Source: Gammaproteobacteria bacterium (GTDB lineage: Bacteria; Pseudomonadota; Gammaproteobacteria; SZUA-152). From it: DNA of 64,000 nucleotides. The notes beneath the pieces were generated by a model. That model was not told the DNA's origin and made no database searches. It saw nothing but the letters and a program-made list of their open reading frames with translations. The translations under genes were made by a program, and so were the position numbers. The DNA is taken from positions 1 to 64,000 of the forward strand of contig JAKIUF010000019.1 in the NCBI GenBank assembly GCA_021647705.1. Reading direction: 5' to 3'. Shown piece by piece: positions 1 to 64,000 of the stretch. Numbering within the stretch: position 1 is the first letter of the stretch; every line of letters begins with the position of its first letter.

Positions 1-95
1 GAAAATTGATTTTAAACTATAGAAAATATCGAGATATTACAGAAACTATTTTCAATATTAACATCAGAATATTCAAGAAAGGTGGCCGGAATTAA
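1..95 (+). CDS. DUF6788-like small protein, C-terminal 30 residues only
   Basis: The frame beginning at base 3 encodes the last 30 residues of a protein nearly identical to the C-terminus of the complete gene at 3934-4248 on the other strand (it ends in GRN in both) and stops with TAA at 93-95. The 5' part lies outside the window. The family is a small protein often found beside transposases; no biochemical role is established. This copy forms half of an inverted repeat. Confidence 0.6.
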   Translation, partial: KLILNYRKYRDITETIFNINIRIFKKGGRN

Positions 96-127
96 TTTAG
101 TCACGTAAACTTATGGGTAATAGAAAG
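1..127 (+). repeat. Inverted repeat, left arm (partner 3902-4028)
   Basis: Bases 1-127 match the reverse complement of 3902-4028 with about 10 mismatches and no gaps (about 92% identity). The repeat carries the end of a DUF6788-like gene plus about 32 bp of downstream sequence and stops abruptly at GGGTAATAGAAAG. It probably extends left beyond the window. The inner edge is followed by CCCACAACAC (128-137), the same decamer that abuts the other arm at 3892-3901. Confidence 0.85.
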
Positions 128-485
128 CCCACAACACCCTGCATGCGGCTCCGCACAGGGCGTTTCATCTAGCATGGTGAAGCGCAATCCATCCATCACG
201 CAGCGCGTATAGCCCTTGGAATTTCAAGTAGTCGTTGGATAACGCCTGCTGTATTCCCGGGGTTTTGGCACTGCGCCATGGGCCTTTGCTGGTAATGCCA
301 CAGGCAATCGCCGATCGAAAGTGCGCGCCGAGTCTCATCATACTTCTTACTTTGGTACGTGGCTTTCGCCAGTAGGCCATTCTTACTCTGCGTCGAATCC
401 AATGATCCAGATCAACACAGCGCTGATAGCCGCTGGCGATACCAAAGTAATTAATCCAACCTCGTAAATATTGGCTGATTTTAAA
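128..485 (-). mobile_element. Group II intron 3' fragment: domain V plus maturase tail
   Basis: Read on the minus strand, a truncated intron-encoded maturase is followed by a hairpin (about 131-166) with the layout of group II domain V: a stem, a 2-nt bulge and a GAGC tetraloop. Right after it, within GGTGTTGTGGG, the sequence jumps into the DUF6788-type inverted repeat, so domain VI and the 3' splice site are missing here. The missing piece appears at 3857-3901. The intron is dead in this configuration. Confidence 0.7.
165..485 (-). pseudogene. Group II intron reverse transcriptase/maturase, C-terminal remnant
   Basis: The reading frame ends with the maturase-specific (GIIM, domain X) signature: a GWINYFGIA segment, LDHWIRRRVRM, then GPWRSAKTPGIQQALSN. 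Intact group II intron proteins have about 400-500 residues; only about 105 recognisable residues remain and the reverse transcriptase domain is absent. The frame continues to 644, but the N-terminal 50 residues do not resemble a maturase. The intact protein would help intron RNA splice and reverse transcribe itself into DNA; this remnant cannot. Confidence 0.75.
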
Positions 486-704
486 AGACCTAAGAAACAA
501 GACACCCATTAAATAAAAGCCTTGCCCAAACCCATCCCTCAGAAATATGTGTAAAAACATGATCAGAAATTTATGGCTTTTATCAGATGCGGAAAAAACT
601 GGGAATTTTCTGACAAACAAGCTGATTTTTTGAGCTACAGGCAACAGGAAGCCTTCGCTGTCTACTCAAGCGACCTGAAAATAGAGAGATGAAGTGATTG
701 GAGG

Positions 705-1727
705 CTACGTGGGTAATGGCTGTTTATAAACACATTTGCCCGCAGACTGTCCCTTCAGCCAGCACTGACCCAGTCGATGAGCAAACTGCTTTAGTTTTTC
801 CATGGTGCCTACAGCCCTGAAAAATCTCTGGTCGTAGTGGCTAATCATGTCCAGCCAGCCTTGCTGTTCAATCCCCAGTCTGGCCAAAATGGGAGGCAGG
901 CCATCGGAAATAGCTCCGGTTTTATCATCACGTATTGCCCGGCCGGTCCAGTCCAGCAGCTCCAGGTAATTCGAGAATGAAAAGGCAATGCCTTCGGGCT
1001 GTTCTTTGTGTTCGTCACCAATGAAATCGACCAGTTTGACGATCGTCTGAGGCGTTTGTGGTTGTTTTTGATCATATTTGATCGGGGGTTGATATGCCTG
1101 TATCCGTGCCTGAATCGATGTGTAATCTGAGGCTTCCGGGGTTGGGTTGATACCGGCCCGTATAGGGTTGAGGTCCACATAGCTCATGCAGGTGAGCAAA
1201 GCCTGTTCATCCAGCAGAGCCTGACTCTTATAACGTCCTTCCCAGAATCGTCCTGTGCAATGGTCTTCTTCGTTGGCCTGCCGAGCGAGAGACTCATTTA
1301 AACAGCGCATGAACCAGCCCAGATCCGTCAAACGGCTACGCCATTCCAGCACAAGTTCAGTCACGAGCTTTTGCTCCGCCTTAATCAACCGCTCTCCTTT
1401 TCGCATTCGATCAATTAACAAGGGTGCCTTGAATAACAGGGTCCAGCGTTCAATTACTTCACCATCAGACCATGCCAAAGCCTGGGGTTGATTGATGTGC
1501 AGGACCAAATGGTAATGATTGCTCATGATAGCGTAAGCACAGATATCGATAGAAAAAACACCAGCCAGTTCAGCGAGTTTATCCACGACCCATTGTTTGC
1601 GATGTTCGTAACTTTGGCCAGAAAACTCATCGTTGCCACAGAGAAAGGCACGGCGAACACAGCGTGAGATGCAGTGGTAGTAGGGCGTTGAGTCCAGGCA
1701 GACCTGGTTTTTACGAGGGGTTGGCAT
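705..1727 (-). CDS. REP-associated tyrosine transposase (RAYT, Y1_Tnp family)
   Basis: This is a 340-residue single-strand DNA transposase of the IS200/Y1 class. It shows the N-terminal start typical of RAYTs (STPYYHCISRCVRRAFLCG), the HUH-type motif in MSNHYHLVLH (near residues 67-76) and the tail YVDLNPIRAG carrying the likely catalytic tyrosine. RAYTs are single-copy, domesticated relatives of IS200 that mobilise REP palindromes rather than themselves. A good Shine-Dalgarno (AGGAGG) precedes the ATG. It lies next to three copies of a conserved palindrome, which makes those candidate substrates. The gene looks intact. Confidence 0.9.
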   Translation of the reverse strand: MPTPRKNQVCLDSTPYYHCISRCVRRAFLCGNDEFSGQSYEHRKQWVVDKLAELAGVFSIDICAYAIMSNHYHLVLHINQPQALAWSDGEVIERWTLLFKAPLLIDRMRKGERLIKAEQKLVTELVLEWRSRLTDLGWFMRCLNESLARQANEEDHCTGRFWEGRYKSQALLDEQALLTCMSYVDLNPIRAGINPTPEASDYTSIQARIQAYQPPIKYDQKQPQTPQTIVKLVDFIGDEHKEQPEGIAFSFSNYLELLDWTGRAIRDDKTGAISDGLPPILARLGIEQQGWLDMISHYDQRFFRAVGTMEKLKQFAHRLGQCWLKGQSAGKCVYKQPLPT

Positions 1728-1759
1728 CCGTGCCTCCTTCTTCCGTGAGGGTAAAGTAT

Positions 1760-1779
1760 GTCTCGCAATTTAACGAGAC
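1760..1779. repeat. Hairpin upstream of the RAYT gene
   Basis: GTCTCG and CGAGAC form a perfect 6-bp stem around a CAATTTAA loop, about 33 bp upstream of the transposase start. Terminal hairpins of this kind are typical recognition structures for Y1/RAYT proteins, so it could be a binding site or a transposon end. It differs in sequence from the palindromes further on. Confidence 0.5.
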
Positions 1780-1802
1780 TTGCTTTGGATGTCAATTAAT
1801 TG

Positions 1803-1982
1803 ATGGGTGTCTTGTTGGTTGCCCTCTTGTTGGTTGCCCAACATCAAACGATTCTAATCAATGAAAATCGCTTGTCATTGATTGACCCCAAGGCCCGTGA
1901 GTTTCTGGAGGCCGAGATGGAAAAGTTTTTATTCGGTGATGGCAGTGAAGTGCCGGAAGGGTTTACACCGCCACCAGTGTAG
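1803..1982 (+). CDS. Hypothetical 59-residue protein
   Basis: An ATG at 1803 opens a 59-codon frame. The first third is hydrophobic and contains two tandem copies of a 14-bp unit (CTTGTTGGTTGCCC); the rest is acidic and hydrophilic and ends in PPPV. There is no clear ribosome binding site and I recognise no family. It could be the tail of a larger broken gene. Confidence 0.3.
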
Positions 1983-2063
1983 GTAGCCAGCGTGTACTTT
2001 TCACGTTATAGAAAAACCGGATAAAGTTAAAGTTTGCTGTGTGACACAAGCGTAAAAACCCCG

Positions 2064-2128
2064 AAAACCCGGATCAGAGAGCAATACTTACTAATATTAG
2101 AAACAATTGCTCTCTGACCCGGTTTTTT
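2064..2128 (+). repeat. Conserved palindrome, copy 1
   Basis: The outer stem AGAGAGCAAT / ATTGCTCTCT flanks a centre that contains the perfect palindrome CTAATATTAG. The approximately 43-bp core is identical to the copies at 3121-3184 and 4322-4388. The flanking CCGG-rich arms and A/T tails vary but stay complementary. It stands 46 bp before the gene at 2175. It has the features of a REP or small MITE and could also act as a transcription terminator. Confidence 0.75.
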
Positions 2129-2174
2129 CCGGTTTTTTCGTTTTCATCAACCACAGAGCGGTGTTGCCGATTTT

Positions 2175-2891
2175 ATGTTAAATATTAACGGACTTAGTGT
2201 AATCATTTACCTCATTGTTGCTGTGGCTGTAATTGCCTTTGGAACAAAAGTCAGCCGTCCGGGCTCTACACGCATATTTGTTTTTGCCGCATTGTTCTCG
2301 GTATTTTTTTCAATGGGTATAGTGGTCGACCATGGCATCGGAACCTTTCCAGGGTTTTGGTTAATAGGTTATTGCTGGTACACAGATACGTGCTCAAAGA
2401 TGTTCGGTAGTACGGGGGGGCTACTTTTTTATACGTTGCTCCCAATGTTTGTACAATGGGCTATCATTCTGATGATATTTTTTGGTTTGTTTCATTTGGC
2501 GAAACGGACGGGCTTTGATCAGCCTGTACCAATCGTTATGAGTGAAAAGGCGAAAAAACATCGACGCATCATTGGTATTGTCTGGATAATACTGGCTGGT
2601 TTATGGTTTTTTATTTTAATCAACTCAATAATGAAAATTCCAGCAACTCAATTAGCAGAATTGAAGGTCCCAATAACCCAGTGGGATCCATGGAAACTCC
2701 TAATTCTTATGCAGCGCGCTATATTTCCTTTGCTATGTTTAGGTGTGGGATATTCTTTAATAAAAAATTTGTCGTGGTCACGTTGGTTATGTTTTCCTTT
2801 CTCAGTGTTGGCCTTACTAACTTTCCCCATAGGCACTGCGATAGGAGGATATTATTTATGGTATTACTTGACGATAGAAAAGCAAACATAA
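2175..2891 (+). CDS. Integral membrane protein of unknown function
   Basis: The 238-residue product has about six predicted transmembrane segments (roughly residues 8-24, 32-52, 80-105, 128-150, 178-195 and 205-232) with a lysine-rich cytoplasmic loop near residues 120-130. Two cysteines sit in the loop WYTDTCSK after helix 2. I recognise no family. It occupies the unit between palindrome copies 1 and 2, is AT-rich relative to the core genes, and looks like accessory cargo. Confidence 0.65.
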   Translation: MLNINGLSVIIYLIVAVAVIAFGTKVSRPGSTRIFVFAALFSVFFSMGIVVDHGIGTFPGFWLIGYCWYTDTCSKMFGSTGGLLFYTLLPMFVQWAIILMIFFGLFHLAKRTGFDQPVPIVMSEKAKKHRRIIGIVWIILAGLWFFILINSIMKIPATQLAELKVPITQWDPWKLLILMQRAIFPLLCLGVGYSLIKNLSWSRWLCFPFSVLALLTFPIGTAIGGYYLWYYLTIEKQT

Positions 2892-2958
2892 AGTGTTTTT
2901 CATCATTCGAGAATTAGTTTCAAGTGGCCCGATTTATATTCGTGTTCGGAAAGACTAG

Positions 2959-3190
2959 CTTCCTGTTAAAGATGTAAAGGCAGGGAAGAAATATGAAAAT
3001 ATACCTACGGTTGCTATTAAGGATAACAATGGCGTGAAAATAATATTTGCCATAGGAAAAGATGCTGATCTCGAACTTAGGAAAAACCCTACAGATACTG
3101 TGGCTGTAAATGGCTGTCAAAAAAAACCGGGCCAGAGAGCAATACTTACTAATATTAGAAACAATTGCTCTCTGATCCGAGTTTTCACTT
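2959..3190 (+). pseudogene. Gene fragment running into palindrome copy 2
   Basis: A frame without a start codon encodes a protein-like stretch (PVKDVKAGKKYENIPTV, then KIIFAIGKDADLELRKNP) that runs through the palindrome and stops within it at TAA 3188-3190. It is probably the end of a degraded gene into which the palindrome inserted. No family is recognised. Confidence 0.35.
3121..3184 (+). repeat. Conserved palindrome, copy 2
   Basis: The 43-bp core is identical to copy 1 and in the same orientation; the outer arms differ (ACCGGGCC and GATCCGAG). It ends 43 bp before the lipoprotein gene at 3228, almost the same spacing as copy 1 to its downstream gene. This suggests repeat-plus-gene units. 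Confidence 0.75.
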
Positions 3191-3227
3191 AAATCATCAA
3201 AAAACCTTATGTTCGGAAATTATAGAA

Positions 3228-3764
3228 ATGATTAAACCGATGTTCAGTAAACTTATAAAAAGCACTCTTACCTTTCTGTTGATCACATTTTTATTGACAA
3301 CAACTAGCGCATGTTCAAGTGATAAATCTTTTAATTTGGAAGATCATATTGGCTTGTATGAGCTGGTCGACAAAGAATGCGATATTCTTAACGACGATGT
3401 CTTCAACCCCTGTGACAGTACGTATTTTTTTGAGCTTGTTAAGGGGCAATTCTCAGGTATTTCAGATTCTGAATTGGCCTATGTGTTTTGGAGTGGGTAT
3501 CCAAAAATCGATCCTGAGTTACAATACACCGCTCAACTCATTAAACATCACACCACTTTAAAAGAAACTAACAATAAACTCTGGTTAAACAAAGACAGTG
3601 ATATGCAAGAATATTTAAGTTTTTCCGAAGGAAAACTTAATCACTATTTTGTAAAATATACAACTGGAAATAGTGGTCTGACACGTACTATTCAATATTC
3701 ACTCAAACCTACGCTACGTGCCAATTATCCAGATTTCTATCTTAGTTATCCTGGAAACAAATAG
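3228..3764 (+). CDS. Putative lipoprotein, unknown function
   Basis: The 178-residue product starts MIKPMFSKLIKSTLTF and has a hydrophobic signal segment ending in TTSAC, a plausible lipobox with the modified cysteine near residue 29. The mature part is soluble with mixed charge and has two more cysteines (KECDILNDDVFNPCDS) that could pair. An upstream in-frame codon at 3165 lies inside the palindrome and is an unlikely start. No family is recognised. The likely location is the cell envelope. Confidence 0.6.
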   Translation: MIKPMFSKLIKSTLTFLLITFLLTTTSACSSDKSFNLEDHIGLYELVDKECDILNDDVFNPCDSTYFFELVKGQFSGISDSELAYVFWSGYPKIDPELQYTAQLIKHHTTLKETNNKLWLNKDSDMQEYLSFSEGKLNHYFVKYTTGNSGLTRTIQYSLKPTLRANYPDFYLSYPGNK

Positions 3765-3856
3765 TATTTCTACCAAAAACCTTATTTATGTTGTTTTAAA
3801 AGCACGGTTGCTTGGGGTTGGTTGTTGAGTTGTAGAAATAGCTACTTGAAACACAG

Positions 3857-3901
3857 CTAATCGGGTAGCCAAGGGTCTCTAACCCCCAGTCCCCACAACA
3901 C
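3857..3901 (-). mobile_element. Group II intron domain VI and 3' end, detached
   Basis: On the minus strand GTGTTGTGGGG is followed by a hairpin built from ACTGGGGGTTAGAGACCC and then GGCTACCCGATT, which is the usual 3' end of bacterial group II introns with this domain V type. Joined to the domain V fragment at 128-166 through the shared CCCACAACAC decamer, it would rebuild one intron 3' end. The two halves now lie about 3.7 kb apart. Confidence 0.6.
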
Positions 3902-4028
3902 CTTTCTATTACCCATAAAATTACGTGACTAAATTAGTTCCGACCATTTTCCTTGAATATTTTGATGTTAAGATTGAAAATAGTTTCTGTAATATCTCGA
4001 TACTTTCTATAGTTTAAAATCAATTTTC
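3902..4028 (-). repeat. Inverted repeat, right arm (partner 1-127)
   Basis: The reverse complement of this segment is about 92% identical to 1-127. It starts exactly at CTTTCTATTACCC, beside the decamer CCCACAACAC, and covers the end of the DUF6788-like gene. It marks the edge of an element or duplication that inserted into the group II intron sequence. Confidence 0.85.
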
Positions 4029-4248
4029 TCACTTCTTTTATCCTACTGTCTGATACATAGACGGTTTGTGTCTTTTGGTTGTTATCTTTATAGGTAAGCC
4101 TATGTGCCACGATGCCTTTTGGTTCTGGGCAAACACACTTTGCGCGGCTGCACGCCATACATACGCTAGTAAGGCTGCCTTTAACGAAGTAACTATACTT
4201 CGCCAGCCGCTCCATTAATACCTCTCTCTTAATTTCCAACTTATTCAT
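3934..4248 (-). CDS. DUF6788-like small protein
   Basis: From the ATG at 4248 (MNKLEIKREV) the product has 104 residues. It contains the pattern of this family: GSLTSVCMACSRAKCVC, a cysteine cluster that could bind metal, followed by a beta-rich AHRLTYKDNNQKTQTVYV and a basic helix ending in a coiled region. Such proteins are frequent neighbours of transposases and intron remnants, but their function is unknown. A longer version would begin at 4293. The C-terminal part is duplicated at 1-95. Confidence 0.6.
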   Translation of the reverse strand: MNKLEIKREVLMERLAKYSYFVKGSLTSVCMACSRAKCVCPEPKGIVAHRLTYKDNNQKTQTVYVSDSRIKEVRKLILNYRKYRDITETIFNLNIKIFKENGRN

Positions 4249-4321
4249 TATGAAAAACCAATATCTTATATTGAGCAGACGTTTATAATACATCTATTTT
4301 TAATAAAAAACCCGTTTAATA

Positions 4322-4388
4322 AAAAACCCGGGGTCAGAGAGCAATTGTTTCTAATATTAGTAAGTATTGCTCTCTGACCCCGGGTTTT
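4322..4388 (-). repeat. Conserved palindrome, copy 3 (inverted)
   Basis: This is the same 43-bp core as copies 1 and 2 but in the opposite orientation. Its outer arms AACCCGGGGTC and GACCCCGGGTT are perfectly complementary, giving an uninterrupted stem of about 20 bp. Together with copies 1 and 2 it brackets the two cargo units between 2.1 and 4.3 kb. Confidence 0.75.
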
Positions 4389-4515
4389 CCTTAATATCAC
4401 GACGATATCCGGCGTATGTCGAAAAGGCCCCAAAACTGCCAATGTCCCGGCGTACGCCGAATATTTACCCATGCCCCTTGTGTAGGTTTGAAAAGTGCAT
4501 AATAATCAGCATGAT

Positions 4516-4674
4516 ATGAATGAAAATTCAAAAAATGAAAAAAGACATAGACAGCTTAAGCCGGATATTAAGAGTTATGTCCTACAAAATCAAAATCAAA
4601 ATCAAAATCAAAATCAAAATCAAAATCAAAATCAAAATCAAAATCAAAATCAAAATCAAAACCAATTAACCTAA
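4516..4674 (+). CDS. Small ORF with a (Gln-Asn)13 tail
   Basis: The ATG at 4516 opens a 52-codon frame: a charged N-terminal part of 23 residues (MNENSKNEKRHRQLK...) followed by thirteen Gln-Asn pairs and QLT. The tail is encoded by a hexanucleotide microsatellite. No ribosome binding site is obvious, so translation is uncertain. A hexamer unit would change tail length without shifting the frame. Gln/Asn-rich tails are prone to aggregate, but no role is claimed. Confidence 0.35.
   Translation: MNENSKNEKRHRQLKPDIKSYVLQNQNQNQNQNQNQNQNQNQNQNQNQNQLT
4585..4662 (+). repeat. CAAAAT hexanucleotide tandem repeat, 13 copies
   Basis: Thirteen head-to-tail CAAAAT units; only the last differs (CAAAAC). 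There are no spacers, so it is a microsatellite and not a CRISPR. It lies in frame within the small ORF at 4516-4674 and about 60 bp before the ankyrin-repeat gene, so copy number could also affect that gene's promoter spacing. Confidence 0.95.
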
Positions 4675-4722
4675 ATAACATCATGATAAACACTCTTACC
4701 AATTAAATTATTAGAAACTAAT

Positions 4723-5964
4723 ATGATTAATAAGAACAATTATGTCCTCGCTTCAACAAGAAAGATATCTCCTATCTTCGTTATTCTAATCACAATAGCC
4801 GTTGCTGCTTTTGTCTATGCGATGATTAATATTGGTCGCCTACCGACTCCTGAAGAGAAGAGAGAGGCTTTTGATCAGCAAATTAAAAATGCGATGATTG
4901 CTGAAGAAGTCCAAGCTACAGGGCTGAGTCCAGAAGAGGTAAAACGTCGTTGGCAGAAAAGAGATGAAAAGCAACGATTAATGGTTGAACTGAACAATGG
5001 GATTAACCAAAAGGACAATAAATTAGTTTCAGAATCACTGAGAAAATTAACAAAAATGGACTTCTATGAAACTGGAGGATTTGTATTTCGCAATGCTATT
5101 GTTGTAGATAACGAAAAAGCCTTTCGCATATTATTGAAAAAAGGCATTCCCTGCAATAATCAATCAGCCACAGGGAAAAGTGCTTTTCAAGCAGCCATTT
5201 CAACAGCCAATCCCTCTTATATTAAAATGCTGCTCGATAATAATTGTGGCTACGAAAAAAACTCAAAGCAACCTTCTCTTGAGGATAGGATTATAAACTC
5301 AGCTCATCCTGATAAATTATTTCTGTTATCAGAAAAATATATAAATCCTGACTATAAAAATAGAGCTTTTTTAAATGCTCTTAAAAGGGGGATGTATGAA
5401 CAAGTGCAAACTATGCTTAATTTGGGGGCCAATCCGAATATACCAAATTCACTAACCGCTAGTTTGTTCGCAAGTGATTCCAAAATATCATTTTTATTAA
5501 TCAACAATGGCGCAGATATAACAGCTAAATCTACTAAAGGTGTTCACGTGTTGACAACGGCACTTATGAAGGGAAAAGTGGATGTTGCACGAGAAATATT
5601 AAGGCGTGATCCTGATTATATTCAAAGAGAAAAAATAGAACATCGTATACTAAGTTATATATTTAACCTGAGTAAAAATCCAACTGCTGTACGAGAATCC
5701 ATTGCTTTGCTTCTTGATCATGGTCTGAAGAAAGCGGATTTAATAAATAGTTATCCATGGTTAAGAAAAGCGATTAATTTACCAGATCACCTTTTAGTTG
5801 ATCAATTACTAGATATTGGAAAAAATTTATATAAACAATCTACTATTGAGAAAAATCTTAAATATTTAGAGTCAAAAAATATCAACAGTTACCATAAGAA
5901 TAAAATGATTGAGTCATTACAAAAATACAATAAATATAACAAATTGCCCAACATTGACAGCTAA
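4723..5964 (+). CDS. Membrane-anchored ankyrin-repeat protein
   Basis: The 413-residue product has one N-terminal membrane segment (about residues 16-36), a charged linker (LPTPEEKREAFDQQ), and then several degenerate ankyrin repeats between about 120 and 340. Repeat signatures include LLKKGIPCNNQSATGKSAFQAA, MLNLGANPNIPN and LINNGADITAKSTKG. Ankyrin repeats bind other proteins. The orientation suggests the repeats may face the periplasm. It is AT-rich and followed by a strong inverted repeat whose stem includes the stop codon. The partner is unknown. Confidence 0.75.
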   Translation: MINKNNYVLASTRKISPIFVILITIAVAAFVYAMINIGRLPTPEEKREAFDQQIKNAMIAEEVQATGLSPEEVKRRWQKRDEKQRLMVELNNGINQKDNKLVSESLRKLTKMDFYETGGFVFRNAIVVDNEKAFRILLKKGIPCNNQSATGKSAFQAAISTANPSYIKMLLDNNCGYEKNSKQPSLEDRIINSAHPDKLFLLSEKYINPDYKNRAFLNALKRGMYEQVQTMLNLGANPNIPNSLTASLFASDSKISFLLINNGADITAKSTKGVHVLTTALMKGKVDVAREILRRDPDYIQREKIEHRILSYIFNLSKNPTAVRESIALLLDHGLKKADLINSYPWLRKAINLPDHLLVDQLLDIGKNLYKQSTIEKNLKYLESKNINSYHKNKMIESLQKYNKYNKLPNIDS

Positions 5965-6028
5965 GGCAGACAGCCTTTTATGTATTCGTTATCACTCATT
6001 ATCACACAAAAGGCTGTCTGTCTTAGCT
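5958..6028. terminator. Long inverted repeat after the ankyrin gene
   Basis: CAGCTAAGGCAGACAGCC followed by TTTT (5958-5979) pairs with 6007-6028 at 21 of 22 positions around a 27-nt loop. It overlaps the TAA stop of the upstream gene. There is no T-run directly after the stem on the plus strand, so it is either a factor-independent pause site or a small inverted-repeat element. A second small CTCGG/CCGAG hairpin with TTTT follows at 6063-6086. Confidence 0.5.
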
Positions 6029-6182
6029 GCAAGTTAGCAGAGCGTTAGCTGTTAAATAAAAATCTCGGCCGCAAGAGACCGAGTTTTAAGAACCCAACAG
6101 CTCCATCGTTATCGCGATAAAAGCGTGAAAAAAATTAGAGACTCTCTACGTTTATACACATCACAGAGATATCCCAAAGGCT

Positions 6183-6248
6183 GGATAGTGTGACTGGGGC
6201 ACTGGCACGCCCCAGTCATACTATCCAACTCGGGGGCAAGCCCCGAGA
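6183..6248. repeat. Two adjacent strong hairpins
   Basis: The first stem is GGATAGTGTGACTGGGGC paired with GCCCCAGTCATACTATCC (17 of 18 positions, 6183-6226). The second is CTCGGGG/CCCCGAG (6230-6248). They are intergenic and not followed by T-runs. They look like REP-type palindromes and are unrelated in sequence to the copies at 2.1-4.4 kb. Confidence 0.5.
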
Positions 6249-6829
6249 TTTACGCTACGCGGTTAAATTACCTGAGATTTTTAATTCAAGCGCGATTTAA
6301 AAAGATAGAGCGTATTGATGGGGTCGATTGAGTTTCGATGATTTTCAGGTTTTTAATTCCCTTCCCGTGCTTCTGGCACTACTTTGCAAATAGTTAATTT
6401 TTCAATATTTTTTAATATCAATTGATGTTTGGTCTCATTGATTTGGGTAGTCGAGTTGTTATTGGCAATAATGTAGTGGGCGATTGAACGGACACCGTGT
6501 GACACAAGTCAGGAGAACCTGCTATAACATTTAGGAGGGTGTGTTTGTTATATTAATAACCACTGTTCTATGGAGTTGTGGTTCAGAATAGAGTTTTTAT
6601 TCGCCGACAGATTTATAAGGCTAAAGTATTCATTGAGATGCCGACAGCAAAAAGCGCCCAGTTACCCCAGAATCAGAGAGCAGAGTTTTATACGTCTACA
6701 AAGACTAAAAAGGAAGAGTTTCCCGCAAAGTAAAACTGTCTTAGTAATATCTAAGATTAAATGATTTGCGTGTGGTAGCCGAGTTCGGTTCGAGCCAACA
6801 CGGGATGCGGGCCATTTAATTTTCAGTCA
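6249..6829. other. Intergenic stretch without a supported gene
   Basis: This 580-bp AT-rich gap separates the accessory block from the apaG operon. A 64-codon frame at 6570-6764 has no ribosome binding site or protein-like composition and is not annotated. No RNA gene or repeat is visible. Confidence 0.5.
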
Positions 6830-7222
6830 TCAGTGCAGCGTATGTGGTAATGCCAGCGTAAATGCGGGAATGTCGGCATCAAAGGCAAGGCCGTTATCGG
6901 TGATCATCTGGTAGCTGCCTTGCATGCTGCCTACCGGAGTTTCCAATACGGTGCCGCTGGTATATTCAAAGGTTTCACCGGGGCGTAAATAGGGTTTTTC
7001 ACCCACCACACCTTCTCCATGGACTTCTTGCACATTGCCGTTGGCATCGGTGATGATCCAGTGGCGGGTCATCAGTTTTGCGGCGACATCACCGGCGTTG
7101 TAAATGGTGACGTTGTAGGCAAAAACATAACGTTCATTATCGGGAGAGGATTGCTCTTCAAGATAATTGGTTTCAACACCCACTTCGATGAGGGTGTTAT
7201 CAGATTTTTTCAGGCTATTCAT
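6830..7222 (-). CDS. apaG: ApaG family protein
   Basis: The 130-residue product from the ATG at 7222 (MNSLKKSDNT) matches ApaG in length and sequence: VGVETNYLEEQSSPDNERYVFAYNVTIYN, RHWIITDANGNVQEVHGEGVVGEKP, and GSMQGSYQM. ApaG is a single-domain fibronectin III/beta-sandwich protein linked in other bacteria to Co/Mg efflux phenotypes, and the fold also occurs in eukaryotic F-box proteins; its biochemical role is unsettled. It ends a minus-strand operon after the GT-C gene, 92 bp downstream. It is often next to apaH/rsmA, which are absent here. Confidence 0.93.
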   Translation of the reverse strand: MNSLKKSDNTLIEVGVETNYLEEQSSPDNERYVFAYNVTIYNAGDVAAKLMTRHWIITDANGNVQEVHGEGVVGEKPYLRPGETFEYTSGTVLETPVGSMQGSYQMITDNGLAFDADIPAFTLALPHTLH

Positions 7223-7314
7223 GGCATCTTGTCTCGTTGGCCGCAGACCCAGGCTGGTGATACGGCGGAATTTTTGCATTGTACGCTGATTTGACGGCAA
7301 ATATTAATTCGTGA

Positions 7315-8799
7315 TTAATCGGTAGTACCGACACTCGGGGTATCGGTGCTGAGCGGTGGCGCAGGTTTTGCGGCGTGCGGGTCTTCTTTGGGTGCGTCAC
7401 GTAGCGCGAGAACGACACCACCGGGCTGACGTGCCAGGGTGATAACTGCATCGGCCATTTCACGGAAATTTTTTACCAGCAGGGTGTTGTCTGGGTTGTT
7501 GTGATTAAAGACCAAGTGGGTCAACCCTTTGAGCATTGCTAATTGTTCCGGGCCGTTTGCTGCGGCGGGCGGCAAGGGCAGTACATCGGCGCGGACGATC
7601 AGCATGGTGCGTGCTGGCCATTGGCTGGCTGCAAGAAAGTGTTTTTCTGGATCAGCTGCTTCAGGGATTAAGGTTTGGATCAATTCATCTGTGGGTGACA
7701 GCAGGCCACTCTCCAGTCGTATGCCGTGAGCTTTGTCGGCTTGCATGAACAGGGTGGCTAGTACTAACAACACGGTTAGCACCAGCCCACGCTGGCCGAT
7801 AAATCCCGCGTGTTTTCCCAGTGCCAGATTGGCACGAATCAGCAGTGGGGTGCCGCAATACAAAATAATGATCAGGGCGATAAAGGCCCAGTTGATATCG
7901 GCCACCAACAGGCCCAGCAGTAGCCCGAGTAACAGGCAGCTGCCGAATAAGTCGTTCAGCAAACTACGCCCCTGTTTGAATAAGACTACTAACAGTAAAA
8001 CAGCGGCGATGATTCCTGGAATACTGCTGATTTCACTGAGAATATTGGTGTCAGTGCCTTGAAACATGCGGCTTAGTGAAATAATTGGATTTTCCATCCA
8101 TGCCAGAGCGACCCAGCCGGTTTGCATGGTAAGAATAATGCCGGTGGCGATGGCGATGCCGATCCATACCTGTTTTTTCTGTTGGTCAGATTTGGGGTTT
8201 TTATGCCAGTGCCAAGCCAGTGCTAATGGGTAGGCCAGCCCGATGGGGTGCAGGGTAACGGTGATGGCTATCAGCAGGGTTTGTACAAAATACAGGCTGC
8301 TGATGGTGTGTTCAGAGGCACGATATTTGCGATCCAGTATCCAGCCCAGTCCAAAGGCAGCAATGAGGTAAGGGCCGATGCCCATATGGTCAGTGAGCCC
8401 CAGGGTAGCGGGGGAAATAAGCAACAGACCGGTGGCGATTAATGCTGTTTCGTCGCCGTATTGTGCGTCACGTTGGCGGGTCCAGCGGTACAGCAACATG
8501 GCTGCGCCAAAGGCGACCATTAATGAAAAGACCTTGGCGGCGAGGATGCTGCCAGACCAGTACAGGCCCAGGGGGATAAACAACAGTGCACGAAAATCCG
8601 GGCCGCCGTAAGTGGTTACCGGGTTGATCACCTGGTCCACCACTGACCAGTTGAGCAGTAGCGCCATAGCTGCGCCTTCATCCAGTCCGTAGGGGGTGAG
8701 ATTCACCAGACCCAGCCAGAGGATGCTGCCTCCCCAGGCGAACATTAGCAGGTAGGCCCAGACTTTGGATGGGATTTTTTCCAGTAAAGATTCGAACAT
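7315..8799 (-). CDS. GT-C type membrane glycosyltransferase-like protein
   Basis: The 494-residue product has about 10-12 transmembrane helices and a soluble periplasmic C-terminal region (after about residue 360) ending in a Pro/Thr-rich tail. The first extracytoplasmic loop carries LTPYGLDEGAAM, the acidic Asp-Glu pair (about D40-E41) typical of lipid-linked sugar transferases of the ArnT/PMT class. Substrate and acceptor cannot be inferred. It follows the VWA gene by 131 bp in the same operon direction. A TTG start 30 bp upstream is possible. Confidence 0.6.
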   Translation of the reverse strand: MFESLLEKIPSKVWAYLLMFAWGGSILWLGLVNLTPYGLDEGAAMALLLNWSVVDQVINPVTTYGGPDFRALLFIPLGLYWSGSILAAKVFSLMVAFGAAMLLYRWTRQRDAQYGDETALIATGLLLISPATLGLTDHMGIGPYLIAAFGLGWILDRKYRASEHTISSLYFVQTLLIAITVTLHPIGLAYPLALAWHWHKNPKSDQQKKQVWIGIAIATGIILTMQTGWVALAWMENPIISLSRMFQGTDTNILSEISSIPGIIAAVLLLVVLFKQGRSLLNDLFGSCLLLGLLLGLLVADINWAFIALIIILYCGTPLLIRANLALGKHAGFIGQRGLVLTVLLVLATLFMQADKAHGIRLESGLLSPTDELIQTLIPEAADPEKHFLAASQWPARTMLIVRADVLPLPPAAANGPEQLAMLKGLTHLVFNHNNPDNTLLVKNFREMADAVITLARQPGGVVLALRDAPKEDPHAAKPAPPLSTDTPSVGTTD

Positions 8800-8930
8800 C
8801 GAGGTATCTCTGTTGCTTATAACGGACAACCCACAACATTTTTGCTGCGAATGGGTACAAGGGCGGGGATTTTACATGAACTGACAGGAGCAGGAAATTG
8901 TATGCTGTCATATTGGATGATGACGGTTCT

Positions 8931-9713
8931 TTATTTTAGTTCCAGGTGCAGCATTTTACCGCCAGTTTTGTCGGCTAGTTTTTGGTAGTGCCAGTTGGTA
9001 TCCGGGTTGTTGCGACCGATGGGCAGGGTGTACACCGGGCTGGGAATATGAAAATACCGAATACGGTCAGAAGGGGGCTCATCGCCGATCAGTAGGTAGG
9101 CCCCGGGTGCGGGGGCGTGATCAGCAGCGTAGCGAAAGCCATAACCGATGGTCTCGTTGGCTCCGGTAAAGGGTGCGCCTTCCATGAGCCGGTCGAACAT
9201 TTCGCCCATGCTACCCCTGTAGGTATCAGCTTTGCCGTCGGAAAACCAAGTGAGGGCATCAAGTTTTTTGCCGGAGCGGATAACGATGATACGCAGTATT
9301 GGCACCAGAAATTCGCTGACACCATGCATAGAGCCGGTGGCATCGATGAGCAGATGCAGGCTATCTCCAGGCAGGTTACGCAGACCTTTGACGAACACGT
9401 CAAAATCCTTGCGATTGTTGCCCTCGGCTAGCCCGGCCGCTGCCAGCGCTCTTTTCATTTGATTGTCGGTGGAAAGGCCGACGAGGGCATCCATATTGGC
9501 CATCAGGCGTGTGCGCTCAGCCTGAGATTTATCCAGTTTGTCTTGCAGCTCGGCAAGGGCAGTTTTGAGCCGGGGGGCTTGGTATTGCTCGGCCATGCGT
9601 GCGGTGATGAGGATGGTGACCAGTAAAAAAATGAACGTTGCCAACATCAGCAAGGCGATGTCGGAAAACATCTCGTAAATATTGGGTGGCGATGAACGAC
9701 GTTTTCTGCGCAT
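8931..9713 (-). CDS. ExbD/MotB-type anchor fused to a von Willebrand A domain
   Basis: The basic N-terminus (MRRKRRSSPP) is followed by one membrane helix (about 18-38) preceded by Asp18 in FSDIALLMLATF, the position of the ion-conducting Asp in ExbD, TolR and MotB. A helical linker (about 45-95) then leads to a VWA domain (about 115-258) with MIDAS residues Asp124, Thr126 and Ser128 (DATGS), a candidate Thr183 and Asp211. MotB and ExbD relatives normally end in peptidoglycan- or TonB-binding domains, so the metal-dependent adhesion-type domain is unusual. It directly follows the ExbB/MotA-like gene (33 bp). Confidence 0.8.
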   Translation of the reverse strand: MRRKRRSSPPNIYEMFSDIALLMLATFIFLLVTILITARMAEQYQAPRLKTALAELQDKLDKSQAERTRLMANMDALVGLSTDNQMKRALAAAGLAEGNNRKDFDVFVKGLRNLPGDSLHLLIDATGSMHGVSEFLVPILRIIVIRSGKKLDALTWFSDGKADTYRGSMGEMFDRLMEGAPFTGANETIGYGFRYAADHAPAPGAYLLIGDEPPSDRIRYFHIPSPVYTLPIGRNNPDTNWHYQKLADKTGGKMLHLELK

Positions 9714-9746
9714 GTTTGTTTGCGTAAGTTTTGTGTGGCTGGATAC

Positions 9747-10724
9747 TTATTTTTTGCGTTTATCGCCGAACAGATAACCCATTACACCGCGCTCGGCCTG
9801 CCTGAGTTTGATTTCCAGCGCCAGGGACCTTACATGGGCTTCACGTAATCGCACCATTTCCCGCAAATGGTCGATGTCCATGTCCTGTCCGGGCTGCTTT
9901 ACTTCGGTAGCGAATTCACGCATCGCCCCCCGGGTATCAGTGAGCAGCTTTTGCAGACTAGAGATATTACCGCTCATGGTGGCGATTTCGGCATTGATGA
10001 GATGCAGGTCACGCTCCAGCGAAGGTTTGAAATCTGATGAGCAGTAGACTAGACAGGTACGTGTTAATGCATCTTCCAGGCTTGCCACACCGTTTTCGTC
10101 AATATGAGCGAAGATGCGCAACAGCACGCCACCCAACACAGCGCCCAGCAGGGTGGTGTAAAATGCCGTGCCCATGCCGGCCATGGCACCGCGCAGACCT
10201 GCCAGCAGCTGGGTCTGGTCCTGGCCCAGAGCATCCAGTGAGCTGGTAAGGCCCGTCAGGGTCAGGGTCAGTCCTGCAACGGTGCCAATCAGACCCAAAG
10301 TGATTAGCAGGTTACCGATGATTTCCAATGCGTGGGCGATGCGTTGGTAAATGGAAAACTCCACATCGACCAAGGCTTCAATATTGAGTTCGCCATTATT
10401 GTTGACAATAATGCGTAACGAACTGAAAAAGTTGGCTACACAGCCTTTTTTGTCAGCCTGTTCAATGCCCAGCCAGCCATCATGTCTGGCAATGTTTTCC
10501 AATTCGTCTACTTTGATGGATTCCAGGGTAAGCATAATGGTAAGCACAAAACTGGTGGCCACGCCTAATATAAACAGGCCGATGATGGCCCAGGTGATGC
10601 GGCTGGGGTCGTGCTGTACGAAGGTCAGTACCTCGGTGTCCTGATACAGTCCCAGATAGATGACAATAGTTGCAGCTGCCCATATGACCCATAATACCAG
10701 GGCCCGGTATCCTCTCTGCACCAT
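9747..10724 (-). CDS. MotA/TolQ/ExbB-type proton channel protein
   Basis: The 325-residue product has four predicted helices (about 7-27, 43-65, 132-155 and 183-205). The conserved MotA_ExbB core runs through LGLIGTVAGLTLTLTG and LRGAMAGMGTAFYTTLLGAVLGG. A C-terminal cytoplasmic coiled coil (about 230-310) is longer than in ExbB. Family members form pentamers that convert proton or sodium flow into rotation around an ExbD/MotB dimer. The partner here is the VWA-fused anchor just downstream, so the pair should form one stator-like complex. What it drives is unknown. Confidence 0.85.
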   Translation of the reverse strand: MVQRGYRALVLWVIWAAATIVIYLGLYQDTEVLTFVQHDPSRITWAIIGLFILGVATSFVLTIMLTLESIKVDELENIARHDGWLGIEQADKKGCVANFFSSLRIIVNNNGELNIEALVDVEFSIYQRIAHALEIIGNLLITLGLIGTVAGLTLTLTGLTSSLDALGQDQTQLLAGLRGAMAGMGTAFYTTLLGAVLGGVLLRIFAHIDENGVASLEDALTRTCLVYCSSDFKPSLERDLHLINAEIATMSGNISSLQKLLTDTRGAMREFATEVKQPGQDMDIDHLREMVRLREAHVRSLALEIKLRQAERGVMGYLFGDKRKK

Positions 10725-11103
10725 GGCGCGATAAGCTCAATTTCAGTTAGTGAAAAATCTGGCAGGGCGGTTTTATTATCGCGCGTGCCTTGTAGTTTGG
10801 TTTTTGCCACCCGGAGTATGTTGCGGGCTTGGGTGTAAGGTCAACTTGCGCTGATCTGTCGTCACTAATTTTAACTTACTTTTGATTTGTTCTATATGCA
10901 CCGAAACTGTTGCTTTGTCTGATGTTGGTTGCCGATAACCAAATAAAATACTCAGGTAAATCAAGGCCAATTGAGTCTGGTAACTTGAGGGAAACGTGAT
11001 ATATACTGGCCGTCGTTTGCTTGTCCGGTTGTGGGCAACCGTGTTATACATGGCTGAAATTTTAAGCCGTGTTTGTAAATTCTGTCTTGGGAGGGGAATA
11101 AAA
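10725..11103. other. Divergent intergenic region
   Basis: This 379-bp region between the minus-strand ExbB operon and the plus-strand cytochrome block should hold both promoters. A TATACT box at about 11000 is visible, but I find no -35 element at the right spacing. A good Shine-Dalgarno (GGGAGGGG) precedes the micro-protein at 11104. Nothing else is recognised. Confidence 0.4.
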
Positions 11104-11193
11104 ATGGGTGTTGATATGGCAATTTTGCTTGTTTATATCGTCTCGGCCGTCGTGTCGTTTGTTGTTGCGGGCATGATGATGAAAAGAGGTTGA
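11104..11193 (+). CDS. 29-residue single-helix membrane protein
   Basis: The ATG at 11104 sits 8 nt after a strong GGGAGGGG ribosome binding site and opens a 29-codon frame. It is almost entirely one hydrophobic helix (AILLVYIVSAVVSFVVAGMM) with a Lys-Arg-Gly end. The strong start signal and its position at the head of the cytochrome block suggest a real micro-subunit or assembly factor. No family is recognised. Confidence 0.55.
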   Translation: MGVDMAILLVYIVSAVVSFVVAGMMMKRG

Positions 11194-11412
11194 GCAAGCC
11201 TTAAAAATCTTTAGAAAAAAGATCTGGGCATTTTGGTATGCGTTTTGTCACGATAGATTGTGGACGGGTGCATGCGTTAGCGGGGTTTGTTGGAACCGGT
11301 TGAGTAACCAGGTGCTCAGAGGCTTAAGGTCGAGATTAAGAGTGTAAGCCGGGCAAAAAAAGAATTAAATTGCTTATTACGAATTAACAATTGGTTGGGA
11401 GGGAGTGGTCTT

Positions 11413-12138
11413 ATGCATCTCATAACAAAAGTATCAACAGTCGCGACACTGTTTGCCGCATCTGCGGCATTTGCCGCTATTGGAAGTCAGGGTAATATCG
11501 AAAGTGGTAAAAATATTTACATGAACGGCAAGGGTGATGTTCCTGCCTGCAGTAGCTGTCATGGCCAGGATGCTATGGGTGACGACGCTATGGGTACGCC
11601 GCGCTTGGCGGGGCAGGGTTATGTCTTTCTTGTGAAGCAGTTGGAAGATTATGCGACGGATAAGCGTATGGATACCACCATGTACATTATGAACACTAAT
11701 GCCAAGGGATTGAGTGCTCAAGATCGCGTTGATGTGTCTGCTTATGCCGCTAGTTTAAGTAAAGAACTGGTGTCATCGGATATGGCGCAAGTCAAAGAAT
11801 TAGGTAATCCCGTGGGTGTGCGTCATCTGGGTAAAGGAATTGTGATGTATGGCGCAACGAATCGAGGCATTCCTTCCTGTTATTCCTGCCATGGATTTAA
11901 CGGTCGTGGTGCTGCACCGATCTATCCAATGATTGGTGGTCAGAAGTACGTTTATCTTGTCAGTCAGATGAAAAAATGGCGTGATGGTAGTCGTGCCAAT
12001 GATGTAATGGGTCAAATGCAAGCCGTTGCTAAAAACATGACGGATGATGATATTCATAATGTTGCTACGTTCCTAACATCGGCTCCTCGTACCACGATGG
12101 GTAATTCGCGTGTACCAGGAGACTATCCTGAGCATTAA
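11413..12138 (+). CDS. Diheme cytochrome c (c4-like)
   Basis: The 241-residue secreted protein has a signal peptide ending near AFA and two cytochrome c domains of about 90 residues each, with heme motifs CSSCH and CYSCH. Each motif is followed by GQDAMG or GFNGRG and a downstream methionine (MGTPRLAGQ, YPMIGGQKY), as in cytochrome c4. Such proteins carry electrons in the periplasm to cbb3-type oxidases. A terminator follows at 12160. The start at 11413 (MHLITKV) is chosen because a GGGAGGGAG motif lies about 7 nt upstream. Confidence 0.85.
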   Translation: MHLITKVSTVATLFAASAAFAAIGSQGNIESGKNIYMNGKGDVPACSSCHGQDAMGDDAMGTPRLAGQGYVFLVKQLEDYATDKRMDTTMYIMNTNAKGLSAQDRVDVSAYAASLSKELVSSDMAQVKELGNPVGVRHLGKGIVMYGATNRGIPSCYSCHGFNGRGAAPIYPMIGGQKYVYLVSQMKKWRDGSRANDVMGQMQAVAKNMTDDDIHNVATFLTSAPRTTMGNSRVPGDYPEH

Positions 12139-12159
12139 TTCCTGGTGGTAGGTGATTGA

Positions 12160-12196
12160 AGAAAAAGGGGCGGATATTATCCACCCCTTTTTCTTT
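12160..12196 (+). terminator. Rho-independent terminator after the diheme cytochrome
   Basis: AAAAAGGGGCGG and CCACCCCTTTTTC form a stem around GATATTAT, ending in a T-rich tract 22 bp after the stop codon. Confidence 0.8.
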
Positions 12197-12342
12197 GTTG
12201 GTGATTTTCTTATGGGCCGGTTTTTCTGGTAGAATTCCGACCCTGTGGCCGTTTAACGCATAGCTGTCAGACCATGTTAGCTTGCCATAGGCGTTTTCCT
12301 TGGTGCTAAAGTGTATTTTTCCAATGTGGTAACCATTAAATT

Positions 12343-12984
12343 ATGTCGAAAGAAAAACAACCGCTGAAAAGTGGCGAAAAGATTTTGTTTGGGATTGTGG
12401 CCGTGTTTATCGGTTTAGCTGTCATTGCTTATGTGGCGCTGGAAACCTACCGCATGACACGTACTGATCCCTTGTTTGAAAATAAAACACATTATAACTT
12501 TTCCGAAGCGGGGCATCTCGGCTCCCGTTTATTTCGCGAAGCACGCTGTACCGCCTGTCACCGCGCATTACGTAATGGCACCAACATGGGCTTGTCACTG
12601 GATGGTGTTGGCTCGGTGCGCAGCCTGGATTGGCTGGTTGCTTTCTTGGCTGATCCAGAGGCGAATTATGCAAGCAGAACGCTTGATCATGGTCCTAGTC
12701 CCAAAGAAGCAGCTTATGTTTCTGAAATACAGGAAGAAGACCGTTATGCCATCGCGGTGTTTATTTCTGAGCTGAAAGCAGAGCAAGGCTCCTCATCAGC
12801 AGCAATGCCGCCGGAAGGGCGTTCAGATTTCATCGATAATATGGTGGGAGCTTGGGCGCCCGCTGACTGGAAAGAGCGCTTCCAGGATATTCGTACCAAA
12901 GAGGCGCCCGAAGGTGCCTCGCGGGGGAAGCCTCAGTCGGTGTCGCCGGAGACCAATGAATCTGCACCCAGTGCTCAGGAGTAA
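12343..12984 (+). CDS. Membrane-anchored monoheme cytochrome c
   Basis: The 213-residue product has an uncleaved N-terminal helix (about 14-34) and one heme site CTACH in a short cytochrome domain (about 50-150), then a Pro/Ser/Glu-rich tail without hydrophobic segments. It resembles the product at 19591-20079 (shared pattern C-x2-CH, SLDG-GS-R, EW/DWL). It is the first gene of a set running without gaps to 14488. It probably faces the periplasm and feeds or belongs to the oxidase complex. Confidence 0.8.
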   Translation: MSKEKQPLKSGEKILFGIVAVFIGLAVIAYVALETYRMTRTDPLFENKTHYNFSEAGHLGSRLFREARCTACHRALRNGTNMGLSLDGVGSVRSLDWLVAFLADPEANYASRTLDHGPSPKEAAYVSEIQEEDRYAIAVFISELKAEQGSSSAAMPPEGRSDFIDNMVGAWAPADWKERFQDIRTKEAPEGASRGKPQSVSPETNESAPSAQE

Positions 12985-12990
12985 TTATCA

Positions 12991-13530
12991 GTGAATAATA
13001 GTAGTCATCAGGAACCGTGGGAGCAGGACACGGAATACACGCGTTACACTCTGTGGTTTGTTTACGCTTGCATCATTTATAGCCTTATCGGTTTTTCCTG
13101 GGGGGCGTTGATGGGTGGCATTTCCGAATTCCGCCATTTTGTCGATCATCGTTTGCACGGCGACCTGATTGTGCGCGCGCATACGCATATTAATTTGCTG
13201 GGTTGGGTAGAAATGGCGATTTTTGCTGCAGTATATTACATCATCCCCCGTTTAGTGAAGCGCCCTATTTACAGTCTTAAGCTGGTCAAAGTGCATTTTT
13301 GGACGCATAATTTTGGTCTTATCGGCATGGTGGTATTCTTCACGGCAGCGGGTGTGTTGGGTGGGTTAGCTGGTGAGACAGGTACACCAGAGCAGGTTGA
13401 AGCTGTGGTGAAGCCAATGTTGGCTACTATGGGTATTTTTGGCACCATAGTATTGCTGGCAAACTTTATCTGGGCGTACAATCTGTTTCGTACTTGTGCT
13501 GACTGGGAAAAAAATGGGGCTGAGACATGA
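12991..13530 (+). CDS. Stand-alone 4-helix protein matching the CcoN C-terminal third
   Basis: The GTG start gives 179 residues with four helices. Residues 64-104 align without gaps to helices X-XI of the CcoN at 15539: RAHTHINLLGW against VAHAHLALLGF, then AAVYYIIPRL, YSLKLVKVHFW against YSLGLANFHFW. His64 and His66 occupy the positions of the two axial heme ligands of CcoN (H-x-H). A full subunit I has 12 helices; this has four and no Cu ligands. It may bind heme or act as an accessory subunit. The stop overlaps the next ATG. A homologue lies at 28135. Confidence 0.7.
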   Translation: MNNSSHQEPWEQDTEYTRYTLWFVYACIIYSLIGFSWGALMGGISEFRHFVDHRLHGDLIVRAHTHINLLGWVEMAIFAAVYYIIPRLVKRPIYSLKLVKVHFWTHNFGLIGMVVFFTAAGVLGGLAGETGTPEQVEAVVKPMLATMGIFGTIVLLANFIWAYNLFRTCADWEKNGAET

Positions 13531-14030
13531 AAATATGGCGATATTTGAGTATTTTTTTGATGCCGGTGCTTCTGTCCGGCTGTATTGATGACGGCAGTTA
13601 CAAGGTTGGTATGACCGTACCAGATTTGCGGACTAAGACGCTGTCAGATGTTGGTGGAGACCTGAGCCGTATCACCAGCTATCGTTATCCTGACAAGCGC
13701 ATGTATGAATATTCCCTGGATGAAGCTCTAGCAAAAGAGCAGGTGATGGTGTTGACCTTTGCCACTCCGGGGCATTGCACGCAATGCGATAAACATTTGC
13801 AAATGCTCAAAGGCATAATGGACAAGTACGGGGATGAAGTGCTGATTTTGCATATGGATCAATACCAGAACCCTGAAGCCTTTAATGCGCTTGTAGTGAT
13901 TGGAGATCCTTGGACTTACATTGTGGACGGTAAAAAAACCATACGCCTGAAGCGCGCTGGGCGCATGCTTTATAGTGAAGTGGATGCTGTGCTTGTTAGT
14001 CTATTAAAAGAAGAGAAAGCGGCGGGCTAG
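13527..14030 (+). CDS. Thioredoxin-fold lipoprotein with CTQC motif
   Basis: The 167-residue product has a lipobox LLSGC (Cys19) and a thioredoxin-like domain: VMVLTFATPGHCTQCDKHLQML with Cys84 and Cys87, then a VVIGDPWTYIVDGKKTIRLK strand region. The fold and its place inside an oxidase cluster fit a periplasmic thiol reductase or a Cu-delivery/heme-site maturation factor of the SCO/TlpA type. It lacks the distal His of SCO proteins as far as I can see. It starts inside the stop of the preceding gene (ATGA), so the two are probably translated together. Confidence 0.65.
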   Translation: MKIWRYLSIFLMPVLLSGCIDDGSYKVGMTVPDLRTKTLSDVGGDLSRITSYRYPDKRMYEYSLDEALAKEQVMVLTFATPGHCTQCDKHLQMLKGIMDKYGDEVLILHMDQYQNPEAFNALVVIGDPWTYIVDGKKTIRLKRAGRMLYSEVDAVLVSLLKEEKAAG

Positions 14031-14035
14031 CGGGT

Positions 14036-14488
14036 ATGGCAAAGTCTGAAATGTTTGAGTTGTCGAAGGACAGCAAGGGTGTGACTTGGGATGTGTTAAT
14101 GTACGTGCCTACAGTGACTGGATTGGGCATCGGTGCATTGATGTTTTGGTACGACAAAAATCAGGGATTAGCTTACCTGTTATTTTTTCTTTCCTGCTTC
14201 TTTTTTTATCAAGGGGTGCATCGTGTGCTGGGGCGCATGTTAGTGCTTCCGCGCTGCCCTGTTTCGTTAGACGTGTCCAGGCAACGGGTAGCGCTGGGGC
14301 TGCGCAATGGTGAGGTTATCGAGCTGATCAAAAATGTGCGTTATTTTTCAGATCATGCAGGCAAATCGTTTGGTCTTACCGGCATGGATATGATGGGGTC
14401 CAAGCGTCAGTATGTTTTTCATAAAGGACAGTTCGCTGATGATGCCGCTTTTGGCAAAATAGGTGATGCCCTCAAAGTATTTGCCTGA
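14036..14488 (+). CDS. Two-helix membrane protein, unknown
   Basis: The 150-residue product starts 6 bp after the thioredoxin-like gene. It has two adjacent helices (about 22-40 and 44-62) and a soluble C-terminal half rich in beta-strand (RQRVALGLRNGEVIEL, KRQYVFHKGQF) resembling a PH-like membrane domain. No family is recognised. Its position suggests an oxidase accessory role. Confidence 0.6.
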   Translation: MAKSEMFELSKDSKGVTWDVLMYVPTVTGLGIGALMFWYDKNQGLAYLLFFLSCFFFYQGVHRVLGRMLVLPRCPVSLDVSRQRVALGLRNGEVIELIKNVRYFSDHAGKSFGLTGMDMMGSKRQYVFHKGQFADDAAFGKIGDALKVFA

Positions 14489-14506
14489 CAGTCGCAGATA
14501 CTTGCG

Positions 14507-14701
14507 TTAGCGCTGTCTGCGCCGTCGAACAATATCCCACCCCATGAACGTAAGCACAGCCACGCCAATCAGGCAGGCTCCTATGATAATCCATTGTTCG
14601 GTTGTTTCTGAAACCAGTCCACCAATCAGCATGTGTATGGAATAGCCGAGAATAAAAATAGAGCTTACAGCCACAGAGGCGAGAATGATTATTTCTTTCA
14701 T
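14507..14701 (-). CDS. Small two-helix membrane protein
   Basis: From the ATG at 14701 (MKEIIILASV) the frame gives 64 residues with two helices and a terminal RRRRQR, suggesting an inside C-terminus. It is convergent with the preceding gene. A longer 86-residue version would use an upstream codon, but the part before MKEII does not look membrane-like. No family is recognised. Confidence 0.5.
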   Translation of the reverse strand: MKEIIILASVAVSSIFILGYSIHMLIGGLVSETTEQWIIIGACLIGVAVLTFMGWDIVRRRRQR

Positions 14702-15092
14702 TTGAGTATAATTTCGGGTCAAATCTGCGTCGATAGAAGCTAGTTTAACAGAAAATATAAGCCGCACAGAAGCTTACATTTTCATACTGATTAACTTGGG
14801 TATTTGTTTGATTTGCCTATAAAATTGTCACGGTCTTGTTGCGTGCAAAAAGCCATTCTGTTTTTCCTGGCGAAGGCTTGACCCTTGCTATGACATGTGA
14901 CACTCTCTTTCGTCATGATTCTCCGGTTATTATTGCGGGTGAATGTTGAGGAAGGGGGGGACTTCCTAAAAAAAATTAGGCCAAGAGCGCGGGGCGATAG
15001 GAGGCGGACAATGAAGCCTTTTTTTGTTTCCTGCTGTCTCCACCGGCCCTAATAAAATAAAATGTAATGTTGGTTATTTCAGGAGGTGAGGG
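14702..15092. other. Divergent promoter region upstream of the oxidase operon
   Basis: This 391-bp region before the main oxidase operon must hold its promoter. I looked for an FNR/ANR box (TTGAT-N4-ATCAA) and found no good match. A TTGACC at about 14878 has no convincing -10. A strong AGGAGGTGAGG ribosome binding site precedes the gene at 15093. Confidence 0.4.
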
Positions 15093-15350
15093 ATGAAAAG
15101 TCCACTAATGCTTTCTCTTGTTGGGGGAATGCTAACGGGGATGGGTAATGGCAGTGTGTTTGGTGCCGCACTCATGTGTTTTCTTGGTCGCGGTCAGTTT
15201 GATGACTGGGGTGGCTGGGGTAGTCAGGCCTATGACCCTAGCACGTTCACAGGGTTTATCGACTGGGCGATGATTGTCTTTGGTATTGCCTTTTTCATTA
15301 TCCTCAAGGTCGCTGTTGATCGCCATTTGGAAATTGAATCCAAGGCATAG
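15093..15350 (+). CDS. Small two-helix membrane protein heading the cbb3-like operon
   Basis: The 85-residue product has a glycine-rich first helix (about 5-30), a periplasmic loop WGGWGSQAYDPS and a second helix (about 55-75) ending in a charged tail. It has a near-perfect ribosome binding site. It is the first gene of the run 15093-18722 and is probably a structural or assembly subunit. No family is recognised. Confidence 0.6.
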   Translation: MKSPLMLSLVGGMLTGMGNGSVFGAALMCFLGRGQFDDWGGWGSQAYDPSTFTGFIDWAMIVFGIAFFIILKVAVDRHLEIESKA

Positions 15351-15406
15351 CCGGTCTTTTTTATTCTGAATAATTCTTGATTTAATAAATTTAGGGAGGG
15401 GTTGGC

Positions 15407-15499
15407 ATGGCTACCTTTGCAGGAATGATGGGAATTTTGTTAGCACTTAGTTTTATGTGGTTCAGCTGGTTTTTGCTGATGCCGCGCAGTAAAAAGTAA
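15407..15499 (+). CDS. 30-residue single-helix protein (CcoM/CcoQ-like position)
   Basis: A GGGAGGGG ribosome binding site is followed by ATG at 15407 and a 30-codon frame: one helix (GMMGILLALSFMWFSWFLLM) and a basic PRSKK end. Single-helix micro-subunits such as CcoM and CcoQ stabilise cbb3 oxidases, and this lies 39 bp before ccoN. The function is inferred from context only. Confidence 0.55.
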   Translation: MATFAGMMGILLALSFMWFSWFLLMPRSKK

Positions 15500-15538
15500 A
15501 TTTTGGTTGATTCAAAAAAATAACCTGGGAGGGTAAAG

Positions 15539-16945
15539 ATGTTTAAATACCTGTTTGCGAAAGCGGAAGATATCCCGGCTGGATCAGCCGCGATTTACTT
15601 CGGTTATTCGTCGATTATTTGGTTTGTAATTGGGACCGGTTTGGGTTCCTTTAACGCCGCCAAGCTCGCGTTTCCTGACTTTGTCATGGGTAGCGAGATT
15701 TTATCGTTTGGCCATATGCGCCAAGTGCATGTTCTGGCTGTTATTCTTGGCTGGATATCCATGGCTTTTGCTATGGCGATGATGTACATCACGCCAGCTT
15801 TGGGTAATACCAAGCTCTGGTCTGAAAAGCTGGGTGTCTGGAACTGCTTCCTGTGGAATGTGGGTCTTTCAATAGGTTTGTTCCTGTTGTGGATGGGCGT
15901 AACCTCTGGCCGTGAATACTCCGATTTGCCTTGGCCCATCGATCTGGTCGTTGTTCTGGGCCTTTTGGTTCCGTTGTGCATTAACGTATTAATGACTATC
16001 AAGACCCGTCGTACTCAGGGTATTTACACCACTAACTGGTTCTTTGGTGCTGCCACTTTCATGGTAATCATCGTGTTCACAGTGGGTAATTCGCCTGAGT
16101 TTTTCCAGTTAACAGGGTTGACTGAGGCATATCTGACTTGGTGGTTTGCGCATAATGTGCTGGGTTTATGGATTACCCCGGTTGCTGCGGCCATTTCCTA
16201 CTATGTTGTACCGAAGGTGACGGGTAACCCGCTGTACTCTCACCGTATTGGTCATTTGCATTTTTGGTCTGTCGTGGTGTTCTATTCTACTCCGGCCGCC
16301 CATCATCTGATGTCTGCTCCTCTGCCAGAATGGTTAAAGTCTTTTGCTTCGGTAGAAGGCGTGCTGATTCTGGTACCAGCTATCGCTTTTGTATCCAACT
16401 TGCTGCTCACCATGACGGGCAAGTGGCGTATGTTTGTGGAGAATATTGAAATTAAATTCACCATTACCGGTGTGTTGATGGCGATCCCGCTGAATATGCA
16501 GGGCGGTTTCCAGCAAACACGAGCCATCAATTGGTACGTCCATGGTACGGGTTGGATTGTGGCTCACGCCCATTTGGCGTTGTTGGGCTTCTCCACTTTC
16601 CTGGAAGCGGCAGCTGTGTACTACGGGTTGCAAACGTTGTTGCGCCGTAAATTGTACTCTCTGGGCTTGGCCAACTTCCACTTCTGGATGTTGTTGATAG
16701 GCTTTACCGCTTATTGGGTATCGATGACGATAGCAGGCTTGATTCAGGGCGCAGGTAAAATCTACGAAGTGCCTTACATTGATGTCGTGATTGCCGAGCA
16801 TCCTTATATGATTGCACGTTGGGTGGGTGGCACCATGGTGTTCCTCGGAAACTGCGTATGGTTATACAACATGTATATGACGGCTCGTGTGGGTACGGTG
16901 ATTCCTGCAGGACGTTTACCACATGAACTGGCCTACGAACGTTAA
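15539..16945 (+). CDS. ccoN: cbb3-type cytochrome c oxidase subunit I (CcoN), divergent
   Basis: This 468-residue, 12-helix protein is the catalytic subunit of a C-family heme-copper oxidase. Expected ligands are present: His64 (low-spin heme b), His205, His255 and His256 (CuB), Tyr249 six residues before the His pair (the cross-linked tyrosine of this family), and His343 and His345 (high-spin and low-spin hemes). The spacing matches well-studied CcoN proteins with a constant offset of about two. The glutamates that mark NO reductases are not seen. It should reduce O2 and conserve energy as proton motive force. It is followed by ccoO 26 bp downstream. Confidence 0.9.
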   Translation: MFKYLFAKAEDIPAGSAAIYFGYSSIIWFVIGTGLGSFNAAKLAFPDFVMGSEILSFGHMRQVHVLAVILGWISMAFAMAMMYITPALGNTKLWSEKLGVWNCFLWNVGLSIGLFLLWMGVTSGREYSDLPWPIDLVVVLGLLVPLCINVLMTIKTRRTQGIYTTNWFFGAATFMVIIVFTVGNSPEFFQLTGLTEAYLTWWFAHNVLGLWITPVAAAISYYVVPKVTGNPLYSHRIGHLHFWSVVVFYSTPAAHHLMSAPLPEWLKSFASVEGVLILVPAIAFVSNLLLTMTGKWRMFVENIEIKFTITGVLMAIPLNMQGGFQQTRAINWYVHGTGWIVAHAHLALLGFSTFLEAAAVYYGLQTLLRRKLYSLGLANFHFWMLLIGFTAYWVSMTIAGLIQGAGKIYEVPYIDVVIAEHPYMIARWVGGTMVFLGNCVWLYNMYMTARVGTVIPAGRLPHELAYER

Positions 16946-16971
16946 TAGAATAATAAGGGGAGGTAATTACC

Positions 16972-17922
16972 GTGGCTTTTAGAGAATATAAAATCGGTTC
17001 CCGAATGTTCGGTTTGGCGTTCGGAACATCGATGTTCATTACGTTGTATATGCCGGCAGTGGATATTCAGAATGTGTCCGCAACATCCATCGCGATGGAT
17101 CGTCAGCTGTCGTTTGGTCGAGTAGGTGGCTTCAGTTATGAAGATCCTTTCCTGCTGGGCTGGGCGAAGCCGATCACGGTTCAGATAAGTCAGGATCCGA
17201 AAACGGGTGCTGCTATCGAGTCAACCCGTGCCTTTGTGTATGAGAAAGATGTTCCGTTTCCCAATGGTATTCGTCATCCGCGGATTCTTGGTACGGAGCC
17301 AGCTGCCGTGAGTGAATCAAAGGGGCGAATTAATGAAGCCTCTGAAGATCAGGGTGCGGTATTTATTGTGCGGGAAGTCGTCGAAGGTGGCGTGATGATT
17401 CCGTATATTGAAAATGCAACGGCAACTCGTGGCTGGTTACCGGCGGCGACACTGTCAAAAGCCAATGAGTCGCAACGATTGCTTGTGGGCAAAGGCAAGA
17501 TCATGTTCGTTCGTGAAGGTTGCTGGTGGTGTCATACCTTGTTGCCTGAACAGACTCAGGACTGGCAGTATTTTGGTGCACCGCCGATGTTGGGCGATTT
17601 TAACGGTGAATCACCAACGGCGTTTGGTTCCGACCGTAAGGGGCCTGATCTGACGCATGTTGGATCTCGTAACTCTTCGCGTGAATGGATGGTGATGCAT
17701 TTCTTTAATCCTCGTCTGGTTCAGTCGCATTCCATCATGCCTCGTTATGATTATTTGTGGGGCGAGAAGGATGCCAGCGGCACTGTTATTGACTACGATG
17801 GTTGGCGTGCAGCCTACACGGCTTATGCGAATGGAGAGTCAATTTATCCACCTGAAGTCCCTCTGCCGGCTGCTGATAGTGAAGCCCGTGCGTTGATTGA
17901 CTTTGTTCTGAATCTGAAATAA
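16972..17922 (+). CDS. ccoO: CcoO-like monoheme cytochrome c subunit with a large insertion
   Basis: A GTG start after GGGGAGGT gives 316 residues: an N-terminal helix (about 12-30), an unfamiliar segment of about 130 residues, then the CcoO heme domain. That domain holds REGCWWCHTLLPEQTQDW, DRKGPDLTHVGSRNS and the Met ligand in HSIMPRYDYLW. Usual CcoO proteins have about 200-240 residues, so the segment between about residues 45 and 170 is an insertion. The heme domain passes electrons to CcoN. The insertion might replace contacts made by CcoP, which is missing here. Confidence 0.88.
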   Translation: MAFREYKIGSRMFGLAFGTSMFITLYMPAVDIQNVSATSIAMDRQLSFGRVGGFSYEDPFLLGWAKPITVQISQDPKTGAAIESTRAFVYEKDVPFPNGIRHPRILGTEPAAVSESKGRINEASEDQGAVFIVREVVEGGVMIPYIENATATRGWLPAATLSKANESQRLLVGKGKIMFVREGCWWCHTLLPEQTQDWQYFGAPPMLGDFNGESPTAFGSDRKGPDLTHVGSRNSSREWMVMHFFNPRLVQSHSIMPRYDYLWGEKDASGTVIDYDGWRAAYTAYANGESIYPPEVPLPAADSEARALIDFVLNLK

Positions 17923-17935
17923 AAGGGGAGTAGAT

Positions 17936-18559
17936 ATGGCTTGGAAATTTGATAACCCACTGCACACCCTGTGTACGGATGATCAGAACGATGTAGCAAA
18001 AGCTGTTTGGGAAGGCGAGAGTCTGGGTGGCATTAAGGAAGATAACAATCGTTTGCCGCCACCTATCATTGGTATTCTCATACTGACCATTATAACGGCG
18101 TTTATGATTACCTTTCCGCTGTGGGGACAACGTCCTACTGCGGCGATCTATGAAGAATACATCGCTTTGATGGATTCTCCAGCGATTCAAGGTAAGAGCG
18201 ATGCCGAAGCGATGGAATACATCATTAATCAAGTGAAGGCGAGTGGTTCCAAATGGGGAGCTGAACAGGAGCGTCACCCGTTGGAAATGGATGATTTACG
18301 CCTGATCAGAGACGCAGTCATTGAATTACAGCGTAATGGGTCGGATTTACGTGAGTACACAGTGCTGGGAGATCATATCGTTCTGGCCAATTTTGAAGGT
18401 AACCTGAAACCCGATGGTACTGTGGAGCGTATTCAGCCTTGGTGGGATAAAGGCTATACCATCGATATTTTCTTCATCGTTATTTTCTGTCTAGGTGTGC
18501 TGATCGTTGTAAAACGCTTGCCTGATTACGAGTGGGAGCCAAGTCATCACGGTCACTAG
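17936..18559 (+). CDS. Two-helix, heme-less membrane protein (CcoP-position)
   Basis: The 207-residue product lies where ccoP would be expected. A helix (about 43-63) begins after the motif LPPPIIG and ends in FPLWGQRP. A periplasmic domain of about 100 residues follows, with no CxxCH, and a second helix (about 175-195). The first helix and the FP-WG-RP ending are shared with the product at 26385. It may be a structural substitute for the CcoP membrane anchor. Confidence 0.6.
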   Translation: MAWKFDNPLHTLCTDDQNDVAKAVWEGESLGGIKEDNNRLPPPIIGILILTIITAFMITFPLWGQRPTAAIYEEYIALMDSPAIQGKSDAEAMEYIINQVKASGSKWGAEQERHPLEMDDLRLIRDAVIELQRNGSDLREYTVLGDHIVLANFEGNLKPDGTVERIQPWWDKGYTIDIFFIVIFCLGVLIVVKRLPDYEWEPSHHGH

Positions 18560-18590
18560 ACCACGTAAAGAGACAACAGGAGATTTTGTT

Positions 18591-18722
18591 ATGATTGATT
18601 TAGATAATGGTCCGTTGGCAATGCTTATTTGGATTTTGCTGGTTTATACCGCACCATTCATTTACAGCTTCTATGTTGATGAGACAGATAAGGACAAGCC
18701 GGGTATTGGCGACTACGGTTGA
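18591..18722 (+). CDS. 43-residue single-helix protein (CcoQ-like)
   Basis: The ATG at 18591 follows an AACAGGAGA ribosome binding site and opens a 43-codon frame with one helix (about 8-28) and a charged tail DETDKDKPGIGDYG. Size and operon position resemble CcoQ, although the sequence is not a clear match. It ends the operon; a terminator follows at 18755. Confidence 0.6.
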   Translation: MIDLDNGPLAMLIWILLVYTAPFIYSFYVDETDKDKPGIGDYG

Positions 18723-18754
18723 TTTAATGCTTGCTTGATTTGTTTTGAGTCGAT

Positions 18755-18790
18755 AAAAAGGCCACATCCTTAATCCGGTGTGGCCTTTTT
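18755..18790 (+). terminator. Rho-independent terminator
   Basis: AAAAAGGCCACA and TGTGGCCTTTTTTT form a stem around TCCTTAATCCGG, 33 bp after the 43-residue ORF. It closes the ccoN-ccoO operon. Confidence 0.85.
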
Positions 18791-18956
18791 TTATAGTATT
18801 TTTAACAGTATGTTTTTTTGATGTTTTGCCTTGTTGTTTCAGTGTTAACCTCATGTTTTATTGGCTGTGAAGTGTGCAGTCATGGTAAAATAACTGCTTT
18901 CGTGGCGAACATTTCCCCCCCATATTTCTTTGTAGTTTTGATGCAGGTTAATAGTG

Positions 18957-19298
18957 ATGGTTTTTGAGGCGTTGCAGCAGGTTATTGGCAGTATGATTAC
19001 TGCTGTATATTCATTGAATCTTCCCTACCTGCACTTGTCAGTGGAAGAAGCTTCCGGCCCGTTTGGGGTCGACACTAGTATTGAAGGGATGAAGTCGCAA
19101 GAGTTTAGTGTCGGGATTTTCTATTTCCTGATTGCTTCCATCGTTGTGTTTACCATTTTTGTTTTTATGTTTATGACAATGGGGAAAAAAGAGAAGCTTA
19201 AAACGGGCGAAAAAATTATGTTTGTCTGGATTTTGTTGGGTATTGTGGTCGCAGTGATTTTTGGCGCGACACAAATGCTTCATGGGTATTTGTTTTAG
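18957..19298 (+). CDS. Two-helix membrane protein
   Basis: The 113-residue product from the ATG at 18957 has an amphipathic N-terminal part, then two helices (about 52-75 and 88-110) separated by a lysine-rich loop (GKKEKLKTGEKI). A GTG 3 bp upstream is an alternative start. No family is recognised. It begins a second run of tightly packed genes that lasts to 22246. Confidence 0.55.
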   Translation: MVFEALQQVIGSMITAVYSLNLPYLHLSVEEASGPFGVDTSIEGMKSQEFSVGIFYFLIASIVVFTIFVFMFMTMGKKEKLKTGEKIMFVWILLGIVVAVIFGATQMLHGYLF

Positions 19299-19309
19299 GA
19301 GGAATGGTG

Positions 19310-19591
19310 ATGGCGGATTTTTTTAATTCATTAGAAGATGGTTGGACCATTTATTTTTGGTTGGTTGCGGGCGCAGCTATCGTGTTAACGGCAGTTTATT
19401 GGGTGCGTTGGGCTGCGCATAATGATCAGTTTGACGAAGATATAAAATATGTCGTTTTTGATGAAAATGACAAAGATAAAATGGCTCCTGAGGAATTTGA
19501 AAAGGCAATGAGGGTGAATAAGGAGCAGGAAGCGTTGCGCAAGGTGTACTTGAAAAAAGAGGCCGATGAGCGCAAACAGCGTACTTCATAA
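19310..19591 (+). CDS. CcoS-like cbb3 oxidase maturation protein
   Basis: The 93-residue product has one helix (about 13-33) followed by AHNDQFDEDIKYVVFDEND. This matches the CcoS pattern in which a membrane helix is followed by SGQFDDL and a short acidic stretch. CcoS is needed for cofactor insertion into cbb3 oxidase. The extra C-terminal charged helix (about 60-93) is longer than in typical CcoS. AGGAGG lies 7 nt before the ATG at 19310, which favours it over the ATG at 19304. The stop codon shares a base with the next ATG. Confidence 0.65.
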   Translation: MADFFNSLEDGWTIYFWLVAGAAIVLTAVYWVRWAAHNDQFDEDIKYVVFDENDKDKMAPEEFEKAMRVNKEQEALRKVYLKKEADERKQRTS

Positions 19592-20079
19592 TGAAAAAAG
19601 GTGAAAGAGGTATTCTAATCGGCATAACCGGTTTTATCGTGGTGGCGATGGCGGTGAAAGGCTGGATGATTTCTCAGGAAGAAGAAAAAGATCCGGGTAT
19701 TCCATTTTACAGTACTGCTCCGCCAGAGTTGGCTGCTAAGGCCTCGGTGCTTTATCGTAAATACAAATGCCGTGACTGCCACTCCTTATGGGGGTTGCGT
19801 AATATTATGCAGGCTGTCCCCGCTCCTTCGTTGGATGGCATGGGTTCGTTGCGCGATGAAGAATGGTTGTATCATTATTTTTCTGCGGAAGACCCTCAGT
19901 CAATAATACCCTCCAGGTTAAAACTGCGTTTCCAAATGCCGTCGTTCGCCAGTATTCCAGAAGCTGATCGCAGAATGTTAGCCAGCTATATCGCCAGTTT
20001 AAAGGTAGAAGACTGGTATCTGGAAGAAACCAAAAAAATGGCCTATGAAAAACTGACAGGTGAGGAATACCTGCAATGA
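19591..20079 (+). CDS. Membrane-anchored monoheme cytochrome c
   Basis: The 162-residue product has an N-terminal helix (about 7-25) and one heme site CRDCH followed by SLWGLRN, SLDGMGSLRDEEW and a candidate Met ligand in FQMPSFASI. It is related to the product at 12343. The SLWG/GPSLdG layout recalls the CcoP and NirS/NorC cytochrome domains. It is translationally coupled to both neighbours. It may take over the electron-entry role of CcoP. Confidence 0.8.
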   Translation: MKKGERGILIGITGFIVVAMAVKGWMISQEEEKDPGIPFYSTAPPELAAKASVLYRKYKCRDCHSLWGLRNIMQAVPAPSLDGMGSLRDEEWLYHYFSAEDPQSIIPSRLKLRFQMPSFASIPEADRRMLASYIASLKVEDWYLEETKKMAYEKLTGEEYLQ

Positions 20080-20570
20080 TGTTTCGGATACGCTGGCTTT
20101 CCCTCTGGTTGGCGATATTTGTCGGTTGTCTGGTGAATTTTTTGGGTGACTGGGTGCTGGGTGTTCGTATCGAGTTATTTTGGGGGCTGGATACGTTTAA
20201 TTTTTTCTGGTTTTTGCAGTTGTTTATTTTGCCGGTATTGGTGGGCATTTCGGTGTCATATGTTTACGGGTTAGGTGGTAAATGGATTGCCATATTTCCT
20301 CCGCTCATTGTGCGATTTGCGGCGTATTATCAAACCGTTGAATATTCCGGTGTGCCAGAGGGTGCAGCATTAATACCGTTGGGCTGGTGGGGGTTTTTTG
20401 TCATACTGGCGATGGAAGCCTCAATGATTGGTGGTGTGTTCGGTGAAATCATGAACAAGCGGGTTTATGGGTGGAAAAAAGCGGTACATGTTACTGATAG
20501 TGAATCATCGCTTGAAGTAACGGAAGGGCAAGCAAAGCCTGCTGAGAAAACAGTCACTAAGGCTGAATGA
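20076..20570 (+). CDS. Four-helix membrane protein
   Basis: The 164-residue product overlaps the preceding stop codon (ATGATG). It has four helices, conserved-looking small and aromatic residues, and a hydrophilic tail. It has no heme motif and few histidines. No family is recognised; it is likely an assembly or structural partner of the oxidase. Confidence 0.55.
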   Translation: MMFRIRWLSLWLAIFVGCLVNFLGDWVLGVRIELFWGLDTFNFFWFLQLFILPVLVGISVSYVYGLGGKWIAIFPPLIVRFAAYYQTVEYSGVPEGAALIPLGWWGFFVILAMEASMIGGVFGEIMNKRVYGWKKAVHVTDSESSLEVTEGQAKPAEKTVTKAE

Positions 20571-20579
20571 GATTTAGGT

Positions 20580-21641
20580 ATGGTGCCGCAGTATCAATCA
20601 AACCTGAGTGCCAGCGAACGCGAAAAACGTAAACGTTATTTGGCGGCAACTCTGACTACCTGTCTTTCGGCAGCGGTGATATTTGGTGTGTTGCATGTGG
20701 TTGACTTGGGTTCAAACCGTATGGCTGACATGAAGGCCCGGGCAACCTATGATCTGGCGGATATGAAAGATCATATCCGTGCGGCAGGAGAAGATATTAC
20801 CCGGCATCGTATTCACGAATCGCAAAAACGCGCCGAAAAAATTTATCAATGGAGTGAGTTGGAAGCCTTGTTGACGGCTGAACAATGGCAAGAGCTTGAA
20901 GCTATGGTGACTATTCCTGTGGGTGACTTTTTGATGGGTACGGATTCAGAACGTTCTGATAAGTTTAATCGCCCGCAACACACGGTATTTTTGCCAGAAT
21001 ATAAAATCGATAAGTATCCTGTGACACACGCAGAATTTGCGAAATTCGTTGTTGCCACGAAACATCGCCCACCGTTGGATTGGAAAGACGGGAGTATCCC
21101 GGACGGGAAAACACAATACCCTGTCACTATGGTGACATGGTATGACGCAGTGAATTATTGCAGGTTTAAAGATAAGCGCTTACCCACTGAGGCTGAGTGG
21201 GAAAAAGCGGCACGTGGTACTGATGGCCGCCGCTGGCCTTGGGGCAATCAAATGGATGCGAGCCGTTTGAATACTTATTATCACGTTGGTTCGAGTAACG
21301 AGGTGACAACGTACAAAACTGGCGTGAGCCCATACGGAGTCTATGACATGTCGGGGAATGTCAGTGAGTGGACGGCAAGTGATTTTCTGCCTTATGAAGG
21401 TTCAGGGGCTATTGCAGACACTTTCCAGCCGAAAAAAATACAAGCAACGACGGCGGAAGACCGTGCGTTGAAAGTGGCAGATCTAGTTGCCGTGGAGGGT
21501 GTATACAAAGTGCGTCGTGGTGGTTCATGGAAAAGTGATCCGTTTTCAACAGCGGTGTATCACCGAAATTTTTCAATGCCCTATTACGCATCAGATTTTT
21601 TTGGCTTCCGTTGCGCAGTCACGGTAGCGGACATAAATTAA
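20580..21641 (+). CDS. SUMF1/FGE-family protein with membrane anchor
   Basis: The 353-residue product has an N-terminal helix (about 20-40), a helical linker, then a sulfatase-modifying-factor type domain (about 115-350): IPVGDFLMGTDS, YKIDKYPVTHAEFAKFV, VTWYDAVNYCRFKDKRLPTEAEWEKAARG, PYGVYDMSGNVSEWT, and RRGGSWKSDPFS ending in FFGFRCA. True formylglycine enzymes need two active-site cysteines near the C-terminus, which are not evident, so this is probably a structural relative like NirV. NirV-type proteins accompany denitrification enzymes, so a role in maturing the oxidase is plausible. Confidence 0.75.
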   Translation: MVPQYQSNLSASEREKRKRYLAATLTTCLSAAVIFGVLHVVDLGSNRMADMKARATYDLADMKDHIRAAGEDITRHRIHESQKRAEKIYQWSELEALLTAEQWQELEAMVTIPVGDFLMGTDSERSDKFNRPQHTVFLPEYKIDKYPVTHAEFAKFVVATKHRPPLDWKDGSIPDGKTQYPVTMVTWYDAVNYCRFKDKRLPTEAEWEKAARGTDGRRWPWGNQMDASRLNTYYHVGSSNEVTTYKTGVSPYGVYDMSGNVSEWTASDFLPYEGSGAIADTFQPKKIQATTAEDRALKVADLVAVEGVYKVRRGGSWKSDPFSTAVYHRNFSMPYYASDFFGFRCAVTVADIN

Positions 21642-21666
21642 GTCATAACCTAGCGAGAATTGCGCA

Positions 21667-21891
21667 GTGAGTAAAATATTCCATTTGTTCGTATTTTTGA
21701 TGTTGTTGACAACAGCGTGTTCCGTGTATGCGATGGACAGTTATCGTTATGCACATGTCACTATTGATACACCCTGGGCAATTTTTATTTTTTTATTGCT
21801 TATTATTCTTTTTCCGTTTGTCCTCATGGCAGCACTGTATTGGTATTTTGCGGTTAAAAAATCAGAGATTAAAGATGCAGAGCATGAGTAG
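21667..21891 (+). CDS. Small membrane protein
   Basis: A GTG start gives 74 residues: a signal-like first helix ending at SVYA, a second helix (about 37-62), and a charged tail KSEIKDAEHE. It overlaps the next gene by 17 bp. No family is recognised. Confidence 0.5.
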   Translation: MSKIFHLFVFLMLLTTACSVYAMDSYRYAHVTIDTPWAIFIFLLLIILFPFVLMAALYWYFAVKKSEIKDAEHE

Positions 21892-22246
21892 AGTATTTTT
21901 CTATTTGTTTGTAGGCTTGGTGTTGAGTATCGCTGTGCCGAGTTATGCGGATGAGCCTGTGGAGCAAAAAGTCGAGCAACAAAGTTCAGGGGTGTTGCAG
22001 GCTTTCGAAAATGACAGGTCAGCAAAAAGTGAGCTGGTCGCCGTTGATGAAGAAACCAAACATCTTATTATGTTTTTAATGGGTATTCCGTTGTTGCTAC
22101 TGATTATTACCACAGTGGCACTGGGCGTTGCTATGGTTGTATATGGAAAACGTGTATTTGTCCCACACATGGTATGTGCTGGGTTGAGTTTGACGTTGGC
22201 ACTGGGGCATGCTGTGGCGGGCATCGTCTGGTTTTATCCTTTTTAG
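21875..22246 (+). CDS. Small membrane protein with signal peptide
   Basis: The 123-residue product (alternative ATG at 21884) has a signal peptide ending near SYA, a short polar periplasmic part rich in Glu and Gln, and two C-terminal helices (about 65-87 and 95-118). No cofactor motif is seen. It is the last small gene before the polytopic protein at 22303. Confidence 0.5.
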   Translation: MQSMSRVFFYLFVGLVLSIAVPSYADEPVEQKVEQQSSGVLQAFENDRSAKSELVAVDEETKHLIMFLMGIPLLLLIITTVALGVAMVVYGKRVFVPHMVCAGLSLTLALGHAVAGIVWFYPF

Positions 22247-22302
22247 GCGCTATCACAGCAACTGTTTTTACTCGTCAACTCCCTGGCAAGGCCAGCCATT
22301 TA

Positions 22303-24966
22303 ATGCAAAATATATCCGCATTACGAAAGCTGGGCCTGATCCTTGTTTGTTTATACTTAATTTCCGGTGCCGCCAGCCTTGCCTATGAAATTCTTTGGAC
22401 GCGTATGTTGTCCTTGCAGTTCGGGGTTAGCATATTCGGTGTCGTTGTTACTGTCAGTGCTTATATGGCTGGTTTGGGCATAGGCAGTTTTTTAGGTGTG
22501 CATTGGAGCCGTTCAACGAGCCGTCCTTTGCGTTTGTTTGCCTTTATTGAATTGTTTGTGGCGGTTACAGCATTGGCGCTTCCTACACTATTCCAAATTG
22601 TGGATACGCAATTTGCGATTATTGCAGGTAATACCAGTTACTTTGGCTGGATTGCGTTGCAAATTTCCACTGTCACACTGGTGTTGATGATTCCCGCCAT
22701 GGCTATGGGTGCGGGTTTTCCATTAATTTTATCTGCGGTACAAGGTGCAAAAGTTTCTCTGGGGAGTATTTATGGGATCAATGCGCTTGGCGGTGCCTTT
22801 GGTGCATTGTTGCCGTTATGGCTATTGCCAATGTTGGGCTGGTTATCATCACTGCGCACTGTAGCGTTGGTCAGTTTTGTGGTCGCGGGGATTTTGTTTT
22901 TATTGTCCTGGCGATTTGAATCAGCACAGAAAAAAGAAATGATAAACCCTTTGGTCCGCCCTCCCACAAAATGGTTGTTGGTTTATGCAGGCATTGGGGC
23001 CGGCGCACTTTTGCTGCAAATTGGTTGGGCGCGTTTATTTGGCATGGTGATGTTGCGCACTGAATATGTGTTGGCAATTATTCTGGCTGTGTTTTTATTG
23101 GGCATTGGTTTTGGCAGTTTGTTAGCTCGGTTGCTGACGAAAAAATTCTGGTTTAGTGTATTGCCCGTTGTGGCCTGCGGGTTTTCTTTGCTGAGTTTGT
23201 GGTGGTTGCCCGTGTTTTCGTCCTGGATTGAGCGAGAGCATTTTTCTTCTCTGCTTGCGGCGTTATGGCTGCAAGGTTCGGCAATTGTTATGTTGACCTT
23301 GCCCGTCACATTGGTGCTGGGTGCTTGGTTGCCGTTGCTGGCTGAGCGTGTGGGCAACCGTTATCAAAGCGGAGTGTGGTTGTATGGTGCGAATTCGCTG
23401 GGTGCGGCATTAGGTGCGCTGTTGGCCGGTTTTGTTTTTATTCCGAGCATTGGCAGTAGTAGTACGATTGTTTTGGGGGCAATGCTGTTGTTGGTTTTAG
23501 GGTTGGTGTTGGCGCAGGGATGGGCTTCCCGACCCGCGTGGGTATTGGTTATTGTAATGGGATTACTGAGCATGACAGTAATGGATATGCCGCCGGTATC
23601 CCGTTTATTGCCACAAGCTTACGCACAGACAAAAACACTTTCCCTGCACGAAGATGCCATTTCTATCACCCATGTTGTTGCTAGCCCGGATGGTCAACGA
23701 CAGTTATTGGCTGACATGCGACGTATGGATGCCTCGTCAGAACCTACGGCTGTAGAAGTGCAAAAAAATCAGGTACGTTTACCGTTGTTGTTGCACCCTG
23801 AGCCACGGCAGGTTTTGTTTTTGGGGTTGGGGACGGGAATTTCTGCATCGGCGTCTTTGGCATTTCCTGGGTTACAGCGCACTGCTGTTGAGTTGTCGTT
23901 GGGCGCGATTAACGCTGCGCGAGAGGAGTTTCGGCCGGTTAATGACGATATTACTGACCATCTAAAAATTGTCCGTGATGATGCCCGTCATTTCTTGTTG
24001 AGTGATGCCGGATATTATGACGTGATTGTCGGCGACCTGTTTCATCCTGATCTGGTGGGGCGTAGCGCATTACTGTCCCGTCAGCAATTTATACGCGTAC
24101 AAAAACGTTTATTATCGGGTGGTATCTTTGTGCAGTGGCTGGCACTGAATCAATTTGATATCAATAGCCTGCAAGTGGTTTTGGCGACCTTCAAAGACGT
24201 ATTTCCGGATGCCATTATTTTTGTGGATGCTTTTCGGTTGGCGATGGTCGGCGTACATGATGGCAGTATCAGTAGTGTGAAATTACTCAATAATGTACAG
24301 CGACTGACGGGTGAGCAAGTCGAGGCGGCGACGGGAGGGGAGGGGCCGTGGACATGGTTAGGGCGTTACTGGGGAGAAATTCCTGAATTTGATGTCCCTC
24401 GACAGGATGAGTGGGCACCTGTGATTGAATATCAGCTGCCAGAGGCGCGTTACGATGGCAGCCTGGATATTTCCAAGGTACTGTCGTGGTTATTATCCAT
24501 TCGTTTCCCACTGGATGCGGCGGCCAGTCATCTCAGCATCAGTGAGAGTAATTTCCCATACTTCGAGCGCGCTTATATTGCCACAGAATTGGCGCATCGC
24601 AGTTGGTTGGCTTTGTTGTCTGAGAAAATTGTAGAAAGCCAGCGGTTGTTGCCGCTGGCCTATCAAGCTAATCCAAAGGATCGCTGGGTGGGTTTTGCAT
24701 TGGCAGATGCCGTTTTGCAGGATCGTGCGGCAGCAGAGGCGCGTGGGTTGAATGAGCAACAGTTGCTGGAATCGGTGTTGCGTATACGGCCGGACCATGT
24801 CGAGGTATTGCGCCGTTTGTGGGAATTGGCGGAACTGGTGGGAGACGTCGAGCAGGCCACAGTTTATCGGCAACGCTTTGCGGCGTTGAGCCCGCTGGAT
24901 TCCTCAGTGCAAAATCCTAGTGATTTAGTCAGCAATATTGTCGATTTTGAGCAACATGCTCAATGA
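22303..24966 (+). CDS. Polytopic membrane protein fused to spermidine synthase-like domain
   Basis: The 887-residue product opens with the signature of fused transporter/spermidine synthase proteins (LYLISGAASLAYEILWTRML) and about 12-14 helices up to about residue 440. A soluble Rossmann-type methyltransferase-like domain (about 470-690) has the nucleotide loop VLFLGLGTGISASASLAF and VGDLFHPDL. A helical, TPR-like end follows (about 740-880). Polyamine synthesis is not assured: many fused homologues lack the catalytic residues. Its place between the oxidase genes and ccoG is unexplained. The start at 22303 (MQNISALRK) is chosen because the upstream frame overlaps the preceding gene. Confidence 0.7.
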   Translation: MQNISALRKLGLILVCLYLISGAASLAYEILWTRMLSLQFGVSIFGVVVTVSAYMAGLGIGSFLGVHWSRSTSRPLRLFAFIELFVAVTALALPTLFQIVDTQFAIIAGNTSYFGWIALQISTVTLVLMIPAMAMGAGFPLILSAVQGAKVSLGSIYGINALGGAFGALLPLWLLPMLGWLSSLRTVALVSFVVAGILFLLSWRFESAQKKEMINPLVRPPTKWLLVYAGIGAGALLLQIGWARLFGMVMLRTEYVLAIILAVFLLGIGFGSLLARLLTKKFWFSVLPVVACGFSLLSLWWLPVFSSWIEREHFSSLLAALWLQGSAIVMLTLPVTLVLGAWLPLLAERVGNRYQSGVWLYGANSLGAALGALLAGFVFIPSIGSSSTIVLGAMLLLVLGLVLAQGWASRPAWVLVIVMGLLSMTVMDMPPVSRLLPQAYAQTKTLSLHEDAISITHVVASPDGQRQLLADMRRMDASSEPTAVEVQKNQVRLPLLLHPEPRQVLFLGLGTGISASASLAFPGLQRTAVELSLGAINAAREEFRPVNDDITDHLKIVRDDARHFLLSDAGYYDVIVGDLFHPDLVGRSALLSRQQFIRVQKRLLSGGIFVQWLALNQFDINSLQVVLATFKDVFPDAIIFVDAFRLAMVGVHDGSISSVKLLNNVQRLTGEQVEAATGGEGPWTWLGRYWGEIPEFDVPRQDEWAPVIEYQLPEARYDGSLDISKVLSWLLSIRFPLDAAASHLSISESNFPYFERAYIATELAHRSWLALLSEKIVESQRLLPLAYQANPKDRWVGFALADAVLQDRAAAEARGLNEQQLLESVLRIRPDHVEVLRRLWELAELVGDVEQATVYRQRFAALSPLDSSVQNPSDLVSNIVDFEQHAQ

Positions 24967-24991
24967 ATAAACAGTTCCACAATGGTAGTAT

Positions 24992-26320
24992 ATGGCTATG
25001 AGTAGTAACGACGATGCCCTAAGTAAAATTCCGATCAAAGTAGAAGCCGCCAGTGCTAGTAATTTTCATGGGCGGCGTCGGTTGACACAGTTTCTGTTCA
25101 TTATTATTGCCATTATTATTCCAGTGAGCGGATTACTGCGTATTGATTTGGTGGCGGGTGCCTTTGTGGTACTGGGTTATCAAGTCTGGTGGGCCGATTT
25201 TTTCCTGGTTTTTGGTTTGTGGATGCTGCTTGCGAGCGGCATGGTGATGCTGTATTCCACCATGGGTACCGCGTTTTGTGGTTGGGTTTGCCCGCAAAAT
25301 ACCCTATCAGAAATAGCCAACGAATGGACCTATCGGTTGCTTGGCAAGCGTGCCGATATGAGTGTTTCAGGCGAAAAAATGAAGGTGGCAGACAGTAAAA
25401 ATCGTTTACTGAACTGGATTGTTCTGGGGTTGATTCTGCTGGCGATGTCCATGTTGCTGGCTCTGATTCCATTGCTTTATTTTTATCCGCCAGAGGTCAT
25501 CTGGTCTTTTATGACTTTCCGGGACGATGAGCGTCTGGCGAGTTCATTACATTATATTTACGCCATTTTTGTGATACTTATCCTGGTCGATGTGAGTGTC
25601 ATTCGTCATTTCTGGTGTCGTTTTATGTGTGTTTACCGTGTGTGGCAACATGGTTTTAAAACCAAGCAGACACTAAAGATTGCTTATGATGATACACGCT
25701 CATCCCAGTGTGAAAAATGTAACTATTGTAGTACTGCTTGTTTTATCGGGCTTGATCCGCGTAATACAGATATGTATGACAGCTGTATTAATTGTGGCGA
25801 ATGTATTGACGCTTGCGATCAGTTGCAAGGTAAAAAAGGCGAAGCAGGTTTGTTATCTTTCGAGAGAGGCGTATCGGGAAAGTCTTCGGCTTTAAGGAAT
25901 CTAGCTTCGATCTCTTTGCGTATGCGGTGGACTTTGCCATTTTCCGCGTTGGGTCTGGGCATGTTTGTTTGGGGGTTGTTGACGTATAACGAGTATCATT
26001 TGGCAGTGTATCGTGCTGATCAACAATTTGGCTCAGCGATTCGCGACTACCGTATTGCGGTTTCTAATAAGTTGTATCGTGCTACTGAGGCAACGTTACG
26101 CATTGAAGGCTTGTCAGAAAACAACTATTCGATACCGGAAAAAGTGCTGCGTTTTGACACTGCCGGGCGAATTGATGTGAATCTGCATATCAAGCCTAAT
26201 GTGCTGCCTGGGTTACACACGTTTTTAGTGCATGTGAATACAGTGGATGGCTGGCATACCGCTTTTCGCGTACAACACTTTGTTGCAAAAAATGTTGTGC
26301 CAGATACAGTGCTCAAGTAG
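24992..26320 (+). CDS. ccoG: CcoG-type cbb3 oxidase assembly protein
   Basis: The 442-residue polytopic protein has the CcoG motif FCGWVCPQNT (Cys96, Cys100) and two 4Fe-4S cluster motifs: C240-x2-C243-x2-C246-x3-C250 and C265-x2-C268-x2-C271-x3-C275. It ends in a periplasmic Ig-like domain (about 350-440). CcoG (FixG/RdxA) reduces Cu(II) to Cu(I) for CuB insertion in cbb3 oxidases. Its presence supports the view that the neighbouring CcoN binds CuB. The usual partner CcoI (Cu-ATPase) is not in this window. Confidence 0.9.
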   Translation: MAMSSNDDALSKIPIKVEAASASNFHGRRRLTQFLFIIIAIIIPVSGLLRIDLVAGAFVVLGYQVWWADFFLVFGLWMLLASGMVMLYSTMGTAFCGWVCPQNTLSEIANEWTYRLLGKRADMSVSGEKMKVADSKNRLLNWIVLGLILLAMSMLLALIPLLYFYPPEVIWSFMTFRDDERLASSLHYIYAIFVILILVDVSVIRHFWCRFMCVYRVWQHGFKTKQTLKIAYDDTRSSQCEKCNYCSTACFIGLDPRNTDMYDSCINCGECIDACDQLQGKKGEAGLLSFERGVSGKSSALRNLASISLRMRWTLPFSALGLGMFVWGLLTYNEYHLAVYRADQQFGSAIRDYRIAVSNKLYRATEATLRIEGLSENNYSIPEKVLRFDTAGRIDVNLHIKPNVLPGLHTFLVHVNTVDGWHTAFRVQHFVAKNVVPDTVLK

Positions 26321-26384
26321 AAAAATGCTTTTTGAAACGACTGGAAACGCTATATTTATGTGAGCGTCAGATGTGGGGCTACCA

Positions 26385-26888
26385 ATGAACAAGACTGAAA
26401 GTATACCTAAAGTTGAAGATGTGGAAAAAGAGCCTCCCCCGGGTGATTTGAAGGACATCCAGTGGGGTGAATTGCCTGAAGATAATTTTGGTTATGCTTC
26501 TGATGAAGAGCGCCTAGCCAAGCGTGGCCTGGAAGATTGGGAGTTAGTGGAAAAAATCCCTGAGTCACAGCAACCGGTGCCACGTTGGTTTATCGGTATC
26601 ATCGTTGCCGTGATGTTAGTGGCGGTGGGGCTGAGCTTTCCTTTTTGGGGAGATCGTCCGGGCTATGAGCGTGAATGGATAAATTGGGGGTTTGGTGCAG
26701 CACTGTTGTACACTGCGGTGTTTGGTACTTTCGTTTATTTTATGGTGAATTTTTATGGCTCCAAAGTGGCGGGGCGTTTGGATACGGACAAAGAAAAAAA
26801 CAAAAATGCAGAGTCACCCACAGACAGTCACCAGACCCGCAGTGAAAAAGATGCAGCACGCTCGCCCCCCAAGCCTGCCGACAAATAG
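26385..26888 (+). CDS. CcoP-like membrane anchor without heme
   Basis: The 167-residue product has an acidic N-terminal region with PVPRWFIG just before the first helix. The same arrangement (PLPRWW before the helix) opens canonical CcoP. It then has FPFWGDRPG, a second helix (about 100-125) and a charged tail. No CxxCH is present. It resembles the product at 17936. The ATG at 26385 is preferred to a GTG at 26373. Confidence 0.6.
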   Translation: MNKTESIPKVEDVEKEPPPGDLKDIQWGELPEDNFGYASDEERLAKRGLEDWELVEKIPESQQPVPRWFIGIIVAVMLVAVGLSFPFWGDRPGYEREWINWGFGAALLYTAVFGTFVYFMVNFYGSKVAGRLDTDKEKNKNAESPTDSHQTRSEKDAARSPPKPADK

Positions 26889-27174
26889 TTGCTTTGGTTT
26901 AGTGGCTCTGTTGCTGTCGGCCTGCGAGCTTCCTAACGAGCCTCTGGTGTATCCTGAAGCCGATTCGGCATCAGCGAAACTTTATCAGGCAAAATGTGCC
27001 AGATGCCATAATGCACCGCAGCCTCATGCACACACTGTACAGGCGTGGCCTGCCATTTTGCAGCGTATGCAAATGCGTATGGTAACCAAAGGGGCGACAC
27101 CATTGAATAAAGATGAATTGAGCGAGGTGCTGGACTATCTTCAGCGCCATGCCACGCTGGCGGATTCAAAATGA
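26851..27174 (+). CDS. Monoheme cytochrome c lipoprotein
   Basis: The 107-residue product has a signal segment with lipobox LLSAC and a small cytochrome domain with CARCH (residues about 50-54), followed by a long helix and a candidate Met ligand. It overlaps the preceding gene by 38 bp. A start at 26806 is also possible. With the preceding heme-less CcoP-like anchor it may form a split equivalent of CcoP. Confidence 0.7.
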   Translation: MQHARPPSLPTNSCFGLVALLLSACELPNEPLVYPEADSASAKLYQAKCARCHNAPQPHAHTVQAWPAILQRMQMRMVTKGATPLNKDELSEVLDYLQRHATLADSK

Positions 27175-27608
27175 AACGAAGTCCATCTGTTTTTTTTATT
27201 TCCTGTTTTAAGAAGCTGTTTTTTATTGCCATGTTTGTGGGGTTGTTGTCTGCTTGTTCCAATGAGCAATCAGTCATTTTAGGTCCACAACAATGGCAGG
27301 ATCTGAGCTTTCGGGTGGAGGCGCGCCCCAGTCCTCTGCGGGTGGGCATGAATGAGTTTATTGTTATTGCCAGCCGTGAGAAACACAAGCCTGGCGTAGG
27401 ATTGATGGTGATGTTGCGGGCAGGTGAAAGTGGTGAATGGCGACAGGCAATCCAGGATGGTTATACTGGCGTGTATCGCCGAGCGGTGAAAGTGGATGAC
27501 CCTGAAACACAATCTCTGTCGGTCCATGTGCGGCGGGTGAAAGGTGATAATAAAGGTGAGGAAACGGTACTGCTTTTTCCGTTGAATCAAAAGCGGGTGG
27601 TGCAATAG
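27171..27608 (+). CDS. FixH-like lipoprotein
   Basis: The 145-residue product overlaps the previous stop (ATGA). It has a lipobox LLSAC and a beta-sandwich-like domain containing RPSPLRVGMNEFIVIASR and a VVL-type C-terminal strand pair, as in the FixH/YtkA family. FixH accompanies FixG (CcoG) in cbb3 assembly, which fits the position. Sequence similarity is modest. The gene is convergent with 27629. Confidence 0.55.
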   Translation: MKRSPSVFFISCFKKLFFIAMFVGLLSACSNEQSVILGPQQWQDLSFRVEARPSPLRVGMNEFIVIASREKHKPGVGLMVMLRAGESGEWRQAIQDGYTGVYRRAVKVDDPETQSLSVHVRRVKGDNKGEETVLLFPLNQKRVVQ

Positions 27609-27628
27609 CGCTGGTGACCTTTAAAAAA

Positions 27629-28138
27629 TTATTGGCGGGTCTTTTCTGCTAAGCGACGGCTGTTGCGCCAGCGTCGCAATAATAAAATACGTTCTCCGCC
27701 ACGGCTATCACAGCAGGTTGGACAGGTGAGATACGCCAAATACATTTCTTTGGGCATGCGGCCACTGTCCAATAACCACATTTGTTGTTCACGTACGCTT
27801 GTGCGCAGAGTGCCAATGCTGCCCTCGTGTAAAAAGCCCTGCAATTGAAAATCAGCAGGCAGGCGTAAAAAATGGCGTGAAGGCGACTCGCCCTTCTCTA
27901 ACAATCGAATCATCTTTCCGCGCAGCCAGCCAGTGCGTGTTAATGCAAAGCCCGGCCAGCGTTCGTGTAATTCCAGTTGCTCAATTTCGTTTTGCTGGCG
28001 TTGTTTGTATGTTTCATACGACAACGGCATGTGCAGGAAACTGGCGATGGGTAAAGCGTGTGCGGCATGATGAGCTAAGTCAATGTCCTGTTTGTGCCAA
28101 TCGGGATATTCGCCAGGGCAGCCGCATTCTAAGATCAT
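27629..28138 (-). CDS. Conserved-looking soluble protein, unknown
   Basis: The 169-residue product opens with a Cys/His-rich segment (MILECGCPGEYPDWHKQDID, then HHAAHALP) and has a later CPTCC motif, a possible metal or thiol site. The middle is helical and basic. It is translationally coupled (ATGA) to the CcoN-like mini-protein upstream, which suggests a shared role. No family is recognised. Confidence 0.55.
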   Translation of the reverse strand: MILECGCPGEYPDWHKQDIDLAHHAAHALPIASFLHMPLSYETYKQRQQNEIEQLELHERWPGFALTRTGWLRGKMIRLLEKGESPSRHFLRLPADFQLQGFLHEGSIGTLRTSVREQQMWLLDSGRMPKEMYLAYLTCPTCCDSRGGERILLLRRWRNSRRLAEKTRQ

Positions 28139-28692
28139 GATGGTTTCACGGAACTCAACTTGCGGATTTTGCGGAAAGTCAAAAAGACATTGGCAAAGTA
28201 GAGCCAGAAACCAATGCCCATAATGGTGGAGACGGTGGCGATAGTGGGGCCGTAAAAGCGGTGGATGTCATCGACTGAATCAGGGTCTTCCAGCAGGGCG
28301 ATGCCCTCAAGAATGCCAAAGGTCATCAAGGTGCTGTAAAAGCCGGCGATGCCAAGACCAGTCCACCAGAGGGTATGTTTCACCAGTCGCTGTGAGTATA
28401 GGCGAACCCCTCCCATTCTGGGTAACAGATAATACGAGGCACCCATGAGGAAAATGACGACACCACCGATGACGTTGATGTGAGCATGAGCTAGAGGGTC
28501 GATGAGGTGGCCGGGGCCGCCGTAAGGGCTGCCGATGCTGTCCAGCCATGCACGTATCGGGCGGATGACTTGTAGCACGCCGTGTACCGTACCAATAAAC
28601 AGGCAGAATGCGGATACCATCAGGTATTTAACAAGATAGGTGTCATCCTCTGTAGGGATAGACAGTTTTTCGGGTTGATGTGACGTTTGCAT
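28135..28692 (-). CDS. Stand-alone 4-helix protein matching the CcoN C-terminal third
   Basis: The 185-residue product has four helices and the motif PLAHAHINVIGG, with His69 and His71 aligned to the heme-ligand H-x-H of CcoN helix X. MGASYYLLPRMGGVRLYSQRLVKHTLWWTG follows, as in CcoN helix X-XI. It is homologous to the product at 12991 but has a longer helix I-II loop (RPIRAWLDSIGSPYGGPGHL). It may be a heme-binding accessory subunit. The start is the ATG at 28692; a TTG 9 bp upstream is less likely. Confidence 0.7.
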   Translation of the reverse strand: MQTSHQPEKLSIPTEDDTYLVKYLMVSAFCLFIGTVHGVLQVIRPIRAWLDSIGSPYGGPGHLIDPLAHAHINVIGGVVIFLMGASYYLLPRMGGVRLYSQRLVKHTLWWTGLGIAGFYSTLMTFGILEGIALLEDPDSVDDIHRFYGPTIATVSTIMGIGFWLYFANVFLTFRKIRKLSSVKPS

Positions 28693-28809
28693 AGAATACA
28701 ACTGTGTTATGTAGAAGAGCAGGATACACGTAGCGTGCTTAAGTAAGGCAGTGACTTTTTGTTAATGCTGAGGCCGGTATTTTTTATGAGCACACAGCAG
28801 AAACCACAC

Positions 28810-28862
28810 AAAAAAGCCCGGGGAATCCGGGCTTTTTTGCATTCGGGGCCAAGAGCCCCGTA
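28810..28862. terminator. Bidirectional terminator, two hairpins
   Basis: AAAAAAGCCCGG and CCGGGCTTTTTT form a stem around GGAAT (28810-28838). A second CGGGGC/GCCCCG hairpin follows to 28862. It would terminate transcription from the minus-strand micro-gene at 28869. Confidence 0.8.
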
Positions 28863-28868
28863 TTTATT

Positions 28869-28973
28869 TTATTGCTTGCGGGCTTTAGCTGCCGCATCAC
28901 ACCCCATACCACCCAGCATGGTGGTGGAGACGAGAATGAGCAAAAACACAGCAATCGGTACGATGATATCCAT
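28869..28973 (-). CDS. 34-residue membrane micro-protein
   Basis: The ATG at 28973 follows TGAGGAGAA by 6 nt and opens a 34-codon frame: one helix (IIVPIAVFLLILVSTTMLGG), one cysteine, and a basic tail ending AKARKQ. The strong ribosome binding site and terminator make it a real transcription unit. No family is recognised. It may be another small respiratory subunit, as it flanks the oxidase cluster. Confidence 0.6.
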   Translation of the reverse strand: MDIIVPIAVFLLILVSTTMLGGMGCDAAAKARKQ

Positions 28974-29149
28974 CAAAAATTCTCCTCAGAATCCCTCCCC
29001 CCACAGGAGGTTTAGTGTAAAAATCAGCCCCGAGTCTACCCAATTGGCTGGGGCTGCGCAAGTTTCGATGACTGTGGGAAAATCGGGTATTCGTGCTGAG
29101 TCTATTGTCTGGAACAAAAAGTGCGGCATGTAGTAAAAGAATGCTTGTA

Positions 29150-29443
<294 letters not shown>

Positions 29444-29458
29444 TTAGCTTAAGCAATT

Positions 29459-29950
29459 TTACCGCAATTTACGCGTGAGTTCATCCCTGATTTTTTCATG
29501 GACGAAGGGGGTGACATCACCACCTAAAGCCGCAATTTCCCGCACCAAGCTTGAAGAAATATGGGAGTATTGCTCGACAGGTGTTAGAAACAGAGTCTCT
29601 ATATCGGGTGCCAGTTTACGATTCATGCCCGCCAGTTGAAATTCATGATCAAAATCAGACACCGCGCGTAGACCGCGCAGAATGATTCGCGCCTGTTTTG
29701 TTTGGGCGAATTCCACTAACAGGCCATCGAAAGAACAAATTTCCACATTATCATATTCCGCTAATGCGGTGTGCGCCAGCTCCAGGCGCTCTTCCAGAGT
29801 GAATACCGGCTGTTTACCAGGATTGGCGGCCAAAGCAACAATGACTTGGTCAAACAAGTGGGTAGCGCGTTCTACCAGGTTGGAATGGCCATGGGTGATG
29901 GGGTCGAAAGTGCCGGGGTAGATGGCCTTATTGCTTATAGAGGTTGGCAT
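29459..29950 (-). CDS. coaD: Phosphopantetheine adenylyltransferase
   Basis: The 163-residue product matches CoaD in length and motifs: [19 protein letters not shown] with the T/HxGH nucleotidyltransferase signature, [21 protein letters not shown], and the [10 protein letters not shown] motif. It joins ATP and 4'-phosphopantetheine to form dephospho-CoA, the fourth step of CoA synthesis. It lies 44 bp after rsmD; the rsmD-coaD pairing is common. Confidence 0.97.
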
Positions 29951-29994
29951 AGTCGTTGGTGTCGGGACGGGTATATGGCGATTGTCGCACGAAT

Positions 29995-31987
<1,993 letters not shown>

Positions 31988-32185
31988 ATGAATGAAGACT
32001 ATTATGCCGCCATTGAAAAAATGGAAAAAGCCAACGTTTCCCGTGAATATATTGTCGGTTGGGCCAGTGGTTTTTTGCAAAACCCCAAAGTGGAAGAGCA
32101 GCGCGTGAACGATGCCTACGAAGCGGGCTACGCTGATGGTGAGGCCAAGAACGATAGTAATTTTTCTGCGTGGAAAAGTAAGTAG
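31988..32185 (+). CDS. Small acidic conserved-looking protein
   Basis: The 65-residue product (MNEDYYAAIEKMEKANVS...) is soluble and helical, with a repeated Ala/Gly-Asp motif (AYEAGYADGEAKND). A GGGGGGAGAGAAG motif precedes the ATG at 31988. No function is known to me. It is convergent with the Sel1 gene at 32199. Confidence 0.6.
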   Translation: MNEDYYAAIEKMEKANVSREYIVGWASGFLQNPKVEEQRVNDAYEAGYADGEAKNDSNFSAWKSK

Positions 32186-32198
32186 TGTAATCTGTCGG

Positions 32199-32627
32199 TT
32201 AACTGTTCTCATCGGCTAGGTTATACCAGCGGCGCGCCTCGACCTCATTTTTTTCCACGCCTTGGCCGTTTTCATACATCATGCCAAGAGTCATCTGTGC
32301 GCCGGGCAGTCCTTGCTCGGCAGCACGGCGAAACCATTCCAGCGCGGAGGTTTCGTTTTTTTCCACTCCTTCGCCGTAGAGGTACATTACTCCCAACCCG
32401 TGCTGTGCGTAGGCATGCCCCTGATTTGCGGCAGAGCGCATCCATTGAGCGCCCAGTTCAGCATTTTTTACACGCCCCAGGCCGTTTTGAAACATCATGC
32501 CCATGCGGTATTGCGCCTCGGCGATGCCGGCATCGGCCAGCGGTGAAAGCAGGCGGAGGGCGCTGGTAAAATCTTTGGCTTCGAATGCCGCTATGCCGCT
32601 TTGCAAATCAAAATCTGTGTCTGTCAT
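32199..32627 (-). CDS. Sel1-like repeat protein
   Basis: From the ATG at 32627 (MTDTDFDLQSG) the product has 142 residues with three to four Sel1 repeats: AEAQYRMGMMFQNGLGRVKN, AYAQHGLGVMYLYGEGVEKN and AQMTLGMMYENGQGVEKN. No signal peptide, so probably cytoplasmic. Sel1 repeats are TPR-like adaptors for protein-protein contacts. An upstream extension to 32714 is less likely. Confidence 0.8.
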   Translation of the reverse strand: MTDTDFDLQSGIAAFEAKDFTSALRLLSPLADAGIAEAQYRMGMMFQNGLGRVKNAELGAQWMRSAANQGHAYAQHGLGVMYLYGEGVEKNETSALEWFRRAAEQGLPGAQMTLGMMYENGQGVEKNEVEARRWYNLADENS

Positions 32628-32899
32628 GAGTGTGCTCGAAGATGTCCGGCATGGTTGAGATTTCAGAAATGTGGCAGTTTTTCGTACAGATCCAGCGAAT
32701 GATTTCCAAATCAAACATGGGCCACCTCAAGAGCAGTTTAACGAGTCTGTGGAATGCTGAAAACCATTAAACAGTAGGGTATTTTACGACAACAAAGACA
32801 TTGTATAGACGGATTAAATGTGTTGCTACGCTCATAATGGGGTATACCTAAAACGCTGGTCTGGAATTACACTGTGTGTACGTTTGAGGGGAGAAAAAT

Positions 32900-33493
32900 A
32901 TGGCTGTTCGTCTTAAAACCCGCTGGCATCGTTCGACACGCTCAGAGCGAAACCGTGAAGGTTCGCAGCGTACCAAAACACTGGAGAGCCTATGCAGCGT
33001 AGCAGCCATAAATATCTGGAAGTTGGCAAAGGAAGCTTTCACGCGCATGGAAAAGGAAAATTTTCGTTTTCGTGAAGATATCCAGGCCATTGATGTGATC
33101 GCCGAATTTTGTATTTTTATGCTGCATATCACCGATAGAATGATTTATGGCACATTCAGCGACGAAGAGCGTGGGCGTCTGATCAATGGTATCGCAAAAG
33201 AAATTACGACAACAATCGAAAGCAATCAAATTGATCTGTTGGGGGCTGGTGATTACAGAGCGGAGTTTGTCGATAAACTCAACGAGCGGTTAGCCAATTA
33301 TGCCGAATGCGGTTTTGATGAAGATGGCCCAGCCTATGATTTTTTACGTTATCTGGCAAAAAATGTTGCGGACATTATGTCGCTCAGTGATGACAAATGG
33401 GTGCTGGAGCAGGTGATGGATATTGAAGCCCCGGAATTAGTGCAGCGTATTCAGCCGGTGGTGTGTGATGTATTTAGCCTTAAAAATAGCTGA
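32900..33493 (+). CDS. Conserved hypothetical soluble protein
   Basis: The 197-residue product has a basic N-terminus (VRLKTRWHRSTRSERNREGSQRTK) and is otherwise predicted all-helical with an acidic C-terminal half. No membrane segments, cofactor motifs or recognised domain. The ribosome binding site GAGGGGAGA is good. Confidence 0.65.
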   Translation: MAVRLKTRWHRSTRSERNREGSQRTKTLESLCSVAAINIWKLAKEAFTRMEKENFRFREDIQAIDVIAEFCIFMLHITDRMIYGTFSDEERGRLINGIAKEITTTIESNQIDLLGAGDYRAEFVDKLNERLANYAECGFDEDGPAYDFLRYLAKNVADIMSLSDDKWVLEQVMDIEAPELVQRIQPVVCDVFSLKNS

Positions 33494-33508
33494 TTCATCA
33501 TCGCCGCA

Positions 33509-33688
33509 TTACACCATCTGAATCAAGAACATAATAAACAATCCCACAGCCACCATAATCATCAGGTAATTTAACCAGTCTTTGTTGCTGCCCTTGGGGG
33601 CGTTTTTTACCGCATGGCGCATGCTGGGGAAGATAAAAATCAACATGGCTCCCAGAAATATTGCGGTACCAATTTGTATCCAGTCCAT
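33509..33688 (-). CDS. Small two-helix membrane protein
   Basis: The ATG at 33688 opens a 59-codon frame: helix (WIQIGTAIFLGAMLIFIFP), a polar loop SMRHAVKNAPKGSNKDW, and a second helix (LMIMVAVGLFIMFLIQMV). Small proteins with this helix-loop(PKGS-DW)-helix pattern are widespread in gammaproteobacteria but unnamed. Another short frame over the same bases is a shadow. Confidence 0.7.
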   Translation of the reverse strand: MDWIQIGTAIFLGAMLIFIFPSMRHAVKNAPKGSNKDWLNYLMIMVAVGLFIMFLIQMV

Positions 33689-33716
33689 AACTGCCTCTTA
33701 ACATAAAATATTTAGC

Positions 33717-33747
33717 AAAAAAAAGCCCCGATTAACCGGGGCTTTTT
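33717..33747. terminator. Terminator
   Basis: AAAAAAAAGCCCCG and CGGGGCTTTTT form a stem around ATTAAC between two minus-strand genes; it terminates the YccA-family gene. Confidence 0.85.
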
Positions 33748-33771
33748 CAGTTCCGAAAAAACAGAGGTTGT

Positions 33772-34437
33772 TTAATCGTTGTTGTTGAACGCGCCCAGAA
33801 TGTGCAGAAGTGCCTGGAACATATTGATGATCGACAGGAACAGACTGGCTGTTGCCATGATGTAGTTGGTTTCGCCACCGTTAACCATGGATGAGGTCTG
33901 AAACAGAATGAATCCACTCATGATCATAATTACCGCAGCACTTACTGCCAGAGACAGGGCAGGAATACTCAGGAAAATATTCAGCAGGGAAGCACCAATC
34001 ACCACAATCAAGCCCACCATCAGGAAGCCCGCCATGAAGCTGAAGTCCTTACGGGTGGTCAATGCATAAGCGGACAGACCCAGGAAAATGGCTCCCGTGC
34101 CACCTAATGCTGTCATCACGATGCTGGGGTTAACCGCCAGATAATAATTCAGCACAGGCCCTAGGCCCAAACCGAGCAAACCGGTGATGCCGAAGATGAC
34201 CGGGATGCCCATGGCAGAATTGGCTGTGCGTGGCAAAACAAACCATAACATCACAATGGCTGCAATGGTTGCGCCTAATGCCATGCCCTGTGACAGATTC
34301 ATCATTACGCCTACAGCGGCAGTACCTGCGCTGAACAAAAGCGTCATCGACAGCAGGGTGTAAGTATTGCGTATGAGTTTGTTGGTGGCCAATGTCGATG
34401 AGGACGACTGGGTAGCAACAGAATAATTTGGGTTCAT
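33772..34437 (-). CDS. YccA/Bax inhibitor-1 family membrane protein
   Basis: The 221-residue product (start MNPNYSV after GGAGGTTTACC) has seven helices and the family layout, including KLIRNTYTLLSMTLLFSAG near the start, a GLGLGPVLNYYL loop, and a C-terminal helix with SLFLSIINMFQALLHILG. In E. coli YccA modulates the FtsH membrane protease. The family fold is a pH-sensitive Ca leak channel in some members. It lies upstream of a tRNA gene on the other strand. Confidence 0.88.
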   Translation of the reverse strand: MNPNYSVATQSSSSTLATNKLIRNTYTLLSMTLLFSAGTAAVGVMMNLSQGMALGATIAAIVMLWFVLPRTANSAMGIPVIFGITGLLGLGLGPVLNYYLAVNPSIVMTALGGTGAIFLGLSAYALTTRKDFSFMAGFLMVGLIVVIGASLLNIFLSIPALSLAVSAAVIMIMSGFILFQTSSMVNGGETNYIMATASLFLSIINMFQALLHILGAFNNND

Positions 34438-34727
34438 CAGGGGTAAACCTCCACGGTTTGTCAATTTATTTCAATAATAATGTATTCAAAGTATTGGGTA
34501 CTTAGACTTACCTTGGATTATAAGTTCCGTCTATGTATGGGTCAAACCTGTTTTTTACTGGCTGTGGGCACCTTATAGTCCGACGGGCTCCTAGCAATGC
34601 CCTCGGCGATTCAGTATCATTGCCCGCCTCGCTTGAGATGGGGGGTGAAAAGATCCATTTCAAGGTTGTTTCTCCTGTCAGTGGTGTTATTTGTGCTGTC
34701 ATAGGGGTTGCGACGAGAGTACACAAC

Positions 34728-34815
34728 GGAGAGCTGGCTGAGTGGTCGAAAGCGGCGGTCTTGAAAACCGTTGACGGGAAACCGTCCGGGGGTTCGAATC
34801 CCTCGCTCTCCGCCA
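34728..34815 (+). tRNA. tRNA-Ser (TGA anticodon)
   Basis: The 88-nt sequence begins GGAGAGC and ends GCTCTCCGCCA with CCA encoded. The anticodon TGA (34762-34764) sits in CTTGAAA, and the long variable arm (GACGGGAAACCGTC) and GGTTCGAATCC T-loop are typical of a class II serine tRNA. Confidence 0.97.
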
Positions 34816-34825
34816 CACACAAGTT

Positions 34826-34853
34826 AAGGGGCTCCAAGCATGGAGCCCTTTTT
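34826..34853 (+). terminator. Terminator after tRNA-Ser
   Basis: AAGGGGCTCCA and TGGAGCCCTTTTT form a stem around AGCA, 10 bp after the tRNA. Confidence 0.9.
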
Positions 34854-34893
34854 CATTCGTCATATAGCAATCTTTAAATCGTAGATTAAACAT

Positions 34894-35892
34894 CTATCGC
34901 TGCAATTTGATTTTTCGCAGTTTGTTTTTGGTGCAGGTTAGGGAACTCTCATTTTCAAATTGGCAGACCAGTTTATGGTCAGCATCTTGCCAGCCCAGGG
35001 TGATGGGCACCTTGCGACCAGATTCAGCGAACTCGGGGTCTGTGACCGTGATTTTGGAGACGTTATTGCGATATGTGATTTTAAATGAGCCATTGTCTTC
35101 AAAGTCAAACAAGGTGGCTTTGGTTGTGTAGTTGATGTCCGCCATGCCAATGTTGCGAGAAATGTCTACTGACAGGCATTCCACCTGTTCTTCTTCATTT
35201 TTTTCGTCGTTGCATTGGGTGAGTGACGACGGGAGGTATTCGACGGACTTGTTGCGTTTTTTCCAGCCGCCAGCCATTACTTTATCTTTGGTGGATTTGA
35301 TTTTTGGTACGGGTTTCGGTTTCGGTATGGGTTTCGGTACAGTTTTTGGTTTGGCTGCTTTTATGGCGGCTGCGCGGCGTTTCTGCTTAGCCGATTTTTG
35401 TGCTTTGGCAACCCGTTTGATGCCTTCGGAGGCTTTAGCGTAACCTCCCGCCAGTGCCTGCTTGTACCACTTGAGAGCTTCACTGTAATTTTTTGATACG
35501 CCCTGACCGTTCTCATACAAGGTGCCAAGATAGTATTCGGCACGCACATATTTTTGATTGGCAGAACTTCTAAGCCAGTCGTGTGCTTTTTTATAGTTTC
35601 TGCTGACGCTTTTTCCTTCCAGATAGGCGAGCCCAACTTTGTAAGCCGCCTTTTTGTCGTTTTGTTTTGCCGCTTTGTGGTACCACTCGAAAGCCTTTTT
35701 GATATCTTTGACAGTGCCTTTGCCTTTCTCAAGCATTTCGCCGATGGCATATTGTGATTTTGTATCACCTTGTTCTGCTTTGGGCAGCGCCTTTTTGAAT
35801 TTTTCTTCCCAGATATAATCATCGACAGCGAGAGCGTGTGAAAAAAAGCCGGTGGTGACAATTAACAGTATGATCCCAAAAAAAATTTTCAT
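34894..35892 (-). CDS. Periplasmic Sel1-repeat protein with Lys/Pro linker
   Basis: The 332-residue product has a signal peptide (MKIFFGIILLIVTTGFF...SHALA) and four Sel1 repeats (about 45-160: SQYAIGEMLEKGKGTVKD, AAYKVGLAYLEGKSVSRN, AEYYLGTLYENGQGVSKN). A Lys/Pro/Ala-rich stretch (about 165-205, with PKPIPKPKPVPK) follows, then a C-terminal domain of about 120 residues with four cysteines. The Lys-Pro stretch may span or bind the cell wall. Partner unknown. Confidence 0.75.
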   Translation of the reverse strand: MKIFFGIILLIVTTGFFSHALAVDDYIWEEKFKKALPKAEQGDTKSQYAIGEMLEKGKGTVKDIKKAFEWYHKAAKQNDKKAAYKVGLAYLEGKSVSRNYKKAHDWLRSSANQKYVRAEYYLGTLYENGQGVSKNYSEALKWYKQALAGGYAKASEGIKRVAKAQKSAKQKRRAAAIKAAKPKTVPKPIPKPKPVPKIKSTKDKVMAGGWKKRNKSVEYLPSSLTQCNDEKNEEEQVECLSVDISRNIGMADINYTTKATLFDFEDNGSFKITYRNNVSKITVTDPEFAESGRKVPITLGWQDADHKLVCQFENESSLTCTKNKLRKIKLQR

Positions 35893-36086
35893 AAAGCATT
35901 CTCTTGGCGGTAGCCGGTGCAGATAAGGAGGGCGTGCTTGCCCTTACGGTATCGGCAGCAGGAAGGAGGGACTTTAACAGCGAAAAAGTATTTTTGCTTA
36001 TATTACCGACTGTTAGCGAGCTTGCTTCGATGATAACTTAAAAGATAACCAACAAATACGAAGTTACCCCGAATTATAGAATAAAT

Positions 36087-36542
36087 TTAGTTGTTGAGAG
36101 GTTCGGCGGCTACGTGGAAGATGCAATTTGTGCGTAAGCAATGATCCAGCCATTCGCCTAAAAACTGGTTGATTTGCCACTTTTCGTTGCGCTGAAACAT
36201 ATCGCCATTCGGGTAGTTATAACGCGCGTTGAAACGATGTTTGTGTTGAAAGGCTAACACCTCGCTGACGCCGGCATCGTAATAGTTACGAATTTTTATG
36301 TGCAGGCCGGGTAGCCAGGGTTGTTCTACTGAGTGTTGCAAGTGTAATGAGAAGGTTTTGGTGTATTTGCTGGTTTCCAAAATATGCAGAGATAATTGCA
36401 TTCCGTTTGCATTTTTTACGATAGTGGCTATTTCCAGTTCGAGCAAAGCAGGTATCACGCGCGCAAGTTTTCTGAAATTTGCTTCATGCAGAGTGGTGGC
36501 GTTATGTCGTTTGCGTTTGGCGATGAGAAAAGGATGCATCAT
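36087..36542 (-). CDS. DUF1249 (YqiB-type) family protein
   Basis: The 151-residue product from the ATG at 36542 has the family pattern: HEANFRKLARVIPALLELE, then YTKTFSL, HIKIRNYYDAGVSEVLAFQ, YPNGDMFQRNEKWQINQFLGEWLDHCL. Family members are cytoplasmic and of unknown function, often near cpdA/nudF in enterobacteria, not here. An upstream TTG would add seven residues. It directly follows fliA. Confidence 0.8.
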   Translation of the reverse strand: MMHPFLIAKRKRHNATTLHEANFRKLARVIPALLELEIATIVKNANGMQLSLHILETSKYTKTFSLHLQHSVEQPWLPGLHIKIRNYYDAGVSEVLAFQHKHRFNARYNYPNGDMFQRNEKWQINQFLGEWLDHCLRTNCIFHVAAEPLNN

Positions 36543-36578
36543 GAAAATATATTTTGAATCCAAGTGTTAAGTCAGTGG

Positions 36579-37295
36579 CTATTGTTGCGCAATCCAGTCT
36601 CGCATGCGAGCCCGCAGACGTATATGGGCTTGGCTTAATAATTGGCTGATGCGTGATTCGCTGACATTCATGACGGAGCCGATTTCCCGCAGGTTGAGTT
36701 CAGATTCGTAATACAGGGAAACAATCATTTTTTCACGTTCGGGCAATGAAGAAATAGAGTCCGACAGTTTTGCTTGGAAATGCTGTTTTTCCAGTTGGTC
36801 ATGCACGCCAGCTTTGCCATCACTGACGCTGTGCCCAAAGGCGTCTTCGTCAATGCCGATTTCCTCCCAGCTTAAGACCCGGTGGCTGGAAACATCCTGC
36901 AAGGTTTTAAAGTATTCATCGCGGGAAATGCCTAACAAGTCAATGACTTCTTCATCGCGGGCATCACGTCCTTCGCGGTGTTCAATGTTGCGAATAGCCT
37001 GGGTGATGTCGCGAACTTTACGGTGTACGGACTTGGGAGCCCAGTCATTGCGACGCAATTCGTCTAGCATGGAGCCGCGAATACGAATACCGGCATAGGT
37101 TTCAAAGCTGGCACCTTGATTTGCATCATATTTGCGTGAGGCTTCCAGCAGGCCGATCATGCCTGCTTGCAGCAAGTCATCCACTATCACGGTTGCGGGC
37201 AGGCGCGCTTTTAAATGGTACGCAATACGCTTTACCAACGGCGCATATTTAGTGACCAGTTCGTCGTGACCTGCATTTTCCAGATTATCGTACAT
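36579..37295 (-). CDS. fliA: Flagellar-type sigma factor (sigma 28)
   Basis: The 238-residue product matches FliA: LVTKYAPLVKRIAYHLKARLP and DDLLQAGMIGLLEA (region 2), ETYAGIRIRGSMLDELRRNDW, a region 3 segment, and LPEREKMIVSLYYESELNLREIGSVMNVSESRISQL (region 4). Sigma 28 directs late flagellar and chemotaxis genes. No flagellar gene or FlgM lies in this window, so the locus is isolated here. It could control motility genes elsewhere. Confidence 0.9.
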   Translation of the reverse strand: MYDNLENAGHDELVTKYAPLVKRIAYHLKARLPATVIVDDLLQAGMIGLLEASRKYDANQGASFETYAGIRIRGSMLDELRRNDWAPKSVHRKVRDITQAIRNIEHREGRDARDEEVIDLLGISRDEYFKTLQDVSSHRVLSWEEIGIDEDAFGHSVSDGKAGVHDQLEKQHFQAKLSDSISSLPEREKMIVSLYYESELNLREIGSVMNVSESRISQLLSQAHIRLRARMRDWIAQQ

Positions 37296-37474
37296 GCCGT
37301 CCTCAGCCGTTGCACAGAAGAGTGGTCTTTAAACGTTGTCATCAACGCAGACCCGCGGGGTTCTCCTGAAATTACGGCAGAAGGGAAAGGAATCTTTAAT
37401 GGACGGTGATGAGAGAGACAGTGATTTGCGGTAGGGCGTTTGTCTGGAAAAACAGGAGAGGGTGCAGAAAACGG

Positions 37475-38071
37475 CTATAACTGGCGTCTTCCAGAGAAGG
37501 CGTGTGAAAGCGTTCCGCCATCGACATATTCCAGTTCGCCTCCTAAGGGTACGCCATGGGCAATACGTGAACTGGTAACACCATGTATCTTGGCCATTTC
37601 GTTGATGTAGTGCGCGGTGGCTTCGCCTTCGACGGTGGGGTTAGTGGCGAGAATGAGTTCGCTGATGATGCCTTCGGCAAGCCGACCGTCCAGTAAGTCC
37701 AGCCCGATCTCATTAGGGCCGATGCCATCCAGTGGTGACAGGTGACCCATCAAGACAAAATAACGGCCACGATACGGCGTGGCCTGCTCGATGGCGCGCA
37801 CATCCGCCGGGGATTCCACCACGCACAACAGGTGTTGTTCTCGACTGGCGTTGGCACATAGCGGGCAGAGGGCTGTTTCACTGAGTGTACGACATTGTGT
37901 GCAGTGACCCACCTGCTCTGAAGCTTCGCTCAATGAGCGAGCCAATGCCAATGCCCCTTCGCGATCACGCTCCAGTAGATGAAAAGCCATGCGTTGCGCC
38001 GATTTGGGGCCGACGCCGGGCAGGCAGCGCAGGTCTTCAATCAGACGATTGATCAGCGGGCTGAATTCCAT
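37475..38071 (-). CDS. recR: Recombination protein RecR
   Basis: The 198-residue product has the RecR parts in order: helix-hairpin-helix [24 protein letters not shown], the zinc finger C-x2-C...C-x2-C ([16 protein letters not shown]), and a Toprim domain ([29 protein letters not shown]). It acts with RecF and RecO to load RecA on gapped DNA. It follows ybaB by 47 bp, the usual arrangement. Confidence 0.97.
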
Positions 38072-38118
38072 GGGGGTATCTGAGGTGTGTGCAGGTCGTT
38101 ATCAGGTTGGGACGCGGC

Positions 38119-38445
38119 CTAAAACGGCATCTTGAAACCGCCGGGCAGATCCATTCCCGCCGTCATCCCCGCCATTTTTTCCGACGAAGTGCTTTCCACC
38201 TGACGCACGGCATCGTTTACCGCTGCGGCTAGCAGGTCTTCTAGCATTTCTTTGTCGTCGCCCATCAGGCTGTCATCAATGCTCACACGTTTCACATCAT
38301 GCCGACCGGTCATCACCACCGAAACCATGCCGCCGCCCGCTTGGCCGGTGACTTCCATATTGGCCAGCTCTTCCTGAGCCTTTTGCATGTTGGCCTGCAT
38401 TTCCTGGGCCTGCTTCATCATTTTACCGAGACCACCTTTTATCAT
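38119..38445 (-). CDS. ybaB: YbaB/EbfC nucleoid-associated protein
   Basis: The 108-residue product starts [27 protein letters not shown] and contains [21 protein letters not shown], typical of YbaB/EbfC, a small DNA-binding dimer. dnaX usually precedes ybaB-recR in proteobacteria; here the upstream neighbour is a divergent adenylate cyclase, so the pair is separated from dnaX. Confidence 0.95.
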
Positions 38446-38590
38446 GATATTGCTCCTACTTGAATTGACAACGGAAAACCGGGAATGGGCGTGAATTATA
38501 CATGAGAGTTAAAACGGTGCATAAAATACACGCCACCTGCTACATTAAGCCGCATTTTGGAATATCCGGAATCTGGAAGGCGACAAATCC

Positions 38591-40885
38591 ATGGTTAGGC
38601 AGTTTTCTCCGAGTATCAAATCACACCGTATGCTGACGTTTGGCTTTGCGTTATTGCTCATCGCCGTGGGTCTGTTGACCTATGCGGTGCCGGGTGGTTT
38701 TGATCTGGAGGAAAATGTGGCTCTGGATTTTTTGTTCAAACAGCGTCCGCAAGCTGTCCCGCCAAACAATGTCATTTTGGTTTCTATCGATAAAACCGCT
38801 GCACAGCAATTAGGGCTGGCCAATGACCCAAGCATCTGGCCGCGTGAACTGCATGCGCGTCTGATCGACCGGTTGGCAGCGGCAGGAGCCGAAGTGATTG
38901 TCTTTGATGTATTTTTTCATCAGCCCAAAACGTCCGAGCACGATGCGCGTCTGGCGCAGGCAATGCGAGAAGCGGGCAATGTTGTGATCTTCGCCAGACT
39001 GCAACGCGAGAAACAAACCCTGGAAGGCGGTGGTGAATATAACCTGGAGCGTTTGCTCTTGCCGCTGCCCATATTCCAACAGGCGGCGGTTGCCAGCGCC
39101 CCCTTTGCTTTACCCAAGGTGCCGATTAAGGTCAATCAATTTTGGACTTTTCACACCTCGGCCGGTGGCCATCCTTCAATGCCCACCGTTGCTTTGGAGC
39201 TTTATGCCGTACAGGATCATGCATCATTATTTAAAATCCTTGCTGGTATTGCCCCACAACAGGCGGCGGCATTGCAGGCATCCCTTGGCGACCTCGCCCA
39301 AGGTGAGCGTATCGTACAGATACGGACTTTTTTCAAGCAGCAAACGGCCATCACCCAGACGTTGTTGGAAACATTACGCGAACCCTCCGGGCAGATAACT
39401 GACTCAGAAATTAACCGACGCCTTCAGGCTCTGCTTACGATGTATCTTGGGCCAGAGCGTCGTTACCTGAACTTTTACGGGCCGCCGCGCAGCATTCCTA
39501 CGTGGTCCTATGGTGAAGTGCTATCCGCGACAGCAGAGCAGCTTGTTTCCTTCAAAGACAAGGTTGTGTTTATTGGGTTTTCCGAAGAACGCCAGCCAGA
39601 ACAGAAAGATAATTTTTACACCGTGTTTTCGCAAACCAGCGGATTGGACCTGAGCGGTGTAGAGATTGCCGCCACTGCTTTTGCCAATCTCGCAGCACCG
39701 CGATCCACCTCCATTCTAGCGCCGCTTTCCACCTCCTTTTTGGCACAACGTCCAGCACAACAAAGCCTGCGTCTGCCAGATCCGATAGTTTATATCGCGA
39801 TCATTACCAGTTTCGGTTTACTGCTAGCCTGGTTGAGCAGATTGCCCAGCACCAGCGTATTTGTGGTCGTGAGCATGCTGACTGCGGGATTTTACACGCT
39901 GGCCAGTGTGCAGTTATTTGCCAGTTCGGCAATCTGGTTGCCGCTCTTTGTTCCGGTCTTGCTGCAAACGCCACTGGCCTTATTTATCGGGGTTTTATGG
40001 CGCTATCGGCAGCTCAACCGTGAGCGAGGCCGGATTCGTCAAGCATTTGGCTATTATCTGCCCAGTCATGTGGTTGAGAATCTAGCACGCAGCTCCCAAC
40101 ATCTGAAAGCGCTGAGTGAACGTATGTTTGGTGTATGCATGGCAACGGATGCCGCGCAATATACCCAACTGGCCGAGTCACTGGAACCCGAAGAACTCAG
40201 CGCCCGCATGAATGATTATTACGAACGCCTGTTTAAACCGGTACGTGCGCACGGCGGTATTATTTCTGATGTAGTGGGAGATGCGATGCTGGCAATTTGG
40301 TCTGCGCACCAAGAAGAAAGCCGTTTGCGTCGGCAAGCCTGCGAAGCCGCCCTGGCAGCATTGCGTATCGGACAAGAATCTGCACCTGACGTTGTTTTAC
40401 AGACACGCATTGGTCTGCATGCGGGGGAAATCATGTTAGGTAATATCGGAGCCCTGGATCACTACGAATATCGGGCTGTAGGTGATATCGTCAACACCGC
40501 CTCGCGTATCGAAGGGCTCAACAAACAACTCGGCACCGCCTTGCTGGTTTCTGATGCTGTGCTCACAGGGTTGGAAGGTTTTGTCAGTCGCGAACTGGGT
40601 ACATTCCGCATGGTCGGGAAACAAAAAGCCATTGTCATCCACGAGCTGTTAGGCCGACAGGGAGACTGTGATCAACAACAGCTGCATTTATGTGAATGCT
40701 TTGCCGAGGGATTACGTGCTTATCAGAGCCACGACTGGCAGACGGCGACGGATTGCTTTCAGCAGACGTTTGAATTCTCTCCGAGTGATGGGCCCAGCCG
40801 CTACTACCTCGAACGTTGCAAATTACACGCACAAAAAATGCTGCCCCTGCCGCAGAATGGCGTGATTGTGATGCACAAAAAATAG
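38591..40885 (+). CDS. CHASE2-domain class III adenylate cyclase
   Basis: The 764-residue product has an N-terminal helix (about 16-36), a large periplasmic CHASE2 sensor domain (about 40-370: VILVSIDKTAAQQLG, WPRELHARLIDRLAAAGA, VFDVFF), three helices (about 395-475), and a cytoplasmic cyclase domain (about 515-690). Metal-binding aspartates are present in CMATDAAQYTQL and ISDVVGDAMLAIW. The YRAVGDIVNTASRIEGLN motif carries the Asp that favours ATP over GTP. A short TPR-like tail ends it. It makes cAMP in response to an envelope signal. The next gene encodes a FecR-TPR-barrel protein in the same direction. Confidence 0.88.
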   Translation: MVRQFSPSIKSHRMLTFGFALLLIAVGLLTYAVPGGFDLEENVALDFLFKQRPQAVPPNNVILVSIDKTAAQQLGLANDPSIWPRELHARLIDRLAAAGAEVIVFDVFFHQPKTSEHDARLAQAMREAGNVVIFARLQREKQTLEGGGEYNLERLLLPLPIFQQAAVASAPFALPKVPIKVNQFWTFHTSAGGHPSMPTVALELYAVQDHASLFKILAGIAPQQAAALQASLGDLAQGERIVQIRTFFKQQTAITQTLLETLREPSGQITDSEINRRLQALLTMYLGPERRYLNFYGPPRSIPTWSYGEVLSATAEQLVSFKDKVVFIGFSEERQPEQKDNFYTVFSQTSGLDLSGVEIAATAFANLAAPRSTSILAPLSTSFLAQRPAQQSLRLPDPIVYIAIITSFGLLLAWLSRLPSTSVFVVVSMLTAGFYTLASVQLFASSAIWLPLFVPVLLQTPLALFIGVLWRYRQLNRERGRIRQAFGYYLPSHVVENLARSSQHLKALSERMFGVCMATDAAQYTQLAESLEPEELSARMNDYYERLFKPVRAHGGIISDVVGDAMLAIWSAHQEESRLRRQACEAALAALRIGQESAPDVVLQTRIGLHAGEIMLGNIGALDHYEYRAVGDIVNTASRIEGLNKQLGTALLVSDAVLTGLEGFVSRELGTFRMVGKQKAIVIHELLGRQGDCDQQQLHLCECFAEGLRAYQSHDWQTATDCFQQTFEFSPSDGPSRYYLERCKLHAQKMLPLPQNGVIVMHKK

Positions 40886-41303
40886 GGAGCTCATCGCTGT
40901 CTACCCATTAGGCACGTCACCGTCAATGTAAATAGTGCATACACTACAGCGCAACTATTGCATAGTATTGCGATGATGTATGAAGTAACTTTCTTATTGT
41001 CCTGATAGAAAATTAACATTATGTAATCGGACAGCATTACAGTTCATAACTAAAAATAGAGGTTTTAGACAAAGTGTAAGTTGCTGGAAAATGACAGTCT
41101 TATCATCAAACGTTATAACGCAGTAAGTGTGTTTGCCGAAGTCTCTGGGTATTACTACTTGGTGTATGTCACTTATCTCAGCGTTAGCAGTACAACTTGA
41201 ATGAAAGCACAATAAAGAGGATTATACGGCCACGTCATGCTGGCCAGCAATGTGTCGGCATCAAACTCGAATTTACCTCTACATAATAAAAATTGGATTG
41301 CAA
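40886..41303. other. Intergenic region before the FecR-domain gene
   Basis: This 418-bp AT-rich gap is likely to contain a promoter for 41304. I see no terminator with a T-run, no repeat and no gene. Confidence 0.4.
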
Positions 41304-44300
41304 ATGAATAGGGTGTGTCTTTTAAATCGTTCTTGTTCCCTTCGTTATAGCTTGTTTTTACTGCTGGCTTGTTTGTTGTTTTCGCCTGTGGTGATGGCAA
41401 AAGAGTGTGCCGAAGTCATGGCCACGATCACCTCCGCTCAAGGAGTCGTGGAGAAACGCCAAAAATCCGGCGCAACGTGGAAAAAAGTGGCCGCGCAAGA
41501 TATCTTTTGTGTTGATGACATGGTGCGTACTCAGCTAAACAGCCGTGCTGCACTTTATCTCAACAACAATTCCATATTGCGTTTGAACGAACTTTCCACT
41601 ATCACTTTCACCCGTTCGTCTTCACAAGGCACAACTCAACTGGATCTAAAAAAAGGTATTGCGCACTTTATCAGTCGTATAAAACAACGCTTTGAAGTGC
41701 TGACGCCCTACGTTAATGCCGCCGTTGATGGCACAGAGTTTGTTGTCGCCGTTAATGCAGAATACAGCAACGTCACTGTACTGGAAGGCCGGGTGCGGGT
41801 CAGCAATGAGCAGGGTGAAATCCGCCTGACTCAGGGCGAAGCCGCCCAGACCCAGGCTGGAGAAGCCCCCGTTTTACAAACCCGAGTGCAGCCATGGGAT
41901 GCTGTTAGCTGGGCTTTGTATTACCCCGCAGTAAGTGATTTCTCCGCGCTGGTTATAGCTGCCGAAGAATTGCCTGAGCCATGGCGCGCCCGTTTGCTGC
42001 AATCTTTTGAACGCTACAAACAGGGACAAATATCCGAAGCGCTGACAGAGATTGAATCACTGCCGGGCGATCTCCCTAATGGCAACATCTATATCTATCG
42101 TGCAGCATTATACTTGGCGGCAGGTCAGGCTGGGCATGCCAGTATCGATCTGGATCTCGCCCTGAAACAGGATGCGGCTCAAAATACCAGAAACGGAGAA
42201 GCTCTCGCCCTCAAGTCCATCATCGCCGTGACACAAAATCATATCGATCTTGGCTTGAAACTGGCTCGGGATGCCACGGATGTCAGCCCGAAAATAGCCG
42301 CCACCTGGCTGGCCCGGTCTTACGCACAACAAGCCATATTTGATCTGGAGCAAGCCCGTCTCAGTGTCAAACAAGCGGTAAAACTGGCACCGGAAAATGC
42401 TCTGGCCTGGGCCCGGTTGGCAGAACTTCATCTGATGTTTGGAGAGCTTGACCGGGCATTACAAGCGGCACGCCGCGCGACAGAAATCGCCCCCCGGCTT
42501 GCACGCACACAAAGCGTACTGGGTTTTGCCTACCTGACACGGATTAAAATCACAGCAGCCGAACAGGCCTTTAATCAGGCTATTGAGCTTGATCAGGCAG
42601 CTCCGCTGCCCCGGCTGGGTTTGGGGCTAGCGATGATTCGTCGTGGCGAATTGGCATTCGGCCGTCGCCAGATTGAGATTGCGGCCAGTTTGGCACCGGC
42701 AAACCCGCTGATCCGTAGTTATCTGGGCAAAGCCTATTACGAAGAAAAACGTGGCCCGTTGGATGCCACACAATTTGCCCTAGCCAAAGAACTAGACCCT
42801 CGTGATCCAACGCCTTATTTTTATGATGCGATTCTAAAGCAAACGACAAATAGGCCGGTAGATGCATTAGAGAATTTACAACAATCCATAACATTAAATG
42901 ACCGGCGGGCAGTTTACCGGTCGCGTTTGTTGCTGGATCAGGATCTGGCTGCGCGGGGGGCTAGCCTGTCCCGTATTTATAGGGACCTGGGAATGGACCA
43001 GTTAGCGCTCGCCGAAGGCTGGAAATCCATAGCTGTGGACCCGTCTAATTACTCGGCCCACCGTTTTCTGGCCGATGCTTATCGCGTTCTCCCCCGCCAC
43101 GAAATCGCTCGGGTTAGTGAATTGCTTCAAGCACAGTTATTACAGCCAATCAACATCATTCCGGTGAAACCACGTTTTAGTGCAGCCTATCTTGACCCTG
43201 CTACGGGGCTTGCGGGTGCGGCACTTAATGAATATACGTCCTTGTTTGAGCGTAATCAGGTGAAACTTTTTGCTTCAGAAGGTTTTGGTAATAACAATGC
43301 TTTTGATGCTGAGTTGACTGTATCGGGTATTTACAAGCAGCTGTCCTTCAGCTTGGGGCGCTTGTACTCGAAGACCGATGGTTTTCGCGAAAATAATGAT
43401 GAAATAAATGATCTATACAATATTTTTGCGCAATTTGCTGTGACGCCTAAACTGAATATCCAGATTGAACATCGGAGTCGTGATAGTCAGTATGGTGATC
43501 TGGCGCTTCGCTTTGATCCTGATGTTTTTAATCCTTTTGTTCGGACCGATATCAAACAGAGAGATGTTCGTGTTGGTGGGCATTTTGTGATATCACCGAA
43601 GTCAAGTGTCGTTGCGAATGTGATGGGTGTTGAGAGGGAGGAGAACAGGAAAGACGTAACTAATCTGGTATTGGGAGAGAGTGAATCTGCCACTGATCAG
43701 CAAGAAGGTTACCAAGCCGAATTACAATACCTTTTTCAGTCTCGTCGATACAATATCACACTGGGGGCAAGTCATTATGACGTGGATGTCAAGAGGAGTG
43801 TGGAGTTTGACGATGCTCTCTGTTCGTCCCCTGTCTCTATCCCGGGTCTTATATGCGCAACCAACGAGGAAGTCACCAGAAAACATGGTAATGCCTACAC
43901 CTACGTCAACATAACATACCCTGACAAGCTCATTTGGACTGTAGGAGCAAGTTATGATGATTATGAGATTATCGGCCGGGATAGTCAGAACAGGCTCAAC
44001 CCCAAACTGGGTGTTCAGTGGCAGCTTAATGACAAAATGCGCCTTCGTGCTGCTGGATTTAAAACCTTAAAGCGCGCCTTGGTGGCGAATCAAACCATAG
44101 AGCCGACGCAAATTGCGGGATTTAATCAATTTTTCGATGACATTAACGCGACCACGGCTACTCGATATGGTTTTGGGGTTGATGTTTCTTTGACGCGTAG
44201 CACCAATGCCGGGCTGGAGTTTACAAGGCGCAAACTGGATGTTCCCGTGCTGGGCGATGATTTCACCATTACTGAATACCGGGAGCGTAACGAAGATATC

Positions 44301-44729
44301 CATCGTGCCTATTTGTATCTGACGCCAACGAAAAATATCGCAATCAGCGGTGAATATCAGTACGAAAATTTTTCTGCTCTTGACGATGACCCTTTAAGGC
44401 GGAGTAAAACTCACATATTGCCACTATCGTTACGTTATTTTTCGACCCAAGGTTTTTTTGGCAAGCTAGCGACTAACTACGTGAAGCAGACTATTGACAG
44501 GGCAGGTTCACCTACAGGGACTATTGACGACAGTGATACTTTTTTACTGGTTGATGCAACACTTGGTTATCGCTTGCCAAAGAGAATGGGCAGTATCAGT
44601 CTCTCTGTACACAATCTGTTTGATAAAAACTTTAATTACTATGATATTAATCCATGGGTTGTCGAACTCGTGCGCCCACGTTTTACGCCCGACCGCAGTT
44701 TCTTTGCCCAAGTGACGTTACAGCTGTAG
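41304..44729 (+). CDS. FecR domain - TPR - outer-membrane beta-barrel protein
   Basis: From the ATG at 41304 the product has 1141 residues. It comprises a signal peptide (ending PVVMA), a FecR-type beta domain (about 35-190: ITSAQGVVEKRQKSGATW, VDGTEFVVAVNAEYSNVTVLEGRV), about ten TPR units (about 230-560), and a C-terminal barrel region (about 620-1141). The barrel has alternating strands and ends in an aromatic-rich strand (FTPDRSFFAQVTLQL) as outer-membrane porins do. The barrel has TonB-receptor-like features but no plug domain. It may sense or export a ligand and signal to the neighbouring cyclase. Confidence 0.75.
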   Translation: MNRVCLLNRSCSLRYSLFLLLACLLFSPVVMAKECAEVMATITSAQGVVEKRQKSGATWKKVAAQDIFCVDDMVRTQLNSRAALYLNNNSILRLNELSTITFTRSSSQGTTQLDLKKGIAHFISRIKQRFEVLTPYVNAAVDGTEFVVAVNAEYSNVTVLEGRVRVSNEQGEIRLTQGEAAQTQAGEAPVLQTRVQPWDAVSWALYYPAVSDFSALVIAAEELPEPWRARLLQSFERYKQGQISEALTEIESLPGDLPNGNIYIYRAALYLAAGQAGHASIDLDLALKQDAAQNTRNGEALALKSIIAVTQNHIDLGLKLARDATDVSPKIAATWLARSYAQQAIFDLEQARLSVKQAVKLAPENALAWARLAELHLMFGELDRALQAARRATEIAPRLARTQSVLGFAYLTRIKITAAEQAFNQAIELDQAAPLPRLGLGLAMIRRGELAFGRRQIEIAASLAPANPLIRSYLGKAYYEEKRGPLDATQFALAKELDPRDPTPYFYDAILKQTTNRPVDALENLQQSITLNDRRAVYRSRLLLDQDLAARGASLSRIYRDLGMDQLALAEGWKSIAVDPSNYSAHRFLADAYRVLPRHEIARVSELLQAQLLQPINIIPVKPRFSAAYLDPATGLAGAALNEYTSLFERNQVKLFASEGFGNNNAFDAELTVSGIYKQLSFSLGRLYSKTDGFRENNDEINDLYNIFAQFAVTPKLNIQIEHRSRDSQYGDLALRFDPDVFNPFVRTDIKQRDVRVGGHFVISPKSSVVANVMGVEREENRKDVTNLVLGESESATDQQEGYQAELQYLFQSRRYNITLGASHYDVDVKRSVEFDDALCSSPVSIPGLICATNEEVTRKHGNAYTYVNITYPDKLIWTVGASYDDYEIIGRDSQNRLNPKLGVQWQLNDKMRLRAAGFKTLKRALVANQTIEPTQIAGFNQFFDDINATTATRYGFGVDVSLTRSTNAGLEFTRRKLDVPVLGDDFTITEYRERNEDIHRAYLYLTPTKNIAISGEYQYENFSALDDDPLRRSKTHILPLSLRYFSTQGFFGKLATNYVKQTIDRAGSPTGTIDDSDTFLLVDATLGYRLPKRMGSISLSVHNLFDKNFNYYDINPWVVELVRPRFTPDRSFFAQVTLQL

Positions 44730-45053
44730 TTTAATGTATGGGTTGCATTGTGCCATTGTATAATATACCCATAGCGTTTGGGCTTTAGGTCTGAATGTGC
44801 TTCTTATCGATTTCATGGCAAGATATTTTAACGCCGTTATGGAATCAATAGGACGTGCAGTCAGATCTCAGTTGCTATGGGCATATGCACATTAATTGAG
44901 TGAATTACTACAATGATAGAATATTATTTTCTGTCTATATTATAAGAAGGAGGCTTGAGGGGGGGGGGTGATGGCAGGGCAAAATGTGTGATCATCATGT
45001 TTATACACTGTCAAATACTAACTTGTAGGAAAATTTATAATTAAAAGGGGAAA
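44730..45053. other. Intergenic region with a G10 tract
   Basis: This 324-bp stretch is AT-rich with a homopolymer of ten G at 44959-44968. No terminator or gene is convincing. Confidence 0.45.
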
Positions 45054-45236
45054 TTGGCAATGGCAATGATAAATTATAACGACAGTTGGGAGCCATATCG
45101 TGATGGTAGCAGCAATGGTGAGTCTTATTACAAGAGATATGCTGTCTACTGGGTTAGACGACCATCGACTGTAGGTGGTGATCTGAGAGATCGATTACTC
45201 TTTGTGAGTTTCTCGCGCCCACTTGGTCTGGCCTAG
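45054..45236 (+). CDS. Hypothetical 60-residue protein
   Basis: An AAAAGGGGAAA site is 8 nt before the ATG at 45061 (45054 is a TTG-like alternative in frame). The product (MINYNDSWEPYRDGSSNGES...) is hydrophilic, rich in Tyr, Ser and Arg, without membrane segments. A strong hairpin follows at 45261. No family is recognised. Confidence 0.4.
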   Translation: MAMAMINYNDSWEPYRDGSSNGESYYKRYAVYWVRRPSTVGGDLRDRLLFVSFSRPLGLA

Positions 45237-45260
45237 GTGTGTAGCAGATAATATTCAATT

Positions 45261-45314
45261 ATGCAGGGCGCATCCCATGCAACAACCATTATTGCTGCAT
45301 GGAATGCGCCCTGT
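45261..45314 (+). terminator. Long hairpin
   Basis: ATGCAGGGCGCAT-CCCATGCA pairs with TGCATGG-ATGCGCCCTGTAT around ACAACCATTATTGC. The stem is followed by TTTAT. It is a likely terminator for 45054 and sits 43 bp before the IS256-type element. Confidence 0.6.
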
Positions 45315-45356
45315 ATTTATATCCGGGATGCTACTTGAGCGGATTAAACGATTGTG

Positions 45357-46582
45357 AGGCTGTAAATTAAATTGTGTAACTGCACATTGTTCAATACCCT
45401 TGATAATAAAGGAAAAGAATCCTGCGCAAAAGCAACAAGCAGACTGCACTTGAGCAGCACATCAAAAACCTCAGCAGCAACATCAAAACGGCAGAGGAGG
45501 AGCTGGAAGACCTCACTCGGTTGTTACGCAAGACAACCCTGGAAGCCATGCTCGAAGGTGAGATGGCAGATCATCTGGGTTATCCTAGGCATGCCCCCGA
45601 AGGCCATCACAGCGGTAACAACCGCAGGGTGAGCATGGCGAAGTCGCCATTGATATCCCCCGTGACCGCAATGGTGAGTTTGAGCCACAGGTCATTCCCA
45701 AAGGTCAAACCCGCTTGCCGCTGTTTAACGACAAGGTTCTAGCCTTGTACAGTCGCGGCATGAGCACTCGCGATATCGTCGCCACCCTGCACGAACTGTA
45801 TGACGTAGAGGTATCTCCCACACTGATTTCCCGCGTCACCGACCACGTCCTGGAACAGGTGCAAGAATGGCAATCGCGGCCATTGGATGAAATTTATCCC
45901 ATCGTTTATCTCGATTGCATTGTGGTGAAAATCCGCCAGGATAAGCGCGTTATCAACAAAGCCATTTACCTTGCCCTGGGCATCAACCTGGACGACCACA
46001 ACGTGGCCTCAAAGATATTTTCATCGCCGCTGTTGACGGTTTGAGCGGCTTTCCCGAAGCCATCAACACTGCCTACCCGAAAACCAAGATTCAACTATGC
46101 ATTGTGCATATGGTGCGTAACTCGCTAAGGTTTGTCTCCTGGAAAGAGCGCAAGGCCGTCGCGGCCGATCTGAAAAAGATTTACCAATCCCTCACCGTCG
46201 AAGAAGCTGAACGGGAGCTGGATGCCTTTGCGCAACGCGAGGATGAAAAGTTTCCGACCATCAGTCAATCCTGGCGAAAACACTGGCCCAATCTAATCAC
46301 CATATTTTGAATACCCGGATGATATTCGCAAAGTGATTTATACGACCAATGCTATTGAATCACTCAACAGCGTGATCCGAAAAGTGATCAAAAACCGGAA
46401 AGTTTTTCCCGCGGATCAATTGGCTACGAAGGTCATCTACTGGCGATTCAGGAGGCCTCTAAAAAATGGACCATGCCCATTCACCATTGGAAGAATGCCC
46501 TGAATCGATTTATGATTGAGTTTCCGGACAGAATGCCGGAACAGTTTTAAAACGGGCAGTTACACAAAATTATTTACAGGCT
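45357..46582 (+). mobile_element. IS256-family insertion sequence, degraded
   Basis: The ends form an imperfect inverted repeat of about 27 bp: GAGGCTGTAAATTAAATTGT at the left (continuing GTAACTGC) and its counterpart (GAGCCTGTAAATAATTTTGT on the minus strand) at the right. The transposase between them is broken by several frameshifts. I could not find a matching 8-9 bp target duplication next to the ends. Confidence 0.8.
45422..46550 (+). pseudogene. IS256-family transposase with four frameshifts
   Basis: Conceptual translation across frames gives a near full-length Mutator-type transposase. LRKTTLEAMLEGEMADHLGY is near the N-terminus, followed by LFNDKVLALYSRGMSTRDI, IYPIVYLDCIVVKIR (first Asp), AAVDGLSGFPEAI (second Asp), CIVHMVRNSL, then IYTTNAIESLNSVIRK, and ends PDRMPEQF. 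Frame changes occur near 45627, 46012, 46305 and 46440. The first codon is CTG where ATG would be expected. Inactive. Confidence 0.85.
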
Positions 46583-46670
46583 CAAAATGCCGAGCCAGTT
46601 ACTTTTTTCAATAAACGCAAGTCTGTTTTTTCCCCTTTTATCTTTTCCTTTTACCCTTTACCCTGCCGAC

Positions 46671-46985
46671 ATGTCCTATTACCAACGCCATATCTTTTTT
46701 TGCACCAATCAACGTGATGACGGCAGTGTCTGCTGTCAGCAGCACGGTGCGCAGGCATTGCGCGATTATGCCAAACAGCGTACTAAGGAGCTGGGCATCG
46801 CAGGTAAAGAAGGTTGTGTGCGAGTGAATTCAGCGGGCTGTCTTAATCGCTGCGAACTGGGACCGGTGGCCGTGGTGTATCCCGATGGTGTCTGGTACAC
46901 CTTTGTGGACAAAGAAGATATCGACGATATTGTCGAAAAACATCTGTTGCACGGACAAGTGGTTGAACGGTTACGCATAAAATGA
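46671..46985 (+). CDS. Thioredoxin-like 2Fe-2S ferredoxin
   Basis: The 104-residue product from the ATG at 46671 (MSYYQRHIFFCTNQR) matches the (2Fe-2S) ferredoxin domain family: FFCTNQRDDGSVCC, then GCVRVNSAGCLNRCELGPVAVVYPDG with the C-x3-C pair, and a helical tail. It is likely a cytoplasmic electron carrier of unknown partner. It overlaps the next gene (ATGA). Confidence 0.88.
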   Translation: MSYYQRHIFFCTNQRDDGSVCCQQHGAQALRDYAKQRTKELGIAGKEGCVRVNSAGCLNRCELGPVAVVYPDGVWYTFVDKEDIDDIVEKHLLHGQVVERLRIK

Positions 46986-47686
46986 CACAGGTTTCTGGGG
47001 CGAGCTGTTTAGTGCTGCCTCGTCATGATGATCCGGCGGTTGATCTGCGTAGTGGTGAACGTTTTTTGATCCCTGGTTCCCTCCCAGGCTGGGTGCTTGA
47101 GGCACAGTTGGATGTTGCAAAGACGCTGCGATCTTCCTGCACTCCTGTTGCCGTGGTTTGTCATCCCCACCCACTGCATGGCGGCGCGCTCACCAACAAA
47201 GTGGCGCATATGATTGCCAAGGCTTTTGTTGAGTTAGGGGTAGAGACGCTGCGTTTCAATTTTCGAGGTGTGGGGGGATCATCCGGCGTGTTTGATCACG
47301 GCATTGGTGAAATCGGTGACCTGCAGGCTGCGGTGGACTGGTTGCGTGCCCGCCATCCAGCGGCTCCGTTATGGTTGACTGGCTTCTCTTTTGGTGCCTT
47401 TGTTGCGCTGAGAGCCCAAGCGCGGGCGAAAGCAGCGAGGTTGTTGCTGGTGGCACCGCCAGTGGCAATGTTTGATTTTCCCGCTGAAAGCGGTGTAACG
47501 ATTTCCTGGCTGGTAATACAAGGCAGCGCCGATGAAATTGTCGATCCGGCACAGGTTTCAGCGTGGGTGCAGAAACAGGTTAATGCACCGGAGTACTATA
47601 GCCTGGAAAATGCAGGACATTTTTTTCATGGCTGTCTGGCCGATCTTCGTCAGCAAATTTGTGTTGCCTGGGCAGGCAATAAATAG
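46982..47686 (+). CDS. Alpha/beta hydrolase
   Basis: The 234-residue product has the fold's usual parts: VVCHPHPLHGGALTNKVAHM (oxyanion region), LRFNFRGVGGSSG, the nucleophile elbow GFSFG (Ser in TGFSFGAF), Asp in GSADEIVD, and His in NAGHFFHG. It belongs to the KANL3/Tex30-like serine hydrolases of unknown substrate. It is translationally coupled to the ferredoxin. Confidence 0.85.
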   Translation: MTQVSGASCLVLPRHDDPAVDLRSGERFLIPGSLPGWVLEAQLDVAKTLRSSCTPVAVVCHPHPLHGGALTNKVAHMIAKAFVELGVETLRFNFRGVGGSSGVFDHGIGEIGDLQAAVDWLRARHPAAPLWLTGFSFGAFVALRAQARAKAARLLLVAPPVAMFDFPAESGVTISWLVIQGSADEIVDPAQVSAWVQKQVNAPEYYSLENAGHFFHGCLADLRQQICVAWAGNK

Positions 47687-48139
47687 CCCGTATTGCCCAA
47701 AAATTACTGTTGCTTGACTCAAAATAATTTATAACCTAGCATGATTTCGTTCTTCGTTGATAACGGGGAATCCTGGAACCCGTACACCTTATCTCGTGCT
47801 TTGCTGGCATTGAGTTTGGTGTGAGCTAGGCCAGCAATATTATAGGCTTGGTGTATTTCGGGTGATGTGTGAAAAGTGCGGCAGGGTTGGACCAACTTTT
47901 GGCTTCTTTGTCCGTCACGCAGTTCCCACATCGATATCTTCCTTCTGGTGGTTTTTACGCGACCTTTATGTTCCCAATGTGGGATTTCAGGGTCGCGTTT
48001 TTTTGTGGTCAATGGAAAATGCAGGCCAATCTGGGCAAATTATTGTACTGTTTCGGCAGCGGTCGGCTTGACAGTCAAGCGTCTACGTCTTACCATTCCG
48101 CGCCTTTTCGAGACAGATCTTTTTGGAGTAGTGGCTGAG
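47687..48139 (+). promoter_or_regulatory. Leader of the rplM-rpsI operon with attenuator-like hairpin
   Basis: ACGCGACC and GGTCGCGTTTTTTT (47957-48005) form a long-range stem ending in a T-run 135 bp before rplM, with an inner TCCCA/TGGGA hairpin (47972-47984). CCCACAT at 47925-47931 can instead pair with ATGTGGG at 47977-47983, which would disrupt the inner hairpin. This suggests an attenuation switch or simply a terminator of an upstream transcript. Confidence 0.5.
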
Positions 48140-48568
48140 ATGAAAACGTTTAGTGCGAAACCCGCTGAGGTCAAGCGTGACTGGTTCGTGATTGATGCGA
48201 CTGACAAGACCTTGGGCCGTATGGCGACGGAGATTGCTCGTCGTCTACGCGGTAAGCACAAGCCCGAATATACCCCGCATGTCGATACGGGTGACTACAT
48301 CGTGGTAATTAATGCTGAAAAAGTTGTTGTTACTGGCAACAAGGCGGCAGCCAAGCAATATCATCGCTATACCGGTTATGTTGGCGGCCTGAAAACCACC
48401 ACTTTTGAAAAGTTGGTGAAAGAGAAGCCTGAATACATTATCCAAACCGCTGTAAAAGGCATGCTGCCCAAAAACCCGCTGGGTCGGGCAATGTTCCGCA
48501 AATTAAAAGTGTATGCGGGTGCCGAACATCAGCACACCGCCCAGCAGCCTAAGCCGCTGGACGTTTAA
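48140..48568 (+). CDS. rplM: Ribosomal protein uL13
   Basis: The 142-residue product matches L13: [56 protein letters not shown], and [20 protein letters not shown]. It is an early-assembling 50S protein. It is followed by rpsI, the universal pairing. Confidence 0.99.
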
Positions 48569-48609
48569 CCCTTTTTACCCAGCCTTTTCAACGAGACGAC
48601 AAAATCATC

Positions 48610-49002
48610 ATGGCAGACAAACAGTACTACAGCACAGGCCGTCGCAAGAGTTCCACCGCGCGGGTATTCATGAAAACCGGTTCCGGCAACATTACCGTTA
48701 ACTCGCATGCGCTAGACGAATATTTTGGTCGCGAGACCTCCCGCATGGTGGTACGTCAGCCGTTGGGTATCGTCGATATGCTGGAAAATTTTGATTTTAA
48801 CATCACTGTTAAAGGTGGCGGTAACAGCGGTCAGGCGGGCGCTATTCGCCACGGCATCACCCGTGCGCTGATGGAATACGACGAAACTTTACGTCCTTCG
48901 TTGCGCAGCGCAGGACTGGTTACCCGTGATGCCCGTGAAGTTGAGCGTAAAAAAGTGGGTCTACACAAAGCGCGCAAACGTCCGCAGTTCTCTAAACGCT
49001 AG
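48610..49002 (+). CDS. rpsI: Ribosomal protein uS9
   Basis: The 130-residue product matches S9: [21 protein letters not shown], the [19 protein letters not shown] motif and the basic C-terminus [11 protein letters not shown] that reaches the P-site tRNA. It lies 41 bp after rplM. Confidence 0.99.
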
Positions 49003-49184
49003 GCGCAGTACCGAGTTAGAAGTGTATGGGTGTGTGGGAAAATTAAGCGGTTTGGCGACAAGTCTGATGTCGCCCCGGTTTTCTTCTGTCAATTGCTCGG
49101 AATACGGTTTTAGGAACTAGGTAACGCACTTGGCGCAACCGCCAAGCCCTGGTTCGTCGATACTGGAAGCTCGCCCTGTCCCAT

Positions 49185-49258
49185 TGGGAGATCGTCTAAC
49201 GGCAGGACAGAGGACTCTGACTCCTCTAATCTAGGTTCGAATCCTAGTCTCCCAGCCA
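49185..49258 (+). tRNA. tRNA-Gln (CTG anticodon)
   Basis: The 74-nt sequence begins TGGGAGA and ends TCTCCCAGCCA with CCA encoded. The anticodon loop CTCTGAC gives anticodon CTG at 49217-49219; the T-loop is GGTTCGAATCC. The unpaired-looking first U and acceptor stem fit tRNA-Gln. Confidence 0.95.
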
Positions 49259-49270
49259 CGTTAATAAAGG

Positions 49271-49299
49271 AAAGGCCCCTCGTTGAGCGGGCCTTTTTT
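49271..49299 (+). terminator. Terminator after tRNA-Gln
   Basis: AAAGGCCCCTCG and GAGCGGGCCTTTTTT form a stem followed by a T-run, 12 bp after the tRNA. Confidence 0.88.
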
Positions 49300-49532
49300 G
49301 TTTGTTTACTTAAATGGCAAGCTGAGCGCTTCTTGCTTCTCCAGCGTGTACTACACAAAAACATGCGGCATTACTATTTTGTTGTTGCTTAACAACAAAA
49401 TAGTGCCTAATTCACAGTTTGTGATAGAAAAATGTTGCGCTTTTGCCTAAAGGTGCTATAAATACTGGCGTCGGTAAAGACAGTTTTGAATAAAATTAAA
49501 TCATAAATAACTATTATGGAGAGCATCCTCTC

Positions 49533-50534
49533 ATGAATAAAAAATTATTAGCGGTTGCAGTAAGTGCGGCCCTGGTTGTTCCTGCAGCCGCGATGGCAGC
49601 AGATGCGTTTGTGTACGGCCATGCGCAGGTTGAAGTGGCAAGTTACTCCGATGAAACTCCTTCAGGTACACCGCTTGCGTCGCAAGGTAAAGATGGTGTT
49701 GCACTTGAAGATAATGCTCGTGGTCGTTTGGGTGTGAAAGCTTCGGAAGACTTGGGTAATGGTTTGAAAGCAATTGCTCAGTTTGAATGGAGAATGAAGA
49801 CGGATGAGGGCGGCGGATTTACCCCTCGTGTATCTCAGGTGGGTTTGACGGGTGGTTTTGGTACCTTCGTGATGGGCAATCTGAAATCGCCTTATAAATA
49901 CACTGGTGGTGTGAAATACGATCCTTTTGTCGCGACTGCATTGCAAGCTCGTAGCAATGGAGGTATGTCAGGTAAAAATCTCGACCCAACAGGTACGGGC
50001 GCTTTGGGGCATCATAGTTTTGTGAGCGACCTAGTTGCTTATGCTTCGCCGAAAGGTCCTTTTACCGCTTCCATTGGTTATGGTCCTTCTGAGGATGATG
50101 GTCTAGTGGTAGTGGATTTTAAATACAGCCAGGGTGCTATAGAGGCTTTTGTTGCTTACCTTGATGCGGGTGATCGTTTGGTTGTTATAGGGCCAAATGA
50201 TGAGTATTCAGCTGCTAAGGTCGGTGGCCAGTGGAAGTCCGGTTCACATAAGATTTCGGCTCAATACGAAATGATTGAACGTGATGTGGGTGGTGCTGCC
50301 ACTGATCCTACGGTTCTCTTTTTGGGTTACCAGATGAAAATGGGCAAAAACACCTTTGCGCTTCAGTATGGTGATACCGATTATGATGTTTCAGGAATGG
50401 ATAACACCACTTACATGGCCTTGGGTGTAATCCATAAAATGTCCAAAACCACTCGCGTGTTTGGGGGTTATCGTGACACCAGTGATGTGGAAAGCGTTGT
50501 GACTGTCGGTTTGCGTAAAGACTTCAAGTCTTAA
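49533..50534 (+). CDS. Outer-membrane porin (general diffusion, Porin_4 type)
   Basis: The 333-residue product has a signal peptide (ending AAAMA-ADAFVYG) and the start of a trimeric-type porin (VYGHAQVEVASYSD). LGVKASEDLGNGLKAIAQFEW, the RVSQVGLTGGFGTFVMGN constriction segment and a final strand ending in KDFKS also fit. The last residue is Ser rather than the usual Phe, which is unusual for barrel insertion. A terminator follows at 50573. Confidence 0.88.
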   Translation: MNKKLLAVAVSAALVVPAAAMAADAFVYGHAQVEVASYSDETPSGTPLASQGKDGVALEDNARGRLGVKASEDLGNGLKAIAQFEWRMKTDEGGGFTPRVSQVGLTGGFGTFVMGNLKSPYKYTGGVKYDPFVATALQARSNGGMSGKNLDPTGTGALGHHSFVSDLVAYASPKGPFTASIGYGPSEDDGLVVVDFKYSQGAIEAFVAYLDAGDRLVVIGPNDEYSAAKVGGQWKSGSHKISAQYEMIERDVGGAATDPTVLFLGYQMKMGKNTFALQYGDTDYDVSGMDNTTYMALGVIHKMSKTTRVFGGYRDTSDVESVVTVGLRKDFKS

Positions 50535-50572
50535 AAACGTCAAATAATAACAATATTTTAAGTCGTTTATTG

Positions 50573-50599
50573 AGCGGAGCCTTTGGGCTCCGTTTTTTT
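50573..50599 (+). terminator. Terminator after the porin gene
   Basis: CGGAGCC and GGCTCCG form a stem around TTTG followed by seven T. Confidence 0.88.
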
Positions 50600-50710
50600 A
50601 TGAGCACCAAAAGGCTAGGTTTTTCCCGTTTTGTTCCCATTGCTTGCGCTGGGAAAGGTTTTCGCCCACCATTCGTAGTTGTGTTAATTCGAATGGTGTC
50701 GTATTTACAA

Positions 50711-51808
50711 ATGAATTTACGAAAAGCAAGAGGTTGGTCATGCGTGGTGTTGCTGGTGTTGCTGGTATTGCTGGGAGGCTGTGCCGCAGTTCCGCAACAG
50801 TCAGATGATCAGCCAATCTACTGGCCCAATCCGCCAGCAGCACCGCGCTTTGTGCATGTGGCTACGTTGGTGTCGGGTGAAAGCATCCGCAGAGAAAATG
50901 CAGAGGGTCGGCTCCTCAAAGCACTGAGGGGAGTTAAAAACAAGGGCAGTGTTTTCGCCAAGCCGTTTGGTGTGGCGGCAAAAAATGGCTTGGTGGTGGT
51001 AACGGACACGGTGTTGCGGCAAGGATTCATTTTCAATTTGCAGCGTCAGAAACTATACCCCTTGGGGCGAGTGGGTAAAAAAGGTGTGTTGATTAAGCCG
51101 CTGGGGGTGACGATTGGTGCGAATAGCCAGATTTACATTGCGGATGCGAGCGCACGAAAAGTAATTGTCTACGATGCTTTTGGGATGCATCTTAGCGATA
51201 TTGGTGATTTCAGAGACTTGGATCGCCCCGTTGATGTGGCGGTGTCTCCGGACGGAAAACAGGTTTATGTTGTGGACGCAGGTGGTATTGATAGCAGGCG
51301 TCACCGAGTGGTGGTGTATTCCTCAGTGGGTGTGAAGCTGTTTGAATTTGGCTGGCGTGGTAATGGGACTGGGGAGTTTAATCTGCCGACGCAAGTGGAG
51401 GTTGCGTCAGATGGCACAGTTTACGTGTTGGATGCGGGTAATTTTCGAGTGCAGGTGTTTTCGGCCGATGGCCAGTTTCAGCGCGCCTGGGGTCGAGTAG
51501 GCCGAGGTTTTGGCGATTTTGCCCGGCCGCGAGGTTTGGCGGTGGGGGGGGATGGTAATGTTTATGTTTCGGATGCAGCCTTTCGTAATGTGCAGGTGTT
51601 TAATCCCAAGGGCGAATTGCTGCTAGCAATCGGTGGCAAACGGCTTCTGGACCGAGCGGGGGAGTTGGCGATGCCAGCGGATATAGCTGTGGATGAATTG
51701 CAGCATCTCTACATTGTGGACCAAGTTTTTAAGAAGGTCGAAGTGTTGCGTCAACTGAGTGAGCAGGAAATGGATGCTATTGTTGCCAGACGGCAAGATG
51801 CCCAGTAA
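50711..51808 (+). CDS. NHL-repeat beta-propeller lipoprotein
   Basis: From the ATG at 50711 the product has 365 residues with lipobox LLGGC and six NHL-type blades (about 80-350): KPFGVAAKNGLVVVTDT, KPLGVTIGANSQIYIADA, RPVDVAVSPDGKQVYVVDA, LPTQVEVASDGTVYVLDAG, RPRGLAVGGDGNVYVSDA and MPADIAVDELQHLYIVDQ. A longer form from 50693 is possible. It resembles the products at 60148 and 61223. Such propellers accompany extracellular multiheme cytochrome loci; a scaffolding or export role is inferred. Confidence 0.85.
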   Translation: MNLRKARGWSCVVLLVLLVLLGGCAAVPQQSDDQPIYWPNPPAAPRFVHVATLVSGESIRRENAEGRLLKALRGVKNKGSVFAKPFGVAAKNGLVVVTDTVLRQGFIFNLQRQKLYPLGRVGKKGVLIKPLGVTIGANSQIYIADASARKVIVYDAFGMHLSDIGDFRDLDRPVDVAVSPDGKQVYVVDAGGIDSRRHRVVVYSSVGVKLFEFGWRGNGTGEFNLPTQVEVASDGTVYVLDAGNFRVQVFSADGQFQRAWGRVGRGFGDFARPRGLAVGGDGNVYVSDAAFRNVQVFNPKGELLLAIGGKRLLDRAGELAMPADIAVDELQHLYIVDQVFKKVEVLRQLSEQEMDAIVARRQDAQ

Positions 51809-52263
51809 TGCCTGATTAAAAATATACGCCTATAAAATATTTTTTTAGTTTTCAAAAGTGAGTACGATCACGTCTGTTGTACATTAACAAGATTAAGTAA
51901 TATGCATTAGTCAATCTGGATTTATGTGAACGGAGTCACACTTTTGCGAAGAGTTTTCGTGCGCAGTATGGTGAAAAAAGAATGAATATCAGGGTTGCTT
52001 TTTGTATATCACATTGATTTTATAGTGTTTTTTCACGGCAGCGAGATTTTTGTGGTCGTGTGGTTTATTGGTTCAGGATATTGTCGGGATTGACAGCTTG
52101 TCGTTAGGCATGCTAAAAAGTATCCCTGTGAGGGAAAACTTTGTTTGCCCGCGAGTGCTGTAGCAGGCTCCGGGTTTACGTGGCAGTAAGCCCGTTTTGG
52201 GTTAGTTAAGCAGTAAGGAAATATATTTATTAATTCTCGTGCACGAGACCATATGGGGGTTTC
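51809..52263 (+). promoter_or_regulatory. Long structured 5' region of the tetraheme cytochrome gene
   Basis: This 455-bp gap probably carries the promoter of the cytochrome locus. A TTGACA at 52089 has a weak TAAAAA about 18 bp downstream. The transcript would contain CCCT/AGGG (52124-52134) and a 9-bp hairpin CGGGTTTAC/GTAAGCCCG (52172-52195). I compared it with the cyclic-dinucleotide GEMM consensus and see no match. Whether the structure is regulatory is unknown. Confidence 0.4.
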
Positions 52264-53274
52264 ATGATGAAACATTTTGTAAAAACGTCGGTAGCGACGG
52301 CAGTAGTACTAGGGACGGCTCTGGCGGCTAGTGGAGTATTTGCTAGTGTAGCAGGGTCAATTGTTAATACGCGTCATAATATGGGTTCGCAAGGACAAGG
52401 GCCGAATACCGCCGCTCCTGAGAATACCGCTGAAATTTGTATTTTTTGTCATACACCTCATGGTGGTAGTACGGAAGATGCTGCCGGTAATCGGGTGTCA
52501 GTTCCCTTGTGGAATAAGCAGCTGGCAGCCGATGTAACAGTGTTTTCCACTTATGATCAATTGGGTACTTCCACCTTGGATGCTGCTGTGGGTGAGGTAG
52601 GCTCTGTGTCTCTGGCATGTTTGAGCTGTCATGACGGGACGCAGGCCATTGATAATATCATTAATGCTCCAGGTTCAGGTGGTTATGATGGTGCTGGTGG
52701 TGGTGTTGATGGCTTAGGTTGGGCCTGGAACAGCGGAGATAACACGTTGGATGGTACTGGCCGATTTATAGATTCTGTGGATACCGATGGCACCAATATC
52801 TGGGCGATTGGCACCGACCTGACAAATGATCACCCGATAAGCGTGCAGTATGGGGGTGGTGGTTATTCAGCAACGAGCCCAACTGGCGGGCATTTTGCCG
52901 GTACTTTATCAGGTGTCACTCGTGATCAGGATTTCGCGCCTGCGCTTCAGATTGGTGGTGGAGCGCGTTGGTACGTGGACAACCTCCTTGTGAACGCTCC
53001 TGGTGAGTCAGCGGCTAATATCTTCGATAAATGGGATTTTAAACTGTACACGCGTGATACTACTGGGATGCGGGCTTCAGAGAATGGCGCGCTGTTTGCG
53101 GAACAGGACGAACCGTTTGTCGAGTGTGGCTCCTGTCATGATCCTCATTTTCAGACCACAACTTTTCTGCGTATGGATGGTGCAACTGACTTAGGAGGAA
53201 CCAACCCTACTCCTGCGGGTGCTGATCAGTCCAACGCAGGCAGCCGTGTTTGTTTGGTGTGTCATACCAAGTAA
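52264..53274 (+). CDS. Secreted tetraheme cytochrome c
   Basis: The 336-residue product has a signal peptide (ending GVFA) and four heme sites: CIFCH (59-63), CLSCH (119-123), CGSCH (288-292) and CLVCH (330-334). Associated histidines occur in HTPHGG, NDHPIS and CHDPHF. The order CxFCHTPHG, CLSCHDG, NDHPIS, C-SCHDPH, CLVCHTK is shared with the larger cytochrome at 62467. Tetraheme proteins of this doubled-CXXCH kind include filament-forming extracellular cytochromes such as OmcE. A role in extracellular electron transfer is likely, polymerisation only possible. Confidence 0.85.
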   Translation: MMKHFVKTSVATAVVLGTALAASGVFASVAGSIVNTRHNMGSQGQGPNTAAPENTAEICIFCHTPHGGSTEDAAGNRVSVPLWNKQLAADVTVFSTYDQLGTSTLDAAVGEVGSVSLACLSCHDGTQAIDNIINAPGSGGYDGAGGGVDGLGWAWNSGDNTLDGTGRFIDSVDTDGTNIWAIGTDLTNDHPISVQYGGGGYSATSPTGGHFAGTLSGVTRDQDFAPALQIGGGARWYVDNLLVNAPGESAANIFDKWDFKLYTRDTTGMRASENGALFAEQDEPFVECGSCHDPHFQTTTFLRMDGATDLGGTNPTPAGADQSNAGSRVCLVCHTK

Positions 53275-53318
53275 ACTGACCTCTGATTTCTTGGTTTAGG
53301 TTAGTGGGCTGGCAGCCT

Positions 53319-53349
53319 GGCGGGGACGCCTGGGCTGTCGGCTTTTTTT
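53319..53349 (+). terminator. Terminator after the tetraheme cytochrome
   Basis: The GC-rich stem GCAGCC-TGGCG / CGCCTGGGCTG around GGGA with outer GGCT/GTCGGC pairs, followed by TTTTTTTA. It separates the cytochrome from the PPIase gene, allowing a higher transcript level of the former. Confidence 0.7.
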
Positions 53350-53416
53350 ATGGGAGTTTGAAAATAGCGCGGTTACGTGCTTGTTGGATTATTTTGCAAT
53401 TTTAGGGTGAAAAAGA

Positions 53417-54421
53417 ATGTTTATGATGCGTGTGCTGATTTTGTGGTGTGTGGGTTTTTTTTGGGTGGGTAACATTTCCGCTGCGCCGCAACAAGCCGTA
53501 AGTTCAGTTGCGGAAGAAGTGGAAGAGAAGCCAGAGGAGTTGGATTATATTGCTATTGTGAATGGACAGAAAGTGTCTATGGGGCAATATGTTTCTGCGT
53601 TACGCAGAGGGGTCAGGGAGCGTTTTTATCACGGTAAAGTCGAAGAAGATGAAGCAAAAGAATTCCGTAAGGACGTTGCTGATGAGCTTATTGAAAGGGC
53701 TTTGTTGGTTCAGGAGGCCAAGCGTCGCAAGTTGAAGGCTGACGCTGATCAGGTTGAGACTGATGTGAAAGCTTTTGATGAAAAATTTCAGGATGACCCC
53801 GAGTGGGCCAAAGCTCGCGACAATGTACTATCAGAATTACGGGAAAAGCTAAATGATGATAGTTTAGCCAAAATAATTAAGCTTTCGGTAACGTCGGTGG
53901 ATGCGCCGTCGGACAGTGAGCTGAGAAAATATTATGAAGAAAACAAAAACTTGTTTACTACGCCGTCACGCAACCGGGTTTCGTTGATTTTATTGCGAGT
54001 GGATCCTTCCTCGTCTTCCGAAGTATGGAGGCAGGCCAGTGATGAAGCGACGTCGATTGTTGAGCGCATCAATACAGGTGCTGATTTTGCAGAGTTGGCC
54101 AGGATTCATTCCAGTGACGAGTCTGCCGAGAATGGTGGTGATATGGGTTTTGTGCATTTAGGCATGCTGGGAGAAAATGCAGAAAAAGTATTGGCTATCA
54201 TGGAACCGGGTGAGGTTTCTGCCCCGGTAGTGTTGTTGGAAGGTGTATCCATATTTCGGCTGGAAGAACGTACTCCGCCTGCGTTGAATGTTTTTGATTC
54301 GGTCAAAGAACGAGCGCAAAGACTATATCAGCGGGAGAAGGGAGAAGAGGCATGGAAGGTACTTTTACAGCGCCTGCATGCGGATGCAAAGATTACCGTT
54401 AATGATGCCCCTTGGCGATGA
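53417..54421 (+). CDS. Parvulin-type peptidyl-prolyl isomerase
   Basis: The 334-residue secreted product (signal ending ISAAP) has a SurA-like N-terminal helical chaperone part (about 45-170: IAIVNGQKVSMGQYVSALRRG, ELIERALLVQEAKRR), then a parvulin domain (about 185-285). The latter holds RNRVSLILLRV, FAELARIHSSDESAENGGDMGFV and APVVLLEGVSIFRLEERTPP. It isomerises prolyl bonds and assists folding in the periplasm. Its position in the cytochrome locus points to a dedicated chaperone for the secreted cytochromes or the barrel that follows. Confidence 0.88.
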   Translation: MFMMRVLILWCVGFFWVGNISAAPQQAVSSVAEEVEEKPEELDYIAIVNGQKVSMGQYVSALRRGVRERFYHGKVEEDEAKEFRKDVADELIERALLVQEAKRRKLKADADQVETDVKAFDEKFQDDPEWAKARDNVLSELREKLNDDSLAKIIKLSVTSVDAPSDSELRKYYEENKNLFTTPSRNRVSLILLRVDPSSSSEVWRQASDEATSIVERINTGADFAELARIHSSDESAENGGDMGFVHLGMLGENAEKVLAIMEPGEVSAPVVLLEGVSIFRLEERTPPALNVFDSVKERAQRLYQREKGEEAWKVLLQRLHADAKITVNDAPWR

Positions 54422-54631
54422 GTTTGCGCCAGTCTGGTGGCTAACATATACTGCCGATGATAAAAATAAGCACAAGTATGAGGTACTGATGTGCCGCTTG
54501 TGGGTGAAATTTGCACGCACGCCAAAGTATTTTTGGCATGTTATCTGAATCATAGAGCGGGGGCTTCGTGTGTTGAATGGGGGTGATGGTGAAAGCCTGT
54601 TTGTCCGCGTTTGGTGCGAATCAGATTGAAT

Positions 54632-56434
54632 ATGGTGTCGAGCGGTATTATTTTGCGGCGACGGGGGTGGTTGGCTGTCGTTTTGGGACTCTCTGTGCTG
54701 TCAGAAGCGCATGCTGCCTTTAATGGTTTGGTGCCGTTGTCGTATTCTGGACAGGTTGCCTACAATTACACTTACGTTGAGAATGCGGACAGTCAGTCTG
54801 AGGCGACTAGTTTGTTGTTTGGTCTGGGCGCATCTGGGTACATTTGGCGACCCTGGTTCGCTACTACATCACTGGCGCTAAATGTCGGCTTGTCGAGCGC
54901 TAACTCTACATCTAGCCGTTCAGAAGGGACGGTCGGTACTGGCAGTTTTTCAGTGGGAGTTTTTCCCGGGAGCCGTTTTCCTTTTTCCATGAGTTATTCC
55001 AGGACAGATAGTCGTTCTGAACAGTTCCAGGATATATCGCAAATTTCAGGTAACACCCGTTTTCGTGTGACTCGACTTACTTTGCGCCAGAGTTACCGTC
55101 CACGAGCATATAATCAGCTGTACAATGGCTGGTATAGTTCTACCAAATACGACGCGGAGGTTTTTGGTTCAAGCAGCGAGGTTTACGGTCTGAATTATCA
55201 GCTGCGTATTCCGCAGCAAGTTTTATCCATAGATATAGCTCACACGAGTACGCGAGCGCGAGGTATGGCTGATGACTCAAGTGTGAATATGGTGTCACTT
55301 GGCCATGTTTATATACCGAGCGCAGAGCTGGGTGTGAACAGCCTGGTTTCATATGTGGAAGTTGACCCTATTGGAAATAGCGGCACGTCCACCGATTCTC
55401 AGGCATTCAGTTCATTTTTCTGGCGACCGGAGTATCGTGCGCTCAGAGTGTCAGGTGGCGTGCGGCTGAGTGAAAGCAAGAGCGGGACGGCTACGGAAGC
55501 TTCCCGAAGCCTTAGTACAAATTTGAGTTTGGGGTACCAGCTTTCTCGTTCATTAAGCATGAATGCTGGAGCCTCCTTGAGCACATCTGCTAGTGGGGGC
55601 AGCCAAACATTGTCGATGGCGCAGACGGTGGGACTGTCCTACTCAGGCGGGCAAACACAGTGGAGGGGAATTTCCCATTCCTGGCAATGGAATGCAAATG
55701 CAACGAATGCAACGACACGAGTGGAAACGAATAATGATGTTGCTACGAGTGATGAGGACGGTTTGAGTACCCAGAATATCTCCTCAGGCATTGGTCATAA
55801 TTTGATCAAGTCGTGGGCGGCGGGTTCGGCAAGTTCTTTGGCGGCGACTTTCTCACAGTCTCTATCCGGCGGTAAAAATAGCGAAGTTGACAATATAACA
55901 AAAAGTCTGAATCAGGGGTTAAGTCTAAGTTGGAGCTCGCGCCGGCGTCGGGGGACAACATATGTCAGTGGCCGCCTCAGTGACTCTCGGAGCTTTAGCA
56001 ATGATGAAGATATAATTGCTCTGTTTCGGGATTTTAGCAATCCGGATACTGTGTTTCAGAGTTTTAGTTTGAGTTACAACGCTGATATTACTTTTGGTCG
56101 TCTCAGCAGCATATCGGGCGGGGCCAATTATCAGGCAACTCAAAGTGCGACAAAAACCGAGACAGAGGAGCAGGAAAGTTCGTCGAGGAGTATTGCTGGA
56201 GGGGTGTCATATCGACATAGTCGCCCATTTGGGGTTTATAATCTTCGTTTTACTACTAACTTACAGGGTGGTAAACAGATTGCCAGTGCTAGTCCAACAT
56301 CAACCCTACGATGGCGGGCGGGGCTTCGTTATAATCTGGGTTTACTGTCAACAGCGTTGACTTTTAACGCCTCGCAGAGTGCGGGTGGAAATATTATAAA
56401 ATCAATGAATTTTCAGGCTACCCGTAGTTTTTAA
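54632..56434 (+). CDS. Outer-membrane beta-barrel, candidate electron conduit porin
   Basis: The 600-residue product (start MVSSGIILRRRGW) has a signal peptide ending AHA and is almost entirely made of alternating strands rich in Ser, Thr, Tyr and Arg, with short turns. It ends in ATRSF, with the terminal Phe expected of barrel proteins. About 24-28 strands are plausible. No heme motif. It lies between the chaperone and triheme cytochrome genes, which is the pattern of porin-cytochrome conduits. It is not a recognisable MtrB/PioB/OmbB homologue by eye. Confidence 0.7.
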   Translation: MVSSGIILRRRGWLAVVLGLSVLSEAHAAFNGLVPLSYSGQVAYNYTYVENADSQSEATSLLFGLGASGYIWRPWFATTSLALNVGLSSANSTSSRSEGTVGTGSFSVGVFPGSRFPFSMSYSRTDSRSEQFQDISQISGNTRFRVTRLTLRQSYRPRAYNQLYNGWYSSTKYDAEVFGSSSEVYGLNYQLRIPQQVLSIDIAHTSTRARGMADDSSVNMVSLGHVYIPSAELGVNSLVSYVEVDPIGNSGTSTDSQAFSSFFWRPEYRALRVSGGVRLSESKSGTATEASRSLSTNLSLGYQLSRSLSMNAGASLSTSASGGSQTLSMAQTVGLSYSGGQTQWRGISHSWQWNANATNATTRVETNNDVATSDEDGLSTQNISSGIGHNLIKSWAAGSASSLAATFSQSLSGGKNSEVDNITKSLNQGLSLSWSSRRRRGTTYVSGRLSDSRSFSNDEDIIALFRDFSNPDTVFQSFSLSYNADITFGRLSSISGGANYQATQSATKTETEEQESSSRSIAGGVSYRHSRPFGVYNLRFTTNLQGGKQIASASPTSTLRWRAGLRYNLGLLSTALTFNASQSAGGNIIKSMNFQATRSF

Positions 56435-56526
56435 TGTAGGGTAGTATGTGCGCTGCGCGTGAGATAATAAAATTACATTCAGCGTGTGTTTTGGTTTTTT
56501 TTGATGAATTTATGGAGGGAGGCTCT

Positions 56527-56934
56527 ATGTTCAAATCAGCAATGATCGGCTTGTTGAGTATGTTTGCAGTTCTCATGTTGCCCCAAGCGGCGCAGGCGGA
56601 ATATGCTGATGTAGTTATCAACAATTATGCTGATGCGGCGGGTATGCGTCCGGTGGTTTTTCCGCACTGGTATCATCGCATCCGTTTCCGCTGTAAGGTT
56701 TGTCATGCGGATCTTGGTTTTAAATTTAAAGCTGGTGGCAATAAAATTACTATGGCGAATATTATTGATGGCAAGTTTTGTGGAGCTTGCCACAACGGTG
56801 AAATTTCATGGTCGGTGGAAAATTGTGGTATGTGCCATTCAGGAGTGCCAGGAATGCCGACGCAGATTCACGGTAGTACTGTGCAGCGATTGGTTGCACC
56901 GACGTACAAATCTCTAGATAAGCCAGCTAAATAA
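56527..56934 (+). CDS. Periplasmic triheme c7-type cytochrome
   Basis: From the ATG at 56527, 8 nt after GGAGGGAGG, the product has 135 residues with a signal peptide (ending AAQA). The triheme pattern VVFPHWYHRIRFRCKVCH, CGACHNG, CGMCH matches the c7-type triheme (nanowire_3heme) domain: FPH and H-x-C histidines serve as distal ligands. Likely a periplasmic shuttle. Confidence 0.88.
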   Translation: MFKSAMIGLLSMFAVLMLPQAAQAEYADVVINNYADAAGMRPVVFPHWYHRIRFRCKVCHADLGFKFKAGGNKITMANIIDGKFCGACHNGEISWSVENCGMCHSGVPGMPTQIHGSTVQRLVAPTYKSLDKPAK

Positions 56935-56956
56935 TGACGTTAAGAGGGGGGATAAA

Positions 56957-57619
56957 ATGAAAATAAAACACTTCTTCTTGAGCGTACTGGCGATGACGGT
57001 TTTGTTGGCCGTTGGTTTTAATGCTCAGGCAGCTCAAGCGCCTTTAAAGGAAGTCAAATCGGCTAAGGGGAACGTAAGTGGGGCGAATGTGTTTAATCGC
57101 CTGCTGAAGAAAGATACACAGCGTAACGCAGCACCGGCCGAAGATGGTATTCATGATCCTGCGAATGATGGCACACACGTATTGCAACCGCCGTTAATTG
57201 CCTACGATGGTTTGCCGACTAGCGAGTTTGGTAATTATGTGGACTGGGTGAAATCGTTGGATGATGGTCTGTTGAAGCCACGCTATGATCTTTTTGATCC
57301 GACTGTAGAGCCATTGGTAATGGACTTGGATATCGTTCGTGAAGTGAAAGCGTCGATGCCTGATGTGGTGTTTCCGCATAAGCCGCATACTCAGTGGTTG
57401 CACTGTTCCAATTGCCATCCAAAAATATTCATTCCGCAACGCAAGGCGAATGTAATGAGCATGTCGGCAATTTTGCTGGGGCAGAAGTGTGGAGTGTGTC
57501 ATGGCAAGGTATCTTTCCCGGTTACTACAGCGTCATGTACCAAGTGTCATTCCAAGCCGAAGGCGGCTGACTGGAAACCACCGAAGAGTGAAGCCAGTCT
57601 TCAGAATCCATGGCGATAG
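56957..57619 (+). CDS. Triheme c7-type cytochrome with N-terminal extension
   Basis: The 220-residue product has a signal peptide (ending AQA), an N-terminal region of about 110 residues containing EDGIHDPANDGTHVLQPP, then the triheme domain: VVFPHKPHTQWLHCSNCHPKIF, CGVCHGKVSFP, CTKCH. It is a paralogue of the product at 59598 (same EDGIHDP motif and domain order). Probably a periplasmic or outer-membrane-associated carrier. Confidence 0.88.
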   Translation: MKIKHFFLSVLAMTVLLAVGFNAQAAQAPLKEVKSAKGNVSGANVFNRLLKKDTQRNAAPAEDGIHDPANDGTHVLQPPLIAYDGLPTSEFGNYVDWVKSLDDGLLKPRYDLFDPTVEPLVMDLDIVREVKASMPDVVFPHKPHTQWLHCSNCHPKIFIPQRKANVMSMSAILLGQKCGVCHGKVSFPVTTASCTKCHSKPKAADWKPPKSEASLQNPWR

Positions 57620-57669
57620 TTTTTGTTGCAGTGATTAATCATTGATGGAATTAACATTGTGAAATCAGG

Positions 57670-57702
57670 ATGCGGTGCAGATAAATTTCTGTACCGCATT
57701 TT
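57670..57702 (+). terminator. Terminator-like hairpin
   Basis: ATGCGGTGCAG and CTGTACCGCAT pair (one mismatch) around ATAAATTT, followed by TTTGG. Moderate terminator between the triheme and cupredoxin genes. Confidence 0.6.
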
Positions 57703-57775
57703 GGTGTTTTGCACTGCTTTTTTATGCATCAGTGACTTTATAAAATTTTAGTTGTGTTTTTGAGGAAGGGTCAAA

Positions 57776-59416
57776 ATGTCAAAGCTCTGCGCTAGAACGG
57801 TGTTGTTTTTCTGTATGACAACGGTGTTGAGTTTGGTAGGTTGCGGTGGCCAAGCGGTCAAACCGGAGAGCAATGCCGTGGCTGATGCGGCAAAGTTAAC
57901 AGCAACAGAAAAAAATGAGCTAGTTCAGGAGCTTGCTGTTAAGAGCAAATCAGAATCGCTGGTAGAGGTTATGCCACAAAAGCAAGGGGGCGAACCAGTG
58001 GTTGAGATGGAGCCCATTCCTGCTACAAAAACTTCGGCCAAAGGAAAAGATGACTCGCTCATTGCGGAAAAAGAAGAAAAATTAACAACTGATGTTTCTG
58101 TCCTCGAAAAGCAGATTGCTGCTCCAGCAATACCAAATAGGGTTGGGTCAGAGACAATGGCTCCCGAAGTGGAAAACAAGGTAGTACCAGTTTCCTCAGG
58201 ACCAAACCATTTTGTAGTGACCGTTGGCCCTAAAAAGCCCACCCACCCTGCGTATGGCAAGGGGCATGCTATGGGGTTTTTAGTGGATGGTGTTTCGGGC
58301 AAAGAGTTGGTAGTTGAGCGTGGAAAAGTCTATACATTTGAGATTGACTCCGACCCAAAGCATGATGTGTATTTATCGACAAAAGCGGTCGGTTGGGGTG
58401 GCGCGCCTTTTGCGGCCGGTGTGGAGGGGGCGTACACCTATAAAGGGAAAATGACGCTTAAAGCAGATAAAGAGACGCCAGATCAGTTGTTTTATTCTTG
58501 TCGTAATCATCCTTATATGGGAGGAGTGGTACACATTGTAGATAAGGGACAAAAGATTGACATCAAACAGCAAGCTGCTGCGAGCAAAGCCGCAGGCGGG
58601 GGCGTATCTGCGAGGGCAGAGACGGTCACTCTGTCCAAAGTTAAGCAAAAATTGATGTTTGCGGAAATGATGCTTGGTGCGCAAGGTGCGAAGCGCGTTT
58701 TGGCCAGCGAAAACGATAAGGCTAAGCAGTTGGTTGCTGCAGCAGAGAAAAAGCTGGATGAGGGGCGCAAACAGTCTTCGGCGGGAGCACTGCCTGAAGC
58801 ATTGGTTTTGGCGAATCAATCACTGAAAATGTTAAGTGAGGCGTCGCGTTTAGTCCCGGGTGATGAAGAGATTGCACAGCAGGAAGAAGACTACAAAACT
58901 GTATTGGTAGAAATACAAGATTACCAAAAATCTTATCGTGACAATATTAAACGTATGGGGAAAAGTGGCGATGTGACCGATGATGCCAAGCTGGATGAGA
59001 AAAAGTTGGCAGCAACATTGGCGCAAGCGAAGAGCTTGGCAGAAAAGAAAGATTATGTGCGAGCCAATAAATTATTACGGCAGGCTCGGACCACAATTAC
59101 TGGTGCATTGCACAAAATCCTAGACTCCAAAACTATTGTATATGATTTGAATTTTGAGACGCCAGCGGATGAATATGAGTATGAATTATTGCGTTTCGCA
59201 GGTTATGAAGAGCTGATACCTGTGGCCATTGAAGCTAAAAAACCTGCTCCAGGAGCAATTAAGCTGATGGAAAGCTTCTTGAGTAAAGCGCGTAGTCGTC
59301 GTGACGAAGCTGTTGCAAAGGCAGAGGTTGGTGATTATCCAATGGCGATTGCGATGCTGTTGCAGGCGACCAAAACTGTGCGACGGGCATTGCGTATGGT
59401 GGGTGTGGCACAATAA
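57776..59416 (+). CDS. Cupredoxin-domain lipoprotein with long helical tail
   Basis: The 546-residue product has a lipobox LVGC (Cys23), a Glu/Lys-rich linker (about 30-135), a cupredoxin-like domain (about 145-258), and then a helical, coiled-coil or TPR-like region to the end. Candidate type 1 copper ligands are His196 (PKHDVYL), Cys242, His245 and Met248 (SCRNHPYMGG), in the C-x2-H-x2-M spacing of short-loop cupredoxins. It lies among the triheme cytochromes and may exchange electrons with them. I know of no named family with this architecture. Confidence 0.75.
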   Translation: MSKLCARTVLFFCMTTVLSLVGCGGQAVKPESNAVADAAKLTATEKNELVQELAVKSKSESLVEVMPQKQGGEPVVEMEPIPATKTSAKGKDDSLIAEKEEKLTTDVSVLEKQIAAPAIPNRVGSETMAPEVENKVVPVSSGPNHFVVTVGPKKPTHPAYGKGHAMGFLVDGVSGKELVVERGKVYTFEIDSDPKHDVYLSTKAVGWGGAPFAAGVEGAYTYKGKMTLKADKETPDQLFYSCRNHPYMGGVVHIVDKGQKIDIKQQAAASKAAGGGVSARAETVTLSKVKQKLMFAEMMLGAQGAKRVLASENDKAKQLVAAAEKKLDEGRKQSSAGALPEALVLANQSLKMLSEASRLVPGDEEIAQQEEDYKTVLVEIQDYQKSYRDNIKRMGKSGDVTDDAKLDEKKLAATLAQAKSLAEKKDYVRANKLLRQARTTITGALHKILDSKTIVYDLNFETPADEYEYELLRFAGYEELIPVAIEAKKPAPGAIKLMESFLSKARSRRDEAVAKAEVGDYPMAIAMLLQATKTVRRALRMVGVAQ

Positions 59417-59524
59417 GTAGGCTAAATTTTGAATCTGTTTTTGCATGGATGTCTGTAAGTTGTTGATTTTTTTTGGCGAACCTGTGTGTTGGGCTCTGCC
59501 TGTGCGGTCACTTGCGAGATTTAA

Positions 59525-59553
59525 TACACCGTCGAAATAGCCTTGACGGTGTA
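59525..59553. terminator. Inverted repeat after the cupredoxin gene
   Basis: TACACCGTC and GACGGTGTA pair around GAAATAGCCTT. No T-run follows, so it is a weak terminator or an RNA stability hairpin 108 bp after the stop. Confidence 0.45.
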
Positions 59554-59597
59554 CTAGGTTATAATTCATTCATCATTTATTGAAAAGTAACAGGGCA

Positions 59598-60164
59598 ATG
59601 CGTAATTCAGAGTTAATAAAATGGGTTCAGTGTGTGGCGTTACTTGCTGGTGCTACACTTATTTCAGTTAGTGTGTACGCAGAAGAGGGGGGGGGGCATT
59701 ATCAACTGCATGGCGATGTGGTACCGATAGCTGAAGATGGGATTCATGATCCGGAAAATGCTGCAACCAACACATTACAGGCACCTGTAGAGGCCATGAA
59801 AGACTTCCCCCGGGATGCGCGTGGCGTTATCAATTGGGTGGAAACTCTGAATGATGGATTGATTGCACCGCGCACGGGGTTGACGGGCACGGAAAAAATG
59901 CACTCTGTGGACTTTGACGTCATTTTCAAAAATACTGCATCTATGCCTTATGTCCGTTTTCCACATTTGCCGCACACCCAGTGGCTCACTTGTAAAAATT
60001 GTCACCCCGGTATTTTCTTGCCGCAACGGGGAGGGAATTTTGTCACTATGGCATCGATTATCGAGGGTGAATTTTGTGGTGTCTGTCACGGTAAGGTGGC
60101 TTTTCCTCCGTTGCAATGTAATCGCTGTCATAATGTAGCCCGCGAAAATGTCGGTTTACGTTAG
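59598..60164 (+). CDS. Triheme c7-type cytochrome containing a G10 tract
   Basis: The 188-residue product (ATG 59598) has a signal peptide (ending VYA), the EDGIHDP motif, and the triheme domain: VRFPHLPHTQWLTCKNCHPGIF, CGVCHGKVAFPPLQCNRCH. It is a paralogue of 56957. The region after the cleavage site contains ten consecutive G (59687-59696, encoding part of AEEGGGHY). Slippage there would break the frame. It overlaps the next gene by 17 bp. Confidence 0.88.
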   Translation: MRNSELIKWVQCVALLAGATLISVSVYAEEGGGHYQLHGDVVPIAEDGIHDPENAATNTLQAPVEAMKDFPRDARGVINWVETLNDGLIAPRTGLTGTEKMHSVDFDVIFKNTASMPYVRFPHLPHTQWLTCKNCHPGIFLPQRGGNFVTMASIIEGEFCGVCHGKVAFPPLQCNRCHNVARENVGLR

Positions 60165-61218
60165 TTTTTTTGTGCCACGCATATTTTTCTTTTTGGTGTT
60201 AGCGAGCACGCTACTGGCCTGTAGTGTTGCGGAAATGGAGAAATTTGCGCTTGAGGGTGATGAGCTGACGAAGGCTTCCAAGCCTAAGCGTGATACAGGG
60301 CTTTCACAAAAAGTGGGAGCAAAATTACTTTCTGCTGAATCCATTATTAGTGGTGGGCGTCGGTCCTATAAAGGCTTTTCCGGGCAGTTTGGTCGGTTAC
60401 TGATTGGTGAAGCCGATGAAATCAGGTTACAAAATCCCGTTGCCGTTGGTGGTGTAGACGGTGTGTTGTATATTGTCGATGCTGCGCCGAAAATTGTTTA
60501 TAAATACGACTTGGTCACCAACGAGATCGAGCCTCTTGGGGAAATTGCCACTCACTTTCGAGGTGATCCCGGCAATATTTATGTTGCCAGGGATCGCTCG
60601 TTTTATATTGTGGATCCTGTGGGGCGGCAGGTATTACATTTCAGTGAGCACGGAGAGCTGCGTACCACATTTCAGGATCTTGCTAATCTTTCGCGTCCCA
60701 TTGATGTGATAGTGAATGAAGAAACGGGTGATGTGCTGGTAGCGGATGGCTCATTCAGCCATATAGTCGTGTTTAATAATATGGGTAAGGCGACTAATGC
60801 TATTGGTCAGCGTGGTACGGGGGCAGGCCGTTTTCGAGCGATAACCTTTATGACTAGCGGCGTAGATGGTTTGTACATACTGGACCGGCTGGAGTTACCG
60901 GTGCAGGTGATCGATTGGCAGGGAAGCTACCATTATTCATTTGGTGAGTCTGAGTTGTTATATCCTAGCGCTATTGCGGTTGATAAAGATCAGCGTGCAT
61001 TTATCGCTGATCGTTCTAGCAATACTATTTTGGTTTATCAAGATGGGCAATTGAGTATGACTTTTGGTGCCAGTGGTTCGGCACCGGGGCGTTTCCACTT
61101 GATTACTGGTTTGTGGGTAAATGATAATTTGTTGTACGTTGCCGATAGTCTTAACCAGCGCGTGCAAGTGCTTCGCATAAATCCGTCCGCAGCGTTGCCG
61201 GTTATTCCAGGGGGCTGA
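60148..61218 (+). CDS. NHL-repeat beta-propeller lipoprotein
   Basis: The 356-residue product overlaps the triheme gene. It has a lipobox LLAC and NHL-type blades (about 95-345): NPVAVGGVDGVLYIVDA, DPGNIYVARDRSFYIVDP, RPIDVIVNEETGDVLVADG, YPSAIAVDKDQRAFIADR and HLITGLWVNDNLLYVADS. It pairs with the following paralogue. Its outer-membrane lipoprotein nature fits assembly or docking of surface cytochromes. Confidence 0.85.
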   Translation: MSVYVSFFVPRIFFFLVLASTLLACSVAEMEKFALEGDELTKASKPKRDTGLSQKVGAKLLSAESIISGGRRSYKGFSGQFGRLLIGEADEIRLQNPVAVGGVDGVLYIVDAAPKIVYKYDLVTNEIEPLGEIATHFRGDPGNIYVARDRSFYIVDPVGRQVLHFSEHGELRTTFQDLANLSRPIDVIVNEETGDVLVADGSFSHIVVFNNMGKATNAIGQRGTGAGRFRAITFMTSGVDGLYILDRLELPVQVIDWQGSYHYSFGESELLYPSAIAVDKDQRAFIADRSSNTILVYQDGQLSMTFGASGSAPGRFHLITGLWVNDNLLYVADSLNQRVQVLRINPSAALPVIPGG

Positions 61219-61222
61219 TAGC

Positions 61223-62350
61223 ATGCGGATAAATTTTTCTGTTTTTCTTTTGTTATTATTCGTGGCACTGCTACTTACAGGTTGTGGTGAAACGCGCTAT
61301 CTGTTGCGTTACGATAAGCCAGCCGAGGAAAAAGTTTGGCCCCCTCTGCCGGATAAACCACGTTTTCGCTATGTTGGTCAGTTGGTGGGAGAAAGCAATC
61401 TCTTGGCTGTGAATGATGGTGGTGCTGGTGCAGCTATCGGACGATTTTTCAAAGCCTTGGTTGGTTTGGGTGATAGGCCGGATAATGTGCGTAATTTGCT
61501 GCGCCCGCAAAGCGGTACCGTCGATGCGGCAGGGCGTATTATTGTCACCGATGCTGGTAGACAGGCTGTGTTCGTGTTTGATCAAAAGCTTGGCAAGATG
61601 GATGTTTGGCAAGGGGCGACTAAAGATTTTAATTTTGTGTCACCGGTAGGTGTTGCAACGGCAAAAAATGGCGATGTTTTAGTGGCCGATTCTGAGTTGC
61701 GTCGAGTGGTTCGCTTGGATGCTGAAGGAAACCCGAAGGGGACGTTTGGTTTTGAGGATCTGGAGCGTCCAACAGGGTTGGCAATTGACACCAAAAGTGG
61801 CCGTATTTTTGTAGCTGACACGGGCGAACACAATATTAAGGTATATTCCGATGCGGGTAAATTAGTGCAAGTGATTGGTCAAATTGGCACTAAGTGGGGC
61901 GAATTTAATGCGCCGACGCATGTCAGTTTTGTGGACGACCGGCTATATGTTACTGATACTTTTAATGCCCGAGTGCAGCTTTTTGATTCAAATGGAAAAT
62001 TTATTCGTGCTGTTGGTTCACGGGGGCTGTATTTAGGCAATCTGGTACGGCCTAAGGGGGTAACGGCAGATAGTTTGGGGAATATTTATATTGTTGAATC
62101 ATTCCATGATTATTTGCTAATATATGATCGGAACGCTCGGTTTTTGTTGCCTATTGGTGGTTCTGGCTCTGCTGTTGGGAAGTTTTATTTACCCGCAGGG
62201 GTTTGGTCTGATCAACAGAATCGTATTTATATTGCAGACATGTACAACGGGCGGGTGGTTGTGTTCCAGCATCTTTACGAACAGGGACAGGATGGCGCTT
62301 TTGGTGTGAGGCCGATAGGTGGGGTTTCTGCAGACGGGCAGGAAAAATAG
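61223..62350 (+). CDS. NHL-repeat beta-propeller lipoprotein
   Basis: The 375-residue product starts 5 bp after the previous gene behind AGGGGG. It has a lipobox LLTGC and six NHL blades (about 90-355), among them VSPVGVATAKNGDVLVADS, RPTGLAIDTKSGRIFVADTG, APTHVSFVDDRLYVTDT and RPKGVTADSLGNIYIVES. It is closest to 50711 in layout (PPLPDKPRFRYVGQL against NPPAAPRFVHVATL near the N-terminus). Confidence 0.87.
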   Translation: MRINFSVFLLLLFVALLLTGCGETRYLLRYDKPAEEKVWPPLPDKPRFRYVGQLVGESNLLAVNDGGAGAAIGRFFKALVGLGDRPDNVRNLLRPQSGTVDAAGRIIVTDAGRQAVFVFDQKLGKMDVWQGATKDFNFVSPVGVATAKNGDVLVADSELRRVVRLDAEGNPKGTFGFEDLERPTGLAIDTKSGRIFVADTGEHNIKVYSDAGKLVQVIGQIGTKWGEFNAPTHVSFVDDRLYVTDTFNARVQLFDSNGKFIRAVGSRGLYLGNLVRPKGVTADSLGNIYIVESFHDYLLIYDRNARFLLPIGGSGSAVGKFYLPAGVWSDQQNRIYIADMYNGRVVVFQHLYEQGQDGAFGVRPIGGVSADGQEK

Positions 62351-62466
62351 GATATATGTGGCGACAGTAGGTAGATACGCAGGACTCGAAAAAAGATAAA
62401 AAAAAGATAAGAGGGGTCGAAAGAGGGTAATAGGTATTGAAAAGTTGAGAATTTAAAGTGACAGGA

Positions 62467-64000
62467 ATGGACATGCGAAACAAAGAAGTTGTGACGACGA
62501 GTATATTACTGTTCCTGTTCCTGTTCGCGGTGGTGTGGATATCGCCTGTGTCAGCTGCTCGCATTTCCGATATTAGCAATACCAAGCACAATTTTTCAGC
62601 TCTTGTGACGCCAGATATTCTGGGGGGTGGTGATACCCGTACGGTGAAAGCGACAGAAGAGGCGGAAATTTGTGTTTTTTGCCATACTCCACACGGGGCT
62701 AATCAGTCCGAAGGTCCGCTTTGGAACCGTGCGATCCCCCCTAGCTCTTCATATACCGTTTATAGTTCGAGCTCCATTGATTCCTCGATTGAACAGCCCA
62801 ATGGAGCATCAAAATTGTGCCTTTCCTGTCACGATGGCAGCATTGCCGTTGGCAGCGTACGGAATAGCAGTGGTAGTGGTGGATTTCAGTCAGGAACCAT
62901 CAATATGACGGGTACTGGCACTAGCGGGGTAATGGCACCGGGTGAAGGCAATAATACGGGTTATACTCGTTTTCTGGGTAATGACCTGAGCAATGATCAC
63001 CCCATTTCGTTGACCTATAGTCAAGCATTGTTCAGCGCTGATGGTGAAATGCGTGACCCAACAGAGAACCCGATTCGGGTGCGTGGTTTGACTCCGCGAC
63101 CGCAACTTCAGGATATTCATTTACAACCCGCGGTGCGCAATGCGCCAACTCCCGATAATGGCCAAGTACAGTGCATCAGCTGCCATGATCCGCATATCCG
63201 TGATACTACTGATGAAAACATCAAATTTTTGCGATTGAACCGTTTACAAAAAGCCCAGCCTGATGGTTCCGATAATTTCTTGCCAGCAACTGACATTATT
63301 TGTCTGGCATGCCACACCAAGGCGGGCTGGGAAGGTTCGGCGCATGCTCAGCCCAGCGTGGCGAACGAGATTTACACCAATGCTGCTGCCGACGTGCGTG
63401 AGTTTGCACAGGGTACTGCGGTGTGGCAAACGGCCTGCTTGGCCTGCCATGATACGCACACAGTGCAGGGCTCACGTCGCCTGTTACGCGGAGGAACAGA
63501 CGGTAGTACGTTGACTTCGGCCAGTGGTTATACAATTAAGGCGGGTGATGGCAATTATTCCATAGAAGAAACCTGTTTTGCCTGTCATTCCAGTGATGGT
63601 GGCACGCTCACTTCACAGGGTATGGGTACTGATGTGCCGGATATCAAAGTAGATTTTAATCTGCCCTTTCGTATGCCAATCCGTAGTGAGAATCAAGCGG
63701 CAGGTATGGAGGTGCATGACATCGGTAGCACAGGCGAGGATACTCAGGAACTGAATCAGCGAGGTAAGGACTTTATTGAATCCCGCGCCAATCTGGGCAA
63801 AATCAGCATGGGTGGTTCGCTCAATAATCGCCATGCGGAATGTACGGACTGCCACAATCCACACCGGGTTACTAGGCGTAGACAGTTTAATCAGGATAAT
63901 CTTGGCGGTACTCTGGACGCAGCGGGTACTCACAACCATGATAATGCCAACCCACATACCAACATTGCATCCGGAGTGTTGCGTGGCATGTGGGGTGTGG
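62467..64000 (+). CDS. Large secreted multiheme cytochrome c, partial
   Basis: The frame from the ATG at 62467 (or 62473) runs open to the window end (over 510 codons). It has a signal peptide (ending SPVSA) and at least seven heme sites: CVFCH, CLSCH, CISCH, CLACH, CLACH, CFACH and CTDCH. HTPHG, NDHPIS, CHDPH and CHNPH motifs are present, and the first four hemes share the layout of the tetraheme product at 52264. It is likely an outer-surface or extracellular electron carrier that extends the tetraheme architecture. The full heme count lies outside the window. Confidence 0.88.
   Translation, partial: MDMRNKEVVTTSILLFLFLFAVVWISPVSAARISDISNTKHNFSALVTPDILGGGDTRTVKATEEAEICVFCHTPHGANQSEGPLWNRAIPPSSSYTVYSSSSIDSSIEQPNGASKLCLSCHDGSIAVGSVRNSSGSGGFQSGTINMTGTGTSGVMAPGEGNNTGYTRFLGNDLSNDHPISLTYSQALFSADGEMRDPTENPIRVRGLTPRPQLQDIHLQPAVRNAPTPDNGQVQCISCHDPHIRDTTDENIKFLRLNRLQKAQPDGSDNFLPATDIICLACHTKAGWEGSAHAQPSVANEIYTNAAADVREFAQGTAVWQTACLACHDTHTVQGSRRLLRGGTDGSTLTSASGYTIKAGDGNYSIEETCFACHSSDGGTLTSQGMGTDVPDIKVDFNLPFRMPIRSENQAAGMEVHDIGSTGEDTQELNQRGKDFIESRANLGKISMGGSLNNRHAECTDCHNPHRVTRRRQFNQDNLGGTLDAAGTHNHDNANPHTNIASGVLRGMWGV

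Follow-up and report, generated by a model that had tools for sequence, protein, structure and literature searches.

The uet cluster of an autotrophic gammaproteobacterium, a probable outer-membrane conduit for electron uptake, and its likely counterpart in Nitrospirota

The plus-strand gene run that closes the window (the whole 64,000-nucleotide stretch of DNA analysed here) is, by gene content and order, the uetABCDEFGHIJ cluster as in 'Candidatus Tenderia electrophaga'. The cluster very probably encodes an outer-membrane electron conduit, which in this autotrophic gammaproteobacterium most likely imports electrons from solid or surface-bound donors such as Fe(II) minerals or cathodes; a related module in Nitrospirota is most likely PCC_1 of 'Ca. 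Manganitrophaceae'. This reading draws on gene content, gene order, conservation, homology to the cytochrome OmcE with conserved histidines, a predicted barrel fold and a conserved copper-type motif.

Gene content and spread of the cluster

The run lies wholly on the plus strand and extends past the window to the end of the contig (Table 1). All of the proteins that a first-pass annotation had listed there (tetraheme cytochrome, PPIase, barrel, trihemes, cupredoxin, NHL proteins and a multiheme cytochrome) are present. The last of these, put at no fewer than seven hemes in that annotation, is multiheme as described, and reading beyond the window edge gave its exact count: UetJ is complete at L004:459-3197 on the same contig, with 912 aa and 11 CXXCH motifs. 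UetA has 4 such motifs and the three trihemes 3, 3 and 3; in 2000 shuffles of each protein the means for UetA, UetD, UetE, UetG and UetJ were 0.005, 0.013, 0.004, 0.009 and 0.028, respectively, and these shuffles together with conservation rule out a chance origin. Lipobox-like motifs were found in all three NHL proteins and in the cupredoxin protein. The uetG and uetH genes overlap by 17 bases, and uetI starts 4 bases after uetH. Downstream of uetJ on the same contig (L004) are a lactonase-type propeller, a second 11-heme cytochrome and two more propellers; a search for the Pfam lactonase family covered the first two of these propellers, and both matched. A terminator-like hairpin is located at 50572-50595, between the upstream porin gene and the run, in a region where such hairpins are modestly above chance (21 versus a mean of 13.8); promoter-like sites between the porin gene and the run were not above chance (16 versus 17.6). 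PF14537 was a poor probe for the locus, its three matches in the genome all falling elsewhere.

Table 1 Features of the uet locus, in window coordinates.
Feature	Position	Strand	Evidence
NHL-repeat 6-bladed propeller lipoprotein, upstream companion of uetA	50711..51808	+	PF01436 E 1.6e-24 (run from 50660); lipobox-like LGGC
UetA, exported tetraheme cytochrome, OmcE homologue	52264..53274	+	4 CXXCH
UetB, SurA/PPIC-type peptidyl-prolyl isomerase	53417..54421	+	PF13145 E 7.3e-18; PF13624 E 9.3e-11
UetC, predicted outer-membrane beta-barrel, ~28 strands	54611..56434	+	AF2 model
UetD, triheme c7 cytochrome	56446..56934	+	TIGR04257 65.4 bits (cut-off 40)
UetE, triheme c7 cytochrome	56957..57619	+	TIGR04257 61.8 bits (cut-off 40)
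UetF, lipoprotein, cupredoxin-like domain (H...CxxHxxM) and long C-terminal part	57776..59416	+	lipobox-like LVGC
UetG, triheme c7 cytochrome	59580..60164	+	TIGR04257 60.0 bits (cut-off 40)
UetH, NHL propeller lipoprotein	60148..61218	+	PF01436 E 1.4e-10
UetI, NHL propeller lipoprotein	61223..62350	+	PF01436 E 8.2e-30
UetJ, undecaheme cytochrome, cut by the window edge	62458..64000	+	OmcE-like N-terminal part

The uetABCDEFGHIJ cluster of 'Ca. Tenderia electrophaga' (Eddie 2022) is known here through papers that cite it. When compared by locus tags and annotations, the gene order matched Tel_16515-16545 of that organism, and the set is complete, with the tetraheme, the PPIase, the barrel, the UetDEG trihemes, the UetHI NHL proteins and the undecaheme together; the published description, in the sections available, agrees with the locus part by part (PMC10734462). 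The cupredoxin-bearing make-up, at first taken to be new, had already been published as Uet, as the accessible portions of three papers record (PMC10734462, PMC5371394, PMC12575090). UetF sits at the uetF position, which is that of the TPR-annotated Tel_16525. It has no Pfam domain above cut-off; its copper-type site was read from the sequence, and the motif is whole in 36 of the 38 named loci with a UetF match. The Tenderia trihemes are said, in the available part of the report, to rank among its most highly expressed genes (PMC5371394), and the excerpts at hand also describe Uet for Gallionella and UetJ with its porin for Leptothrix.

Synteny across genomes, a comparison proposed in the first-pass annotation, was kept either whole or as collinear parts, with the exception of one rearranged locus. 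The UetC barrel is found in 20 of the 24 genomes of the host's order. Among 18 regions fetched from this order, 10 contain A to J in order (one with UetJ cut and one with two genes split), each of the 10 with the upstream NHL gene in the same place, and the remaining 8 are collinear fragments. A named set of 43 loci, which has genomes in common with the fetched regions, comprises 24 whole, 18 collinear partial and 1 rearranged; at L076 and L077, UetJ is not beside the cluster despite 4.4 and 4.9 kb after uetI. More widely, a homologue of one triheme subunit was identified in 44 of 369 sampled Gammaproteobacteria. UetD is 80-94% identical to 11 relatives, and in proteobacterial loci the trihemes are strictly linked to the cluster.

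OmcE-type cytochromes and the UetC barrel

Sequence comparison identified both UetA and the beginning of UetJ as homologues of OmcE, the nanowire cytochrome of Geobacter. UetA matched OmcE (7tfs) with an E-value of 5.1e-16, or 1.7e-26 as a profile, and the N-terminal part of UetJ (residues 28-252) matched it at 1.1e-23. His 38, 66, 190 and 295 of UetA are invariant in 17 of 17 sequences, as are its CXXCH histidines; the AF2 model of UetA built from 17 sequences reached a pLDDT of 39. As all three trihemes also score above the cut-off of the NCBIfam family 'nanowire_3heme', the Geobacter resemblance noted at the outset is borne out. UetJ matched ExtKL below cut-off only, and its start, searched by tblastn, had no match in plasmids. 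A stated link among Uet, OmcE and Manganitrophus was not found in the literature, of which part was covered, without Eddie 2022 and Yu and Leadbetter 2020; as far as that coverage extends, the OmcE homology, the UetC barrel model and the Nitrospirota module are additions to the published Uet picture.

UetC was modeled by AF2 (pLDDT 87.6, pTM 0.62) as a barrel with 28 long strands by count. VIA-align ranked the MtrB chain 6r2q_B as the top match to this model (Z 20.5, rmsd 11.0, 409 aligned), with the next row at Z 18.6, and Foldseek returned mostly generic large barrels, with MtrB at rank 17 and a TM of 0.40. The possible likeness to MtrB does not extend to the sequence, for which no Pfam match and 0 NCBIfam families at E 0.01, the MtrB profile included, were obtained. 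Across the genome, MtrA (TIGR03508) yielded 13 weak matches, all below cut-off, MtrC (TIGR03507) yielded none, and MtrB (TIGR03509) yielded none in a weak search whose controls matched nowhere, in keeping with the original call of an extracellular electron transfer locus that lacks mtrCAB-type genes. The accompanying statement that neither the barrel nor the cytochromes look like MtrA or MtrB stands for the sequences, with no MtrA-type decaheme in the locus and no match to the MtrB profile.

No secretion-system family scored above cut-off in Pfam or NCBIfam, the sub-cut-off rows being TraV with UetF and CIS12 with UetI, and a secretion-system reading was rejected.

A related module in Nitrospirota

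In Nitrospirota, 'Ca. Manganitrophaceae' among them, a UetC-type barrel is repeatedly found with a PPIase, NHL proteins, OmcE-like cytochromes and a large cytochrome; at the barrel level, such modules were found in 22 of 198 Nitrospirota genomes. Searched as single sequences against the UetC profile, the Nitrospirota barrels scored 0.2-67%, the two barrels nearest to those of Manganitrophaceae reaching 2.8 and 18.3%. Because scores this low made the single-sequence controls (at most 1.5%) an unfair yardstick, profile controls were made. UetC against Nitrospirota barrel profiles gave 97.4-99.5% (E 1.5e-11 to 3e-22, 530-568 columns), and the six weakest barrels (L127-L132), taken as a profile, gave with UetC 91.3% over 105 columns in one direction and 96.6% over 512 in the other. 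The controls for UetC gave at most 1.3% with 44 porin sequences and 0.5%, no match, with the profile of three MtoB-like barrels, and the Nitrospirota barrel profiles gave at most 5.9% with the same controls.

In 19 distant Nitrospirota barrel loci, the barrel is accompanied by NHL proteins (19), at least one OmcE-like cytochrome (19), a PPIase or SurA-type protein (17) and trihemes (3). The first-pass annotation had named a known secretion system, or homologous loci consistently without cytochromes, as evidence that would speak against its reading; neither was encountered. Four of the loci (L116, L118, L120 and L122) have no trihemes despite at least 1.4 kb of room. Given how few of these loci have trihemes beside the module, the trihemes may stand outside the barrel complex proper.

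These companions of the barrel, the lack of an MtrA-type decaheme in the locus and a 28-strand UetC model wider than MtrB, which has 26 strands, favor an alternative in which UetC, UetB and the NHL lipoproteins form an outer-membrane port that both exports and holds an OmcE-type filament of UetA and UetJ, so that the wire itself crosses the membrane, with the trihemes doing no more than supplying it. We consider this possible but doubtful: MtrB, the best structural match of UetC, is a sheath, albeit with generic barrels ranking close behind; UetA filaments are putative; the proteobacterial trihemes are strictly linked; and a contig end cuts the triheme side in several of the 19 distant loci. 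Extended to the whole family, and equally tentative, is the proposal that Uet, PCC_1 and the Nitrospirota relatives are one ancient machine that works unlike MtrCAB: a wide barrel, served by a PPIase and NHL lipoproteins of its own, would both export and anchor an OmcE-type wire (UetA/UetJ), and this wire would itself cross the outer membrane. If so, iron, cathode and manganese lithotrophy would share a conduit varied in heme number and periplasmic partners. The question of mechanism thus raised is whether UetC sheathes a cytochrome or exports and holds a wire.

The large cytochrome of Manganitrophaceae has 12 motifs in three complete copies (L086, L087 and L090), 11 in three copies cut by the flank, and 10 + 2 in two frames in GAC4. 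This dodecaheme-type cytochrome occurs once at full length in each of the five genomes searched, the GAC4 copy being split over two frames, and the cluster that holds it contains a UetC-related barrel. PCC_1, the leading candidate manganese(II) oxidase, is described in the available portion of its report as a porin with a dodecaheme cytochrome c, restricted to Ca. Manganitrophaceae. As the Manganitrophaceae cluster fits this description, by which PCC_1 was matched, Uet and PCC_1 are probably one family. PCC3 was rejected as the identity of the cluster; in the same genome, a PCC3-like 21/24-heme pair sits on a different contig (L106). The large-cytochrome tree comprised 33 sequences longer than 800 residues with at least 10 CXXCH and a BLAST E no higher than 1e-30, leaving out shorter or weaker sequences as well as L105 and L109, and five of its rows were long-branched.

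It is unlikely that the Nitrospirota clusters are instead a separate, unnamed cluster that merely fits the short description of PCC_1. In favor of a separate cluster, the PCC_1 assignment was made by description, not accessions; three porin-dodecaheme complexes are attributed, in the source as available, to strain Mn1, which is outside the genomes compared; further multiheme clusters (L111, L112) are present in GAC4; and 12-motif modules occur in more distant Nitrospirota, yet PCC_1 is reported as family-restricted. Against it, the large cytochromes in L111 and L112 carry 10 and 9 CXXCH, respectively, whereas the candidate has 12 and a barrel, and recurs as a single copy in every genome searched.

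Electron path and comparison with known systems

From these parts we infer the locations of the proteins, the formation of a complex, the direction of electron uptake and the electron donor. Electrons would be taken up outside the cell by two OmcE-type cytochromes, UetJ and a possibly polymerised UetA, and would cross the outer membrane through UetC via one or more hemes inside the barrel. Periplasmic UetD, UetE and UetG, with the cupredoxin lipoprotein UetF, would then hand them to periplasmic cytochromes, from which a cbb3-like oxidase and, through reverse transport, CO2 fixation could be supplied. UetB may assist the folding of the exported parts or act as their chaperone, with the NHL lipoproteins as their possible scaffold.

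The genome encodes a RuBisCO large subunit, cbb3-like oxidase genes are on the same contig as the locus, and the described Uet host lives on cathodes, according to the accessible text. All three argue against the quite improbable reading that the conduit works outward, as a metal- or electrode-reducing pathway like that of Geobacter, for which it can be said that Geobacter uses OmcE in Fe(III) reduction (PMC12307469) and that reversibility is assumed for Mto/Mtr conduits (PMC10734462), both from the parts of these papers available. In Tenderia, the undecaheme gene and the trihemes are reported, in the excerpt available, to show no significant change with electrode potential. The published uet data, in the portions of the literature covered, consist of expression and abundance, and a genetic or biochemical test of a uet gene was not found there. 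Homology of PCC_1 to Uet would place the candidate machines for Mn(II) lithotrophy and for cathode and Fe(II) uptake in one family, testable by part swaps, and the OmcE link would provide a structural template for the extracellular end of Uet.

Uet of Tenderiales and the present locus have in common the tetraheme, the PPIase, the barrel, three trihemes, a gene intervening between uetE and uetG, two NHL genes and the undecaheme, in one order. Possible differences from published Uet are the NHL gene that here precedes uetA and the second undecaheme and lactonase-type propellers that follow. OmcE of Geobacter sulfurreducens (PDB 7tfs) shares with UetA eight conserved histidines at corresponding motifs, four of them in CXXCH; UetA is ~100 residues longer, and its polymerisation is putative. 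MtrCAB and MtoAB likewise combine a barrel with multiheme cytochromes, and MtrB is the top VIA-align match of the UetC model, but the Uet locus is without a decaheme MtrA/DmsE-type partner. The probable PCC_1 genes (L086-L096) differ from Uet in having one more heme motif (12 against 11), an additional pentaheme OmcE-like protein, divergent trihemes, no UetF match and, in the one tested, a SurA-type protein without a PPIC domain; they share with it a UetC-related barrel, an OmcE-like tetraheme, NHL lipoproteins, a SurA-type protein, a large OmcE-like cytochrome and two trihemes.

Gene content of the locus and its correspondence to the Uet cluster

The gene order on the forward strand from position 50711 is NHL lipoprotein, tetraheme cytochrome, SurA/PPIC-type isomerase, barrel protein, triheme, triheme, cupredoxin lipoprotein, triheme, NHL lipoprotein, NHL lipoprotein, multiheme cytochrome, with the last gene crossing the window edge; every protein listed in the first-pass annotation was found. 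The contig ends at 74,529, beyond the window, and the last cytochrome, read whole, comprises 912 residues with 11 CXXCH motifs. Three propellers lie downstream of it, the first of lactonase type and separated from the other two by a second cytochrome of 887 residues and 11 hemes; the final propeller is interrupted by the contig end. The first two of these propellers were tested and both matched the Pfam lactonase family. Heme-motif counts lay more than two orders of magnitude above shuffle means. In a tree of the large cytochromes, the two UetJ copies of this contig are placed apart.

Passages of a 2023 Gallionellaceae paper (PMC10734462) describe the Uet complex, from cathode-oxidising Tenderiales, as containing the undecaheme UetJ, the extracellular tetraheme UetA, the periplasmic trihemes UetDEG, the isomerase UetB, the NHL units UetHI and the barrel UetC; a review credits the name uetABCDEFGHIJ to Eddie 2022 (PMC12575090). 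Excerpts of a 2017 paper give the Tenderia trihemes as Tel_16515, 16520 and 16530 and the undecaheme as Tel_16545, with the TPR protein Tel_16525 cotranscribed with the trihemes (PMC5371394). When published tags and annotations were compared, the Tenderia tag order equaled the gene order of the window, with two tags remaining for UetH and UetI; the place of the cupredoxin protein in this order makes it UetF. Because the published parts and order correspond, the make-up was already known: by gene content and order against the published tags, the locus is a further member of the Uet system. The first-pass annotation was thus right about the locus and its broad function, and its claim of a conduit of new composition fails.

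Features at the locus, elsewhere in the same genome and in related Nitrospirota loci
Sequence	Coordinates	Description
Window (contig C19)	11395-28701	Unusual cbb3-type oxidase region: PdsA/CcoP-like diheme cytochrome, diverged CcoN- and CcoO-like proteins, CcoG-like ferredoxin protein; all under family cut-offs
Window (contig C19)	45715-46310	Remains of an IS256-family transposase, spread over two overlapping frames, upstream of the locus (first piece searched)
Window (contig C19)	49533-50534	Small porin gene directly upstream of the cluster; homologues near the cluster in many relatives' loci, 2 or 3 copies in some
L004 (C19, window 62458 to contig end)	459-12530	Two undecaheme cytochromes alternating with lactonase-type propellers
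L106 (contig C33, same genome)	7086-13645	Cluster that looks like PCC3: cytochromes with 21 and 24 motifs; also 696- and 300-residue proteins, neither with a Pfam match
L107 (contig C29, same genome)	4522-13796	Run of proteins with 12, 3, 8, 1, 6, 8 and 7 heme motifs, plus a 420-residue possible barrel; 12-motif protein fuses NHL repeats to a multiheme cytochrome
L105 (Manganitrophus GAC4, complete genome)	13469-16539	Large cytochrome split over two frames (10 and 2 heme motifs), intact in relatives
L123 (distant Nitrospirota locus)	5697-7628	O-antigen-ligase/TPR protein between OmcE-like tetraheme and PPIase, possibly glycosylating the cytochromes; unmatched ORFs of similar size at the equivalent place in L121, L124 and L126

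Cytochromes, cupredoxin and barrel

Against OmcE, the nanowire cytochrome of Geobacter sulfurreducens (PDB 7tfs), the single UetA sequence gave an E value of 5.1e-16 and the UetA profile 1.7e-26; the corresponding values for 9yuq, another solved cytochrome, were 2.5e-12 and 1.3e-23. Its four CXXCH motifs and four further histidines (38, 66, 190 and 295) were invariant in 17/17 sequences, and OmcE carries these histidines in identical motifs (NTKH, CHTPH, NDHP and CHxxH); we infer that they are the distal ligands. Residues 28-252 of UetJ matched OmcE with an E value of 1.1e-23, and the trihemes, at 60-65 bits, cleared the NCBIfam nanowire_3heme cut-off of 40. Among 38 named loci in which UetF was matched, 36 keep its blue-copper-like HDxY...CxxHxxM pattern, which we take to be a type 1 copper site, the exceptions being L043, where a frameshift separates the first histidine from the remainder, and L084, which is without the motif.

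UetC had no family match in Pfam or NCBIfam. Its structural model (pLDDT 87.6, pTM 0.62) contains 28 long strands, counted from the listed structure elements. MtrB of 6r2q was the first match by VIA-align, with a Z of 20.5 against 18.6 for the next row, an rmsd of 11.0 and 409 aligned positions, and the 17th by Foldseek.

Distribution in Proteobacteria and Nitrospirota

The barrel was found in 20 of the 24 genomes of the host's order, its own included, and in 14/15 of the better ones. Genes A to J lie in order in 10 of 18 regions fetched from this order, counting L034 (UetJ cut) and L033 (first NHL gene and UetF split); the remaining 8 are collinear fragments. Scanning named genomes, a set that overlaps in genomes with the fetched regions, with UetD yielded 54 loci, of which 43 lie outside Nitrospirota: 24 whole, 18 partial but collinear, and one, L084 (Nitrosomonadales), rearranged. 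Among the partial loci, UetJ was absent from its place in L076 and L077 despite 4.4 and 4.9 kb of following sequence. Among sampled Gammaproteobacteria, 44 of 369 genomes matched UetD at E up to 1e-25.

The other 11 loci are from Nitrospirota, and the titles of three carry the name 'Ca. Manganitrophaceae' or 'Ca. Manganitrophus'. Flanking sequence sufficed in seven loci, where the order along one strand is pentaheme, NHL protein, UetA-like tetraheme, short SurA-type protein, barrel, NHL protein, large cytochrome, with two trihemes oriented divergently. A profile of these barrels matched UetC at 97.4% (E 1.5e-11, 568 columns), or at 99.2-99.5% (E 8e-20 to 3e-22) with more Nitrospirota barrels included; control profiles from two other barrel families reached at most 1.3%. 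The relation is remote, since most Nitrospirota barrels scored low against the UetC profile as single sequences. The tetrahemes matched UetA at 100% (E 5e-44, 223 columns). E values between the large cytochromes and the UetJ copies ran from 1e-65 to 1e-70, and a fully supported branch of their tree separates Nitrospirota from proteobacterial rows. The three complete Nitrospirota large cytochromes carry 11 CXXCH and one CXXXCH, 12 motifs in all.

According to PMC9040806, PCC_1 pairs a porin with a dodecaheme cytochrome, is shared across 'Ca. Manganitrophaceae' and confined to that family, and is a prime candidate for Mn(II) oxidation; strain Mn1 is reported to have three porin-dodecaheme complexes. 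By this description, we infer that the Nitrospirota cluster is PCC_1. Two other multiheme clusters of the complete GAC4 genome have large cytochromes with 10 and 9 CXXCH. PMC11442690 places PCC homologues in five related Oslofjord tunnel MAGs; five 'OFTM' MAGs are among the matches obtained here, a label that we guess to denote that tunnel.

The GAC4 barrel had matches in 22 of 198 Nitrospirota genomes, and the 19 of these that were additional to the earlier loci were then examined, the weakest barrels being the six of L127-L132. Each of the 19 encodes NHL proteins and one or more cytochromes that match OmcE-like references; a PPIase or SurA-type protein is present in 17/19, and a UetJ-type cytochrome of at least 10 motifs in 12/19. 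Contig ends cut most of the remaining loci, and L122 and L131 differ in build. Trihemes were seen in 3/19, and were absent from L116, L118, L120 and L122 despite room of 1.4 kb or more; in some others that side is cut. UetF had no match in any Nitrospirota locus examined, and the cupredoxin therefore seems to be a proteobacterial addition.

Proposed mechanism and relation to known systems

Electron uptake would proceed via a conduit in the outer membrane: the OmcE-type cytochromes would lie outside the cell, the barrel in the membrane, and the trihemes and cupredoxin in the periplasm. The barrel may sheathe a cytochrome, or it may export and anchor a wire; the recurrence of barrel, PPIase, NHL proteins and OmcE-like cytochromes as the core makes the export-and-anchor reading worth considering. 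The genome encodes RuBisCO, and the same contig carries cbb3-like oxidase genes, all under family cut-offs, which together fit an aerobic autotroph. What the analysis adds to the published systems is that Uet and PCC_1 are probably one family, with kinship to OmcE.
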